The position numbers and the translations under genes were made by a program. From assembly GCA_945862295.1 (NCBI GenBank), contig CAMAXT010000008.1, positions 1-54,050 of the forward strand: a DNA stretch of 54,050 nucleotides, written 5' to 3'. The stretch is from Pseudobacteriovorax antillogorgiicola (GTDB lineage Bacteria > Bdellovibrionota_B > Oligoflexia > Oligoflexales > CAIYRB01). Under the pieces are notes generated by a model. That model was not told the DNA's origin, did no database searches, and worked only from the letters and a program-made list of their open reading frames with translations. Shown here in pieces: positions 1-54,050 of the stretch. The stretch's first letter is position 1. Each line of letters begins with the position of its first letter.

Positions 1-153
1 CCGGTGGCATTCGGACAGGACAATCGGTTGGAAAATTTGCGGCTCGTCTGTCGCCAATGCAACATCGCCGCAGCAGAAAAAATCCTTGGTGTGGAAGTGA
101 TGGAACGCTACCGCTGGCTGAAATCGCGGGGCCAGAGCGAAGTCAGGCGTTAA
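1..153 (+). CDS. HNH endonuclease, C-terminal fragment (5' end outside window)
   Basis: The first base starts an open frame of 50 codons ending in TAA; no start is present, so the gene enters from the left. The peptide reads VAFGQDNRLENLRLVCRQCN, then AAAEKILG. This matches the end of the HNH nuclease fold, where an Asn-Leu-Arg-Leu-x-Cys-x-x-x-Asn block forms the last part of the beta-beta-alpha metal motif. The family cuts DNA and occurs alone or in restriction and mobile contexts. Nothing more can be said without the missing N-terminus. Confidence 0.7.
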   Translation, partial: PVAFGQDNRLENLRLVCRQCNIAAAEKILGVEVMERYRWLKSRGQSEVRR

Positions 154-451
154 TCTCTCCGGCAAATATTGACCTGAAACAATGGTCAATCTCTTCTATC
201 CAAATTATTTGAGAAAGATCACCGACGGACCAACGGTCCTGGTGATGACGATGTTGGTCAATATGCGCAGCAATTGCGCGAAAAAAAAGTATTATCTCAT
301 ATCGAAGGCATCCGAATCTACCTTGTAGCCATTAGGCAACTCGCCTTTGATATCCATTTGATTCGAGGTTGGCCATCGACATTGATAGTCATATGAAAGG
401 AGATGACAACTCTAGTATAGAAAAAACGCCTTGTATCGGAGTTGTGCGGTC
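154..451. other. Intergenic stretch with two inverted repeats
   Basis: No convincing gene is seen. Two inverted repeats lie here: ATTGACC (168-174) with GGTCAAT (184-190), and a longer interrupted one at 219-245 in which TCACC..GGACC pairs with GGTCC..GGTGA. Neither is followed by a clear T-run, so a terminator for the HNH gene is possible but not shown. A 50-codon frame from ATG 182 to about 331 has no recognisable content. Confidence 0.4.
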
Positions 452-1624
452 TCAGTATCGAGCCGCGAGGTCTTCAGATGCAAGCAAATCGTAAAGATTT
501 TCAAAATGTAAAACATTTGGAGAGGGAGAACTAATTTTTTGAGGCGTTAGTATCCATCTGCCTACGATATTTAGGCCAAGAGAATCGAGACAGGTGTTTT
601 GCGCAGCCGAAAAGGCCTGCGGAGTCGATTTCACCTCGATCGCCAGGTATTTTTGATTTGGTAGCTCCACCAGAAAATCTACTTCAACTTTTTCCTTTGT
701 TCGCAGATGAAATACTTTACTCTTTTGCCCCCGACTGGAAAAAAAACGGGAAATTTCGGTCAACACAATGGTTTCGAGCAGAAATCCGAAATAGACGCTT
801 AACATAAGGGGTTTGGTATCTGTCCAGCCTTGAAGACGTGACGCTAGCGCAACATCTTCAAAATAAATTTTAGGAGTTTTGCTTAGTCGTTTGTTCAGAT
901 TGGAATTATACGGCTGAATGATTCGGAGAATTCCGTTTTCTTGTAACAATGCTATCCAAGACTGAATTGTGGTCACATCAACGCCGCAAAGCCCAGCAAT
1001 TTCTGAATAATTCATCAACATTCCCTGGCGGGCTGCGGTGAGTCCCAGTGCCTTTGAAAACGCGGCCTTTCGTTCTATTCCAGCCGCAGCAACGATGTCC
1101 CGGTCAATAAAAGTTGACACAAAATCGTTTAGGTAACGGTCCGGTGATAGTTGAGTTGATACAGCGAGCTCCGGCCAGCCGCCTCGCAGCAGATGTCTTT
1201 CTAGATTGAAGTCACCCAGTTCGTGAATCGAAAGAGTATTTAAATCAAAAAAATTAGCCCGCCCAGCGAGACTCTCGCTGGTATTTTGACGAAGTAACGT
1301 TTGGTTTGATCCCGTCAACCAGTAATCAAGACTCGTGTCCTTGTTTCGTCGAGCCTCGTCAACCCTTCGCTTTAATTCTGAGAAAATTGTTCCAGCCAAA
1401 GGTGCTTCATCGATCAGGACGGCGCCTTTGAATTGATCAAGAAACAGGCGGGGATTTTGCTCCAGGAAGTTTCTGGTGGACAAATCGTCGACGCGAATGA
1501 CGCTGATTTCAGGAATTCTTTCGAGTAATGAGGTTTTCCCCACCTGTCTCGGACCCTTTAATATTTTAATGGGCAGGGAGGTTTCGCTTACATTTTTTGG
1601 ATCAAAATCTCTTTTATACCACAT
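452..1624 (-). CDS. AAA ATPase with DUF4143 C-terminal domain
   Basis: A 390-residue protein with a Walker A motif at the N-terminus (GPRQVGKTSLL, about residues 24-34), a Walker B-like VLIDEA near residue 70, a sensor-type LTGSNQ near residue 103, and a C-terminal DUF4143 domain with an EVDFLVE...AIEVKS signature resembling PD-(D/E)xK nuclease cores. This architecture is common as solitary genes in bacteria and archaea; its substrate is unknown, and several members have been suspected to belong to defence or toxin-like systems. It stands alone and is divergent from the histidine kinase at 1774. The ATG at 1624 places Walker A at the usual distance. Family assignment is firm, function is not. 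Confidence 0.85.
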   Translation of the reverse strand: MWYKRDFDPKNVSETSLPIKILKGPRQVGKTSLLERIPEISVIRVDDLSTRNFLEQNPRLFLDQFKGAVLIDEAPLAGTIFSELKRRVDEARRNKDTSLDYWLTGSNQTLLRQNTSESLAGRANFFDLNTLSIHELGDFNLERHLLRGGWPELAVSTQLSPDRYLNDFVSTFIDRDIVAAAGIERKAAFSKALGLTAARQGMLMNYSEIAGLCGVDVTTIQSWIALLQENGILRIIQPYNSNLNKRLSKTPKIYFEDVALASRLQGWTDTKPLMLSVYFGFLLETIVLTEISRFFSSRGQKSKVFHLRTKEKVEVDFLVELPNQKYLAIEVKSTPQAFSAAQNTCLDSLGLNIVGRWILTPQKISSPSPNVLHFENLYDLLASEDLAARY

Positions 1625-1773
1625 AGTTGTCGATATTATGTTAACATCCTAAATTAGTCAATACGCCATTTTTTGCTTTCGCTCTTCCCGGCTATAGCTA
1701 CGTTTCTTCTTTTTCGCACGCGTACCGTGAATACTTTGGGTCTCCACCGTCAGTGCACTCTTAGGATAGGCTC

Positions 1774-3069
1774 ATGCATCTAGTAGACAAATTCAGATCT
1801 ACCATGTCACAAGAGTCGACGGACGAGCATTTTCGTCGAAATGTATTGATTCGACTTTCAATCGCTCTTAGTAGTCTGTTGATGGTAGGGACACTCATCC
1901 GCTATTTTGCATCGACGATGCTTCTGCGGATTTTTGTAGTTAACTGCCTCATCTCTGTTGCTTTTGCTTTGACTCCTGTCTTTTGTTGGAAGAGCAATAA
2001 TCCTAATTTAATGGCTTACACGTTTTTTGTTGGTTTTATTGTGCTCATAGTTAATGGCGGACTCGTAGCGGGAGGTGTCAATGCACCCGTTGTCGCCTTG
2101 CTGCCGTTATTCCCGGTTTTTGGTTTCTGCTTTGGTGGGAAAAAACTTGGCGTTGTTGGACTCTTAGTTTCTTTTTCTTTGGTAGCTTTTTTGCTCATAG
2201 CTGAGAAAAGTGGCTGGATTGTTTCGGCTATTGACCCGGCGACCATCAGCGCACAAAGGGCAGCGATCCTTGTCACCATCGTGATTGCGTCATTTGCAGT
2301 AGGATTGACCTATGAATCGTCTCGCCATCGAACTGAACGCCGACTTGTCGAAATATCGCGTCTAGCAAGTTTAGGAACATTAGCAGGCGGCATTGCCCAC
2401 GAAGTAAATAATCCGCTGACTATTCTTGTAGGGTACGCCAACCAGCTCGATTTGATAGGAAAGAAGGGAAAAGAGATTGATCCCCTGGTTATCGAAAAAC
2501 TAGCTGGCAAAATTGAAACAAGTGCTTACCGCATTTCAAAAATAGTTTCGGGACTGCGTACCTACGCTCGCGACGAAACTGGTGAACCATTCGCAGAAGT
2601 CCGCCTTAAAAACATTGTTAATGGGGCGATTGCTCTTTGTGGTGAACGGTTTAAAAATGCGAATATCGTTGTGAAACTTTCAATAATTTCCGATGAATCT
2701 TTACACGCGAAGACGGGGCAAGCAATAGAGGTAGTTTTAAACCTACTTAACAATGCTTATGATGCTGTTCTAGGTCAAGACACGAGGTGGATCGAAGTCA
2801 GTTCAAAAAATGGGTCTGAATTTATAGAACTCTATGTAACCGACTCAGGACAGGGGATTCCCGTCCGCCTACAAACAAAAATATTTGCTCCGTTTTTTAC
2901 AACTAAAGAAATAGGCAAAGGTATTGGTCTGGGTTTAAGTACGAGTTCGTCGATTATGCAGCAACACGGCGGCGAGATTATTTTTGATGCCAGCAGCCCT
3001 CATACCAGATTTGTTTTGCGGTTCAAAAAATACAAGTCTATATCTGTACCGGGCGAAGTTGCCTCCTAA
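1774..3069 (+). CDS. Membrane sensor histidine kinase
   Basis: A 431-residue kinase. Residues about 24-180 hold roughly six hydrophobic segments with very short loops, so the sensor is membrane-embedded rather than periplasmic. The phospho-acceptor His209 lies in GGIAHEVNNPL; the N box (LLNNAYDAV, about 326) and the G boxes (DSGQGI; GKGIGLGLS) of the HATPase domain follow. It should autophosphorylate and pass phosphate to a response regulator, but no regulator gene is adjacent, so it is an orphan here. An AGGATAGG ribosome-binding site precedes ATG 1774; ATG 1804 is an alternative. A DUF2721 gene follows after 12 bases and probably shares the transcript. Confidence 0.88.
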   Translation: MHLVDKFRSTMSQESTDEHFRRNVLIRLSIALSSLLMVGTLIRYFASTMLLRIFVVNCLISVAFALTPVFCWKSNNPNLMAYTFFVGFIVLIVNGGLVAGGVNAPVVALLPLFPVFGFCFGGKKLGVVGLLVSFSLVAFLLIAEKSGWIVSAIDPATISAQRAAILVTIVIASFAVGLTYESSRHRTERRLVEISRLASLGTLAGGIAHEVNNPLTILVGYANQLDLIGKKGKEIDPLVIEKLAGKIETSAYRISKIVSGLRTYARDETGEPFAEVRLKNIVNGAIALCGERFKNANIVVKLSIISDESLHAKTGQAIEVVLNLLNNAYDAVLGQDTRWIEVSSKNGSEFIELYVTDSGQGIPVRLQTKIFAPFFTTKEIGKGIGLGLSTSSSIMQQHGGEIIFDASSPHTRFVLRFKKYKSISVPGEVAS

Positions 3070-3081
3070 AGGGGATGTTTA

Positions 3082-3486
3082 GTGGACCCTACAAGTAGTG
3101 ATGTTATCAAATCTATGTCTACGGCGCTTGCGCCGGCCTTCTTGATCTCCGGTGTTGGAGTCCTGCTGGGCTCGATGAATGTTCGTTACGGACGTGTTAT
3201 CGACCGGACTCGCCATGTCTTGACGGAAGCACGCAATCGAAGTGCTGATAGTCCCAGATCTTCAGAAACAGATGCAGAACTCCGTACACTCTACGGCCGT
3301 GCCCGAGTCCTTCGCCTGACCGTAATCTTGGCGGTAGGTAGTATCTTCAGTTTGGCGCTTAGCATTTTTCTGATCTTCACCAACATTGTTTGGAATGTGG
3401 CGTTGCCCTATGTGATCCCATCTGTCTTTATGATCGGTTTGATCTTTTTGATTATCTCACTACTTTTTTCATCGAAGATTTCGTGA
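3082..3486 (+). CDS. DUF2721 family membrane protein
   Basis: A 134-residue protein starting at GTG 3082 behind a GGGG ribosome-binding site, 12 bases after the kinase stop. The N-terminal half has the family pattern ALAPAFLISGVGVLLGSMN followed by RYGRVIDRTR, in which a helix leads into a charged Arg/Asp segment. Two strongly hydrophobic helices lie at the C-terminus (about residues 74-98 and 103-130). DUF2721 proteins are small inner-membrane proteins of unknown role. Cotranscription with the histidine kinase suggests, but does not prove, that it assists membrane sensing. Confidence 0.75.
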   Translation: MDPTSSDVIKSMSTALAPAFLISGVGVLLGSMNVRYGRVIDRTRHVLTEARNRSADSPRSSETDAELRTLYGRARVLRLTVILAVGSIFSLALSIFLIFTNIVWNVALPYVIPSVFMIGLIFLIISLLFSSKIS

Positions 3487-3567
3487 CTTCACTTTCCGCA
3501 TTGAAGCGGGAGATGCGTGTGGCCCTTGGGCGCGATGTAGTGGATTTGGAAACCAAGTAGCCTGTAG

Positions 3568-4323
3568 CTACCTTTTTGGAAACCTTGAGTAGGTAGACCA
3601 GATAAAATAAAGCTCTAGCGCAGCTTTCAAAAAATCAAGAAGCCTAAGCTTCGAATCTTGAATTTCATGCCACTGTCTTAGCGGGTATTCGATGACTATG
3701 TTGTCTAGCTTGCCAAATACCCCTGACATCCGCGCTAAGATTTCAACATCAAAAATCCATCGCGACATGAATTCTTTAGTAAATACTTCTTGGAGTTCTT
3801 TACTGGAGCGAAAAAGCTTTGCTCCGCATTGAGTATCATAGACCGCCAAATCGAGCGACAAAGACGCGAACGTGGCGAAAACCCGGCCGATATAGTGACG
3901 GTATGCTTTTCGCTCGATGTCTCTTCCAAGCAGCTTTACTCTTGAGCCCATAACGAGCACTACAGATGGATTCTTGACTAGCTCTTGATAAAGGGATTCG
4001 ACGGCCGTTAAAGGCGTTGCTAAGTCGGCATCTAGGTAGCCGGTAAATTCAGCACCTTTATTGAGTGCTATAAGCATACCGCGACGGACAGCCTCAGCTT
4101 TGCGACCATTTTTTTCGAGACGAACGATTGAGAAGTGGTCTGGGGCTTTAGTGCAGAATTCGGCGAGAATATCGTAAGTCTGATCTGTGCTGCCATCGTC
4201 AACAAATAAAAAGCCAATCTCCGAGGAGTTGGCCTTGAGGTGACGTGCGAAAATTTCGTACGCAGATGAATTGAAACGCGTTGCTTCATTATATGCTGGA
4301 ATGACGACAAGGCATTTACTCAT
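3568..4323 (-). CDS. Glycosyltransferase family 2, dolichyl-phosphate glucose synthase-like
   Basis: A 251-residue GT-A glycosyltransferase. Visible motifs are the nucleotide-binding start VVIPAYNE, FVDDGSTD for UDP-sugar binding, YLDADLATP as the metal-binding DxD, and DTQCGAKLF, which is typical of the ALG5/DPM1-like branch that moves glucose or mannose from a nucleotide sugar to a polyprenyl phosphate at the inner membrane. No long membrane anchor is evident, only a hydrophobic C-terminal patch. It lies 24 bases downstream of the secreted hydrolase gene on the same strand and is probably cotranscribed. The lipid and sugar specificity cannot be read from sequence. Confidence 0.82.
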   Translation of the reverse strand: MSKCLVVIPAYNEATRFNSSAYEIFARHLKANSSEIGFLFVDDGSTDQTYDILAEFCTKAPDHFSIVRLEKNGRKAEAVRRGMLIALNKGAEFTGYLDADLATPLTAVESLYQELVKNPSVVLVMGSRVKLLGRDIERKAYRHYIGRVFATFASLSLDLAVYDTQCGAKLFRSSKELQEVFTKEFMSRWIFDVEILARMSGVFGKLDNIVIEYPLRQWHEIQDSKLRLLDFLKAALELYFIWSTYSRFPKR

Positions 4324-4347
4324 GACGCCATTCCGGTTAAATATAAA

Positions 4348-6312
4348 TTAGCGGTACTCAATCTGAACGTCACCTTGTTCTTTTATGGATAGCTCATTTG
4401 TCGCCGGAATAGAGAATACGAGTCTATTGGCACTGCCGTCGGGGTTAGAGCTTATATTAAAAGCTTTGTCTCCCACGACTAAGGTCGGGATTTTAGCGCG
4501 GGCGTTAAAAGCGTCTTTAGCGAAAACAGTAACGATACTTTCAAGTCCATCCTCTGAAATTACAATGCTTTCTACGGCGGCGCGGACAGTGGCCTGGTAG
4601 GTCGAGCCCTGAGAATTTACAGAGGTATTCATGGCAACCATAGGTGTTCTGCCATCCACTATTAGGTTCTCCGAACCTTTGGTTACTCTGATTTCTCCTA
4701 ACATGACCGTTCCCGCCTGAGATTCGTTGAACCTTAGAACTAAGCTGCCGATGTCGGTGGCAGCGGTGATGCCTAAACTCTCTGCTGGAATCCGGATGGT
4801 TTGAAGTAGCCCTCGGCCGGTGCTTTTCGCAAGAGTTAGATAGTCTTTAAGCTGCACAGGGGCAAGCTCTTGGCCGTCTCGAGTGCGTAAATTGATCTTG
4901 AAGTCTGTACCTGGTTGCTCGTTTCTTCCAAGCAAGCTGAAATCTAATGTTTCGTTTACGGTGATTGAAGCGTCAGTAAACATCACTTCGAGAAAGTTAT
5001 TTTCAGATCTGGTGTTCCATTGGATGTTAAGGACTTTGCGGTCTTGTTGCAGTTGAGGGCTTCTGATGTCTGTTGTTACGCCGTTCTCGTTGCGGATTGG
5101 ATTTGACTGCCAGTTAACAAGTTTGCGGGTTGTGGATTGGTCGTTTGATTTAACATAGTCACGGCCGATGTTGGTGACACTTGCTAGCCCAGCGGGAAGC
5201 GGGCTGAAAGGATCGAAAATGCTAAGGAATGTAGCATTGGCGGACTTTCCTGTGTGAGCGCGGAGAAAGCCAGATACAGCATAAATTCCGACTTTTTGTT
5301 GCTGTGGAGAGTCGATGCGATTCGAGTCAAAGATTGGTTGATGATCATCGCAACCACCAGCATCGGATCTTTGCCATTCAGTATTGAAGTAATTGTGGTT
5401 AGCACCCCAAACTATAAAAGTAGATTTAGGTTTCATTGGTGTTTCAGTAGTGGTTTTGTACATGCGGTCAAATGGTTTAACACCTTCTAAGCTGCTAACG
5501 TCCCCGTCGCACAGAGGAAGAAGCACCGACCAAGCGAGATTAGGTGCATTCAATGTCAATTGAGTTTGACCGTCGACAGGTCCGATCTCGATCAAGGCTT
5601 TGATTGTCATTGGACCAATTTTCTCTGGCCAATTGCTGCCCGGCGCGTAGTAAATATGATTGGCAGCACGCATGCCCTCTCCGCCGCGAGAATGACCCAT
5701 GAGGCCGATTTCCTCAAAGTCTAATTTGTCTTTCAAATCAAAACCGATGAGATTTGCGCTGCCGCCATTCTTGTTCCAACTAGAGAGTTGCTCTAGATGT
5801 TTTAAAACGAGGCGTCCACGCGCGAGGTTGAGACCCTGGTCGCCGCTGACGCCCGAGCCTGCATTGATGCCGCGGTTAGCGCTGATCGAAACTACGACAT
5901 AGCCCCATGTCGCAAGATTGCGGGCAATATAGTCATATCCACGGTGATTTGGTGTTACGACGTAACCGTTAGGACAGGTTCCGTTCATAGTGTATTGCGC
6001 GTTATTGTCAATGCGAGGGTTGGTTCCAGTACCGCAAGTCATGTGATTACCATGCAGGAACAACGCGAGTGGCATTTTGGTTTCTGGTAGATTTCCTGAT
6101 GCTACGGTCGGTGCGTAAACTCGCGCCCAAAGTTCGGTTTGACGACCGGGAAGAATATCTGCGTATTCGGCCGAGGGAAGTTTGTAGTCGTTTTCTTTGA
6201 TGCCGTATGGGCCTTGAACCTCAGGGTTTATATCTTGGGCAATTGCAGCGAGCGACGAGCATGCAAATGATGTCATCACAATTAGACGGAGTATCCATGT
6301 TTGACGTCTCAT
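4348..6312 (-). CDS. Secreted alpha/beta hydrolase with C-terminal accessory domain
   Basis: A 654-residue exported protein with a signal peptide ending near SLAAIAQD. Residues about 60-370 form an alpha/beta hydrolase: the oxyanion-hole segment LALFLHGNH, the nucleophile elbow GHSRGGEG (Ser of G-x-S-x-G), and a candidate catalytic His in GANHNYFN. The fold resembles chlorophyllase/dienelactone-type esterases with a cap rich in Cys pairs (CGTG, CPNG, CDG, GCDD). Residues about 400-654 are beta-rich and look like two accessory sandwich domains. Substrate is unknown; a secreted polymer or ester hydrolase is the simplest reading. It probably heads a two-gene operon with the GT2 gene. Confidence 0.78.
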   Translation of the reverse strand: MRRQTWILRLIVMTSFACSSLAAIAQDINPEVQGPYGIKENDYKLPSAEYADILPGRQTELWARVYAPTVASGNLPETKMPLALFLHGNHMTCGTGTNPRIDNNAQYTMNGTCPNGYVVTPNHRGYDYIARNLATWGYVVVSISANRGINAGSGVSGDQGLNLARGRLVLKHLEQLSSWNKNGGSANLIGFDLKDKLDFEEIGLMGHSRGGEGMRAANHIYYAPGSNWPEKIGPMTIKALIEIGPVDGQTQLTLNAPNLAWSVLLPLCDGDVSSLEGVKPFDRMYKTTTETPMKPKSTFIVWGANHNYFNTEWQRSDAGGCDDHQPIFDSNRIDSPQQQKVGIYAVSGFLRAHTGKSANATFLSIFDPFSPLPAGLASVTNIGRDYVKSNDQSTTRKLVNWQSNPIRNENGVTTDIRSPQLQQDRKVLNIQWNTRSENNFLEVMFTDASITVNETLDFSLLGRNEQPGTDFKINLRTRDGQELAPVQLKDYLTLAKSTGRGLLQTIRIPAESLGITAATDIGSLVLRFNESQAGTVMLGEIRVTKGSENLIVDGRTPMVAMNTSVNSQGSTYQATVRAAVESIVISEDGLESIVTVFAKDAFNARAKIPTLVVGDKAFNISSNPDGSANRLVFSIPATNELSIKEQGDVQIEYR

Positions 6313-6653
6313 TTAGTAAAGCTCCCTTTGTGAGTTAGGTACTAAGTTTCTGTGATTGTATGAGCGATGCCAGTTTGTCGCAACAAAGCACATTGATAGG
6401 TTGTAACTCTTTTTTAAAAACCTAATTTGTGAGTTGGGATCTTACCAAAAAGGTTGTTTGGATAATTTCTTCCTGTCTAGGTGTCTGATCAATTTAAAGC
6501 CAGTTCGTCACAACTCTAACCCATGCTAATCACACATCAAGGTCACGACCTGTATACGGTGGAATACGGAAACAGATGCCAAACCAACAAGTAACAGAGG
6601 AGCTCTTCCGAACTGTGTTGGTGGAACGATAGTCAAACAAGCATGGAGCATAA
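6313..6653. repeat. Intergenic region with duplicated sequence elements
   Basis: No gene is seen between the divergent hydrolase and the small lipoprotein. Two pairs of near-identical elements occur in the same order: TTTGTGAGTTAGG (6327-6339) and TTTGTGAGTTGGG (6426-6438), and GCCAGTTTGTCGCAAC (6369-6384) and GCCAGTTCGTCACAAC (6499-6514, two mismatches). They may be duplicated operators or the trace of a local tandem duplication. Confidence 0.45.
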
Positions 6654-7031
6654 ATGAAACATTTAATTCTAGTTGGTGTAGCCTTAGCGGTTTTTTTTGG
6701 TTGCAAAAAGGAAGAAAAGTCCGAAACAAGTAGTTGTTCTTGTTTTGAAATGACTTCTCCTAGATTGGACATTGCAACGTCAAACATCAGTGGTGTGGTG
6801 AAACTGTCTCCACCACCATTTGAAAGAATAGAAAGTAAAGTCTTTATCTCCATCGACGAAAAACACATCTTTTCTGATGAACGGCACCGCATTTTGGAAC
6901 AAGAGGTCCATGTCGCCTATCAGTCAGATGATATTGGTGTTTGCGATACCACGGGGATCTTCCGGTGGAAAAATAACCCCGGTAACGAGGATTTCAGGAA
7001 TGCGGCGGCTATAAACGGCGAGCTTTCCTGA
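6654..7031 (+). CDS. Small putative lipoprotein, unknown function
   Basis: A 125-residue protein with a short signal sequence ending in a lipobox-like VFFGC (Cys17), followed by a Lys/Glu-rich linker. The mature part has two further clustered Cys (SCSC) and one near the C-terminus (GVCD). A GGAG ribosome-binding site precedes the ATG. No family is recognised. It is probably a membrane-tethered periplasmic protein. A hairpin with a T-run directly downstream suggests it is a single-gene transcript. Confidence 0.55.
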   Translation: MKHLILVGVALAVFFGCKKEEKSETSSCSCFEMTSPRLDIATSNISGVVKLSPPPFERIESKVFISIDEKHIFSDERHRILEQEVHVAYQSDDIGVCDTTGIFRWKNNPGNEDFRNAAAINGELS

Positions 7032-7038
7032 ATTCTTT

Positions 7039-7059
7039 TCGACTTCAGTCGATTTTTTT
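7039..7059 (+). terminator. Possible rho-independent terminator
   Basis: TCGAC and GTCGA form a five-base-pair stem around a TTCA loop, followed by seven T residues, eight bases after the stop of the small lipoprotein gene. The stem is short, so it would be a weak terminator. Confidence 0.45.
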
Positions 7060-7110
7060 ACCTCGAAAGACATACAATGGGAGGGACAATCAACTAGTTG
7101 GACGCCCCTC

Positions 7111-7359
7111 ATGCATTTTAGATTTTTGATCGGAACGTTAGTTATTTTGTTCGTCATAGCGCTTATTAGGAAACCGTTTAAAAATAGAGCTAAGTTTAAA
7201 GAACTAACTAATCATTTGATCCTGTCATTGTGCACATATTATGGATGTTTCGTTCTTTTGTCGTACCTTGGTCTGGAGCAAAACAAAAGTATGGCAATAG
7301 CTGTAGGGATCACTGCCGTCGTTTTGTTGATCGTGAATATATTCTTTCGCAAAGTCTGA
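7111..7359 (+). CDS. Small hydrophobic membrane protein, unknown
   Basis: An 82-residue frame with about three hydrophobic segments (residues 4-19, 36-54 and 60-78) and a basic loop (RKPFKNRAKFK) between the first two, as expected for an inner-membrane protein by the positive-inside rule. No family is recognised and the ribosome-binding site before ATG 7111 is weak. The transmembrane pattern is the only support. It lies between the small lipoprotein and the large cyclase gene without obvious linkage to either. Confidence 0.45.
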   Translation: MHFRFLIGTLVILFVIALIRKPFKNRAKFKELTNHLILSLCTYYGCFVLLSYLGLEQNKSMAIAVGITAVVLLIVNIFFRKV

Positions 7360-7546
7360 AAACCCATCTCACCAACGTTTTGACTAAGCATGGGCAGAAG
7401 AGATCTCAATATGGAATTTTGCTAAAAAAACAGATTTAGTTGAATGTAATTCGCCTCTTTTTCCAAACTCTTCCCACTAGACAATAAAGCAACTCCGCAA
7501 ATCAACCGAATCGCTAGGGATTCTTTACGTTTATCTGGGAGTACCT

Positions 7547-10500
7547 ATGGGCTCGATCCTAAGGATTGACACCGAACCGGCGCAGAACCGCGCGTTGCTC
7601 AGAGAGAACGGAGCGAGTGATCAGTATCCGGTCTCTTGTCGCCTTTACTCTAAGAGCTTTCCTGAGGGTATACCAGCAGAAGTGATTAATTATCATTATG
7701 CCGGTGCATGCTTGAAGTTTCAGGATTCTGATATCTTCCGCGTAAAGCATATTATTCAATTTCCACTTAGCTTAGATTTTTTTCTTGGGTCTCATCTACT
7801 TAAATCAGCTGTAGCAGTGCGAGTGGCTTGGCATGAAACGACGATGCCAAACTTTCTTGGTTTGCAGTTTCTGATAGAGACCAGAGATTTCATAGAACGG
7901 TCAAGACGCTATAGGGTTAATGACTCGTATCAACCGACGATTTCCGCGAAAGACCCACTCGATATCCACCGTACGGTCTATTTGAAGGTAAAAGACTTTT
8001 CTGCCGGCGGTCTCCTACTCAATACATCACTCAGTAATAAGCATCTTTTCCCAGGTATGATTTTGAAACAGGTAGCGCTCTCGATTCCAGGCCAAGATGT
8101 TATGCACATGGATTTAAAGATCGAAAACGCTAGGAAAGGTGATCAACCTAATGCTTTTGATCTTGGCGTTTCTATCCAGAACGACGCTAATGAATTTAAG
8201 ACTTTGATTCAAACCTACATGAATCATTTGGTACAAGACGCAGGGATTGGCGAAGGGCTCTTCTCTGACGGTGCAACTAAAAAGAAAGTCGTCACCGGAC
8301 TTTCTACAGGGTTGACGTTCCGTATTATCAGCGAAGCTAAAGATTACGACGAAGTATTAAAGCTTCGTCATATTGGCTATGGGGTGAAAGGTAAAGTTAA
8401 ATCTGATTCGACGGTTCAGGATCAGGGCGACGGCCTAGACAACGAAGGCACGATTCTTGGTGCTTACCTCGGTGGCAAGATGGTGGCCTCCATGGAGCTT
8501 CGCTTCGCTAAACACCGAAACGGTTTTCGTGTCTTCAAATACGTAAAGCAGGAAGCATTTGCAGATCTTAGTCTCGACTGGCGCAACATTGTTGAGATGA
8601 ATAAGCTTGTTGTTCATCCAGACGCTCAGGGGTCAGATGTTTTAACGGGGATGATCCAAAAAGCTCACGCTATATGCATGGCAAAGGGCTCATTAGATGT
8701 CTTGTTGTTTGCCACCGATGCTTTGAAACCGATGTATACCCGAATCGGCGCTCGTGAAACAGGAGTTAGCTTTCCGCATCCCTATATGAAAGATATCGCA
8801 CTCCACGTCCTTATCTTGACGAAAGACTCCTTCCTCGAAGGCCGGTTTATGAAGGCCGAGATGTGGTCGAGGTACTTCGAGGAGACAACGAAGTTCTACG
8901 AAGAGAGCGTCTTTAAAAACCAAACAGTTCGCCCAGCTACCAGCAGCATTCTTCATAAAGTCAAAAATCTAATCGGTCTATCGAAAGAAGAGAAGCAAAC
9001 AGTTCGCGAGAATTTTACTTTTCAAGAAAAACCATCTGCAAATTTTATTGATCCTAAATGGACCAAGCCACATATTCTCGCGCCGATTATGTACCCATAC
9101 CTGATGGCTGGTGACCGATTGATTGGAGCTGACAAGATTGATGCGATTCTATCGAGTGTCGGCATTCAGAGGGCATATTTTAAGTCACAGAGTAGCTGGA
9201 TCAGTATAGAGTTTCTCGATGCGTTTCTTGATGCATTTAGCCGCCATGGGTCGATCGACGACGTTTCAAAGATGTCGGGTGAGCTGACTTTCGATAAAGA
9301 AGTCATTGGCCTCAATTTTTATATTTTAAAGCATTTTTTGAGCCCAGAAATGGCTTTTAGGGCCATGGCGTCCACGGTTAAAAAGTTTAATCTAACCCGG
9401 ACTTGTGAGATTGATCTCACTCCTGGACGCTGCCTCGTAAGAATTGGATTGATTGCAAAAGAATATCTGCCGAAGCACCGATGCTCGGATTTAAATTGGC
9501 AAGAAAACCTTCGTGCTTATATCAGAGTTCTTACCCAAGGCAGCGGTGATGTGAAGCAGATCTCCTCCTGTTACGACGGCGACAGCGCTAGCATCTTTGA
9601 AGTTACCTGGCCGGTGCGGAGTGAGAAGGCGGAAAAAATCTTCAATCTTACTAAGCTTGGTGTAGTCGGTGTTGGAACAGGCGTAGTTGCAATGACACTT
9701 GCTGGACCTGTCTCTGGTGTCCTCGCAGCCGCCCTTGCAAAGGCGTTAGTGGTTGCGGGTTACAATATCAAAGCAAGAAAACGCTACCGTCTGAATATGG
9801 CCGAAGTGACTAAGCGTATCGAAGAGATTAACGAAGAAGGCACGAAGAAATATATGGACCTTCAGGACGCCAAACAGCGTCTTGATAAAAGGTATCATGA
9901 AGCCCAGATTCTCGATGAATCCGCCCGCCTCATTCAGTCCTGCGACGATATGGGAAGCATCAATCGAACAGCATTGAAAACGGTTTGTACCCAGTTTGGC
10001 TTTGCGAGAGCTTTTATCATGGTAACCGATGATGAGGGCAAAACCTTAAAGACTGTCGCTATCGACGGTGTGTCTGAAAACAGCGAGCGACTCTGGCAAT
10101 TTCGTGTGGACGTTTCAGCGAAAAGAGAAAACGCCCTATTCCTTTCCTCGGCTTATCACAGTGGTCAAGCCGTTGTGATTAATGATTTAGAGTCTCATAT
10201 CTTTCAGTTGAACGAGCTGTCGCAAAAAATGATCCGCAGTATCGGTGGCTCTAACGGTTTCACCATCATTCCCATTCCGGATGCTAGTGGGTCCTGCGGT
10301 GTTCTCATTGCTGACCGCGATACCGAGAAATTCCCGATTCGTCAGGAAGACGTCGTTATTCTTCAAAGGCTCTGCCAACACCTCGGCATTGCGATTGAAC
10401 GCTTCGGTAAACTCGAAAAAGAGCAGAAACTCAGAACATTGTTTCAAAAATATGTACCCCAAGCTGTCTTGGATTCTCTTCTTTTGGAGTCTACCCCTGC

Positions 10501-11089
10501 ACTCGGTGGCATCCAGAAAGAGATCGTCTGTATGTTCCTCGACATCCGCGGATTTACCCACATGTCAGCGACACTACCTCCTAAGGTAGTGATCGATATT
10601 CTAAACCGCGTCTTTACCGTCGTCGGCAAGATGGTCGAGAAAAGTTCTGGGGTCATCGATAAGTTTCTTGGCGACGGACTTTTGGCGGTCTGGGGCAGCA
10701 TTCCTGGGCGAAAAGTTGCCGTTGCAGAAATATTATCTTCCATTCATGATCTGGAATCGGAACTCGATAACCTAAACAAAGAGTTTGAAATGCAGGGCCT
10801 ACCGAATATTCGGATCGGGATTGGACTCCACAAGGGTCCCGCAATCGTGGGCAATATTGGATCTGTGGACCGTCTTGAGTTTACCTGTATTGGTCAGGCT
10901 GTGAATTTAGCTTCGCGCCTTGAGGGACTCTGTAAGCAATTTAATACGAATCTTGTTTTTTCCGAACAGACCTTCCCAGAAGCAGAAAGTTTGCCGTCTT
11001 TTAAGCGGATCGATGAGGTTGAGATCAGAGGTCTCGATAAGAAGATTTCTATATTTGTAAAAGAAAATCATGTTAAGACTATAAATTGA
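7547..11089 (+). CDS. PilZ-PilZ-FeeM acyltransferase-GAF-class III nucleotide cyclase fusion protein
   Basis: An 1180-residue multidomain signalling protein. Residues about 25-118 are a PilZ-like domain with a degraded motif. Residues about 117-235 are a second PilZ with the c-di-GMP signature RRYR...DFSAGG. Residues about 256-425 match FeeM/LuxI-type GNAT acyltransferases (VEMNKLVVHPDAQGSD, then YTRIGARETG), which join acyl groups from acyl-ACP to an amine. Residues about 490-700 are unassigned. Residues about 703-741 are a Gly/Ala-rich hydrophobic stretch long enough for a membrane hairpin. A coiled coil (745-800), a GAF domain (800-945) and a class III cyclase domain (985-1165) follow. The cyclase keeps metal Asp in FLDIRGFT, Lys and Asp in DKFLGDG, and Asn/Arg in VNLASRLE, so it is probably active and likely makes cAMP. 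This combination is unusual; each domain call is family-level inference. Confidence 0.85.
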   Translation: MGSILRIDTEPAQNRALLRENGASDQYPVSCRLYSKSFPEGIPAEVINYHYAGACLKFQDSDIFRVKHIIQFPLSLDFFLGSHLLKSAVAVRVAWHETTMPNFLGLQFLIETRDFIERSRRYRVNDSYQPTISAKDPLDIHRTVYLKVKDFSAGGLLLNTSLSNKHLFPGMILKQVALSIPGQDVMHMDLKIENARKGDQPNAFDLGVSIQNDANEFKTLIQTYMNHLVQDAGIGEGLFSDGATKKKVVTGLSTGLTFRIISEAKDYDEVLKLRHIGYGVKGKVKSDSTVQDQGDGLDNEGTILGAYLGGKMVASMELRFAKHRNGFRVFKYVKQEAFADLSLDWRNIVEMNKLVVHPDAQGSDVLTGMIQKAHAICMAKGSLDVLLFATDALKPMYTRIGARETGVSFPHPYMKDIALHVLILTKDSFLEGRFMKAEMWSRYFEETTKFYEESVFKNQTVRPATSSILHKVKNLIGLSKEEKQTVRENFTFQEKPSANFIDPKWTKPHILAPIMYPYLMAGDRLIGADKIDAILSSVGIQRAYFKSQSSWISIEFLDAFLDAFSRHGSIDDVSKMSGELTFDKEVIGLNFYILKHFLSPEMAFRAMASTVKKFNLTRTCEIDLTPGRCLVRIGLIAKEYLPKHRCSDLNWQENLRAYIRVLTQGSGDVKQISSCYDGDSASIFEVTWPVRSEKAEKIFNLTKLGVVGVGTGVVAMTLAGPVSGVLAAALAKALVVAGYNIKARKRYRLNMAEVTKRIEEINEEGTKKYMDLQDAKQRLDKRYHEAQILDESARLIQSCDDMGSINRTALKTVCTQFGFARAFIMVTDDEGKTLKTVAIDGVSENSERLWQFRVDVSAKRENALFLSSAYHSGQAVVINDLESHIFQLNELSQKMIRSIGGSNGFTIIPIPDASGSCGVLIADRDTEKFPIRQEDVVILQRLCQHLGIAIERFGKLEKEQKLRTLFQKYVPQAVLDSLLLESTPALGGIQKEIVCMFLDIRGFTHMSATLPPKVVIDILNRVFTVVGKMVEKSSGVIDKFLGDGLLAVWGSIPGRKVAVAEILSSIHDLESELDNLNKEFEMQGLPNIRIGIGLHKGPAIVGNIGSVDRLEFTCIGQAVNLASRLEGLCKQFNTNLVFSEQTFPEAESLPSFKRIDEVEIRGLDKKISIFVKENHVKTIN

Positions 11090-11100
11090 TTGGAGCAGAC

Positions 11101-11769
11101 ATGGCAGATTTGATGTTCGCTGATGTATTGGCAGCTGTAAAAAACTCCCAGCAGCGGTTTAAAGATAAACTCAAAAATTTGATTGAGACTAGCAATAGTC
11201 TGTCCGAAGAACAGTACGTGCGTTACCTTTCCATGCAGTACCACCTGACGAAAGGAGTGCAGAGGCACTTTTTTACCGCAGCGTCGCATCCAGACATCGT
11301 TGTGCGGAAAAATCTACGAGACTTTCTTTGGAAGTTCGGTATCGAGGAAGAGCCGCACTTTCAGATTGCCCAAAAAGATCTGCAAAACATGAAGAGAACC
11401 CCTGTTGCAAAACCGTTTGATGTGCATATTTGGTGGATGTTTTTTGATAGCATCATCAATGAGAGGCCATTTATCCGTTTGGGAGCGACCTGTGTCTTGG
11501 AGAACTTATCTGACGGAGCGAAAGAGCAGGTAAATCATATCTTTTCAAATGCACCGTATATTACACCTAAAAATTTCCGCTTCTTCGCGATTCATAAACA
11601 TGAAGAGAATTTAAATCATGGCGATCAAATCCTAGCCGCATTGGAATCTGCTCGCCTTGACCAAGACGAGCTAAAGGATGTGGTTTACGGAACAAATATC
11701 GGTACAGAAATGTATATGCGCATGGTCGATTGGGTTCTCGACATTAACAGTGCGGTTGTAGCGCCATGA
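11101..11769 (+). CDS. Heme-oxygenase-fold (TenA/iron-containing redox enzyme-like) protein
   Basis: An all-helical protein of 222 residues from ATG 11101, which has a GGAG site five bases upstream; a TTG at 11086 would overlap the cyclase gene. Conserved-looking metal candidates are EEPHF near residue 95, the Glu in CVLENLSDG, and HKHEENLNHGDQ near the C-terminus. They are arranged like the Glu/His ligands of the heme-oxygenase-like di-iron family (iron-containing redox enzymes, TenA, CADD). Members oxidise small amines, fatty acids or thiamin-like molecules. Its position 11 bases after the acyltransferase-cyclase gene implies cotranscription and possibly modification of that protein's acyl product. 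The fold call is moderately sure; the reaction is unknown. Confidence 0.6.
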   Translation: MADLMFADVLAAVKNSQQRFKDKLKNLIETSNSLSEEQYVRYLSMQYHLTKGVQRHFFTAASHPDIVVRKNLRDFLWKFGIEEEPHFQIAQKDLQNMKRTPVAKPFDVHIWWMFFDSIINERPFIRLGATCVLENLSDGAKEQVNHIFSNAPYITPKNFRFFAIHKHEENLNHGDQILAALESARLDQDELKDVVYGTNIGTEMYMRMVDWVLDINSAVVAP

Positions 11770-11772
11770 TCT

Positions 11773-12150
11773 TTAGAGTGACGGCGATAATGCTGCCCAC
11801 GCAAGTGCGAACCAGCCGATGATTAAAAGCAGGCCGCCAATTGGAGCAATCATTCCGAGCCAGCGCTGATCGAGAAGACTAACTCCATACAAACTTCCAG
11901 AAAAAATCAACATGCCAGCAAACAAGGTCACGCCAGCGATCTTGATTGCGAGGTTGTCGATTTTGATTGCTACAAGACCGAGAAGGATTAAACCAATAGC
12001 GTGATACATTTGGTATCTGACGCCTATTTCGAAAGTTACGAGCGATTCGGGAGCAATGCGTGCTTTAAGTGCATGTGCACCAAAAGCTCCGAGTACAACT
12101 GAAAGCCCTGCTGAGATCGCGCCTAAAACGATCCATAGTGTCCATCCCAT
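11773..12150 (-). CDS. DUF423 family small membrane protein
   Basis: A 125-residue protein with four hydrophobic segments and the family hallmark LGAFGAHAL near residue 20, followed by LVTFEIGVRYQMYHAIGL. I chose ATG 12150 because an AAGGAG site lies nine bases upstream; the longer frame from ATG 12168 contains that site inside its coding region. DUF423 proteins (for example E. coli YgdD) are inner-membrane proteins of unknown function. Its stop lies three bases from the stop of the convergent heme-oxygenase-fold gene, so the two transcripts must overlap. Confidence 0.85.
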   Translation of the reverse strand: MGWTLWIVLGAISAGLSVVLGAFGAHALKARIAPESLVTFEIGVRYQMYHAIGLILLGLVAIKIDNLAIKIAGVTLFAGMLIFSGSLYGVSLLDQRWLGMIAPIGGLLLIIGWFALAWAALSPSL

Positions 12151-12284
12151 ATCGTCCAGCTCCTTCATAACGCGCTAATAATAGCTTCGAATTTGCAGTG
12201 GCCGCCGTAGGGCCTTTACGGTATTCTATCCACCGCGACTATATCACCAAAGCAGCTGTTCACACCTGTGAAAACGGAGAGATT

Positions 12285-13127
12285 ATGGGACTATTTACAG
12301 GAAAAAAAGGCATCATCATGGGTGTTGCCAACGAATATTCCATTGCAGCGGCAGTTGCTGAATTTTTGCATAAAGAAGGCGCGACGATCGGTTTCAACCA
12401 CCTTCCCGATAAAGAGGGCCGCGACCGCATGTTGAAAAGAGTGCACCGCGTTGCCGATCCACTAGGTGCGACCTTTATTCGGCCATGTGATGTGGCTAAT
12501 GATGACGATATAAAGGCATTCTTTGCTCAGGTTAAAGAAGAGTTCGGACAGCTCGATTTTTTCGTCCATTCAATTGCCTATGCGCCGATTGATGATATCC
12601 GCTGCGAAACAATAGATTGCACCCGAGATGGTTTTAAAATCGCTATGGATATTTCCGTTTATAGTTTCATCGCTACAGCACGCGCGGCTTCTAAACTTAT
12701 GAAAGAAGGTGGCTCGATCGTCACTATGACTTATTTCGGTGGCGAAAAAGTCGTCGGCGGTTACAACCTGATGGGAGTTTGTAAGTCAGCTCTTGAGTCT
12801 GCTACCAAATATTTAGCATATGATCTTGGGCCGAAAGGCATTCGCGTCAACGCGGTAAGTGCAGGTCCCGTTAAAACCCTCGCGGCATCGGCTGTCGGTG
12901 ATTTTACGCAAATGCTTGGCCTTAATGCCGCAGTATCTCCGATCGGCCGCAACATCACGGGTGAGGAAGTTGGTAAGTCGACTGCATTCTTGTTGAGTGA
13001 TTTAGCGAGTGCGACTACTGGTGAGATTTTGCATGTTGATTTGGGTTACAATATTATGGGTAGTCCGGGACATGCTATAGAACGGGCAGGGATAAAGTTT
13101 TCTTCGACTCGTGCAGAAAAAACTTAG
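12285..13127 (+). CDS. fabI: Enoyl-[acyl-carrier-protein] reductase (NADH)
   Basis: A 280-residue short-chain dehydrogenase of the FabI type, which reduces trans-2-enoyl-ACP in the last step of each fatty-acid elongation cycle. The NAD-binding start is GIIMGVANEYSIAAAVA, the classical FabI form of the glycine-rich loop. HSIAYAP and the active-site pair YNLMGVCK (Tyr and Lys spaced as in Y-x6-K) follow. I start at ATG 12285, preceded by CGGAGAG, because it aligns with the family N-terminus; the upstream in-frame extension from 12198 looks non-coding. It is a single-gene unit beside a gene that should consume acyl-ACP. Confidence 0.93.
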   Translation: MGLFTGKKGIIMGVANEYSIAAAVAEFLHKEGATIGFNHLPDKEGRDRMLKRVHRVADPLGATFIRPCDVANDDDIKAFFAQVKEEFGQLDFFVHSIAYAPIDDIRCETIDCTRDGFKIAMDISVYSFIATARAASKLMKEGGSIVTMTYFGGEKVVGGYNLMGVCKSALESATKYLAYDLGPKGIRVNAVSAGPVKTLAASAVGDFTQMLGLNAAVSPIGRNITGEEVGKSTAFLLSDLASATTGEILHVDLGYNIMGSPGHAIERAGIKFSSTRAEKT

Positions 13128-13422
13128 TGCAAACTACGATATTCAGTACTGGAACGATAACGTTACCGCATTGCAACATCAATTTGTCAATTAAGTAAGC
13201 AAAAAATCTATCGCTGCATAAAATTTTCACAATTAGCGAAACTAAGCAGCGAAAATATCGAGCAATTTCAGCGAAAATCAGCAAAACCAGTCTGGCCTAA
13301 TTCTTGAAGAATGGCCCTCGCATACTACTATTACTTCCTCCTGAGTAGCGCGGCTGAACTGCAACTCCTACTGTAAATTTTAAAAAACATTTCCCAATTC
13401 ATTTTGGAAAAGGATGGACGCT

Positions 13423-14295
13423 ATGGAAGGCAGGTCAACCGAACGTGACGTTTTTTTTAGAATCACTGCAACCGGATTTTTAGCAGCAATAGCAGTTTTT
13501 TCTGGAATTTTAATTGCATGTACAAAATCCAACAAAATTGAAATAGCAAAAAAAGAACCAACCGCAGAGGATGGTTTTGACGATGGAGGGGAACCAGACT
13601 GGATTCCTGACTACGAAGATACCGCGATAATGATTGCGAACATACCGAAAGAAACTCTAAGTAGGTATGTGAATACTAATGCCACGCTTGAATACAATTT
13701 TCAGTTTCTGACATACAAGAAAAAAGGGGATATTCTTTTCATTGGTGATAATGCTCAAATAGAAATTGACAGCATTCCTATAGAACAGTCAGGAACTCTA
13801 CGGATAGAAATTATTGAGGATGGCAACGTAAAATTAGTGGGAACAAAGGATGGAGTTACATTTAAACGCGGTAAAAACACCCAATCCTTCGACTTTAAAA
13901 AAGTTGGAACTGATGACGACGATGGTGATTTAGGCGATGAATCAGAGGACGCTGAAGAAGACGATCAGAAAACAGGTACATTAATTCTAACTCTAAATAT
14001 TACCGATTCGCAGCAAGAAGAACAAAACGACGAAAACGATCAATCTGATGACGGGAACATCGATTTCAGTGCAAAAATTCTTCCTTTAGCGAAAAATTAC
14101 TGCAGTGACTGTCATGCTAAATTCGGACTAGCCGTCCCTGAAAATAGGGATTACTTCACCGCAAGAAAATCATCATTAACGACTCGTCTCAATAAATCTG
14201 CATCGAACACGATGCCACAACGTGGTTCGCAGGAAGCACAGCGCATGAGTGACGAAGACCGAGAATTGTTCATCGCATACATAAAGAGTCTTTAA
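13423..14295 (+). CDS. Lipoprotein with C-terminal mono-heme cytochrome c domain
   Basis: A 290-residue lipoprotein. The N-terminal hydrophobic segment ends in a lipobox (LIAC). Residues about 45-165 are a beta-rich unknown domain. An Asp/Glu-rich linker (about 168-215) with runs such as DDDDGD separates it from a C-terminal cytochrome-c-like domain with heme site CSDCH and a likely axial Met in NTMPQ. The family acts in periplasmic electron transfer. ATG 13423 is chosen because AAAGGA lies about eight bases upstream; ATG 13414 overlaps that site. It is followed after 30 bases by a second CxxCH lipoprotein gene, so the two are probably cotranscribed. Confidence 0.68.
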   Translation: MEGRSTERDVFFRITATGFLAAIAVFSGILIACTKSNKIEIAKKEPTAEDGFDDGGEPDWIPDYEDTAIMIANIPKETLSRYVNTNATLEYNFQFLTYKKKGDILFIGDNAQIEIDSIPIEQSGTLRIEIIEDGNVKLVGTKDGVTFKRGKNTQSFDFKKVGTDDDDGDLGDESEDAEEDDQKTGTLILTLNITDSQQEEQNDENDQSDDGNIDFSAKILPLAKNYCSDCHAKFGLAVPENRDYFTARKSSLTTRLNKSASNTMPQRGSQEAQRMSDEDRELFIAYIKSL

Positions 14296-14325
14296 TTTAA
14301 AAAATTTCAATCCACGGGTGAGCCA

Positions 14326-15948
14326 ATGAGTAATTCGTCGTATCGATTGTACCGGTTATCGAACTATCTAACAGCAGGGGTGCTTTCAGCAGTATTTTTT
14401 GTAAAATGCGGAACAGATCAACAAACCAGCAAGGTCGCCGGCGATTCGGAAGCAGCCGAGTACCAAGACTTTAAAGCATCCAATAACTATGTGGCAGTCG
14501 TTGACTACAATGAACTGAAGGCTCGCAAAACTGTAACCACAAAAGATCTGGAATCTGCGATCGATGCTGATCTATCAACACTTAATAGCCAGGATCGACG
14601 ATTCACCCGATATTTTACGCTCATTAATTTATACAACGGAGGCATTTCAAGCAAAGAATTGGCGGCATTTAGAAATGGTCTTTCTAAAATGCTGAACTCT
14701 TTATCTTACAACCGGGATGTAGTACCTCCTACAGCAATCGATCAAGAGAAACTTATCTTTCGCATCAATCTTCGCGACTATGGATGGAGTAGATTCTCAT
14801 GGGACGAGATTTCGCGTCGTGATCCATATGCTTTTTTCACAAACTCTAGCAGCGAAAGAAACATTAGAAGAGGCACGGGCGTCAGATTTCAGTCTCATAC
14901 ACGCGCAGACTGGTTTGCTGTAAATGGTTTGCAAGCTCCCCTCTACCATCTTTTGTTAGATATTCCGCAGAACATTCGAAATCTCGAATTTCAGCTTGGA
15001 GTTAATGCTGATAGCAATATTCGTCGGAGAGAAGTTGTTAGAGGGGGTTTTAATGGAAGCGGGGTGTCTCAGCAAAACAGGATAGTCGAGTGGCACGAAA
15101 GTAAGTTTGGCGGCTATTGGAAAAGCTATGACTTCGAGCCAAGCGATGGCCGCAGAAGACGCAACATTTTTGAGTTCCCGTTGGAAAACAGAAATTTTGG
15201 CGGAGAGGGTTTTGACTTTGCGGGCGGTGAGATGATTTTTCAGCTACCGAATGGGTTGTCTGGTTACGTCTTAACAGACGCAAACGGTCGACGTATCAAC
15301 AAAGCACCGACTCAAATTGTAGCTGACCCGAGTCGGCCAGATGTCGCTGTCACAAACGGGCTGTCCTGCTTTCGTTGTCACCATTCTGGAATGATTCCGT
15401 ATCGAGATATGATCAAAGATCACGTTCAAAAAAACGCATTTGCATTTAACAAACGAGACTTGGAGATTGTAGAAAGTATTTACGCACCTCAGTCAGTTCA
15501 AATTGGCAAAATCAAAGAATATGATGGACGTTTCTCGTCTGCAATCAATCGACTTGGTTATCCGTATTCTCCAGCAGGCGGAATAAATGAAAGTAACGAA
15601 CCAGTCTATCTTCTAGCTCGACAATTTGAGGCCGAGATACCACTAACACTGGTGGCCGGTGAATTTGGACTAACCCCAAATGAGTTTTTAACTTCACTAG
15701 CAAAATCAAGATTTCTTTCGAGACGAATCGGCAATTTGACGCTTGATGCAACCATCAAGAGGAAGATTCTGGAGGACAATTTCGGCTTCATTATACAAGA
15801 ATTTCGTTTGGGATCGCCGCTGTTTCGCAATTCAAATTTTTCACTTACCGGTGACAATTCAGATCCGGGCCATGAAGACCACATAGAAGACGATGAATCT
15901 TTGCTGAATAAATGGGCCGACGACGAAAGGATACACGTAAGACACTAA
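14326..15948 (+). CDS. Putative lipoprotein with single CxxCH heme motif
   Basis: A 540-residue exported protein. Its N-terminal hydrophobic segment ends near FFVKCG, a weak lipobox. Residues about 35-330 are unassigned and include aromatic/Arg-rich strands. At about residue 343 the sequence LSCFRCHHSGMIPY supplies a CxxCH heme site with a nearby Met, as in many outer-envelope cytochromes. The C-terminus is acidic (DNSDPGHEDHIEDDES). No named family is recognised. The tandem arrangement with another CxxCH lipoprotein and convergence on a copper lipoprotein gene suggest an envelope redox assembly, an inference from context only. Confidence 0.6.
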   Translation: MSNSSYRLYRLSNYLTAGVLSAVFFVKCGTDQQTSKVAGDSEAAEYQDFKASNNYVAVVDYNELKARKTVTTKDLESAIDADLSTLNSQDRRFTRYFTLINLYNGGISSKELAAFRNGLSKMLNSLSYNRDVVPPTAIDQEKLIFRINLRDYGWSRFSWDEISRRDPYAFFTNSSSERNIRRGTGVRFQSHTRADWFAVNGLQAPLYHLLLDIPQNIRNLEFQLGVNADSNIRRREVVRGGFNGSGVSQQNRIVEWHESKFGGYWKSYDFEPSDGRRRRNIFEFPLENRNFGGEGFDFAGGEMIFQLPNGLSGYVLTDANGRRINKAPTQIVADPSRPDVAVTNGLSCFRCHHSGMIPYRDMIKDHVQKNAFAFNKRDLEIVESIYAPQSVQIGKIKEYDGRFSSAINRLGYPYSPAGGINESNEPVYLLARQFEAEIPLTLVAGEFGLTPNEFLTSLAKSRFLSRRIGNLTLDATIKRKILEDNFGFIIQEFRLGSPLFRNSNFSLTGDNSDPGHEDHIEDDESLLNKWADDERIHVRH

Positions 15949-15981
15949 TTGTTGAAAACACAACTGGACTCGAGTCGGGTT

Positions 15982-15993
15982 CCGGGTACCCGG
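15982..15993. terminator. Perfect 12-bp palindrome between convergent genes
   Basis: CCGGGTACCCGG lies in the 64-base gap between the convergent 540-residue and 638-residue lipoprotein genes. As RNA it could help end transcription from both sides, but no T-run follows on either strand, so termination is only a possibility. Confidence 0.25.
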
Positions 15994-16012
15994 GTTTCAA
16001 GGTGGAGCAACC

Positions 16013-17929
16013 TTACCGCCACCTATTTTCTTTGTCGTCTTGCCAGCTGCTGACATCTAGTAACTGCGAATGAAATGAGTTTTCGGACAAGATAGTCAGT
16101 GTGTTCTCTAAACTGTCGTCGCCGCCTGCTGTCAGCTGAAGGTTTAAAAGATTCTCAACGTGGGGCGGCCCGACCCAGACATCGCGACGCCACTGAATGC
16201 AACGCCTGCCTGTTTCTTTGGAACAGTCGAGGCTCACAACATCGAGATTTTTAGCCTTTAGCCATTCGTTGATACGATCATCTACCCAGCCATGAATACG
16301 CCAAAAGATCGGGTTCACGTGGGCAGCGTAGGTGTCCGAGAGGTGGTCATAGCTCTCATCGTCCCAAACCCAGTTCGCCCTGGTCACAGAATTGCGAGTG
16401 ACTGGATCATCTTGAACCGGTCGAGCTCCAGAAAGGGGCGCGGACCAACGGGTATGCAGAGCATTGTGGACTGTCATTTCTAGGTAGGTGCCAAGCTGGC
16501 TAAGCGTTGAAAAATCGCCAATGGACTGTGATTGGTAATTTTGCTCCAATCTCGCAATGCGACGATAGCCTTCTTCGCTTTGATCAGATGTTTCAATAGA
16601 GGAAACTCGTAACGGAAAGTCTGGATCTTGCGGACGAGGGATGATTTTCCACGAATCATACATACGCAGGCCTTTGGCCTCGATAGCTGCACGAAGTTGG
16701 TCAATCATTATTCGGTGCATATAGAGAAAATCTTCGCCGGCACCGGTCGCCGCCGTTCTCTCAAAATCTGTCGCTCCATTCTGTCCATAAAGAATCGGTC
16801 GCGGTGGCGTCCAACCCATTTGGTCGATATTGCGCCGGTCCACAGCCGTAGTTGTCGGGCGTGCGTAGGAATTTCGTGAAGCATGCCACATATAATGGGC
16901 CAAGCGATGAGCGCGTTGTCCGAATTCAGCTCGCATCACTTTGTCACGTTCATCCGAAAGATTGCGCGGCATCTGGGAAGACGTTGCATCAGCGACGGTA
17001 ATCCGACAGTTAAATGCAACTCCGGATGGATTGATAATATGGAGACGAATCTGATCTAAACCATTGCGGAGGTTGACTATGTTAAACGTATTCGCCTGTG
17101 TCAGACTGCGAACTAACTCCTCATCATTAGATGCAGCGGTCCGGCTGGCTTGGATAAATAAACCAATCGTCGAAACATCGCAGCGCTCGGTTGTCGTTAC
17201 TGGCACAACATTGACAAAGACCTGACGGCTTGCCAACGGCCGAGTGAGAGGGAGTAAGACGGTGAAAGGGCCACGTGCATTGTTTGGCTGGGCAATCGTC
17301 CCCGAATAGTAGCTGCTCCCCGTCGATGGAGGCGTTTGCGGTGTAGGAGTGTCATTCGAATCATTTGGTGAAGATCCTCCGTCGGGACGAGTGACGCGTT
17401 CGAGGGCTTCGTACCAGTAACTATAAGCCATTCGATTCACCGGATTATCAAAATTGAGGGAGACAGGGATCGTGTCCCCTTCATTCCCATTCTTTGCCCT
17501 TCGCATACTACTGAGTATCACGGCGCGCAGTCGCGCTTCATTCAATGAAATCGTATTTTGTTTCTTGAGCGCTTTGAATTGCGCGTCCCAGCGTGTCGTA
17601 AAGTCACTCAAACCAAGGGTTCTACCCGGTCCTTCGCATTTTTCCCGATAATTGTTGCCAGAAAGTCCTTGAACATCAAATTCAGCATTCAGTTTTCCGC
17701 ACTGTTTTCTGACGACGATGTCTTCGTCACCGCCGGGAGTCGATCCATCAGGCGTCGTAATATAGTAAAGAATGGCCAGATTATTGCCGTCCGTTGTAAT
17801 CGTAATGATATCTTTTGTGCTAGATGAAGAATTCTGAATTGCCTTGCAGCCAGAAACCGAAGTGACAAGAAAACATAAAACAATGCGAACAACGTCAATC
17901 TTCAACATGGATGTCCCTCTTTCGGTCAT
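16013..17929 (-). CDS. Tyrosinase-like (type 3 copper) lipoprotein
   Basis: A 638-residue lipoprotein with lipobox SVSGC. The second half carries the marks of a type 3 copper centre: a candidate CuA His in LAHYMWHAS (about residue 343), a FLYMHR segment equivalent to the FLPWHR of tyrosinases (about 401), and for CuB the pair HNALH (about 490) plus NPIFWRIHGWVDD (about 540), equivalent to DPIFWLHHxxVD. Tyrosinases oxidise phenols to quinones; bacterial relatives such as PvdP mature pyoverdine. The N-terminal 300 residues, with a Pro/Ser/Thr-rich linker, are unassigned. The second CuB residue seems to be Gly rather than His (IHGW), so activity is uncertain. The ligand pattern is seen; function is inferred. 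Confidence 0.62.
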   Translation of the reverse strand: MTERGTSMLKIDVVRIVLCFLVTSVSGCKAIQNSSSSTKDIITITTDGNNLAILYYITTPDGSTPGGDEDIVVRKQCGKLNAEFDVQGLSGNNYREKCEGPGRTLGLSDFTTRWDAQFKALKKQNTISLNEARLRAVILSSMRRAKNGNEGDTIPVSLNFDNPVNRMAYSYWYEALERVTRPDGGSSPNDSNDTPTPQTPPSTGSSYYSGTIAQPNNARGPFTVLLPLTRPLASRQVFVNVVPVTTTERCDVSTIGLFIQASRTAASNDEELVRSLTQANTFNIVNLRNGLDQIRLHIINPSGVAFNCRITVADATSSQMPRNLSDERDKVMRAEFGQRAHRLAHYMWHASRNSYARPTTTAVDRRNIDQMGWTPPRPILYGQNGATDFERTAATGAGEDFLYMHRIMIDQLRAAIEAKGLRMYDSWKIIPRPQDPDFPLRVSSIETSDQSEEGYRRIARLEQNYQSQSIGDFSTLSQLGTYLEMTVHNALHTRWSAPLSGARPVQDDPVTRNSVTRANWVWDDESYDHLSDTYAAHVNPIFWRIHGWVDDRINEWLKAKNLDVVSLDCSKETGRRCIQWRRDVWVGPPHVENLLNLQLTAGGDDSLENTLTILSENSFHSQLLDVSSWQDDKENRWR

Positions 17930-18018
17930 GGACTAAAATGGCGCTAACACAAAGGAGAGCTACAGTTTATCGGAAGATTGATTCCTTTACCATCCAAGCC
18001 GATGCTCGTGCCCACCTT

Positions 18019-18333
18019 TTACTTCAAAATCACAGCTCCAGGATTGCCATAGAGACTTTTCGTCCAGGGAACAATCAGGTCTTTACAATCCCCCCTCCCC
18101 GTACCTATCGAAGTCAAGATGATATCTATGATGGCATTGTCTTTTGTTATGTCGATGGTCGCGGAGGTCTGGTTGCTGCCGTCCATAAAAACCAGCTTAT
18201 TGTAGTTCAAGTGCTTTTATTGCTTCAGCTCCCGGAGAGCTGTCGGATATAAAGAGAATATCCTTGTTTGGAGACAAGTCAAAATTTTTTACGCCAAGTA
18301 GGCTTGTACGGGACTTTAAGTTAGACGTTCTTA
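18019..18333 (-). pseudogene. Frameshifted reading-frame remnant, unknown protein
   Basis: On the minus strand, two protein-like stretches sit in adjacent frames. The upstream one contains LGVKNFDLSPNKDILFISD and ends at a TAA near 18207. The downstream one begins NYNKLVFMDGSNQTSATID and runs to a stop at 18019. A one-base shift near 18207 would join them into about 100 residues. No start is visible upstream. It is either a broken gene or chance open frame; no family is recognised. Confidence 0.35.
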
Positions 18334-18379
18334 AATGTGATCGCGATCATGCGCAAAACAACGCAAAAGTATATTCATT

Positions 18380-18880
18380 TCAAGAAGCTTTATCGAGCTT
18401 TTTTGGATTCGGAAAATCTAGAATCTCGTCAGTAAAAAATCGTTTTTTACAATCGTTAAGGGAGTTCTTAATCAGTACTTTCTTGAACGCCGTATCTATT
18501 CTGAGCCAGTCGGCTCTTTCGGAAGTCCCGATACCCGCTTCCTCTAGAGATTGACGCAGCAGTTCACTGCGCGCTGCAAACAGCTCTTCACCAATCATAA
18601 TGTGTTCGTGCGCATCAATTGGCATGCGGCCCCTGAACTCTTTCGGTCCGCCGAAGAGCATAACCATAAAGTCTGTTTGTTGATTTTCGATGTGTACCTG
18701 GTTGATACCAGCAAAAAATTTTCCCATCCAGTGGTCAGCATAGATTTTGTCATAGAAAATTTTATGGACTCTCTCGATTGTGGTACGACCACCGATTCGA
18801 TCAATCAGCTTTCTACCGCTTTGTGTTGCGGAGTCTGCAAGTTCAGTAGCTAGCATTGTATCTTCAAGCATTCTCGACAT
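18380..18880 (-). CDS. Truncated haemoglobin (group I-like)
   Basis: A 166-residue globin of the two-over-two type. IERVHKIFYDKIYADHWMGKFF carries the B-helix Phe-Tyr pair that binds ligand; LFGGPKEFRG is the Gly-Gly-Pro turn; DAHEHIMIG carries the proximal heme His. About 30 extra residues precede the fold. Truncated globins bind oxygen or nitric oxide and often detoxify NO. A strong AAGGAG site lies five bases before ATG 18880. No terminal oxidase or nitrosative-stress partner gene adjoins it; both flanks are decayed sequence. Confidence 0.85.
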   Translation of the reverse strand: MSRMLEDTMLATELADSATQSGRKLIDRIGGRTTIERVHKIFYDKIYADHWMGKFFAGINQVHIENQQTDFMVMLFGGPKEFRGRMPIDAHEHIMIGEELFAARSELLRQSLEEAGIGTSERADWLRIDTAFKKVLIKNSLNDCKKRFFTDEILDFPNPKKLDKAS

Positions 18881-19358
18881 TTTGGCTCCTTAGCAGGTCC
18901 ACCTTCAGATCGTCGAAATTTTGGAAAACTTGAGTAAAGTGATAGGTAGATTTAGGTTTAACAATGCTTGGATCTAAAGTCAGCTGACGTATTGGTAGGA
19001 GTTTCGAGGGTATATTCGAACCATCCACAGTCTTGGCAGATCGACAAATAGCCCGACTTTAATTGCCTCTAGCAGCACCGATTACCTGATTTTATAGACT
19101 CGGTTCTGAAATTGAGCGCAGGAGCATTATTTGTAGAAAAAATTTAATCTCGCGCGTTAAGGTTCATATTGCCATTTGAGCTGAGGCAAGCGACCGGCAG
19201 AAGTAAAGGTCCAATTATTGGTGAAGTCCCAGTTGGCGTAGACTGCGGTAGCTGACTTTTAATCACTGAAGTAGTCAATTTCGAATAGCTCCGATTACTT
19301 TAAAAAACGTAAAGTACCGTTTTCATCAACACGCCAAAATAAGATGTAACTGCACCGC
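18881..19358. other. Intergenic stretch, mostly decayed sequence
   Basis: No intact gene. The part nearest the globin presumably holds its promoter, which I could not recognise. The right part contains the remnant described at 19157-19350. Confidence 0.4.
19157..19350 (-). pseudogene. C-terminal remnant, possibly of a surface protein
   Basis: One minus-strand frame reads SYILFWRVDENGTLRFLK, stop, SELFEIDYFSD, stop, then ATAVYANWDFTNNWTFTSA followed by GRLPQLKWQYEP and a final stop at 19157. The last segment resembles the WxF...W...LPxLxW repeat ends found in large bacterial surface proteins. Two in-frame stops and the lack of a start point to a decayed gene. The family guess is weak. Confidence 0.35.
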
Positions 19359-19769
19359 CTAGTTCCCGTCTTGGCTCGCAAGATTTTCTAAAATAGGACA
19401 ATGAGGTCTTTGGTCACCAGTGCAATTTTTCGCAAGGTGCTTAAGAGTCTTGGTCATTTCTTGGAGTGCAAAAATCTTTTTTTCAAGTTCGTCGATGTGC
19501 TGAATTGCTAGAGCCTTGACATCTGAACTTGCGCGTGACTTGTTGCGCCAGAGACTTACCAGTTTTTTAATTTCTTTCATTGAGAAACCGAGACTACGTG
19601 CTCTTTTTACAAAAATTAGTATATGCACATCGGTTTCAGAATACTGCCTATAGCCGGTATCAGTGCGTAGGGGTTTTGGAATTATACCGATCGATTCGTA
19701 GTGTCTAATGAGGCGAGCGTTCATGCCGGATTGGTGAGCTGCTTCGCCAATATTAATCGATTTTTTCAT
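19359..19769 (-). CDS. cueR: MerR-family copper-responsive regulator (CueR-like)
   Basis: A 136-residue MerR regulator: N-terminal winged helix (MKKSINIGEAAHQSGMNARL, with LIRHYESIGI), a dimerisation helix, and a C-terminal metal loop with CTGDQRPHC. Two Cys spaced this way bind Cu(I) in CueR relatives. The start at ATG 19769 overlaps the copA stop as ATGA, so the two are translationally coupled; a longer frame from 19799 adds ten residues inside copA. CueR proteins bend promoters with an over-long 19-bp spacer, and two such promoters lie in this locus at 22076-22106 and 22158-22188. Confidence 0.88.
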   Translation of the reverse strand: MKKSINIGEAAHQSGMNARLIRHYESIGIIPKPLRTDTGYRQYSETDVHILIFVKRARSLGFSMKEIKKLVSLWRNKSRASSDVKALAIQHIDELEKKIFALQEMTKTLKHLAKNCTGDQRPHCPILENLASQDGN

Positions 19770-22030
19770 TTGAGTGGTCCTTGGCTTGCTGGTTTCCATC
19801 TTCTAAGTAGCAATGCATTACTGACGACGCTGACGCTGCTAAGTGCCATCGCTGCCCCTGCTATAATGGGACTGAGCAAACCCGCTGCTGCCAGTGGAAT
19901 ACCAACAACATTGTAGATAAATGCCCAAAAAAGATTTTGGCGAATCTTCGCATAGGTTCGGTTTGAGATATCGATGGCATCGGCGATGAGTAGTGGGTTA
20001 CCTCGCATTAAGGTAATACCGGCGGTGTGCATGGCGACGTCTGTTCCGGTCGCCATTGCGATACCAACATCGGCAGCTGCGAGTGCGGGAGCATCGTTGA
20101 TGCCGTCACCGACCATGGCAATGATTGCGCCCTCTTTTTTAAGAGCTTCAATGATGGATAGTTTTTCAGCCGGCATGACATTAAAGCGTAGTTCGGAAAT
20201 GCCAACAGCTGTCGCGACATTTCTTGCGCTGCCTTCGTTGTCACCGGTAATCATTATGGATGAAATGCCAAGGTTAGTTAACTTATTTACAGTTTCCGAT
20301 GATGTCTCCTTGATTTTGTCTCCAAAGGCAATCAGTGCGATTGCCTCAGCCTCTCCTTTTATTGCCACATATGAAACACTGTGACCGAGGCGTTGGTGGT
20401 TCTTGGCTTCGTTTAGGAATGCATTGGTTTCGATGCCTTGTTCTCGCATGAATACCTCTGTACCGATGAGGACTAGTTTGTCGTCAACCAGTCCTTCGAT
20501 GCCGCAACCTGGTGTATTTCTAATATTTTTAGCTGTTGAAAAGGTGAGTTGGTGTTTTGCAGCCTCAGCTAATACAGCTTTGGCAAGTGGATGTTCGCTG
20601 CCACTTTGTACTGCAGCCGCAAGCAAAAGTGCCTGACTACTTGATTGCTGTTTTGTAATTAGTCCAGTTACAAAGGGCTTTCCTTCAGTCAAGGTCCCCG
20701 TCTTATCAAAAGCAACCTTTGTCACCTTATGAGCTATCTCGAGAGCGTTGGCGTCTTTGATTAATATACCCGCCTTCGCCGCTTGACCCGTCCCAACCAT
20801 AATGGAAGTCGGGGTGGCAAGTCCAAGTGCGCAGGGGCAGGCGATAACCAGGACAGCGACTGCGTTGATAATTGCTGCTTCCCAATTTCCGTTCGTAAGA
20901 CCCCAGAAAAATAGTGTTGCCAAACTAATGACTAAAACAACTGGAACAAAGATCGCGCTGACTCGATCAACAGTACGCTGTATCGGTGCTTTTCCAGCTT
21001 GTGCGTTTTCTACTAAGCGAATCATGCGAGCTAAGACGGACTCCTGACCGATAGCTATCGTTTCCACTTCGATATGCCCTTCGCCATTAATTGAACCTCC
21101 AGTGACCTGATCGCCGATTTTTTTAATGACAGGTAAACTCTCACCGGTCAGAAGAGACTCGTCGACTTGGCTTTGCCCACTTCTGAGAATGCCGTCTACC
21201 GCGACTCTTTCGCCTGGTTTTATGATGACGATATCTTTTAATTTAATATCAGTGATACTGATTTCAATCTCAATGTCATTTCGGCGAATGCGTGCGGTAT
21301 CAGGTCGAAGAGCTTGCAGTGCATCAATAGCATCCGTTGTCTGTCTTTTTGCCCTTGATTCGAGGTACTTTCCTAAAAGAACGAGAGTGATAACGACTGA
21401 AGAACTTTCAAAATAGAGGTGGCTCATCTGTTCGTGGCTAGACGCGTTAGATACCCAGCCCAGTAGGAGGTAGTAAAGACTAAGTCCATAGGCAGCTGAG
21501 GTCCCGATAGCTACAAGTAAATCCATGTTCCCAGATTTGGCTTTCGCTGCTTTCCAGCCGGCCAAGTAGAATCTCCAGCCCAACCAAAATTGTACGGGGG
21601 TTGCGAGGACAAACTGAATCCAACCTGGCGGCATCCAGTGGTAGCCGAAAATAGAACCCAGCATTGGCGCTACAAGCGGGGCTGAAAGCAGAGCGGCTAT
21701 TATGAGCCGCTGTTTTTCTTGAGCGACTTTGGACTGTCTTTTTTCTAGGTCCTTTGCTTCTTGCTGTTTAGAGCGCGAGACGATAAGTGCAGCGGTGTAG
21801 CCTGCATGTTCGATTGCATCAATTACTAAGTTGTTCCCATTCTCAGGGGTTTTATAGGTGACGCGAGCGCGTTCAGTCGCTAAATTGACCTCGACGTTTT
21901 CTACTCCAGGAATGCGCCTTACCGATTTTTCGACCCGTGTTACGCAAGATGCGCAGGTCATGCCGCCGATATTGAATTCCTGAGTGAGTTGCTCGCTAGG
22001 ATTTTCCGCATTATTCTTAGTTTTCTTCAT
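19766..22030 (-). CDS. copA: Cu(I)-exporting P1B-type ATPase
   Basis: A 754-residue copper pump. One N-terminal heavy-metal domain (GGMTCASCVTRVE), then eight membrane helices, TGES in the actuator domain, the transport motif ACPCALGLATP, the phosphorylation site DKTGTLTEG, an HP-type motif (GSEHPLAKA), and hinge GDGINDAPALA. It uses ATP to export Cu(I) from the cytoplasm to the periplasm. ATG 22030 is preferred; the frame extends to a TTG at 22045. It is first in a two-gene unit with the cueR-like gene and is divergent from copZ and the multicopper oxidase. Confidence 0.95.
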   Translation of the reverse strand: MKKTKNNAENPSEQLTQEFNIGGMTCASCVTRVEKSVRRIPGVENVEVNLATERARVTYKTPENGNNLVIDAIEHAGYTAALIVSRSKQQEAKDLEKRQSKVAQEKQRLIIAALLSAPLVAPMLGSIFGYHWMPPGWIQFVLATPVQFWLGWRFYLAGWKAAKAKSGNMDLLVAIGTSAAYGLSLYYLLLGWVSNASSHEQMSHLYFESSSVVITLVLLGKYLESRAKRQTTDAIDALQALRPDTARIRRNDIEIEISITDIKLKDIVIIKPGERVAVDGILRSGQSQVDESLLTGESLPVIKKIGDQVTGGSINGEGHIEVETIAIGQESVLARMIRLVENAQAGKAPIQRTVDRVSAIFVPVVLVISLATLFFWGLTNGNWEAAIINAVAVLVIACPCALGLATPTSIMVGTGQAAKAGILIKDANALEIAHKVTKVAFDKTGTLTEGKPFVTGLITKQQSSSQALLLAAAVQSGSEHPLAKAVLAEAAKHQLTFSTAKNIRNTPGCGIEGLVDDKLVLIGTEVFMREQGIETNAFLNEAKNHQRLGHSVSYVAIKGEAEAIALIAFGDKIKETSSETVNKLTNLGISSIMITGDNEGSARNVATAVGISELRFNVMPAEKLSIIEALKKEGAIIAMVGDGINDAPALAAADVGIAMATGTDVAMHTAGITLMRGNPLLIADAIDISNRTYAKIRQNLFWAFIYNVVGIPLAAAGLLSPIIAGAAMALSSVSVVSNALLLRRWKPASQGPLK

Positions 22031-22075
22031 TATGACTTCTCTCAATTAATGGCTTTCAGGCATCTAGCTTAGAAT

Positions 22076-22106
22076 ACATTAATCCTTCCAATGATGGGAG
22101 GGTCAA
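22076..22106 (-). promoter_or_regulatory. CueR-type promoter for copA-cueR
   Basis: On the minus strand TTGACC (22106-22101) and TAATGT (22081-22076) are separated by exactly 19 bases that carry the imperfect dyad CCTCCC...GGAAGG, the CueR operator pattern. A 19-bp spacer is the hallmark of MerR-activated promoters. It lies about 45 bases upstream of the copA start. Confidence 0.75.
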
Positions 22107-22157
22107 GAAAGGAGTTAACATAATAAACCATTAAGAACGATTGAAAACAGGAAACCC

Positions 22158-22188
22158 TTGACCTTCCCATGGTGGTAAGCTTCATTAT
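22158..22188 (+). promoter_or_regulatory. CueR-type promoter for copZ-multicopper oxidase
   Basis: TTGACC (22158-22163) and CATTAT (22183-22188) are separated by 19 bases. The spacer begins CTTCCC directly after the -35 Cs, giving ACCTTCCC as in known CueR operators; the right half (GGTAAGC) is a weaker match. It lies 42 bases upstream of the copZ start and mirrors the minus-strand promoter 52 bases away. Confidence 0.75.
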
Positions 22189-22229
22189 ACGAAGCGTAGA
22201 GCTTTTTATCAGAATATAGAGAGGTATAT

Positions 22230-22436
22230 ATGTACGAGTTCAAGGTTCAGGGCATGACTTGCGGTGGTTGCGTTAAATCAGTCACAAATTCAATAAAGAA
22301 AGTCGATGCTGAAGCATCCGTTGAAGTTGATTTAAAGACACAAAGTATCAAGATCGACAGTAAAAAGATTCAAGGAGATTTTTCTGCTTCGATCTCGAAT
22401 GCCGGCTTTGATGTGATTTCTTCAAAAGTTATCTGA
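22230..22436 (+). CDS. copZ: Copper chaperone, heavy-metal-associated domain
   Basis: A 68-residue ferredoxin-like heavy-metal domain with the Cu(I) site MTCGGC near the N-terminus. CopZ carries Cu(I) in the cytoplasm and delivers it to the CopA pump or the regulator. AGAGAGG lies five bases before the ATG. The multicopper oxidase gene follows after six bases, so the two are cotranscribed from the CueR-type promoter at 22158-22188. Confidence 0.92.
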   Translation: MYEFKVQGMTCGGCVKSVTNSIKKVDAEASVEVDLKTQSIKIDSKKIQGDFSASISNAGFDVISSKVI

Positions 22437-22442
22437 TTTGAC

Positions 22443-24629
22443 ATGAAACTTTTTCGAAATTTGGAATTCCCGATGCAAGCTACTTCTTGTTTGAGAAATT
22501 TTTTGTTTTCATTGGTGCCTCTGTTTTTAGGCGTCGTCAGTACCGGATTCGCTGAAGCAAAAGTTGTAAAACACGAACTTGTCGTTACCCAAAAAGTAAT
22601 GAACGTGAGCGGCAAAATAGATGTTGATTTTGCTCTCGTCGTAAACGGAAGCATTCCTGCGCCAACGCTTGAATTTACTGAAGGCGACGATGTTGAAATA
22701 AAAGTAATCAACAAGATACCCACAGGAGAGGAAGTCTCGATTCATTGGCACGGCATACTATTGCCACCTGAAGAAGACGGCGTCGCGTATGTAAATACGC
22801 CACCAATTTTTAAGGACCAATCTCGAACCTTTAAATTTAAACTGCGCCAGCACGGTACCTACTGGTACCACTCCCACACTATGCTCCAGGAGCAAAAAGG
22901 CGTTTTTGGCGCTTTTATCGTCCATCCCAAAAAGAAAGAAATCGCATACGACCGGGACCTGGTTGCTGTTTTAAGCGATTGGTCTGATGAAGATGGCGAT
23001 CAAATCCTCAAGAACCTGCGTAAAGACGGTGATTACTACCTTTATAAAAAAGACTCGATGCGTTCATACTGGGGCGCACTAAAGGCAAAGTCGTTGGGGA
23101 CCTATCTCGCAAACGAACTCGACCGCATGGGTGGGATGGACCTCTCCGATGTTGGTTATGATGCTTTTCTAATCAATGGCAAAAAAGAGTCGCAGCTTGC
23201 GAGTGCAAAACCTGGAGACAAGATCCGTATTCGCGTTATTAATGCCGGGGCATCCAGTTATTTCTATGTTTCCTTAGGCGGCCTGCCAATGCAGGTGATT
23301 GCTGCAGATGGTACCGATATTGAGCCGGTACAAGCCAAAGAAATTCTTGTCGGGATGGCTGAGACTTACGACATACTTTTCACGGTGCCTGATGATAAAA
23401 ACTACGAACTGCGGGCAACGGTTCAAGATGTTACTGGTTATGTATCAGGATGGATCGGCAATGTAGCTGGTCAGAAAGTTGTTGCGGAGACGAAACCCCT
23501 TCCTGATTACTATGCGCCGATGGATCACGGTGGTGGCCATGGTTCCGGTCACGGAGATCACAGCCAGCACGGTGCAGAGGCGGTGGATCAATCTAAAATG
23601 GACCATGCGACAATGGATCATTCGAAGATTGGCAACGATAAAACTACGGAGTCCGTCCTACCTTCACTCAGCGTTGATTTGCTCAAGGCTAAAGAAAAAA
23701 CAGCCTTCTCAACCAATAAAACTGTCCACGACGTCAAACTCGTCCTAGGCGGCGATATGGAGCGCTATATTTGGCATATCAACGGCAAAGCATCCCACGA
23801 AGAGCGAAACATCATCATCAAAGAAGGAGACGTTGTTAGGTTCACATTTCAAAATGACACCATGATGCACCATCCCATGCATTTGCACGGACATTTTTTT
23901 AGGGTTGTAAATTCATATGGTGATTTCTCGCCTTGGAAACATACTGTTGATGTACCGCCGCATGGCACAAGAACAATTGAATTCTTTGCTAATGAACCCG
24001 GCGAATGGATGCTCCATTGTCACAACTTGTTCCACATGAAAACAGGAATGGCACGGGTGGTGAAGTATTCAACCTTTACTCCAAGTGCAGCTGTTGCAGG
24101 AGCCCAACATCATGACCCGCATCTGCATGAACACATTTATTTTGACGGTGAACTAAACGTCTCGACGGCATCGGCTGCCCTCGATCTAAGATTGTCGAGG
24201 ACATGGGACACCTTAGAGTTGGACATGCAGTCAGGCGAGTATGAAGCCTTTGCTAAAGGCACAGCCGATTTGGTCTACCGGCGGTGGCGATCGAACTTCT
24301 TTAACTTCCTGTTGGGTACGCAACAGAATTTCGCAGTGACAGAAGACCGGTCAAGAGTCTATGCGGGATTTGGTTACTTGCTGCCAATGCTTATTGAGTC
24401 GGATCTTGCGGTCGACAATAAAGGCGGAGTCGAGCTTGCTCTCGAAAAAAAGTTCCAATGGACCAAGTATGTTTATTCAGATCTGGAGGCCGAAATTTAC
24501 TATTTGCGTGACGAGCCGATCGAAACTGACTTAGAGGCAAATTTATTTTTTGCAAGCCGGTGGGATTGGGCTGGTGGGTTAGTGTTTCATGAAGATAGTA
24601 TTGAAGCCGCTGCTCGCTATAGATTTTGA
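22443..24629 (+). CDS. Multicopper oxidase (PcoA/CopA type) fused to CopB-like outer-membrane domain
   Basis: A 728-residue exported copper oxidase. After a signal peptide, three cupredoxin domains carry the copper ligands HWHGI, WYHSH, HPMHLHGHFF and HCHNLFHMKTGM; these make the type 1 and trinuclear centres that oxidise Cu(I) in the periplasm. A His/Met-rich insert (about 355-400, with MDHGGGHGSGHGDHSQH and MDHATMDHS) should bind copper. Residues about 555-728 are beta-rich, with alternating aromatic strands and a terminal Phe, and resemble PcoB/CopB, which is normally a separate outer-membrane protein. The fusion is seen in one uninterrupted frame; its membrane insertion is inferred. The start may instead be ATG 22473. 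Confidence 0.88.
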   Translation: MKLFRNLEFPMQATSCLRNFLFSLVPLFLGVVSTGFAEAKVVKHELVVTQKVMNVSGKIDVDFALVVNGSIPAPTLEFTEGDDVEIKVINKIPTGEEVSIHWHGILLPPEEDGVAYVNTPPIFKDQSRTFKFKLRQHGTYWYHSHTMLQEQKGVFGAFIVHPKKKEIAYDRDLVAVLSDWSDEDGDQILKNLRKDGDYYLYKKDSMRSYWGALKAKSLGTYLANELDRMGGMDLSDVGYDAFLINGKKESQLASAKPGDKIRIRVINAGASSYFYVSLGGLPMQVIAADGTDIEPVQAKEILVGMAETYDILFTVPDDKNYELRATVQDVTGYVSGWIGNVAGQKVVAETKPLPDYYAPMDHGGGHGSGHGDHSQHGAEAVDQSKMDHATMDHSKIGNDKTTESVLPSLSVDLLKAKEKTAFSTNKTVHDVKLVLGGDMERYIWHINGKASHEERNIIIKEGDVVRFTFQNDTMMHHPMHLHGHFFRVVNSYGDFSPWKHTVDVPPHGTRTIEFFANEPGEWMLHCHNLFHMKTGMARVVKYSTFTPSAAVAGAQHHDPHLHEHIYFDGELNVSTASAALDLRLSRTWDTLELDMQSGEYEAFAKGTADLVYRRWRSNFFNFLLGTQQNFAVTEDRSRVYAGFGYLLPMLIESDLAVDNKGGVELALEKKFQWTKYVYSDLEAEIYYLRDEPIETDLEANLFFASRWDWAGGLVFHEDSIEAAARYRF

Positions 24630-24642
24630 TTCTCGCGAGTTT

Positions 24643-25155
24643 CTAGTGAATTTTTTGCTCCAACAAAGCAAACATTAGAATAAATCCCAGAGTCCGAAAC
24701 GCATATGCCGAAATTCCTAACCGTATATGCCACCGCATTCCGCTCGCAGATAATTTTCCGCGAAAACGTTGCCAACCAAGAAAGACAACTGGAAAATACA
24801 GCAATGTTGCGATTGAAGACATGGCGATATGCGCCTGCTGCATTGGCGTTAAAGAAAAGCTGAGGGCGGTGTTGATAGCATGTCGTTGCAGTTCGAGAGT
24901 AAGTACGATTCCAAGATCGAGAGCGATAGCGCTCCCCATAAGACGAGCATGAACAATCGTTGTTTTGCGATTGAGAAGACCGATGCTCATAAGCCCATAA
25001 GCTAGGGTTGCCGCGGCCATATAGGGTGTCGTCAACGCTCCAACAATAACGACAACGCCTATCAGGCCTAAAAGCGCTTGTGCGACGCGCGAAAATCGCA
25101 GCCTACTCTCGGACAAATCTTTACCGTTAATCTGAGGGATTTCAATTTTATGCAA
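24643..25155 (-). CDS. Four-helix membrane protein, DUF420-like
   Basis: A 170-residue protein with about four or five membrane helices (near residues 28-50, 53-60, 72-90, 107-127 and 146-165). Conserved-looking His residues sit at helix ends (TIVHARLMG, QQAHIAMSS, MRWHIRLG), as in DUF420 and other heme-linked or cytochrome-oxidase-assembly membrane families. The family assignment is tentative. It converges on the copper oxidase gene with a 13-base gap, and lies 37 bases downstream of the hpt gene on the same strand, so it may be the last gene of the chemosensory operon or separate. Confidence 0.45.
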   Translation of the reverse strand: MHKIEIPQINGKDLSESRLRFSRVAQALLGLIGVVVIVGALTTPYMAAATLAYGLMSIGLLNRKTTIVHARLMGSAIALDLGIVLTLELQRHAINTALSFSLTPMQQAHIAMSSIATLLYFPVVFLGWQRFRGKLSASGMRWHIRLGISAYAFRTLGFILMFALLEQKIH

Positions 25156-25192
25156 GTTGTTTAACCTTTATATTTCAGAGTTCGTTCAGAAT

Positions 25193-25636
25193 CTAGTTGG
25201 CCGACGTTTCGACATTCCGAACTGGTTTAGCTTTATCAACGACCTCGGCAGTTATCGCATGCTCAATTCTTTGAGAAACCTGATCGCAGTTAACATCTGC
25301 ATTGGCGCTTTTCTTAAGCTCAGCTACAAACAAACGCAGGCTATCGTTTCCAGCTAATAAGTTATCAGCTACGTCGGCGGTTACGGCCAATTTTCTGTCG
25401 CGGATGAGCCCAAGTAAATTTTCAAAAGTGTGAGTGAAGTTTCCAAGTTCAACAAAACCTGCGACTTGCGCTGAGCCCTTGATTGGGTGAACAAGGCGAA
25501 ATATCTTGTCAATTGTTTTCGCGTCGTCAGGATTGGATTCAATCTTCATAAAGGCAGCTTCCGTATCTTCAAGTATTTCTTGAGCTTCATTCAAGGAAAC
25601 TCTTTGCAACTCTGCTGCAAAAGAGGCGTCATTCAT
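25193..25636 (-). CDS. Free Hpt phosphotransfer protein
   Basis: A 147-residue single-domain Hpt protein. His50 lies in FRLVHPIKGSAQVAGF, the phospho-accepting helix of CheA P1 domains, followed by FTHTFENLLGLIRD, the second helix of the four-helix bundle. The last 40 residues are an unassigned tail. It should take phosphate from a REC domain and pass it on, and the REC domains of the two CheA hybrids encoded upstream are the obvious partners. It lies five bases after the ABC1 kinase gene, at or near the end of the chemosensory operon. Confidence 0.85.
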   Translation of the reverse strand: MNDASFAAELQRVSLNEAQEILEDTEAAFMKIESNPDDAKTIDKIFRLVHPIKGSAQVAGFVELGNFTHTFENLLGLIRDRKLAVTADVADNLLAGNDSLRLFVAELKKSANADVNCDQVSQRIEHAITAEVVDKAKPVRNVETSAN

Positions 25637-25642
25637 TGTGCT

Positions 25643-27151
25643 TTACTCCAACCAAGCTCGGATGTGTTTCCTGTGAAGGACAGCATCGAATAAAGTTTGT
25701 GGCAAACATCCCGAACCTAGTGCGGTGGATTGAATCTGCTTTAGATCAATTCCTTGTGCCGCGACTTGCTCTCGAGCACTGTCGGGAAGCAGGTCTTCGA
25801 GCCATTCAACTGAACGGATCGGAAGTTCGAGAAATACCTTTTCCTCATTATCTTCTAAAACTTTAATGTATAGATGTTTGGCCTTAGAGTTTGGCGGACT
25901 AATCTGCGTTTTGACGTGTTCAGTTTCCCTCGATTTTTCGAAATGGCGTTTCAAGATGGGCTCAAGAATCGGCCACCATCGGAATGCCGGGCAATCCATT
26001 GTTTTGAGGCTACCGATTAAGCTCGAATAGGCTCGCATGAAGAGCAAAAACCAAGGCGGACCTGCCAACCTAAATCGCATCCGGCTTTGTCCCAGGATGG
26101 CTGCGGAGGTTTCGGTAAATTGCCATGACTGGGGAGAAAACGGCAAATCTTTACTAATAGGTTCCAAGAAGAGATGCCATAATTGTAAAAGTTTTTCCGA
26201 CATTCCGGATAGCGCGGTCGCATCGAAACCAAGCCCGATGAAGGCAGCTTCCGGGTCAAAAATTTTTTTATTATAGATGGCTGATACCGTATATGCGAAA
26301 TCCTGTACGTGATGGGAGGCGATCTCGAGCGTGGCACCAAAATCATACAAAATAAGGCATTTTTGAGGAAATTCAGACACCCCAATATTTCCTTGGTGAA
26401 GGTCGGCGTGAATCTCGTGGTGAAGAAATAGTGTTTCAAAAAATGCCCGGACCAAAGCTGAGCCCAATGCTATGCGCTCTTCAACGGATAGAGTTGCAGC
26501 TCCTATTAAGGGAAGTTGCTTCGACCACTGCTGAACCAGGACAGTGGATGTTGATAACTCCGCTATTACATCTGGGACAGAAACTTCCGAAGTCTCCGAA
26601 AAATAGCGTCGAAAGCGAGTTTGATTAGCAAGCTCGTTTGTATAATCCAATTCTTGATTAAGTTTTGTCCGAAGGAAATCGCTGAAAGGTTTGGATAACC
26701 CGTTCCCTAGTTTTATTTTTTTGGAAAATTCAGCAAGTCTGACAAGAGTTGAAAATTGCGTTTCAATAGCATCGTGGATCCCGGGGTATTGAATCTTTAT
26801 CGCTACCTCGCGTCCATCCCGCAGGACTCCGCGGTGCACCTGACCTAATGAGCCTTGATAGAATTGGTGCGAAAGTTCGGCGAGTTGGAGTGCCAGAGCT
26901 GGTGCCTGGCGATTGATGGCTTCGCTAGTGGCGTCGTGTGAAAGGGCGAAAGATGTAAAATCTTGGCCTTCCGATGTGTCATGCAGTGAAAGCAGCTGCG
27001 CAGCTTTAGCAGATAGGCCCGGACCCATAGTTGACAACGTATCAATAATGTACCGCTTTGCCGCTACGTCCCGCCCCAGCTTCGCCTTTAGGATGCCGGC
27101 TCCCAAGGTCGCAGTGGTTCGAAGTAGATTGTATGACGATGTTGCTGTCAT
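25643..27151 (-). CDS. ABC1/UbiB-family atypical protein kinase
   Basis: A 502-residue kinase-like protein. Visible are the glycine/alanine loop YQGSLGQVHRG, the catalytic Lys in VAIKIQYPG, ELDYTNE, HADLHQGNIG (catalytic loop) and LYDFGA (metal-binding DFG). The family-defining KxGQ motif is altered to KAAQ at residues 49-52. Known relatives (UbiB, Coq8) support ubiquinone biosynthesis as small-molecule ATPases. Here the ATG overlaps the cheR stop (ATGA at 27148-27151) and the hpt gene follows after five bases, so the gene is embedded in a chemosensory operon. Its role there is unknown; it could also be an insertion of an unrelated metabolic gene. Confidence 0.85.
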   Translation of the reverse strand: MTATSSYNLLRTTATLGAGILKAKLGRDVAAKRYIIDTLSTMGPGLSAKAAQLLSLHDTSEGQDFTSFALSHDATSEAINRQAPALALQLAELSHQFYQGSLGQVHRGVLRDGREVAIKIQYPGIHDAIETQFSTLVRLAEFSKKIKLGNGLSKPFSDFLRTKLNQELDYTNELANQTRFRRYFSETSEVSVPDVIAELSTSTVLVQQWSKQLPLIGAATLSVEERIALGSALVRAFFETLFLHHEIHADLHQGNIGVSEFPQKCLILYDFGATLEIASHHVQDFAYTVSAIYNKKIFDPEAAFIGLGFDATALSGMSEKLLQLWHLFLEPISKDLPFSPQSWQFTETSAAILGQSRMRFRLAGPPWFLLFMRAYSSLIGSLKTMDCPAFRWWPILEPILKRHFEKSRETEHVKTQISPPNSKAKHLYIKVLEDNEEKVFLELPIRSVEWLEDLLPDSAREQVAAQGIDLKQIQSTALGSGCLPQTLFDAVLHRKHIRAWLE

Positions 27152-28002
27152 GGCGAGGTTTTCAATTGAGATTTGAGTTTATAGACACATGCTTTGCCAT
27201 AAATTTGCATATCAAAGTCCGCCGAAAGACCGAGTAAGCTTTCGGCTCCCCCTAAGACTAGATATCCACCGGGAACCAAAACGCTGGCAAGACGTGCAAT
27301 CACTCGTTTCTTGCTTTCTACGTCCTGGTAAATTAGTACATTCCTACAGAAAATAATATCAAATGGACCTTGATTTGCCCAAGGTTCAATCAAGTTTTGA
27401 CGTCTGAATGTAACATTTCTAAAAAGGTCAGCTTTGGCTTTGAATTTTGGCAGAGTTGAGCCGCTTTCCATTACTTGGTCGAAAAAGCGAACGAGCATGG
27501 GCGCGGGCAAGCCGCGATGAACCTCAAGTTGCGAGTAGATTCCTGCCTGGGCCTGTTTAAGAACACGGTCACTGAAGTCTGTAGCCAGCAGATCATAGTT
27601 TCGAACAATTCCCAGATCTTTAAGCTGCGCTAGAGTCATCATGAGGGAATAGGGCTCTTGCCCTGTACTTGTGGCGGCACACCAAATTTTGACTATGCTA
27701 TTGGCCGAAGTAGACTTCGGTATGAATTCGTTCCGAAAAAAATCAAATACCTCAGGATCTCGGAAAAATGATGTTTCGTTGTTGGTTGCTAAGTCCAACA
27801 CCATGTCGCGCTCAACTGAACGCAACCCCCTCGTCTGGACTTCCTTCCAGAACGCTTCGATGTCGGCGTACCCCCATGTTTTTGCAACATCTCGGAGTCG
27901 ATTTTCTAACAGATGCCCGTTAGTACTGGTGTATTGAATAGCGGTCTCTTTTTCAATCAGAGACGAAAAATACTTGAGAATTTCACTAGGGAAACTTGCC
28001 AT
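27148..28002 (-). CDS. cheR: Chemoreceptor glutamate methyltransferase
   Basis: A 284-residue CheR. An N-terminal helical domain (about 1-85, with ERDMVLDLATNNETSFFR) precedes the SAM-dependent methyltransferase fold with WCAATSTGQEPYSL (SAM binding), LLATDFSDRVL, and FCRNVLIYQD. It methylates receptor glutamates to reset sensitivity. I start at ATG 28002, seven bases after a GAGG site that lies within the end of the preceding response-regulator frame; only two bases separate that stop from this start. The stop overlaps the ABC1 kinase start. Confidence 0.93.
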   Translation of the reverse strand: MASFPSEILKYFSSLIEKETAIQYTSTNGHLLENRLRDVAKTWGYADIEAFWKEVQTRGLRSVERDMVLDLATNNETSFFRDPEVFDFFRNEFIPKSTSANSIVKIWCAATSTGQEPYSLMMTLAQLKDLGIVRNYDLLATDFSDRVLKQAQAGIYSQLEVHRGLPAPMLVRFFDQVMESGSTLPKFKAKADLFRNVTFRRQNLIEPWANQGPFDIIFCRNVLIYQDVESKKRVIARLASVLVPGGYLVLGGAESLLGLSADFDMQIYGKACVYKLKSQLKTSP

Positions 28003-28004
28003 TA

Positions 28005-28229
28005 TCAAACCTCATTGCCAGTAATCTGGGTGATTTTTCCAAGGAGAATGTCTTTAGTAAACGGATTCATCAGATAATCGGTTGCGCCTTTTTCGAGTCC
28101 CTCAACGGTGTAAGACATGAAATTTTTTGAAGTCTTGATGATAGAAAGCCTATCATTGCGTTTTCTAATCTTTGGAAAGGGCACAATTCCGATTAGTGCC
28201 GGCATTTCCCAGGCTAAAAGTACTTTCAT
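28005..28229 (-). CDS. Half-length, inactivated response-regulator (REC) protein
   Basis: A 74-residue frame matching only the C-terminal half of a CheY-like receiver. LLAWEMPALIGI corresponds to the beta-3 block LLDWEMPxxxGI with the phospho-accepting Asp replaced by Ala. KTSKNF matches the beta-4 Ser/Thr region. GLEKGATDYLMNPF matches GLExGAxDYLxKPF with the conserved Lys replaced by Asn. The acidic Asp pair of beta-1 is absent. An AGGTGG site lies six bases before ATG 28229, 14 bases after the previous stop, so it may still be translated. It is either a decaying gene or a non-phosphorylatable adaptor. Confidence 0.7.
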   Translation of the reverse strand: MKVLLAWEMPALIGIVPFPKIRKRNDRLSIIKTSKNFMSYTVEGLEKGATDYLMNPFTKDILLGKITQITGNEV

Positions 28230-28242
28230 AGCCAGCCACCTT

Positions 28243-29154
28243 TCATGTGAGACGCCGCCCTTCTTCCGTGCCGAGGGAACGGTTAAGTTTGGAGAGGCGC
28301 TCAATAAGGTCGATCATGTTAGAATCACCGTCGAGATGAGAGTCACTGTTAAAATCTTTTAGAATCTCAGACAAGCTGTCTATGATGTGGGACGATATCT
28401 TTAAGATTTCTAGTAAGAGCCTTTGGTTAAGAAGTTTTTCAGATTTCACAATTTTTTCTAAACTCTGGACGGTTTCAGCCGCGATTGTTTCGCAGCGTTT
28501 TGCGCCAAGAAACTGAGCTGCAGCGCGAAGTCCGATGAACTCCGATAGGGCACCGTTCAAGTATTCACGTAGCTGACTTTTTGTTCCTGCCGTGGAACCC
28601 ATTGCCTTGATTAGTTCTTGTATGGACGGACGTATTTGGGACTCGTAAACATCCACAAATTCTTTAACCAAAATTGGATCAAGCGATTCTTCGCCGGATA
28701 TCGCCTGCGATATTGCGGAGGTTGACTTATCAGATATTTGCGGCAATTGAACAGGCTTTGGAACAGCACTTGTTGGCTTTAAGTTTTTGCCTAAAGAACT
28801 GCACCATTCGACGTAGGAATCAAGGGCTGCAGTCAGACCATCTAACGATATGTGTCCACGACCTACTAAGATTTCGCCCAGTGGACGTCGAAGGTTCTGA
28901 AGATGTGCTGTTACCTTTTCGGCGAGCTGATTCCCCCAGAGGCCGAGGGATTGGGCACTACTGCGAAAATCGGAGCCCGTATACTGCTGATGGGCAAAGA
29001 TGCTTAGTAGGTCGACTTTTTTCATCAGGTTCAGTTCGTAAATGACTTCGGCAGTTGACGGGACAGACCGCAATTGCTCGATGAGAGCGTCTAGCAATTG
29101 CTCGACTGTTGCCAAATTTCTTTCTACAAGGTACTCGCCGAACAATTTTGCCAT
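28243..29154 (-). CDS. MshEN-like/degenerate-Hpt chemosensory accessory protein
   Basis: A 303-residue protein. Two N-terminal half-repeats, LFGEYLVERNLATVEQLLDA and PLGEILVGRGHISLDGL, follow the LGxxLxxxGxIxxxxL pattern of MshEN/GspE N-terminal domains, a fold that in some proteins binds c-di-GMP. Residues about 165-280 resemble a CheA P1/Hpt helical bundle (LRAAAQFLGAKRCETIAAETV), but the HTIKG phosphorylation motif is replaced (LSEFIGL) and no His is present. It is encoded ten bases after cheB. It may therefore bind a partner or second messenger without accepting phosphate. Both domain calls are by eye and moderate. Confidence 0.5.
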   Translation of the reverse strand: MAKLFGEYLVERNLATVEQLLDALIEQLRSVPSTAEVIYELNLMKKVDLLSIFAHQQYTGSDFRSSAQSLGLWGNQLAEKVTAHLQNLRRPLGEILVGRGHISLDGLTAALDSYVEWCSSLGKNLKPTSAVPKPVQLPQISDKSTSAISQAISGEESLDPILVKEFVDVYESQIRPSIQELIKAMGSTAGTKSQLREYLNGALSEFIGLRAAAQFLGAKRCETIAAETVQSLEKIVKSEKLLNQRLLLEILKISSHIIDSLSEILKDFNSDSHLDGDSNMIDLIERLSKLNRSLGTEEGRRLT

Positions 29155-29164
29155 ACGCTATCCT

Positions 29165-30256
29165 CTAAGTTGCCATTCGAATCATCGTTCGCGAACACTC
29201 AGATAAGTCGCCGATGCCATCAAATGCCTCTGCTTCAAAAACCGATCCTGGCATGCCCCAGACCACCGATGATTCGCGACATTGAATCATGACTCCACCT
29301 GTGGCTTGCTTTATCGCCTTAGCGCCTGCACATCCATCTTCACCCATGCCGGTCAGCACAAAAGCCGCGACGGTCCCGCCATAGGCTTTTGCTACAGATT
29401 CGAATAAGTTGTCTGCGGCCGGACGAACAGAATTACGCTTCGGCCCCTGATCTATTTTAATCACCGAGTTCACTCCATCGGAAGTTCGCTGGACCGTCAT
29501 GTGAAAGTCGCCTGGTGCGATATAGATCCGTCCGGGCTTAACGAACTCACCGGATTTTCCCTCTGCTGCAGGAATCCCGCTTACAACTTCGAGCCGCTGG
29601 GCCAAACATGCAGTGAAGTTTGGTGGCATGTGCTGCGCGATAAGTATCGGCACGTTGATGTTTTGTATTTGCTTAAACATCGAAAAAATAGTCTCAAGTG
29701 CCGATGGTCCCCCGGTCGAAGATGCAACTAATATGATGCGCGGCTTAAAGATTTTGAGATCAATAGTGGAATATGGTTTTTTAGGCGCCTGAGGCACTTC
29801 TGGCCGCGTCGCTGAAGAAGGTTGCCGGAGACCTTCGGTCACTGGTGCTGCGGCTCTCCGTTTCACAAACTGAAGTATTTTTGGGACCAGTTCTCTCTTT
29901 ATCCCTTCTAGGGCTTCTTCGAGGGAGCCGGATGAAGCCGGCTTCGCAACAAAATCAACTGCTCCTTCTTGAAATGCTTCGAACGCTTGGCGAGCACCAT
30001 CTGCTGTCGGCGCTGCGAAAACGATGACTTTGACCGGGATATTACGCCGTTTCAATTCCACAAGCGTCTCAAGCCCTGTCATTTCTGGCATTTCCAGATC
30101 GAGAATAATTAAGTCACACTCCGACGTTTCTAATCGTTCAAGCGCGATCTTACCGTTAGCGGCAACGGCGACAACTTTGATACCTTCGACACCATCAAGG
30201 GAAGCCTTGATTTGCGAGCGAAAGACTACCGAATCGTCCACCACCATAATTCGCAT
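29165..30256 (-). CDS. cheB: Chemotaxis methylesterase/glutamine deamidase
   Basis: A 363-residue CheB with an N-terminal receiver (MRIMVVDDS, phospho-accepting Asp in LIILDLEMP, Lys in FVAKPAS) and a C-terminal methylesterase with catalytic Ser in ASSTGGPSALE, His in AQHMPPNFT and Asp in MGEDG. It removes methyl groups from receptors and can deamidate them. ATG 30256 is preferred because AAAGGA lies about ten bases upstream and the receiver begins at once; the frame extends 20 residues further. It lies between the receptor and the MshEN-like gene. Confidence 0.95.
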   Translation of the reverse strand: MRIMVVDDSVVFRSQIKASLDGVEGIKVVAVAANGKIALERLETSECDLIILDLEMPEMTGLETLVELKRRNIPVKVIVFAAPTADGARQAFEAFQEGAVDFVAKPASSGSLEEALEGIKRELVPKILQFVKRRAAAPVTEGLRQPSSATRPEVPQAPKKPYSTIDLKIFKPRIILVASSTGGPSALETIFSMFKQIQNINVPILIAQHMPPNFTACLAQRLEVVSGIPAAEGKSGEFVKPGRIYIAPGDFHMTVQRTSDGVNSVIKIDQGPKRNSVRPAADNLFESVAKAYGGTVAAFVLTGMGEDGCAGAKAIKQATGGVMIQCRESSVVWGMPGSVFEAEAFDGIGDLSECSRTMIRMAT

Positions 30257-30336
30257 TAAAACCGTTCCTTTGAATGTATAAATATCGGGCTTCGTTGGCC
30301 GAAGCCCGATATTCAAATTATTATTTGCGATATAAT

Positions 30337-32301
30337 CTAGACTTCTATTTTTCTCACTAGGTCTTCAAGTCTGGTAGCAAGCTCGCTGAGCGATTTCGCC
30401 GCCGTAAGGACTTGATTTGCTCCAACAAGAGTCTCTGAAGCCGATTGCGAAACAATTTTGACGTTGTCAGTGATTGATAGGACGCCTTTGGCAGATTCCT
30501 GCACTACTCGGGATACTTCGTTGGTGGTTGCAGATTGCTCTTCAACTGACGCCGCGATTGCCCCAGCAATACCGTTGAGTTTTTCAATCGTCAATCCGAT
30601 GGCAGCAACTGCGTCGACTGCTCCGGTGCTGTCTCTTTGAATTCCGGTGATCTTATTGGTAATGTCTTCAGTAGCTTTAGCCGTTTGTTTGGCGAGTTCC
30701 TTAACTTCGTTTGCTACGACAGCAAATCCTCTTCCCGCATCTCCAGCACGAGCCGCTTCAATAGTGGCGTTTAACGCAAGAAGATTGGTTTGCTGTGCGA
30801 TGGAACTGATGACTTTAATGACGTTGCCAATTTCTTGACTGCTTTCACCGAGTTTCGTGATTGTTATGTTTGTTTCTTTGGCTTGTTTGAGCGTTGTAGC
30901 ACTTGTACTTGAAGCTTCAGATGCATTGCGCGCAATTTCCTTTATCGAAGCAGACATCTCTTCGGTGTTGGTTGCAACGGTGCGGACCCCTTGGGAGACT
31001 TCTTCCGAAGCAGCAGCTGTCGAATTTGCGACCGAAGTGGACTTTTCAGCGTTGCCACTAAGCTGAGTGGCGGTAGCATTGAGCTCCGCAGCAGCCGCAG
31101 CGAGTTGCCTTGACGCTTCGCCGACATTTTTGACGAGAAGCAAGCGGTCGGTGATGATTTCCCACGTTACCATTGGGCCAAGATAGTTCTTCTTGTTGTC
31201 GTAGACAGGAGAAGCTAATAGGGCAAGAGTATTTGAACCAACAACAATCTTTGCTTCATGCGGTAAATTGCGATCGTCAGCCACAAGTTTCTTCTGATGC
31301 GCAGGATTTTTATGGAAAATATCAAAGCTACTTCCGACGATTTTATTGACAGCTATGGGTAGATCTTTTTCGATTGTTTTCAGGGTTTGAGCGCTTCTGG
31401 GATTGATGTAGAGAATGTTGCCGTCCTTGTCCGCCATCATGACGTTGATAGGAATATTGTCCATCATGCTTTGAATCCGGCCGACATTGGCTTCCTGAGC
31501 CAATTTTTCTAGAGTCTCTTTTGTGACGTCCATAGCATATTTCATGACCTTATACGGGCGGTTATTAAGGTCTAAAATTGGATTGTAAGACGCCTGAATA
31601 TAGATCTCTTTTCCGGACCGATTCATTCGCTTAAAGAGGCCTGCTTGGAATTCTCCGCGGGAGAGATTGGTCCAAAAGGTCCGGTAGTCCCCTGAACCCG
31701 TGTATGTCGGATCGCAGAACATCGAGTGGTGCTTGCCTTTTATCTCTTCGAGACTGTACCCAAGCGTCTTAAGAAAATTGTCGTTGGCGGTAATGACTGT
31801 ACCTTCAAGATTGAATTCAATCACGGCCTGCGACTTGCTGAGTGCAGCAAGCTCGCAGTCACGAAGCTTCTGCTTACTTACATCGACCGCAAATTTGACC
31901 ACTTTCGAGACTCTGCCATTAGAGTCGATAATGGGATTGTAAGAGGCATTGATCCAAACTTCTCTACCGCCTTTGCCAATGCGGCGATATTCACCTTGGT
32001 CATTCTCGCCGCGTCTTAGCTGTTCCCAAAAGCGTCGGTATTCATCTGAATTCGTATACGTGGAGTCGCAAAACATCCGGTGATGCTTGCCTTGTACTTC
32101 CGAAAGTGTATATCCAAGTGTATTCAAAAAGTTTTCATTAGCATCTAAAATCGTACCATCAAGTCTGAACGAAATGACGGCTTGGACCCGATTGATAGCG
32201 CTGATGATTGCTTCTCGCTCCTGCGAATCGCTCTGCGAAGTTAAGGAGACAATCTTGTCATGGATTTCTTTGCCGGTTAGATCGTTTGCTGCGTTGCTCA
32301 T
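30337..32301 (-). CDS. Soluble methyl-accepting chemotaxis protein with PAS domains
   Basis: A 654-residue chemoreceptor without membrane helices, so it is cytoplasmic. Two near-identical PAS/PAC units (about residues 28-150 and 150-272) share [22 protein letters not shown] and [17 protein letters not shown] third PAS-like domain (about 275-390) has [14 protein letters not shown]. The signalling hairpin tip reads [18 protein letters not shown]. It lacks a C-terminal CheR-tethering pentapeptide. PAS ligands could be flavin, heme or small molecules; none is readable. AAGGAG precedes the ATG. It is the only receptor in the operon. Confidence 0.95.
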
Positions 32302-32337
32302 GATTTACTGCTCCTTGGTAAAGATAAAAGTTGATGA

Positions 32338-32826
32338 TTAGGTTTTGTGGTTAAGATATTTATTAACACGCTCAATATCGACAATACTCAACAGTGCCCC
32401 TGAAATCTTGTATATCCCGGACATGAACCGACGAATGTCACCATGAACCGTTTGAGGCGTCGGTTCAAAATCCTTGGCAGACACCTCAATGACGTCTCCA
32501 ATTTCATCTGCCTGTAGTGACACTAGTGCGCCGTCAACCTTGCACACAACATTCATGAAACTGTCAGGTGGTGAATCCTTCAAACCGAAAAGTTGGCGCA
32601 GTCCGATCGCAGTAGCGACCTGACCGCGTAAATTGATCAGTCCGGTGACGTACTCCGGAGCAAGAGGTATATGAGTCATCGGCATCGGGCGTACAACTTC
32701 TTGGACTCGGGTAACGTCAATACCGTAGAGGCGGTTGCTGACGTAAAACGTCGAAAACTGGCTCGTTTGCCGGACCTCGTTATCTTCATTTGAATTTACA
32801 AGGCGTAGTTCAGCTGTTTGTTGCAC
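32338..32826 (-). CDS. cheW: Chemotaxis coupling protein
   Basis: A 162-residue CheW with the SH3-like double barrel: FYVSNRLYGIDVTRVQEVV, then VTGLINLRGQVATAIGL and a central segment with LVSLQADEIGDV. It couples the receptor to CheA. GTG 32826 is chosen because AAGGAG lies seven bases upstream; a longer GTG-initiated frame reaches 32847. The start lies inside the last 17 bases of the upstream cheA, indicating translational coupling. Confidence 0.92.
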   Translation of the reverse strand: MQQTAELRLVNSNEDNEVRQTSQFSTFYVSNRLYGIDVTRVQEVVRPMPMTHIPLAPEYVTGLINLRGQVATAIGLRQLFGLKDSPPDSFMNVVCKVDGALVSLQADEIGDVIEVSAKDFEPTPQTVHGDIRRFMSGIYKISGALLSIVDIERVNKYLNHKT

Positions 32827-35692
32827 GTTTGTACTCCTTGTTATCACGGCAAAACATATAGTCCAGCTCCGCGATAAGTTTTTCTGCGTTTAGCTTTTCT
32901 AGGTATCCGGTAAAACCCGCTTGATTGCCGCGCTCGATATCAGAATTACTGAACCGAGTGGTGATTGCGATCATTGGCATGGTCGCAAATTTAGGTGTCG
33001 AACGGACTTTTTTAGCGAGTTCGAGGCCGTCCATAACTGGCATTTCAATGTCTGAAAGTACCAATGAAAAATGTCCCGGAGCAGCATCTTCAAGGGTTGA
33101 AAATCCCTCAGAACCATCGCCCGCGACTTCTGTCATAAATCCCGCTTCTTGTACGACTTGACGGATGTAGTTTCTGAAGAATGAGCTGTCTTCGACGATT
33201 AGAATGCGATGCCGCCTTCTTATTGAATTGAGAGAGTTGCCTACTGAAGCAGTAAGGCCTTCTGGGACGGGCTCCCCCTCGATTCTTGCTTTTAAGGAGT
33301 CGATCATACCAAGAACGTCAACGACAACAATAACGCGTTCTTGCGCGACCATTGTTCCAAGAATTCCAGGACGATCTTTTACCGTTTGATCTATTTCTGA
33401 TGCTATTGAAACGACGTCTTGAATTTCTTCTACCTCGATTCCGAAGTAACGATCTCCTCTTCGAATTACGACGACTGAAATCTTGTCTTCTTGAGACTTT
33501 TTCTTCTCAAAGGGCAGGTGGAGAAACTTTGGGAGTGAAAAAATGGGCAGAAGAGTATCGCGGTATCGAATAACTTTCTGCTCTCCCGACAATTCGAAGC
33601 GCGAAGTTTCAAATTCTTCGAGGCGAGACACGATAGTAAGGGGTATGGCATAACTACCTGGAGCACCGACATCAACCAAGAGAAATTCAGAAGATTCGAC
33701 CTGCTGTCGGTTAATTTTTGAGACTTCATTCGGCTTTGCGGAGATCGTTTCGTCGGCATCAGGCGCAAGCCTAACAGTTCCGGAAATCCCAAGAACATCG
33801 ATCGTTAAAGCTACGGACCCATCACCCATGATTGTCGCGCCAGAAAAGAGTGTCAGCTCCTTAAGAAATTGCGATAGCGATTTCACAACAATGTCAGCTG
33901 AGTCTTCAATCTCATCAACAACGAGGCCAAACAAAAAATTGTCTGCATTTAGTACGACAATATTGAGAACCGAACCGTTTTCCTTGGCTACCTTTGTCGT
34001 AAGTTCTCGTTTGAAGAGGATTTCGGCAAGGTTGACAAGAGGCAAAAGTCGACCTCGCAAACGTAGGACGGGCCGACCTTGGAGATACTCAATTTTCTCG
34101 CTCCGTGCCTCAGATTCGTCAATCCGCAGAAGCTCTACGAGCTTAGTCTGAGGGATCGCAAATCGTTGTTGAGCTGTTCGTACAATTAGCGCTGGAACGA
34201 TCGCAAGCGTGAGAGGGATTTTTAGTTTGATTGTAGAACCTGACCCTGGGGTACTTACTAGGTCGACAACGCCCCCAATTCGTTCGACATTGGTGCGGAC
34301 AACATCCATCCCAACTCCGCGACCCGAAATGTTGGAAACTGAAGTCGCAGTTGAGAAGCCTGGAGCAAAAATCAAATACTGCACTTCGCGGTCTGTCATC
34401 TTTGCAAATGCTTCAGCTGTTACCAGTCCATTTTCAACTGCTTTGGCACCGATTTTCTGTCGCTCTAAGCCGCGACCGTCGTCTGCGATTTCAATAATTA
34501 CTTGCCCACTTTCATGGTGCGCCTTAATGCGAATATGCCCGACATCTGATTTACCAGCTTTGCTGCGTTCAGCGGGAGATTCAATACCGTGGTCAATGGC
34601 ATTTCTAACTATATGGGTGAGAGGATCCTTGACAGCTTCAATAATTGTCTTATCGAGTTCGGTCTCGGAGCCTAGCAACTCAAGCTCAATTTTTTTCCCA
34701 AGATCGCGTCCCATATCCCGTACGACTCGGTTGAATTTATTTAAGATGTTCCCAATAGGCTGCATGCGAGATTTCATGACTTCGGTTTGCAGTTCGGCTG
34801 TGAGAACGTTGAGACGCTGGCTGAGTTTGCCGAAGTTGGCGTCGTCGTCATTCGTTTTGGCGTGCTGAAGGAGTTGATTACGGATTAATACGAGTTCTCC
34901 GACGAGATTCATAAGATTGTCAAGAAGGGAAACGTGGACGCGAATGGTCTCAGACTGCGAGTCGTCGGATTGCTTTGATAGGTCAGATGGAAGCTTCGAA
35001 ATCTGAGGAACGGTAACTTGCTTTGCTTTCAATTTTTCCGAAGCAGCACTCGACTTTTCGTGCACCGGAGGTGTGGGAGAATCATCAAAGAGTCCAAATC
35101 CTGGACTTTCCGGCTCCCCATTAGTGTTATTATTGTCTTCCACTAGTGCGCCTCCTTCTTGTTTGGTTGCAGCTGGGAGGCTCGGCGCTATTGCCGCGAA
35201 ACTGCTCGTTAAAGGTACATTCGCCGAATTGCCGCTGTTATCGGCTGGTATCGATTTATCTTTAGTTGGTGGCTCAAGTCCGGTGATGGAAAGTTCAGCT
35301 ATGGCTACAAGTTTAGGCAGAAACGATCCAAGCTTCGATTTCATATCCGGTTCAAGTTTGTCTTTGCGGATGCCCTCGAGAAGGGTTGTAATAATATCAA
35401 TTCCGGCGTAGAGACTGTCCACTAAGGACGGGATAACCTTTGCTTGTCCCTTTCTTACTGGGTCCAGACAGGTTTCCATGGCGTGCGCAAGTTGACCCAC
35501 TTGCGAAAAACCAAAAAGCTGCGAAGTTCCTTTGATGGTATGCATATCTCGGTAAATTGCTGCTAAAATTTCTTTTCCCGAATTGCCCGATTCGATAGCA
35601 GACAGATTTTTTGAAAACCTCTCAACCATTTCGGTGCATTCGTCGAGATATTCGGCGAGCGCTGCTTCTTTTAATTTTGAAGTAATTGCCAT
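32810..35692 (-). CDS. cheA: Hybrid CheA histidine kinase with C-terminal receiver
   Basis: A 960-residue kinase: an N-terminal Hpt/P1 domain with the phospho-His in DMHTIKGTSQLFGF (about residue 52), a long Ser/Pro/Asp-rich linker (130-245), a P3 dimerisation helix pair (LLDNLMNLVGELVLIRNQL), the HATPase core (HIVRNAIDHGIE; DDGRGL; GRGVGMDVV), two CheW-like domains (about 500-640 and 680-800), and a receiver at the C-terminus (LIVEDSSFFRN, Asp in LVLSDIEMP, Lys in GYLEKLN). This order matches FrzE-like hybrid kinases, in which the attached receiver modulates or drains phosphate. It is encoded directly after the second CheA of the operon. Confidence 0.93.
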   Translation of the reverse strand: MAITSKLKEAALAEYLDECTEMVERFSKNLSAIESGNSGKEILAAIYRDMHTIKGTSQLFGFSQVGQLAHAMETCLDPVRKGQAKVIPSLVDSLYAGIDIITTLLEGIRKDKLEPDMKSKLGSFLPKLVAIAELSITGLEPPTKDKSIPADNSGNSANVPLTSSFAAIAPSLPAATKQEGGALVEDNNNTNGEPESPGFGLFDDSPTPPVHEKSSAASEKLKAKQVTVPQISKLPSDLSKQSDDSQSETIRVHVSLLDNLMNLVGELVLIRNQLLQHAKTNDDDANFGKLSQRLNVLTAELQTEVMKSRMQPIGNILNKFNRVVRDMGRDLGKKIELELLGSETELDKTIIEAVKDPLTHIVRNAIDHGIESPAERSKAGKSDVGHIRIKAHHESGQVIIEIADDGRGLERQKIGAKAVENGLVTAEAFAKMTDREVQYLIFAPGFSTATSVSNISGRGVGMDVVRTNVERIGGVVDLVSTPGSGSTIKLKIPLTLAIVPALIVRTAQQRFAIPQTKLVELLRIDESEARSEKIEYLQGRPVLRLRGRLLPLVNLAEILFKRELTTKVAKENGSVLNIVVLNADNFLFGLVVDEIEDSADIVVKSLSQFLKELTLFSGATIMGDGSVALTIDVLGISGTVRLAPDADETISAKPNEVSKINRQQVESSEFLLVDVGAPGSYAIPLTIVSRLEEFETSRFELSGEQKVIRYRDTLLPIFSLPKFLHLPFEKKKSQEDKISVVVIRRGDRYFGIEVEEIQDVVSIASEIDQTVKDRPGILGTMVAQERVIVVVDVLGMIDSLKARIEGEPVPEGLTASVGNSLNSIRRRHRILIVEDSSFFRNYIRQVVQEAGFMTEVAGDGSEGFSTLEDAAPGHFSLVLSDIEMPVMDGLELAKKVRSTPKFATMPMIAITTRFSNSDIERGNQAGFTGYLEKLNAEKLIAELDYMFCRDNKEYKRATNS

Positions 35693-35713
35693 CAGATCCC
35701 CATCCCTTTTTGA

Positions 35714-38254
35714 CTAACAGTCAAGTTTACGCCCTAAAACGGTCGGTAGATCCAGTATCGTCACGTTGTGGTTTCGAATGAAGGTATTGCCGACGACTCC
35801 CTTTCGATCGCGAATGGTGTCGGAAACTTCATTATCGCTGCCAGCGATATCCACAAGTGTTGAAACTTCAAGGCCGAAAAACCCATCTTTTCCTTTTGCT
35901 ACAATGGTCGGTATTCGCTCCTTTGGAGCGGCGGAGACGGCCAATGATGGGGAAAGTTTGAGAAGCTTTTCAACTGAGAAAAGTGGCATTATGCCGTCGC
36001 GATAAATGACCACTCGTTCAGCGCCACTTCTCTGAATTTTTTTGAAATCAATTTCCTCCAATCGAAACACTTGTTCGAGGGGAATCCCATAGAGCGCTGT
36101 TGAGTCAAGATGAAATAAGAGATAGTTCCGCTCAAAGGCTTTTTGTTCATTGTGCTGGTCGACTTCCTTTTCTTTATGGCGATCGCTTGTTTGAGCCATG
36201 TTTTTGAGGCCGGCCAGGTCGCTAATTCCATTGACATCAATAATCAAACCTACGGTGCCGTCGCCCATGAACGTCGCGCCACCGAAGACTCCTTTTGGAT
36301 TCAAGTAGGCTGGAATTCTTTTAACTACGATTTCTTCAGAGTCAGATATTCCGTCTATTCGTAAGGCGTACTCGGTGTTTTCGGCCTTCAAAATCAACAC
36401 TTCTACAACAGCCGCGTTCGAGGGTGCCGCCTGTGTTGCGACCGTCTTGAGTTTGAGAATTTCAGCAAGTTCTACGAGAGGAAATAGTTGATCGTTACAG
36501 CGCAGAACTAGACCTGAGGCTACGCTTTGAACCATGCCGTTGAATTGGCTGGCTTCAATGCGAATGACGCGAACGATTGCATCTTGAGGAACTGCAAACG
36601 ATCGACCAGCCGCTTCGACTAGGAGTGAGTTGATGATGAGAACTGATTTTGGAATCGGTAATCTTAAATTGAAGGTTGAACCGGCTCCCGGTTTTGATTC
36701 TATTTGAATTTGACCACCCACAGCCTCAACCGACGATCGCACCATATCCATACCGACACCGCGCCCAGACACGTCGGTAACCTTTGCTGCTGTGCTAAAA
36801 CCGGAGGCGAAGATAATGCCTAAGGTCTGTTGCTCGGTCATGTTGTTTAGTTGCGCTTCAGAGAAAAGCTGCTTCTCCAAGGCCTTTGCTCGTATTTTTG
36901 CTGGGTCGATACCACGACCGTCATCGGAAATTGAAATCACAACCTCATCGCGGTGTTCTACGCATTTTATCCGCACAGATCCACCCTCGGATTTGCCAGC
37001 AGCTAGCCTGTCAGCTGGGGACTCAACCCCATGATCAGCGCTATTTCTCACTAAATGCACAAGACTGTTGCTGCACACGTTCGCAAGTGAGTTGTCGACA
37101 CGAAGTGAGTCGCCTTCGATTTCAAGCTTAATAAATTTTCCAAGATCGCGCGTAAGGTCCCTGATGATTCTGGGAATGGACTTTAGAATTCCGGATAAGG
37201 GGACTTTTCTAAGATCCGTAATGCGCGTTTGAATCGTACTATTTATCTTGTGCATTTCGTCGAGAAGCTCACCAAGGCTTTGAACATCCTTGTTGCCGGC
37301 GTAACGACGCTCCAAACCCTTGACGAGTTTGTTTACCATGTTTCGAATTACGGTGATCTCTCCTGAGTAACCCGAAAGCTCGTCGAGCATGTTGATTGGG
37401 ACGGAGATGCTGTCCTTGGGTTTTTGAACGGCCGGAGGAGCTTTGGGTGCGCTTTGTTCGGCGCTCTTGGTGCTCTGTAATTTAGAGGGACCCTCAGAGT
37501 AAGCGAGTTCTGGTAGGATGTCCTCTAGTTTGATTGTCCTAATTTCCTTTGAAGCAACGGCGGCTATAAGCAGCTTTATGCGATCAAACCCTTTGAGTAA
37601 TACCTCATAGACAGGATCTGAAAATGGAATCTGCCCTTTTTTGACTCCCGAAATAATGTCTTCATACTTGTGCACATATCTTGTCACAATATCTGTACTA
37701 AGAATTCCGCTAGAGCCCTTGATTGTATGGGCTCCGCGAAAAACTAAATTAAGGCTCTCCTGATTCGATCTGTCTTTGTCGATTGCCAGTAGTACCGGGT
37801 CCATCTCTTCAAGGATGTTGGTGGCTTCATCGATAAAGGTTGCAGTCAATGCTTGAGTTTCTCGGATGAGTTCCAGCCGGGCCTTCCCCTCTTTGTCGAT
37901 AATTGCAGTAATGCCGTCTGCGTCAATTGGCTTGTCAAAGAATGCGGAGATTTTGAGATCAAGAGCCGCGAGCGCCATTTCTTTAGTGACTAACGACGAT
38001 ACGATCACAAACGGAATCTGCAAGCCGTCTGGCAAAAGAGCTTTTCGAAGTTCAAAGCCCGTCATCTGAGGCATTTTAAAATCGCTCAAGACAAGCACTA
38101 TGTTGTCGATGTTTGAACTGAATTCCGTTACAGCGTCTTTTGGGTTATTGCAGAGAATCGGTGTATAACCGGCCTTGCGGATAGCTAGATCGTAGAGATC
38201 TAGAATTCCCACCTCATCGTCAACACATAAAATCTTCAAGTCCAAATTGGCCAT
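35714..38254 (-). CDS. cheA: CheA-like histidine kinase with N-terminal receiver
   Basis: An 846-residue CheA paralogue with reversed layout. Residues 1-125 are a receiver (CVDDEVG, Asp58 in VLSDFKMP, Lys in FFDKPID). Residues about 135-240 are Hpt with the His in GAHTIKGSSGILS. P3 (LDELSGYSGEITVIRNMV), the HATPase core (HLVRNSADHGVE; DDGRGID; GRGVGMDMV) and two CheW-like domains follow. All catalytic boxes look intact, so it should be active. It is the first gene of the chemosensory operon and lies 21 bases before the second cheA. Having receivers at opposite ends of two CheAs suggests cross-phosphorylation. Confidence 0.92.
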   Translation of the reverse strand: MANLDLKILCVDDEVGILDLYDLAIRKAGYTPILCNNPKDAVTEFSSNIDNIVLVLSDFKMPQMTGFELRKALLPDGLQIPFVIVSSLVTKEMALAALDLKISAFFDKPIDADGITAIIDKEGKARLELIRETQALTATFIDEATNILEEMDPVLLAIDKDRSNQESLNLVFRGAHTIKGSSGILSTDIVTRYVHKYEDIISGVKKGQIPFSDPVYEVLLKGFDRIKLLIAAVASKEIRTIKLEDILPELAYSEGPSKLQSTKSAEQSAPKAPPAVQKPKDSISVPINMLDELSGYSGEITVIRNMVNKLVKGLERRYAGNKDVQSLGELLDEMHKINSTIQTRITDLRKVPLSGILKSIPRIIRDLTRDLGKFIKLEIEGDSLRVDNSLANVCSNSLVHLVRNSADHGVESPADRLAAGKSEGGSVRIKCVEHRDEVVISISDDGRGIDPAKIRAKALEKQLFSEAQLNNMTEQQTLGIIFASGFSTAAKVTDVSGRGVGMDMVRSSVEAVGGQIQIESKPGAGSTFNLRLPIPKSVLIINSLLVEAAGRSFAVPQDAIVRVIRIEASQFNGMVQSVASGLVLRCNDQLFPLVELAEILKLKTVATQAAPSNAAVVEVLILKAENTEYALRIDGISDSEEIVVKRIPAYLNPKGVFGGATFMGDGTVGLIIDVNGISDLAGLKNMAQTSDRHKEKEVDQHNEQKAFERNYLLFHLDSTALYGIPLEQVFRLEEIDFKKIQRSGAERVVIYRDGIMPLFSVEKLLKLSPSLAVSAAPKERIPTIVAKGKDGFFGLEVSTLVDIAGSDNEVSDTIRDRKGVVGNTFIRNHNVTILDLPTVLGRKLDC

Positions 38255-38825
38255 AGAATCCCGCCCAACGCACTGTTCTCAATTTGAATGGATAATTAGT
38301 CATCCGAGGCGATTGCCTCAGTATCTATACTTATCATGAATAATTAATTGCTGTATACGCCGCTAGAAGAAGCCCTGTTTAAAGAAAACCGCAAATGTAG
38401 TGAAAAATTGTCTCTGAATCAGTTATTTGCGGATAATAAATAATTTCTCGTTCGTATAAAAATTTGACCGAAATGAACTAGGTTAAGTATTGAATATCAA
38501 ACGCCGATTGAGTTTGGTGTGCCTCTCTATTTTTTTAATTTTAGAAAAAATAATTTTAATCGTAAGTGCAAAAAAAAAGTGATTTAGACGGTTCAGCGAA
38601 CAGTCTATTGGTGTAGCTGACATGTCGAAAACCTTGCGGGGAATTCAGTCAAGCATCTCAGATACACACGATCAATCAAAAAAATCCGTGAAGAACGCAA
38701 ATGGAATGTCTTTTGCGGCAATTAATATGAAAGATACGTCGGCGTCACTTCGGGATCTACTAGGGTAAAAGTAGTAGCTGATGAGCATTAGGATCCACAG
38801 GTGTCAGAAGCAGCCTAGCGCATTG
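38255..38825. other. Intergenic region upstream of the chemosensory operon
   Basis: This 571-base AT-rich stretch must hold the promoter of the chemosensory operon. A hairpin GAGGC-GATT-GCCTC (38306-38319) lies in the likely leader about 50 bases upstream of the first cheA. On the plus strand TTGACC occurs near 38464, but no convincing -10 follows at the right distance. I found no sigma-54 signature. A short plus-strand frame is listed separately. Confidence 0.4.
38622..38768 (+). CDS. Possible small protein of 48 residues
   Basis: ATG 38622 opens a 48-codon frame ending at TAA 38768. The peptide is polar and Ser/Lys-rich in the first half (SISDTHDQSKKSVKNANG) and ends in SASLRDLLG, a possible amphipathic helix. 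The ribosome-binding site is weak (GGTG). No family is recognised; it is reported because composition looks protein-like and no other gene occupies the stretch. Confidence 0.28.
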   Translation: MSKTLRGIQSSISDTHDQSKKSVKNANGMSFAAINMKDTSASLRDLLG

Positions 38826-39941
38826 TTACTTGGCAGACAGATATCGTCCCGAGCTACCACTCGAATGACTAACACCTTTAGAAATTGAGATTTTTCTACC
38901 ATCGCTTTTACCGTTTTCGTAAGAACTCGAATCTCGGTAACTCGCCCCGTACCTTTTGTTGGTGATCTTTGGGTGACGAAATCTTAAAAATTCATTGATC
39001 TGTTTATCACATATTTTTACGAGGGTGGTTTGCTCGGATGAGCGCGGGACAACAGTTTCTTCGTCGAGCTTTTGGATAAATCCGGTCAAAAGACCAATCG
39101 CATAAGATCTGGCTTGAAGAGCTGAACGCCCAGTCTTTTTTCGGTATTCTTTACAAAGCGTTTGTACCTTCTGGCGAAGGAAGTGATAGACGTATTCTGC
39201 CATCAGAACATTCTGTTTCGTCCCAACAATCTCAGCTGCCTTGTACTCTTCGCAGTCTTGCGCATCGAATAGATTGGTATGAATGATGCGCACGAAAAAA
39301 TGCTTATTCAGAACCGAAAGAATCATCGAATCAACAATGTCCGTCTTTTTCTTACGCCGAGTCAGAATCGTCCAGACAAGTTCTGTCTCTTGAGCTGCTT
39401 TAATGTGCTCAATATTGTATTTTTCGTAGAGTTCGCGAACTCGGCGCATCGCTAATGCGGCTTCGTGCTCGTTTGCTGATTCGGCTAGTGACAGTAACTT
39501 TTCGGCCCTTTTTAGCAACCGTTCGTCTTCATCAGAAAGACTCTTTTCGCGCCAAGATGGAACTGCCTCTGGTAATTTCCCTGTTGCCGAGGCGGCCCAG
39601 TCAGCAACTGCCAGCATCGCGCAGGCTCTTTTAAACAAGGTCCCGTGTTGCTCGTTAAACTTAAAAACTTCCGAGACGACTTGATGAGCCATCTCGTGCT
39701 TTAACACTTCGATGACAATATCCCAGGCATGCATTTCGATGAGTTTTCTCGATATGCTGATTGTCCGGCTTTCAGAAGACCATAGTCCGAGGATAGACGT
39801 GCTGTCGGTGATGACGATTTGGGGTCTAACGAGTTTGATACTAAAATGGAATAAAACATTTTCGTACTCTTTGTAGAGCCGCTCAGTCCAGATCCTTGTG
39901 AGGTTCTGCTTGTTTTCAGCGAACGATGTTTTGAAGTCCAT
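38826..39941 (-). CDS. SprT-like metallopeptidase fused to DUF2786 domain
   Basis: A 371-residue protein. Residues about 1-130 resemble SprT-like zinc peptidases: VLKHEMAHQVV supplies HExxH and NEQHGTLFKRAC supplies the downstream His region. Residues about 135-185 match DUF2786 (AEKLLSLAESANEHEAALAM, then ELYEKYNI), with the associated C-terminal domain to about residue 320 and a basic Ser-rich tail. SprT relatives include DNA-protein-crosslink proteases, so a role at DNA is possible but not shown. ATG 39941 follows AAGGAG by four bases; a GTG at 39959 extends the frame. Isolated gene. Confidence 0.72.
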   Translation of the reverse strand: MDFKTSFAENKQNLTRIWTERLYKEYENVLFHFSIKLVRPQIVITDSTSILGLWSSESRTISISRKLIEMHAWDIVIEVLKHEMAHQVVSEVFKFNEQHGTLFKRACAMLAVADWAASATGKLPEAVPSWREKSLSDEDERLLKRAEKLLSLAESANEHEAALAMRRVRELYEKYNIEHIKAAQETELVWTILTRRKKKTDIVDSMILSVLNKHFFVRIIHTNLFDAQDCEEYKAAEIVGTKQNVLMAEYVYHFLRQKVQTLCKEYRKKTGRSALQARSYAIGLLTGFIQKLDEETVVPRSSEQTTLVKICDKQINEFLRFRHPKITNKRYGASYRDSSSYENGKSDGRKISISKGVSHSSGSSGRYLSAK

Positions 39942-40063
39942 GGTGCTCCTTATTGACACTTACCATACTCAAAAAACTCGTAGCAGACTACTGCGACGAT
40001 TGCAGCTCGATAAATATCTGGCATAATCGGCGTTTGGAGATTCAAAAAGGTGGGGCAAGGCTA

Positions 40064-40471
40064 GTGAAAACTCAGTGCATGCTCGGTGGCGGTGGTCCTG
40101 CAGGCATGATGCTTGGTGTGCTTTTAGCTAGAGCCGGTGTTTCTGTTCTCGTACTGGAAAAACATGCCGATTTTCTCCGCGACTTCCGTGGTGATACTGT
40201 TCATCCATCGACCATGGAGCTTTTGCATGAGCTAGGTTGGCTAAACGACTTTCCGAAATTACCTCATCAGAAAGCGCAGGAAGTTGCAGCTTGCAAAAGT
40301 GCAGCGCCGCCGTAAGTTTCCGACAAAGCTGATTCAATTTATTCAGGTGGTGATTCAGTCGCGGTTCATAAGCCAAATATTGGTCTCGAAGCAAAAGATC
40401 AAGCCACCATTTCTGGTACGCTTGATCTCATTAGTGCCTTATTTTTTGCAGGTTACCTGCTCGAATCTTAG
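40064..40471 (+). pseudogene. Truncated FAD-dependent monooxygenase remnant
   Basis: From GTG 40064 the frame gives the N-terminus of a PheA/TetX-type flavoprotein: GGGGPAGMMLGVLLARAG is the FAD-binding Rossmann loop, and LEKHADFLRDFRGDTVHPST is typical of one subfamily of about 400 residues. Homology ends near residue 70 and the frame stops at TAA 40313-40315. The same frame continues with SIYSGGDSVAHKPNIGLEA to a TAG at 40469-40471, which I do not recognise. About 80 percent of the enzyme is missing, so this is a gene fragment. Confidence 0.7.
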
Positions 40472-40510
40472 CGGTGGGTCCTCGCCCAGAACACATTCAA
40501 TGTCCTGATC

Positions 40511-40530
40511 AAAATGCCTGAAGCAGGCTA
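40511..40530 (-). terminator. Rho-independent terminator of the flagellar operon
   Basis: GCCTG (40516-40520) and CAGGC (40524-40528) form a stem with a three-base loop, followed on the minus strand by ATTTT. It overlaps the stop codon of the last gene of the flagellar operon. Confidence 0.5.
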
Positions 40531-41322
40531 TCTTTTTTCCCCAGCTGGTGCGATGGTCTTTTCATCTGTCGGCATGCCCTTACACTGGTCGAATTCGCTT
40601 CTCAGCGAGGTATTCATTTCTTTTAGCATGTCATACTCTTTGGCTGAACGTACGCGACCGTAGTATTCGCTGAGCGATACAGACTTATCGGCTGACATGC
40701 CTTCTAGAACGAGCGTCACTTGTTTCTGCGGAAGCTGTTTAAAAAGCTCAACAACCAAGTCGCGGTCAAGTTTCTCGAACAATGGCGCAGCTTTCTTCGG
40801 TTCCATTTTTGCGTAGAGAGAGACGAGTTTGTCGATGCGCTCGCCCTTTAGCTCTTTTTCTTTTTGAATGGTCTGAGAAAAAAAGCGGCGTTCGTCGTCG
40901 AGTCTTTTAAGTTTTTCGTCGATCGAATTTTCCAGTTTTTTCAGTTGGCCTTCGCGGTTGGTTAGCATGCTCAAACGGTCCTCGACCTGCTTTTGCTTAC
41001 GCTCGATAATATTCATATAGGTGGCTATTTCTTCTTTTTTTGCAGTCTCGGTGTCGAGACTAGGTAGGTCGAGAAGATTTGAAAGAAAGCTCTTTCGTAT
41101 TGGCTGTTCTTTTATTTCTACTTCTGCAGACTTGGCTGCCGCGTCTCCTTCGGCGGCGGGTTTGGTCTCGGTCGCAGCCTTTTCACTTTCAACAGCAGCA
41201 GAAAGTGAGAGGTCACCTACATGGATCCATCCTTGAAATGCCGAAAAAAGAACCCCGGCTACGATGACTTTAAAGATAATCAATGCAGCAAATTTTCTAG
41301 GGTCTTTAAAAAGACTCAACAT
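40528..41322 (-). CDS. MotE-like flagellar protein (MgtE-N domain)
   Basis: A 264-residue protein with one N-terminal membrane helix (AALIIFKVIVAGVLFSAF), a charged periplasmic or linker segment, a coiled coil (about 90-165, KQVEDRLSMLTNREGQLKKL) and a C-terminal MgtE-N-like domain (LVSLYAKMEPKKAAPLFEKL, then VLEGMSADKSVSL). MotE of other bacteria has this layout and is a chaperone for the periplasmic motility protein MotC. It is last in the flagellar operon, 12 bases after fliJ. The motB/motC-like partner is not in the window. Confidence 0.75.
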   Translation of the reverse strand: MLSLFKDPRKFAALIIFKVIVAGVLFSAFQGWIHVGDLSLSAAVESEKAATETKPAAEGDAAAKSAEVEIKEQPIRKSFLSNLLDLPSLDTETAKKEEIATYMNIIERKQKQVEDRLSMLTNREGQLKKLENSIDEKLKRLDDERRFFSQTIQKEKELKGERIDKLVSLYAKMEPKKAAPLFEKLDRDLVVELFKQLPQKQVTLVLEGMSADKSVSLSEYYGRVRSAKEYDMLKEMNTSLRSEFDQCKGMPTDEKTIAPAGEKR

Positions 41323-41334
41323 AAGATAATCCGA

Positions 41335-41781
41335 TCACTTCATTGAATGTTTGCGAGAAGCAAATTCGTCCATAAGTTTCTGATCTGACCTAGCGAGACC
41401 GGCCCTAAAATCATTTTCGTACTTCTCCTTGAGCTTTTCCGCGGAACGGAGCGCGGTTTCCGCTAGGACAAGTCGGGAAAACTGTTCTTTTTCTTTAGTC
41501 TCAATCTCCTGAACCTTGCGAAAAAGCTGAAACCACTGAGCTTTCACGTAATCGAGAGAGCTCTCTAGGCTGCCGAGATTTTCGCGGCTAGCTGAATTTC
41601 GTAAGCTATTCAACTTATCGACACCTTCCATGTAGGCTTTTTGGTTCTCTCTCATAACGCGTACAAGAATGACTTTCTCGTTTCGGATCTCGTTTAGGAC
41701 AGCAGCTTCTTCATCGACTTTGGTCTTTTTGACATTGATTACGGGCTGTACTCGCTTGATCTTTAACTTCGTTTCACGCAT
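41335..41781 (-). CDS. fliJ: Flagellar export protein FliJ
   Basis: A 148-residue highly charged, almost wholly alpha-helical coiled-coil protein placed directly after fliI, the canonical position of fliJ. FliJ inserts into the FliI hexamer like a gamma subunit and helps deliver chaperone-substrate complexes to the export gate. Sequence identity of FliJ is low across bacteria, so the call rests on length, coiled-coil composition and gene order. The gap to fliI is 47 bases. Confidence 0.8.
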   Translation of the reverse strand: MRETKLKIKRVQPVINVKKTKVDEEAAVLNEIRNEKVILVRVMRENQKAYMEGVDKLNSLRNSASRENLGSLESSLDYVKAQWFQLFRKVQEIETKEKEQFSRLVLAETALRSAEKLKEKYENDFRAGLARSDQKLMDEFASRKHSMK

Positions 41782-41828
41782 CTAGAGAACGCTCCTTGGT
41801 ACCTTGACTGAGTGATTAAGACAGTCGG

Positions 41829-43199
41829 TTAGCTATTTTGAGTTGGTGTTCGGAAAATGTTGTTTAGTCCCATTAGAGCTGAATCCATATTGGATTTCTC
41901 GTGCATGCTCTGTCTTAGATACTGCTCGATCGCCGGCATCAAGGTGATTGCTGCATCTAAGGTCGGATTGGTTCCTGATTGATAAGCACCAATTTGGATG
42001 TAGTCTTGGTTTTCTAAGTAGACACCGATAAGCCTCTTGACCGTCATCGAGACTTCCCAATGCTCTTTATCGACTATGTCATGCATAACCCGACTGGCAC
42101 TTGTTGCGATATCAATCGCTGGGAAATGGCCCCTAGATGCTAAAGATCGACTTAAGTTGATGTGGCCGTCTAAAATAGAACGGACAGCATCAGGAATCGG
42201 ATCGTTAAAGTCATCGCCATCAACAAGGACAGTGTAAAGTCCACTGATACTGCCTTTACCGGCTACTTGCGGTCCACAGCGTTCAAGAAGACGCGGAAGC
42301 ATGGCGAATACGGAAGGCGGATAGCCTTTGGTGGTTGGTGGTTCACCGACCGCAAGGCCAATTTCGCGCTGTGCCATCGCTACACGTGTTAATGAATCCA
42401 TCATCAATAGAACTTTTTTTCCACGGGCTGAGAATGCTTCGGCAATTGCTGTAACAGCTTTTGCAGCGCGGATACGCATGAGCGGGCTTTGATCACTTGT
42501 GGTACAAACGATGACTGAGCGTTTGCGGCCCTCTACTCCTAAGTCTCGTTCGACGAATTCTTTTACTTCTCGTCCCCGTTCACCAATTAGGCCGATGACG
42601 TTGACGTCCGCTTGCGAGCCACGGGCAATCATACCCATCAATACGCTCTTTCCTACCGCTGAACCCGCCATAATACCAATCCGCTGTCCTTCACCAAAAG
42701 TGAGGAGGCCGTCGATGGCGCGGACGCCAAGGCTGAGTTTTCCTTCGATACGGGTTCGTTCCATCGGGTTTGGCGCCATGCGCTCCAGCCAAGCCTGCTG
42801 CGGTTGTTCGGGAAGTTCAAATTTTTCTTCCATCGACTCCATGAATGGATCGACTACTTTGCCAAGCAGGTGATCGCCGACAGGAATTTTATCTAAAAAG
42901 CGTTTGCCAGTAACCTGGCAACCTGGAGATACACCGTTTAAGTTTGTATAAGGAATCAGAAGTGCTTTGCCGTCTTTAAAGCCGACAACTTCAGCGACAA
43001 CATCAGCGCTGCCTTTTACCAAAATGTTAACGACAGCACCGAGCTTAGTTACGGGGAGATAAGCTTCGACGATCGTTCCGACGACGTTGGTTACTTTCCC
43101 TGATGGATTCCAGTTGATATCACTCATCTGGGAAACCATCTGACTACGGTCAAATTTCTTTACGTTTAACCAGGAATTTTGGCGAGCAGTATCAGTCAT
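41829..43199 (-). CDS. fliI: Flagellum-specific ATPase FliI
   Basis: A 456-residue type III secretion ATPase related to F1-beta. Walker A is GSAVGKSVLMG, Walker B is VLLMMDSLTRVA, and ERGREVKEF follows the family. It energises export of flagellar axial proteins together with FliH and FliJ. The ATG overlaps the fliH stop as ATGA (43196-43199), showing translational coupling. Length is typical. Confidence 0.96.
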   Translation of the reverse strand: MTDTARQNSWLNVKKFDRSQMVSQMSDINWNPSGKVTNVVGTIVEAYLPVTKLGAVVNILVKGSADVVAEVVGFKDGKALLIPYTNLNGVSPGCQVTGKRFLDKIPVGDHLLGKVVDPFMESMEEKFELPEQPQQAWLERMAPNPMERTRIEGKLSLGVRAIDGLLTFGEGQRIGIMAGSAVGKSVLMGMIARGSQADVNVIGLIGERGREVKEFVERDLGVEGRKRSVIVCTTSDQSPLMRIRAAKAVTAIAEAFSARGKKVLLMMDSLTRVAMAQREIGLAVGEPPTTKGYPPSVFAMLPRLLERCGPQVAGKGSISGLYTVLVDGDDFNDPIPDAVRSILDGHINLSRSLASRGHFPAIDIATSASRVMHDIVDKEHWEVSMTVKRLIGVYLENQDYIQIGAYQSGTNPTLDAAITLMPAIEQYLRQSMHEKSNMDSALMGLNNIFRTPTQNS

Positions 43200-44536
43200 C
43201 CGACCTTCTCCACAGTTTCAAAGAGCGACAAGTCAGTTTGGTCGATCAGATCAGATACAAGCTTGGTAATACTTACGTCGACCATCGTCAAATTCGACTC
43301 AATCTTGAAGTCGCCATCTTCCACAGAAGGGTCTTTGATGATGGATTTTAGAAACTGTTTATCAGCGATGCCAGATAGTTTGTCCGCCATTTTTGGATGC
43401 ACGCGGATCTTGAAGTCGTTTGGCGCAACTGCGTCTTCTATGGCTTTGCGAACGACGGTTGCGAATGATTCTGGATTGATCTTGAATTCTCGTTTCAGAA
43501 GTGCTTCCGCGACGGCTTGGCTAACCGTGTAGAAATTTTCCTGGACGTTTTCAAGAACAGTGCCTTTGAGTTCCATGAAGCTTTCGACGAGGCTATGAAC
43601 TTTCTGGAATAGCGTACCGGCGCTCTGTCTTACTTGTAGTTCGCCTTTTTCTTCACCAGCACGAAACCCGTCTTCGAAGCCTTTAGCTTTCGCTTCTTCG
43701 TAAAGAGATTGAATTTTTTCTTGGTCAACTTTATCTTGTGCAATCCGTTGACGATACGTTTCGGCAGCATTTTGCTCTAGATCGTGAATTGCGTCGCTTG
43801 CTGTGGGTGCACTCGCAATAAAGTTGTTTCGAGCATCTAAACTGTCAGGCAAGACTAAACGCTCGAGCTCCGGTGCTGGAGCAGGTTTAGGATTCATTGC
43901 TTGTTCTAGATTTAACGGCGCAGCAGCTTGGTGCGACGTAGGAACCGCGCCGATGCTGAAGTTTTTCCCTAATTTGTCGTCGATGGAATTCTGTGCAAAC
44001 TCCTTGATAGCAGGACCTGCTATCTTAAGAGGCGTGTGTAGTCTTGTAATTTCTGACTCGTCGTCGCTGTCATCACGGCTTTTAACAGTCGGGTCACGTC
44101 TCGGCTCGCGTTGAGAATCGTTAGCACTGTGCTGAGTTAGATCGTAAGCAGACGCTGTCGATTTACCTTCGTACCCAGCTCCACCGTCGCTTCCGTAGTT
44201 GAAATCTTCGTCTTCGTCACTGCGCTGATTACGGTCTTTGCGCATCTTTTTTTCCCGTTCCCAGTCACCAGTGAAGTCGACTGGAAAGATAATAGGGCGA
44301 CGACTTTCAGGATGAGCTAGGTCATCCTCAAATTTCTTTGGTTTGCGAACAGCTTCATTGAGCTCTTCTTCTGGGTGATATTTGGCATGGACGATACTGC
44401 GGCGAGAGTTATCTTGGTCGATGGTGGCAAGGGGATTAATTTCCGAAAAGCGAAATTCTTCCAGTGCCACTTTTTTCATGACCGATGAGTCTTTTTTTAT
44501 AAAGCGACCGAATTTCTTAGGTCCATCGTGACGCAT
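43196..44536 (-). CDS. fliH: Flagellar assembly protein FliH with long N-terminal extension
   Basis: A 446-residue FliH, about twice the usual length. The conserved part is residues about 250-446: a long Glu/Lys-rich helix (YEEAKAKGFEDGFRAGEEKG) with Gly spaced every few residues, as in the FliH GxxxG region, then the globular C-domain (VSQAVAEALLKREFKINPE, KIRVHPKMADKL). Residues 1-240 are charged, low-complexity and probably disordered, except the first 45, which are basic and ordered-looking (KKFGRFIKKD, EEFRFSEIN). FliH tethers and restrains FliI. It lies 12 bases after fliF, where fliG would normally be. Confidence 0.87.
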   Translation of the reverse strand: MRHDGPKKFGRFIKKDSSVMKKVALEEFRFSEINPLATIDQDNSRRSIVHAKYHPEEELNEAVRKPKKFEDDLAHPESRRPIIFPVDFTGDWEREKKMRKDRNQRSDEDEDFNYGSDGGAGYEGKSTASAYDLTQHSANDSQREPRRDPTVKSRDDSDDESEITRLHTPLKIAGPAIKEFAQNSIDDKLGKNFSIGAVPTSHQAAAPLNLEQAMNPKPAPAPELERLVLPDSLDARNNFIASAPTASDAIHDLEQNAAETYRQRIAQDKVDQEKIQSLYEEAKAKGFEDGFRAGEEKGELQVRQSAGTLFQKVHSLVESFMELKGTVLENVQENFYTVSQAVAEALLKREFKINPESFATVVRKAIEDAVAPNDFKIRVHPKMADKLSGIADKQFLKSIIKDPSVEDGDFKIESNLTMVDVSITKLVSDLIDQTDLSLFETVEKVG

Positions 44537-44548
44537 CTAAGTATACCT

Positions 44549-46174
44549 CTAAGCTGAATGATGAGGATTGAGCAAGAGGCGTATCGCTTCTGTCGTTCGT
44601 TTTGGTTCGTTCTTCGCTAGGAACATGACCTGTTCCGCTGGGCTTAGCTTCTCGAATGGAACGTCCTCCTTGACTTGGACATTCTGTAACGCGCCGACTT
44701 CAAGGTCTGGCTTATAGTCTTCGACCATCTGCTGTTCATACTTCCTGTTCGGATCGTACGAGAGCCAACGGAAGTAAGGTCTTACGATAAAGGCGAAGAA
44801 GAGTGTTAGAGCTAATGCCATTGCTGCCGAGATTGCGAGAGTAGAGATATGCTCTCTGGTCTCTTTCTTCTCTTCTTTCAGCGCGTCCATCTGCGTTGGA
44901 TCAAGTTGGAACATCATGTTACTAACGACAACGAGGTCCCCACGTTTGTCGTCGAATCCGATGGTTCTTTTAACGATATCTTCAATTGATTTAAGTTCAG
45001 CTTCAGTTCTTGGATCAAAAACTGGACGTGCGCCATCAGCGCCGTATTCTTGCTTGCCATCGACGATTACTGCAGCAGAGACCTTCATAATCTTGCCTAC
45101 CGGCAGAGTTTTTTGGCTGACTTTCTTGGAGATTTCGTAGTTTATGCGTTCGGAGTCTTTTTTGTTTTGTGTACTGGAAGAATTTACTGCTAGCTCTTCT
45201 TGTTCGCCTGGAACGTTAGACTTAGACCCAGGAATACCAGTGGGATTTAGTCCAGTTCCAGAGAGTGACATGCCAGTAGTTTCTTTCGCCACGGGGGCTA
45301 CTCGGTCGGGATCGACATCAGAAATCGTTTGTTGTTCTTGCGTGAAATCGACAACTGCGTCGATTTTTACATCAACTTTCTCAGGTCCAACGAGTTTGCC
45401 GACAATGCTGCGAATGTTTTCTTCGTACTTCTTCTCAACGTCACGCTTATAAGTGACCATCTCTTTTGTCATCTTAGATGCAAAGTCTTCGTTCTCGATC
45501 TCGGTTATCATTTTGGCATCGCTATCGAAAACAGAGACATTGTTGGGCCTAAGTCCCTCGACCGAACGACTTACTAAGTGAACAATGCCTCTGATCTGTT
45601 TTTTGTCTAATTGAATGTTTTGTTTGGTTTTGATGTAAACTGAAGCGGTAGGTTCCACTTTTTCTTCCAGAAAAAGACTCTTTTTTGGAGTTACAATGCT
45701 AACCTTGGCGTTACTCACACCTGGAATCATCATAATAGTTCGAGTAATTTCGCCTTGAATCGCTCGCTGTTTATTGATTCTTTGTTCAAACTCCGTACGA
45801 GTGAATTCTTGCGTATCGAATTTTTCCCAACCAACGACACCGTGGTTAGGAAGGCCTTCTTCAGCAAGTTTTAGTCTCAGTATGGGTGCGTCCTGGGCGC
45901 GAACTTTTATCCCCTCTTTATCCACAAGGACGTACTCTTGACCCTGAGCTTTTAGGAACGTTGTGATCTGGTCGATGTCTTCGTTTGAGAGATTTTTAAA
46001 CAGGTACTCGTAAGTGTCTGTTTTTCTCGAAGCCGCCAATGCGCCAACAAGGCCAACGATTAGAGCAATGGTAGCTCCGAACGCGACTTTTTTGGTCATC
46101 GACATGCTGTTCCAGAAATTTCGGCTATTAGTTCCGAAATTCTGGAAAAACTGTTTAGTGCTCTCCAAATTCAA
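44549..46174 (-). CDS. fliF: Flagellar MS-ring protein FliF
   Basis: A 541-residue FliF. First membrane helix near residues 27-48 (VAFGATIALIVGLVGALAA), then the ring-building motifs (LKLAEEGLPNHGVVGWEKF; TRTIMMIPGVSNAKVSIVTP), a large periplasmic region, a second membrane helix near 447-468 and a C-terminal tail that should bind FliG (AEQVMFLAKNEPKRTTEAIR). It forms the base of the rotor and houses the export gate. Fully typical length. Confidence 0.96.
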   Translation of the reverse strand: MNLESTKQFFQNFGTNSRNFWNSMSMTKKVAFGATIALIVGLVGALAASRKTDTYEYLFKNLSNEDIDQITTFLKAQGQEYVLVDKEGIKVRAQDAPILRLKLAEEGLPNHGVVGWEKFDTQEFTRTEFEQRINKQRAIQGEITRTIMMIPGVSNAKVSIVTPKKSLFLEEKVEPTASVYIKTKQNIQLDKKQIRGIVHLVSRSVEGLRPNNVSVFDSDAKMITEIENEDFASKMTKEMVTYKRDVEKKYEENIRSIVGKLVGPEKVDVKIDAVVDFTQEQQTISDVDPDRVAPVAKETTGMSLSGTGLNPTGIPGSKSNVPGEQEELAVNSSSTQNKKDSERINYEISKKVSQKTLPVGKIMKVSAAVIVDGKQEYGADGARPVFDPRTEAELKSIEDIVKRTIGFDDKRGDLVVVSNMMFQLDPTQMDALKEEKKETREHISTLAISAAMALALTLFFAFIVRPYFRWLSYDPNRKYEQQMVEDYKPDLEVGALQNVQVKEDVPFEKLSPAEQVMFLAKNEPKRTTEAIRLLLNPHHSA

Positions 46175-46217
46175 CCTCTATATAGATCAGGATTATTGAT
46201 CTGGCTTAATGATCAGA

Positions 46218-46556
46218 TTAGACAGGCATGCGCATAATTTCAGTGTAGGCTTCTAGAGCCTTATTCCGCATTTGGACCATTAGATTGAACGAAAGTTCTG
46301 CCTGCGTAGCCGCAAGCATGGTCTCGTGGATATTTTCTGTTTTGCCGCTGGCGAGTTGAACAGCCATAGAATCGGCTGTTTTTTGCTTAGCATTGACTTC
46401 GTCGACACCAGAACGAAGGTGATCGATGAAGCTCATGCCTTGCGCAGGCTTCTGCTGAGAGTCCCGCATCATTTTCTGCGAGTCATTCTGCATCTCTTTT
46501 AGCGTATTCGCGATTTTTTCCATCATCGCCGAACTGCCAATACCTGATGTACTCAT
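46218..46556 (-). CDS. fliE: Flagellar hook-basal body protein FliE
   Basis: A 112-residue FliE. The C-terminal half has the family pattern NIHETMLAATQAELSFNLMV followed by RNKALEAYTEIMRMPV. FliE joins the MS ring to the proximal rod. It lies between flgC and fliF, as in many flagellar operons. The N-terminal 40 residues are Gln/Met-rich and variable. Confidence 0.93.
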   Translation of the reverse strand: MSTSGIGSSAMMEKIANTLKEMQNDSQKMMRDSQQKPAQGMSFIDHLRSGVDEVNAKQKTADSMAVQLASGKTENIHETMLAATQAELSFNLMVQMRNKALEAYTEIMRMPV

Positions 46557-46577
46557 AAAAAATCTCCGAAGGTTCTA

Positions 46578-47021
46578 TTAGCGACCGATCTCTAGAGCTT
46601 TCATAGCCATTTGCTTAGCGTCGTTCAGTGCAGTGGCGTTAGCTTCAAATGCACGTGTCGCTGCGATCATGTTGACCATCTCTGACATAACTTGTATGTT
46701 CGGCATCTCGACAAAACCAGTAGCGTCTGCGTCTGGGTGTGCCGGGTCGAACACTTTTCTTGGAGGATTGGTATCGTGGTGGATGTCAATGACTTCGACT
46801 TTTTGAAGTTCTGATCCGTTTGCGCCACCCTCTAGAAAATCTTCGAACTTCCCACCTGTTGGAGTCGCAGAAAAGACAACATCTTGTCTTTTGTAAACGC
46901 CGCCGTTTTCGCCGCCACGAGTGGACTGGGCGTTGGCGAGGTTTGAGCTGAGAACATTCATGCGCAGACGCTGTGCAGCAAGACCTGACGAACTAATGTC
47001 CATCGCCTTAAAAAAGCTCAT
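46578..47021 (-). CDS. flgC: Flagellar proximal rod protein FlgC
   Basis: A 147-residue rod protein with the axial-protein N-terminus (MDISSSGLAAQRLRMNVLSS, followed by NLANAQSTR) and the C-terminal pair of helices (EMVNMIAATRAFEANATALN). It polymerises in the proximal rod. Its start overlaps the flgB stop by one base (TAATG at 47019-47023). Confidence 0.95.
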   Translation of the reverse strand: MSFFKAMDISSSGLAAQRLRMNVLSSNLANAQSTRGGENGGVYKRQDVVFSATPTGGKFEDFLEGGANGSELQKVEVIDIHHDTNPPRKVFDPAHPDADATGFVEMPNIQVMSEMVNMIAATRAFEANATALNDAKQMAMKALEIGR

Positions 47022-47446
47022 TATCTGCCTCCATTGATTGCATATCGGATCATTCCGATTTTGCGGTTGAGAGATTCGACAGCCGATCTAAAAAGGATCT
47101 GGTTTTCTGCCATTTGAACCATTTCGCCGTCTACATCGACCGTATTGCCGTCTTCCGGGATACTCTCCGTTGGACGAACAAACATTTCTGCTTCGATCTT
47201 GCCGTCAGCGGTGGTGAAACCGTTTCGGTAGTGAGAGGGATGAGACACCTTCATCGGTATCGTGCTCTCAAGGCCCGCGACAGTTGCTAACTGATCTTCG
47301 AAATCATAACCAACAGCGCGGTAGCCCGGTGTTTCTGAGTTTGCAATGTTAGCCGCAAGAACATTGCCACGTTTGTGACGGTGTTCCAGAGAAGCCATTT
47401 GCAGCTTATCAGATAGGTTAAAAATTCCGCCGGTCAGTCGGCTCAT
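47021..47446 (-). CDS. flgB: Flagellar proximal rod protein FlgB
   Basis: A 141-residue rod protein: HKRGNVLAANIANSETPGYR is the conserved N-terminal axial motif and MAENQILFRSAVESLNRKIG the C-terminal helix. Its ATG overlaps the stop of the sigma-54 activator gene (ATGA at 47443-47446), so production of the first rod protein is coupled to translation of the regulator. Confidence 0.95.
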   Translation of the reverse strand: MSRLTGGIFNLSDKLQMASLEHRHKRGNVLAANIANSETPGYRAVGYDFEDQLATVAGLESTIPMKVSHPSHYRNGFTTADGKIEAEMFVRPTESIPEDGNTVDVDGEMVQMAENQILFRSAVESLNRKIGMIRYAINGGR

Positions 47447-48549
47447 AGATATCTCCCATTTTGCGGAGCCATCACATCAATTCCCGCAGTGGTAAATTCG
47501 TTGATTTTGTTACGTAGGGTACGCAAGCTAATGCCGAGGGTTTTAGCGGCGTGCGTACGGTTTCCTTGGTGATGCTTTAGCGTCTCAAGGATGAAGTGGG
47601 TTTCGACTTCGCGCAACTGACGACCGATTGGCAAAGATGAGATCCAGTCATTGCTACCAGTAGTGCGATCTTGCTCGATTGGCAAGTTGGCAGCAGTGAT
47701 TACGTTGCCAGCTGTTAAGAGTACCGCTCTTTGGATAACGTTTTGTAGTTCACGCACGTTACCTGGCCAGGTGTGCTTTTTTAGTTTTTGGCGCGCGTCA
47801 TGGGAAAGTTCCATGATTGGCTTCGCGAATTTATCGCAGTAAGTTTTTAGGAAGTGCCATGCGAGAATCTCAATGTCTTTTGAACGGTCACGTAGTGCTG
47901 GTACTTCTAGTTGGATAACGTGCAAGCGGTAGTAAAGGTCTTGGCGGAACTGACCAGCTGCAACTGCTGCTGCGATGTCCCTGTTGGAAGTTGCGATGAT
48001 GCGAGTGTTAACTGCGATTGGGCCGTTACCACCAACTCGCTCTATTTCTTTCTCTTGCAGGGCGCGGAGAAGCTTAGCTTGCAACGATGGATCCATCTCA
48101 GTGATCTCGTCGAGAAGGAGTGTACCGTTGGTTGCCATTTCGAATTTACCAATGTGGCGTTGTACGGCACCAGTGAACGAGCCTTTTTCGTGACCGAAAA
48201 GTTCGCTCTCAAGGAGATTCGAAGGAAGAGCAGCGCAGTTTACCGCTACAAACGGTTCGCTGTTTCTTTTTGAGTTTTTGTGGATAGAGCGCGCGATAAC
48301 TTCTTTACCAACGCCCGACTCGCCGGAGATGAAGATGGGCACAGAAGTGTCTTTGATTTGCTCAATGACATCTTTGATACGAGCCATCTTATCGTCAGCA
48401 GCGATAAAGACTAGGTCCTCGGCCGGAGTGTTACCAGCTAGATCTTGTTCCTTCTGCAGTTGTGCGTAGCGCAGATAATCAGCTTGTGTGGCTTGTGGGC
48501 TGACGAGACTTTCTGCTGCGGCACTGTTACCTTGAGATGACTTGTACAT
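47443..48549 (-). CDS. Sigma-54-dependent transcriptional activator without receiver domain
   Basis: A 368-residue NtrC-type activator. A 50-residue N-terminus without any receiver precedes the AAA+ domain (GESGVGKEVIARSIH Walker A, the sigma-54 contact loop GSFTGA, LLLDEITEMD Walker B, arginine-finger region) and a C-terminal Fis-type helix-turn-helix (NRTHAAKTLGISLRTLRNKI). It hydrolyses ATP to open sigma-54 promoters. Lacking a receiver, it is probably controlled by synthesis level or a partner protein, as with FlgR/FleQ-like flagellar activators. It is second in an operon that itself starts with a sigma-54-type promoter, so positive feedback is likely. Confidence 0.92.
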   Translation of the reverse strand: MYKSSQGNSAAAESLVSPQATQADYLRYAQLQKEQDLAGNTPAEDLVFIAADDKMARIKDVIEQIKDTSVPIFISGESGVGKEVIARSIHKNSKRNSEPFVAVNCAALPSNLLESELFGHEKGSFTGAVQRHIGKFEMATNGTLLLDEITEMDPSLQAKLLRALQEKEIERVGGNGPIAVNTRIIATSNRDIAAAVAAGQFRQDLYYRLHVIQLEVPALRDRSKDIEILAWHFLKTYCDKFAKPIMELSHDARQKLKKHTWPGNVRELQNVIQRAVLLTAGNVITAANLPIEQDRTTGSNDWISSLPIGRQLREVETHFILETLKHHQGNRTHAAKTLGISLRTLRNKINEFTTAGIDVMAPQNGRYL

Positions 48550-48569
48550 GGTGTCCTGCTCCCCTAGGG

Positions 48570-50918
48570 TTATTCTTCAAGCTGACTAAGACGATCTTTA
48601 GCCAAATTTGAGTAGTAAAGATTATTTCCATCCTCTGCGGATTTCTTAAACGCATCGATTGCTTCTGCGCGGCGGCCCGCGTTGTAGAGCAGCAGGCCAC
48701 CTTTGTAGAGGGTTTCTGCTCTTGCTTCGAAATTCTCTGCCTCAGTGCCGATGAGAGTGTAGAGGCGACCTGCATCAAGATTTCTGTTCGCTTGTCGGTA
48801 CTTCTCAGCTTGATCAAGAAGTTCTGTTGCCCAGGCGTTTTTAGCGCCGCTATCATCTTTGAAACTTGCTGGCTTCATCGTTGCTAGGAGCGCCCGAGAT
48901 TCTTCCTGTTCCTTCTTCATGCCCATTTGCTCAAAGCGGCGCGCGAGATCACTAAGAAGAAGAACTGTGGCTCCCGGTGGATAGCTTGCCTTGCCCGATG
49001 CGTTTGCTTGTAGTTCTTCTCCGGTTGCAACTTTCGTGCTCAGCTTGTCATTCCAGTTTGTCAGTACAATTTTTGCCGGGGTGCGAAGCTTCGTTTCGCC
49101 TTTGATTGCATCTTCAAAAGGTTCTTGAAAAGCGATTGTAAGTTGCTTCTGCTCCTCTGGCTTGAGCTTTGCCCATGTTGAACCCGCAGATCTGTCAGCT
49201 TCTTTCGATTCGTTTTCGTATTTTTTAACTAACTCTATTTTTGCTTTTTCGTTCTTGAGTTGTGCAGCTTGCTCACCAGCTGTAACGCTCTGCCAGAACT
49301 CAGCTTTAAACTTCTCTGGGCCTGGTTCGTTTTTTTCAGCGGCGATCTTGAAGTGATCTGCTGCTCGACCCAATTGGCCCATCCGTCTATAAGCTTCTGC
49401 AAGTGCGAACGCTGTGACTTCGTTTTTACGAACACTACTGATGGTACTTGGTAATGCTTCGTAATTTTCTAAAGCATCGACCAATTTGTTCTCAGTTACG
49501 AGATTCTGTAAAGACGTATTGATCTTTGAATATAGCTGGTTCGTTAGAGTTGGGATGTAACTGTCTGGAACACTTTTTTTGAAACGCTTGAAGAATTCTG
49601 CTGCGAAGTTACCGTAAGATTTCTGCCAAACAGTCTCAGGCTGAGTGTAGTTGTTAAGAAGGACAGCGTTTGTTAGAAATGCTGTTCGGCTAAGTAAGCC
49701 ATTGTTGTTGATATCAAGGTGCTGCTCAAGCATCTGTCTCGTCTTAGGTTCTATGCTTGGGATGTTTTCGATATTTTTGAAGTTAGGTGTGTTTTTCTCC
49801 GACCAAAAAGCATGTCTAAGTGCGATGTTAGCTGATAGTTCGCCAATGTTTCTAACTCTGATTGATTCAAGCTTCGCTGCTAATGCAGGTAAAAGATTTG
49901 TCTGGTTGTTTTGTATTGCTCTGTAAGAAGCAATGTCCAAGATTCTTAGTTTGGCAAATTCCGCAAGAAAGCTGCCTGGGTGTTTCTCAACGAGAGTTTC
50001 GTAGTAGCTGCGTGCGAGAGTTAGGTTCTCTTGGCCAAGGTGAATTTCTGCAAACTTCCAAAGGTGTGTCGCGTCTCTTTCGAAGATGCCCGGATCCTTG
50101 TGGAGAACTTGTTGATAAGCAACGTAAGCTTTGTTCTCGTCTTTAAAGTCGAACTGTTTGCCTGCAAATTCAGCCATTGCTTCAGCAGAGGTTAGAGCGT
50201 TTAAGCTGCTAGTTCCTGATGTGCTGTCCGTTGAGCCAAGTTGAAAGTCAGGTGTTTCAAGACGGTATAAGTAAGGGGGATAAGATTCCCATTTACGGCC
50301 AACGCCTTTCGAAATTTCTGCCAGTGCTTTATCAAAGTCACCGACGTTGACGAACAACTCAGGTGCCTGTTGCAGTAGACGTCGCTTGCCAAGACTCTCT
50401 TGTGGTTCTGGCGAGCCAATATTTGGTTGGTTGTCGACCGGTTCATAGTGCCCAGCTGATTCCCCCTGCGGGACGACTAGTTGCAAGCCGGCAGGCCCGT
50501 TCGGTGAGTTACTAGCGCTGCTTTCGACGAGAGGAATACCGGTGATTGGATCATGTTTTTCTTGGTAGTTGGCGTCAAACATGTCGACAACGATACGGTA
50601 CGGTTCTTTAAATTTGTTGATCGATGCTCTGACGTTTCTATTCTTTAGGTAGAGCTTAACTTCGGAACCGTATGCGCCCATATCTTTGATGATGACTCTT
50701 TTGATTAACCGTTCGTCGTAGCGTTCAAAAGGTTCGAGTTCTTTCGGTGTCGTCTTGTGGAATTCAATCGAAACGTAATTGTCTGCTTCGTGGTATGCCC
50801 AGGTGAAGTTGCGTTCCTGGTTTAACGGCAAAACGATTTGCGAGATGTTGCCAGAAGCGATGATTGACATCGCCGGAGCAAATACAATGATGACAAATAG
50901 CAGTCGTTTAAAAAGCAT
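48570..50918 (-). CDS. Secreted AMIN/TPR-like protein heading the flagellar operon
   Basis: A 782-residue exported protein with a signal peptide (LLFVIIVFAPAMSIIASG). Residues about 25-115 form a beta domain resembling AMIN (VSIEFHKTT..., YRIVVDMFDAN), a peptidoglycan-binding fold. From about 230 to the end are helical repeats of TPR type, e.g. HLWKFAEIHLGQENLTLARS, AFALAEAYRRMGQLGRAADH and AGLLLYNAGRRAEAIDAFKK. By position and makeup it could help build or anchor the flagellum in the cell wall. It is not a standard flagellar gene and I know no named homologue. A sigma-54 promoter lies 58 bases upstream of its ATG. Confidence 0.7.
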   Translation of the reverse strand: MLFKRLLFVIIVFAPAMSIIASGNISQIVLPLNQERNFTWAYHEADNYVSIEFHKTTPKELEPFERYDERLIKRVIIKDMGAYGSEVKLYLKNRNVRASINKFKEPYRIVVDMFDANYQEKHDPITGIPLVESSASNSPNGPAGLQLVVPQGESAGHYEPVDNQPNIGSPEPQESLGKRRLLQQAPELFVNVGDFDKALAEISKGVGRKWESYPPYLYRLETPDFQLGSTDSTSGTSSLNALTSAEAMAEFAGKQFDFKDENKAYVAYQQVLHKDPGIFERDATHLWKFAEIHLGQENLTLARSYYETLVEKHPGSFLAEFAKLRILDIASYRAIQNNQTNLLPALAAKLESIRVRNIGELSANIALRHAFWSEKNTPNFKNIENIPSIEPKTRQMLEQHLDINNNGLLSRTAFLTNAVLLNNYTQPETVWQKSYGNFAAEFFKRFKKSVPDSYIPTLTNQLYSKINTSLQNLVTENKLVDALENYEALPSTISSVRKNEVTAFALAEAYRRMGQLGRAADHFKIAAEKNEPGPEKFKAEFWQSVTAGEQAAQLKNEKAKIELVKKYENESKEADRSAGSTWAKLKPEEQKQLTIAFQEPFEDAIKGETKLRTPAKIVLTNWNDKLSTKVATGEELQANASGKASYPPGATVLLLSDLARRFEQMGMKKEQEESRALLATMKPASFKDDSGAKNAWATELLDQAEKYRQANRNLDAGRLYTLIGTEAENFEARAETLYKGGLLLYNAGRRAEAIDAFKKSAEDGNNLYYSNLAKDRLSQLEE

Positions 50919-51453
50919 TCTAGATTACTTCTATGAATGGGTATTGGATGTCGATTGAGCGGTAGAGATGTCAAAGCAAGGAACGTGCCACTATTGCCCA
51001 CGACGCATGTGCAAAATTTCATAAGGAAAAAAGTTTATAGGCAGGAAAAGGTCGCCATGGTTGTGGCGCATGACGTCAAGGCCGTGACGTTTATTGCGAC
51101 AAAAAACCGACGGCTAAATATCTGTCCTCCCCCGATGCCGAATTCCATATAACCTACTAATATAAAAGATATAAAATACATTAGTTCGATGAATCAAATT
51201 TGTCGTTTTTAATCCGCGGTGCCACAACGCTTTCACGTCAAACACCTGTGACAGTTCCTCAATTTGTTTTTTGTTCGTACTTTGCAAGGATCGATGCGTT
51301 GGCGTTGGTGAAATGTCGCGCTCTAAAAGCGGCAAATGGGATGTTTACCGAACGAATGCCCCCTCTGATGCCGCATCCTTTATGGTGATCTGAATATCGC
51401 TGTGGTAAAAAATTCCATAGGAAACCGACTGTTTTTTTCTTCTAGGGAGCTCT
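50919..51453. other. Divergent control region between the flagellar operon and hldE
   Basis: This 535-base stretch holds the sigma-54 promoter of the flagellar operon near its left end. Two TGACGT elements occur at about 51070-51090. A very AT-rich block with repeated ATATAAAA (51160-51180) could contain the hldE promoter, but no clear -35/-10 pair is seen. No gene is recognised. Confidence 0.45.
50976..50990 (-). promoter_or_regulatory. Sigma-54 promoter of the flagellar operon
   Basis: On the minus strand the sequence is TGGCACGTTCCTTGC. It matches TGGCAC-N5-TTGC exactly, with GG and GC ten bases apart. Transcription would start near 50964, about 46 bases before the ATG of the AMIN/TPR-like gene. 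The operon's second gene encodes the sigma-54 activator. Confidence 0.85.
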
Positions 51454-52944
51454 ATGAGCCAGATTGTTCGTCCTGATATTCCTTGGCTACGTTCTGATAA
51501 ACCAATCCGCATTGCGGTCGTTGGTGACGTCATTCTAGATGAATATCTTGATGGGCAAGTGAACCGTATTTCTCCTGAAGCGCCAGTTCCTGTGCACCTC
51601 GTAACAAATTCTTTTCACGGTGCCGGTGGTGCCGCTAACGCAGCACGAAACATTAAGCTCGCCGGTGGCGAAGTGTATCTGATGAGTGTGATCGGCAATG
51701 ATGAAGCAGGACGCAATTTAAAAGACTTCCTAGGTAAAGATCAGATTGACTGCAAATATCTCGAAATAGTCGAAGACCGTCCAACTATCCGAAAAACACG
51801 CATCACCGCTAATAGTCAGCAGATCGTGCGCGTTGATTGGGAGCGCGTTCATCCCATTGGGATCGACGTGCAAGAGCGCATCATGGCCAATCTTAAGAAA
51901 CTCGTATTCGATGCCTTGCTCATCAGTGACTATGGCAAAGGAGCCCTACCGATTGGCTTGCTCAGCAATCTGTTAGAACTTTCGGTCGCTCGCAACATCC
52001 CAGCTGTCGTAGATCCAAAGGGAATGGACTACGGCAAGTATCTGCATGCCGCACTTGTTACACCGAACCGCAAAGAAGCCTGTGAGGCACTTGGCCTTGA
52101 TCCCGTGAATGATTTTACCGGTGCTGAACTCGGTCGCCGCTTGCAGAAAACATATGGTCTAAAAAATGTTCTCGTAACGCTAGGCGCGAAAGGCATGGTT
52201 TTAGTGCCGGCTCCAGATACCGCGGAGAGTAAAGTCGTCGAATTACCGGCGATAGCGCGCGAAGTCTATGACGTGTCAGGCGCAGGTGATACCGTGGTGG
52301 CTGTCATGGCACTTTGTATGGCTGCCAAGGCTAAAATGCGCGAGTCGATGCATATCGCAACAATGGCGGCCGGCGTGGTTGTTGGTAAATGGGGAACGCA
52401 CCCGATTACCCTCCAGGAATTAGAAACCGAACTGCGTGGTCGGCCAAATCCTGATCGCGCTGGTTATTCATCCCTAAATAAGATGATTAATAAAGAGACT
52501 CTTCGTCATATCGTCAAAGGCCCTGAACAACGGTCGAAAAAAATAGTTTTTACAAACGGCTGCTTCGATATTCTCCATACCGGGCATGTAACCTATCTGG
52601 AACAAGCAAAATCCCTCGGCGATATTCTTGTTGTCGGTGTTAATGCCGACGAATCCGTTCGTGCTTTAAAAGGCCCCTCGCGACCCGTCAATAATCTCGA
52701 TGCTCGCATGCGTGTGTTGGCGGCCTTGGGTTGCACGGACTATATTGTTCCTTTTGCGGAGGAGACCCCGCTTGAGCTTATTTCCTACCTCGTTCCTGAC
52801 GTTCTTGTAAAAGGCGCTGACTGGAAGGTTGAAGATATCGTCGGTGGTGACGTTGTCAAAAAGCATGGCGGAAAAGTTGAAACGATAACTTTTGTCGATA
52901 ACTTCTCTACGACCAGCACTATCGAACGCATCAAAAAACAGTAG
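51454..52944 (+). CDS. hldE: Bifunctional heptose-7-phosphate kinase / heptose-1-phosphate adenylyltransferase
   Basis: A 496-residue fusion enzyme. Residues about 1-330 are a PfkB-type sugar kinase (GGAANAARNIKLAG; catalytic DVSGAGDTVVA) that phosphorylates D-glycero-beta-D-manno-heptose 7-phosphate at C1. Residues about 355-496 are a nucleotidyltransferase (FTNGCFDILHTGHVTYLEQA) that makes ADP-heptose for the LPS inner core. This implies heptose-containing LPS and so an outer membrane. TAGGGAG precedes the ATG. It is divergent from the flagellar operon. Confidence 0.96.
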   Translation: MSQIVRPDIPWLRSDKPIRIAVVGDVILDEYLDGQVNRISPEAPVPVHLVTNSFHGAGGAANAARNIKLAGGEVYLMSVIGNDEAGRNLKDFLGKDQIDCKYLEIVEDRPTIRKTRITANSQQIVRVDWERVHPIGIDVQERIMANLKKLVFDALLISDYGKGALPIGLLSNLLELSVARNIPAVVDPKGMDYGKYLHAALVTPNRKEACEALGLDPVNDFTGAELGRRLQKTYGLKNVLVTLGAKGMVLVPAPDTAESKVVELPAIAREVYDVSGAGDTVVAVMALCMAAKAKMRESMHIATMAAGVVVGKWGTHPITLQELETELRGRPNPDRAGYSSLNKMINKETLRHIVKGPEQRSKKIVFTNGCFDILHTGHVTYLEQAKSLGDILVVGVNADESVRALKGPSRPVNNLDARMRVLAALGCTDYIVPFAEETPLELISYLVPDVLVKGADWKVEDIVGGDVVKKHGGKVETITFVDNFSTTSTIERIKKQ

Positions 52945-52950
52945 TATAAT
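52945..52950 (+). promoter_or_regulatory. Possible -10 box for the CBS-domain gene
   Basis: TATAAT directly after the hldE stop codon, 34 bases before the GTG of the CBS gene. The -35 position 17 bases upstream reads TCGAAC, a poor match, so the promoter is only a possibility. Confidence 0.35.
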
Positions 52951-52983
52951 GAATACCCGGTACTCCAGGGCTTGCCAAGCAAC

Positions 52984-53694
52984 GTGCAGACTGTGGCAAG
53001 ACTTTTGGAGTCTAAACAATCCCTAGATGTCTGCACGATTTCACCCGAAGCGACAGTGTTCGATGCAATCAAAGTTTTCGCTGAGAATAACCTCGGTGCA
53101 CTGATTGTAACCGAACAAGGCTTTCTCCGTGGACTGATCACAGAACGGGACTACGCTCGAAAAGTCATCCTGCAAGGTCGTTCATCAAAAGAAACCACCG
53201 TAAAAGATATCATGACCGAAAACATAATCTATGTTTCGCCAAACGATACCATCAGCGCCTGCATGGAAGTGATGTTAAATAAATATATCCGGCACCTTCC
53301 CGTTGTCGAAGATGGAAGGTTGATTGGCATAATTTCTATGGGAGACGTGGTGAAATCTGTGCTTTCACAGCAGATTCAAACCATTGATAATCTGGTCGAA
53401 TCAAGGCGCAGCAGTCCACCTCAGAGCATCAAACGTCCGGCTACTTTCAGACTTATATTGCGTGCAGTGCCATACGCGCATGATTCCATGGCAGCGCCTT
53501 GTATGCTCAAGCGGGTTGGTGGTATCAAGCAGTCGAGCGCTTGCAGGCCCTGGCTTCTATGCCAATCTAGTTTCGAGGTGATGGAGCTGCGCCAAAAAGC
53601 TCAAAGCGGTGTCTCGACCTGGTCGCCCATGAAATGTTTCATGCAATGTTCTTGTAACGTAGGCGAACACGCTTCGCTCGATCGCTGTTTCTGA
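52984..53694 (+). CDS. CBS-pair protein with anomalous C-terminal tail
   Basis: A 236-residue frame. Residues 1-140 form a CBS pair typical of stand-alone adenine-nucleotide sensors (VFAENNLGALIVTE, GLITERDYARKVIL, IRHLPVVEDGRLIGIISMGD). I start at GTG 52984 because the protein then begins MQTVARLLESK as in relatives; TTG 52972 is possible. After about residue 138 (DNLVESRR) the remaining 95 residues have no CBS-like or other recognisable character, although relatives end there. The natural stop has probably been lost and the frame reads into decayed sequence. Confidence 0.8.
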   Translation: MQTVARLLESKQSLDVCTISPEATVFDAIKVFAENNLGALIVTEQGFLRGLITERDYARKVILQGRSSKETTVKDIMTENIIYVSPNDTISACMEVMLNKYIRHLPVVEDGRLIGIISMGDVVKSVLSQQIQTIDNLVESRRSSPPQSIKRPATFRLILRAVPYAHDSMAAPCMLKRVGGIKQSSACRPWLLCQSSFEVMELRQKAQSGVSTWSPMKCFMQCSCNVGEHASLDRCF

Positions 53695-53886
53695 GAAAGC
53701 CCTCTAGGAATTTTGTCATTTTGTTTTGAGAAGAAGTCATGAGCAGACATATTCGATTGCGTGGAGAATCTACTTGACGACTTTTTCGGATCGCACACTT
53801 TACTTCCATTAAGCCAAAGTCATTCGCGGCAATTTTTTGTGAATATTTTCGATCAAGCGCACCACGGTTTGCGACAAGCCTCTTAA
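53502..53886 (+). pseudogene. Possible decayed gene behind the CBS gene
   Basis: Protein-like pieces in two frames: YAQAGWWYQAVERLQALASM and, after a stop, DLVAHEMFHAMFL in one frame (53502-53663), then NLLDDFFGSHTLLPLSQSHS and RQFFVNIFDQAHHGLRQ in another (53761-53886). The first resembles half a TPR. No start, no complete domain, and several stops. The pieces could be chance. Confidence 0.25.
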
Positions 53887-53979
53887 GCATGAGTTTTATG
53901 CCGAAGATCGCCTAGCTCTAATCCATCGCCAAAAACGCTATGATATAACTCATTCGAATCTATTGATGGAGGCACATAC

Positions 53980-54050
53980 ATGGACGACGTCCGCAAAGAA
54001 CTTCGAGAGCTTGCCGATAAAGCGAAAAATCTGCACCTAAAAGAGCGTCA
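53980..54050 (+). CDS. Start of an unidentified gene (runs off the window)
   Basis: ATG 53980 follows a strong GGAGG site and opens a frame beginning MDDVRKELRELADKAKNLHL that continues past the window end. The first 23 residues are a charged amphipathic helix. Too little is present to name it. Confidence 0.6.
   Translation, partial: MDDVRKELRELADKAKNLHLKER

Follow-up and report, generated by a model that had tools for sequence, protein, structure and literature searches.

Does a single polypeptide that appears to combine c-di-GMP, acyl-signal and cyclic AMP (cAMP) modules form a genuine signalling unit, and in which direction would it signal? The question is raised by one gene in a DNA stretch of 54,050 nucleotides (the window), which is the entire contig C8 of a draft genome from the order Oligoflexales. 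The initial annotation had described there an uninterrupted frame with PilZ motifs, an acyltransferase, a hydrophobic hairpin, a GAF domain and a nucleotide cyclase. The frame is indeed uninterrupted, encoding 1180 amino acids on the plus strand (7547-11089) with no internal stop, and a putative ribosome-binding site, GGGAG, lies upstream of the ATG at 7547. The domain calls were also right; a domain at about residues 498-688 and a closely following haem-oxygenase-like gene had been overlooked. The features of the locus are as follows.

7547..11089, plus strand: fusion gene (PilZ-PilZ-FeeM, H-NOX/V4R-like domain, transmembrane hairpin, GAF, class III cyclase); single open frame, its pieces separate adjoining genes in two relatives
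7589..7603, plus strand: RxxxR motif (R15, R19), N-terminal of PilZ1; from a motif scan, kept in most relatives
7631..7876, plus strand: PilZ1 barrel, residues 29-110; AlphaFold2 model and alignment A6, with the DxSxxG of relatives reading NxHxxG here
7898..8230, plus strand: PilZ2, residues 118-228; weak Pfam match, YcgR-like in NCBIfam, model, Foldseek matches to MrkH/YcgR; DFSAGG (150-155) intact, E117
8300..8818, plus strand: FeeM/LuxI-type GNAT acyltransferase, residues 252-424; PF21926 above cut-off, Foldseek match to FeeM (2g0b)
8594-8596, plus strand: E350, catalytic-Glu equivalent of the FeeM domain; from alignment to relatives
9038..9610, plus strand: H-NOX/V4R/Bet3-superfamily-like ligand-binding domain, about residues 498-688; low-confidence AlphaFold2 model and Foldseek, non-heme by motif
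9647..9769, plus strand: transmembrane hairpin, about residues 701-741; hydropathy maxima that begin at 698-721, matched in position by two hydrophobic stretches in both relatives
9947..10399, plus strand: GAF domain, residues 801-951; PF13185/PF01590 above cut-off
10442..10459, plus strand: FQKYVP element between GAF and cyclase; read directly, nearly invariant among relatives
10520..11047, plus strand: class III cyclase, residues 992-1167; PF00211, PDB matches to cyanobacterial and photoactivated cyclases, conserved residues
11101..11769, plus strand: divergent haem-oxygenase-like protein, 222 amino acids; ATG with GGAG, 11 nucleotides past the fusion stop, homologues matching PF14518

Domain architecture of the fusion protein

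Judged by its sequence, the protein is most likely an Oligoflexales signalling enzyme, bifunctional and anchored in the membrane, with either two outputs (an acyl-amide and cAMP) or one output and one readout. GC3 stays within 0.38-0.52 in every 100-codon block of the frame and runs on unbroken from FeeM into the sensor, and base composition is even as well. NCBIfam returned no family for the protein apart from the weak YcgR match. At the N terminus, residues 118-225 fell below the Pfam PilZ cut-off (E 0.012), and orthologous unfused proteins pass it in two stretches (E 4e-13). An AlphaFold2 model of residues 1-480, built from 25 sequences (mean pLDDT 77), places two PilZ-like barrels ahead of a GNAT fold, and Foldseek matched it to the c-di-GMP proteins MrkH, YcgR, PA4397 and VCA0042. 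On the strength of the two modelled barrels and these matches, we conclude that the fusion protein carries two PilZ domains, not one; Pfam in the orthologues, the model and Foldseek together uphold the PilZ fold that had been proposed. The motifs are distributed unevenly: PilZ1 has RxxxR (R15-R19) with NxHxxG as its second motif, and PilZ2 has an intact DFSAGG with ExxxR in place of RxxxR, the first arginine being E117. RxxxR and [D/N]xSxxG do not occur together inside either window PilZ, and several relatives have both in PilZ1. Of the two motifs first cited, DFSAGG stands, and RRYR is not the RxxxR motif, which lies before PilZ1 at R15-R19. Binding of c-di-GMP by the PilZ pair is possible, not assured.

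The FeeM/LuxI-like assignment of the acyltransferase holds at several levels. Residues 270-414 match the Pfam FeeM family (PF21926, E 9.5e-7) at 29.2 bits against a cut-off of 27, the proteins of two other Oligoflexales genomes, G008 and G016, score 43-49 bits, and most relatives exceed the cut-off. Foldseek with the model of residues 1-480 recovered FeeM (2g0b, TM 0.70 by target length) and, among other GNATs, the AHL synthases MesI and BjaI; FeeM was absent from the matches of a PDB sequence search with one FeeM relative. R274, D295, D298, E350 and G401 are common to nearly all of the 24-25 relatives. E350 is kept in 23 of 24 relatives in alignment A6 and is invariant in alignment A4, which includes a FeeM-PilZ protein of Nas354 layout from G002, a genus of the same family. 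Through this protein E350 can be equated, by alignment, with the catalytic Glu of Nas354, which is essential by mutation (PMC4897644). The ExSR motif reads EMNK in the window, placing K353 where many relatives have R; K is found at this position in several unfused relatives too.

The region that follows (about residues 498-688) has no Pfam match. Its low-confidence AlphaFold2 model (three sequences, pLDDT 62) comprises a helical N-terminal part and then beta-beta-alpha-beta-beta, and the Foldseek results for this low-confidence model were dominated by H-NOX and TRAPP Bet3 proteins (TM about 0.36 to H-NOX by target length). YxSxR is absent from all three sensor sequences and no conserved histidine lies inside the fold, the sole shared one being near the N terminus; heme-binding H-NOX proper was therefore rejected for this domain. 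PMC2253512 ties V4R domains to Bet3 and describes them as probable binders of hydrophobic ligands that signal in cis or in trans. In a set of 58 genomes from the phylum, we detected the sensor domain in the window genome (G000), G008 and G016 only, exactly the genomes in which the full module was seen. In all three sequences it is followed by a transmembrane hairpin, in agreement with the hydrophobic hairpin first noticed.

The C-terminal part carries the GAF domain, as claimed (GAF_2, residues 801-951, E 2.3e-8), and the cyclase (Guanylate_cyc, residues 992-1167, E 1.3e-15). Class III cyclases use two metal-binding Asp, a Lys with an Asp or Thr for purine recognition, and an Asn and an Arg for the transition state. 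All six canonical residues, which the initial annotation had reported by class, are present (metal D999 and D1043, purine K1039/T1113, transition state N1120/R1124), and the K/T site predicts a putative adenylyl cyclase. At K1039 G008 has N and a further relative, G039, has R, and at R1124 G016 has K; since purine and transition-state residues vary in this way, cyclase activity may not be kept throughout the relatives.

The fusion gene and the downstream haem-oxygenase-like gene (11101-11769) probably share an operon. The downstream protein has no Pfam match of its own and is 48% identical to a G039 homologue that adjoins a cyclase. Its homology to the family runs through G039 and G014, and direct profile comparison with the G008/G016 pair gave E 0.51. 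The G008 and G016 module copies belong to PF14518, and a profile of the four haem-oxygenase-like sequences matches 3dde, MboA, CADD and BesC. Haem-oxygenase-like dimetal oxidases have 3H/3C metal ligands (PMC13108848); the window protein retains ExxH, E and the later H, and has Met at the first-helix Glu of G008/G016. A FabI-like enoyl-ACP reductase gene (12198-13127) was considered as acyl-ACP supplier and rejected, as it does not recur at related loci. Fatty-acid desaturase genes lie within several kb of the G008 and G016 modules.

Recurrence of the synthase-cyclase link in relatives

The same pieces occur as separate genes in two other Oligoflexales genomes. In G016 (locus L036) the sensor-cyclase, PilZ-PilZ-FeeM and haem-oxygenase-like genes form an operon with gaps of 2 nucleotides each. 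In G008 (locus L035) the sensor-cyclase gene is divergent from the haem-oxygenase-like (9715-10416) and PilZ-PilZ-FeeM (8274-9713) genes, both on the minus strand and 1 nucleotide apart. G039 has a cyclase fragment, 38% identical to that of the window, upstream of a haem-oxygenase-like gene; the contig ends within this cyclase, so a fusion is not demonstrable there. A second type of fusion has the opposite order, 7TM-cyclase-PilZ-PilZ-FeeM, and was found in two other families: in G022 (1143 amino acids) and, cut by the contig end after 1011 amino acids, in G056. These two proteins share 28% identity.

PilZ-FeeM genes adjoin cyclase genes also in G011, G022, G030 and G055, and most PilZ-FeeM genes of the phylum have no adjoining cyclase. 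Across 13 genomes, 9 of 27 FeeM loci lie no more than 3.5 kb from a class III cyclase, versus 0.44 expected from cyclase density. With fusions left out and near-duplicates dropped, the count is 5 of 23 versus 0.38 expected (Poisson 5e-5), a P value to be taken as approximate because the genomes were picked for FeeM-type or cyclase-module matches and are mutually related. The unfused neighbours, the opposite-order fusions and the enrichment of cyclases near FeeM indicate, at the level of gene content and order, that N-acyl amino acid synthase and cyclase are joined recurrently and not by chance. Since the two enzymes repeatedly adjoin in relatives, with an alternative fusion in two, the acyl-amino-acid and cAMP chemistries very probably belong to a single signalling pathway. 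Of the three signalling currencies that the protein had been proposed to link, the acyl-synthase/cyclase pair thus gains support from the relatives, and c-di-GMP sensing is the weaker part, each PilZ keeping one motif. The architecture and the synthase/cyclase coupling are well supported.

Proposed mechanism and competing readings

From this architecture we infer the activities of the fusion protein, its product and ligand, c-di-GMP binding and the direction of signalling. We tentatively favour, at somewhat below even confidence, a PilZ-controlled acyl-amide synthase and a receptor-type adenylyl cyclase on one chain, with the product sensed and cAMP tuned. The N-terminal half would be the PilZ-controlled synthase of an N-acyl amino acid or a related acyl-amide, and the C-terminal half a receptor-type class III adenylyl cyclase composed of a hydrophobic-ligand domain, a transmembrane hairpin, GAF and the cyclase. 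At the PilZ pair c-di-GMP would gate the transfer of an acyl group from acyl-ACP to an amine, E350 acting as the base. The acyl product might be oxidised by the co-expressed haem-oxygenase-like enzyme, and the product or its processed form would occupy the H-NOX/V4R/Bet3-like domain, which together with GAF would set cAMP output. Modification of the product before sensing is suggested because the hydrophobic-ligand-type domain is unique to the module and the redox enzyme is translated with FeeM. It is unlikely that all of this holds at once, that is, that one chain makes a lipoamino-acid signal and holds its receptor, with the haem-oxygenase-like partner processing the signal, cAMP as output and c-di-GMP as gate.

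The main rival, which we consider somewhat unlikely, reverses the direction: the cyclase would be the input, GAF and the sensor would read another cue, and cAMP, via CRP-type proteins or directly, would control acyl-amide production. Precedent exists in NasP, cited as directly cAMP-activated (PMC4897644, PMC8762209), and the source genome has 12 matches to cNMP-binding domains. Moreover, the two fusion types share only the cyclase and PilZ-FeeM and differ in their sensors, so the sensor could be reading something other than the acyl product. However, the cNMP-binding domain (PF00027) is absent from the fusion, none is listed adjoining any FeeM gene across nine inspected genomes, and a diffusible messenger needs no physical fusion.

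The synthase assignment itself has been weighed against two further readings. Instead of producing long-chain N-acyl amino acids, the GNAT domain might acetylate proteins or small amines in the manner of cAMP-regulated protein acetyltransferases. In the fold search generic GNATs equal FeeM in score and the matches include Rv0998-type cAMP-binding acyltransferases, and the FeeM Pfam score is barely above the cut-off; yet nearly all relatives retain the FeeM/LuxI-type residues R274, D295, D298 and E350, most of them scoring above the FeeM cut-off, and a genus of the same family has the FeeM-PilZ protein of Nas354 layout, which makes acetylation improbable. Still less probable is a FeeM domain that has ceased to be an enzyme and reports acyl groups or ACP to the cyclase: the EMNK version of ExSR and the partly eroded PilZ motifs would suit such a role, but the catalytic E350 is retained and K353 is shared with several unfused relatives.

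Finally, a misjoining of two genes in the draft assembly (157 contigs, 3.05 Mb, 77.7% complete) is very improbable, for although no second genome shows this fused type intact and the G039 homologue ends at a contig end, GC3 is uniform along the frame, the FeeM and cyclase halves sit in one module in G008 and G016, and opposite-order fusions occur elsewhere.

Relation to known systems and biological meaning

All domains of the protein are known; what is new to us is the combination of FeeM with a cyclase and its recurrence. The initial annotation knew of no described system with this order, and we likewise found no description of a FeeM-cyclase link or fusion in the open-licence full-text literature. 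The closest described proteins are Nas343 and Nas354, FeeM-PilZ N-acyltyrosine synthases recovered from the metagenome of a slaughterhouse biofilm (Thies et al. 2016, PMC4897644), a combination that its authors then remarked had not been seen before. They too unite a FeeM-type synthase and PilZ in one chain and keep the catalytic Glu (E103 there, E350 in the window), but their FeeM is N-terminal with a single C-terminal PilZ, whereas in the window two PilZ domains precede FeeM and the sensor, transmembrane hairpin, GAF and cyclase follow. NasP, which later papers cite as a cAMP-activated N-acyl amino acid synthase (Clardy and Brady 2007), likewise ties cAMP to N-acyl amino acid synthesis. NasP is a target of cAMP, whereas the window protein carries a predicted cAMP-making enzyme. 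NasP has a cyclic-nucleotide-binding domain, and a search of the window protein for such a domain gave no PF00027 match.

FeeM (2g0b) and the LuxI-type AHL synthases MesI and BjaI share the GNAT fold and the FeeM/LuxI-type conserved residues but are stand-alone, without messenger domains. The cyanobacterial cyclase 2w01 and the bacteriophytochrome-cyclase 6fht resemble the window protein in cyclase core and linker and in the six catalytic and specificity residues; we know of no sensor class III cyclase of this type that carries an acyltransferase. The sensor domain resembles the H-NOX/V4R/TRAPP Bet3 superfamily in its predicted fold (helices, then beta-beta-alpha-beta-beta, in a low-confidence model), but lacks the conserved heme histidine, YxSxR and a Pfam match. 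The downstream protein is linked to haem-oxygenase-like dimetal oxidases (UndA, CADD, MboA, BesC) by the PF14518 membership of the G008/G016 neighbours, whereas the copy in the window is divergent and does not have the carboxylate that its relatives carry in the first helix.

There is no settled natural role for FeeM-type N-acyl amino acids, which are known mostly as surfactants or antibiotics from metagenomic expression. Their synthases' repeated union with nucleotide cyclases in Oligoflexia places them in second-messenger signalling there, in an acyl-signal pathway where a V4R/H-NOX-like domain, and not a LuxR-type regulator, may act as the receptor. Their role thereby becomes open to a direct test with one gene in a laboratory strain. 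If one chain does both make and sense its signal, it would be a self-contained circuit of an acyl autoinducer and two nucleotide messengers.

Fusions and other arrangements of FeeM in relatives

A second type of FeeM-cyclase fusion, in which a 7TM-like N-terminal region is followed by a class III cyclase, two PilZ domains and FeeM, was found in genomes from two families (G022 and G056), the two proteins sharing 28% identity. Other layouts were also detected: a protein from a genus within the window genome's own family (G002) shares the domain layout of the known N-acyltyrosine synthase Nas354, with FeeM followed by a C-terminal PilZ-like region, and the 1.2 Mb genome G055 holds four FeeM matches in total, including a tandem gene pair.

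G022:C19, L106:5267-8698, second-type fusion
G056:C546, L094:282-3314, second-type fusion
G002:C249, L107:115-1419, FeeM domain with C-terminal PilZ-like region
G055:C46, L039:7000-9611, tandem pair of PilZ/FeeM genes

Stand-alone FeeM and desaturase-like genes

In G016, a stand-alone FeeM gene and an overlapping desaturase-like gene lie about 6 kb upstream of the unfused three-gene module (sensor-cyclase, PilZ-PilZ-FeeM, haem-oxygenase-like); in G008, a desaturase-like gene (L035:12688-13782) comes after this module.

L036:2821-3516, stand-alone FeeM (PF21926, E 2.4e-21)
L036:1835-2824, desaturase-like gene

Other genes of the window

A chemotaxis cluster (27148-38254, - strand) comprises CheB, CheR, a PAS-MCP and two CheA-type kinases built differently: one is a CheA that carries CheW plus a receiver at its C terminus, the other runs receiver-Hpt-HATPase-CheW. 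It is followed by a FliI-like ATPase and FliF at 41.8-46.2 kb. Pfam returned zero matches in the proteins at 14326-15948 (540 aa) and 16013-17929 (638 aa). Consecutive genes for a truncated-globin-like protein, a heavy-metal P-type ATPase and a multicopper oxidase (18380-24629) likely form a copper-handling island.
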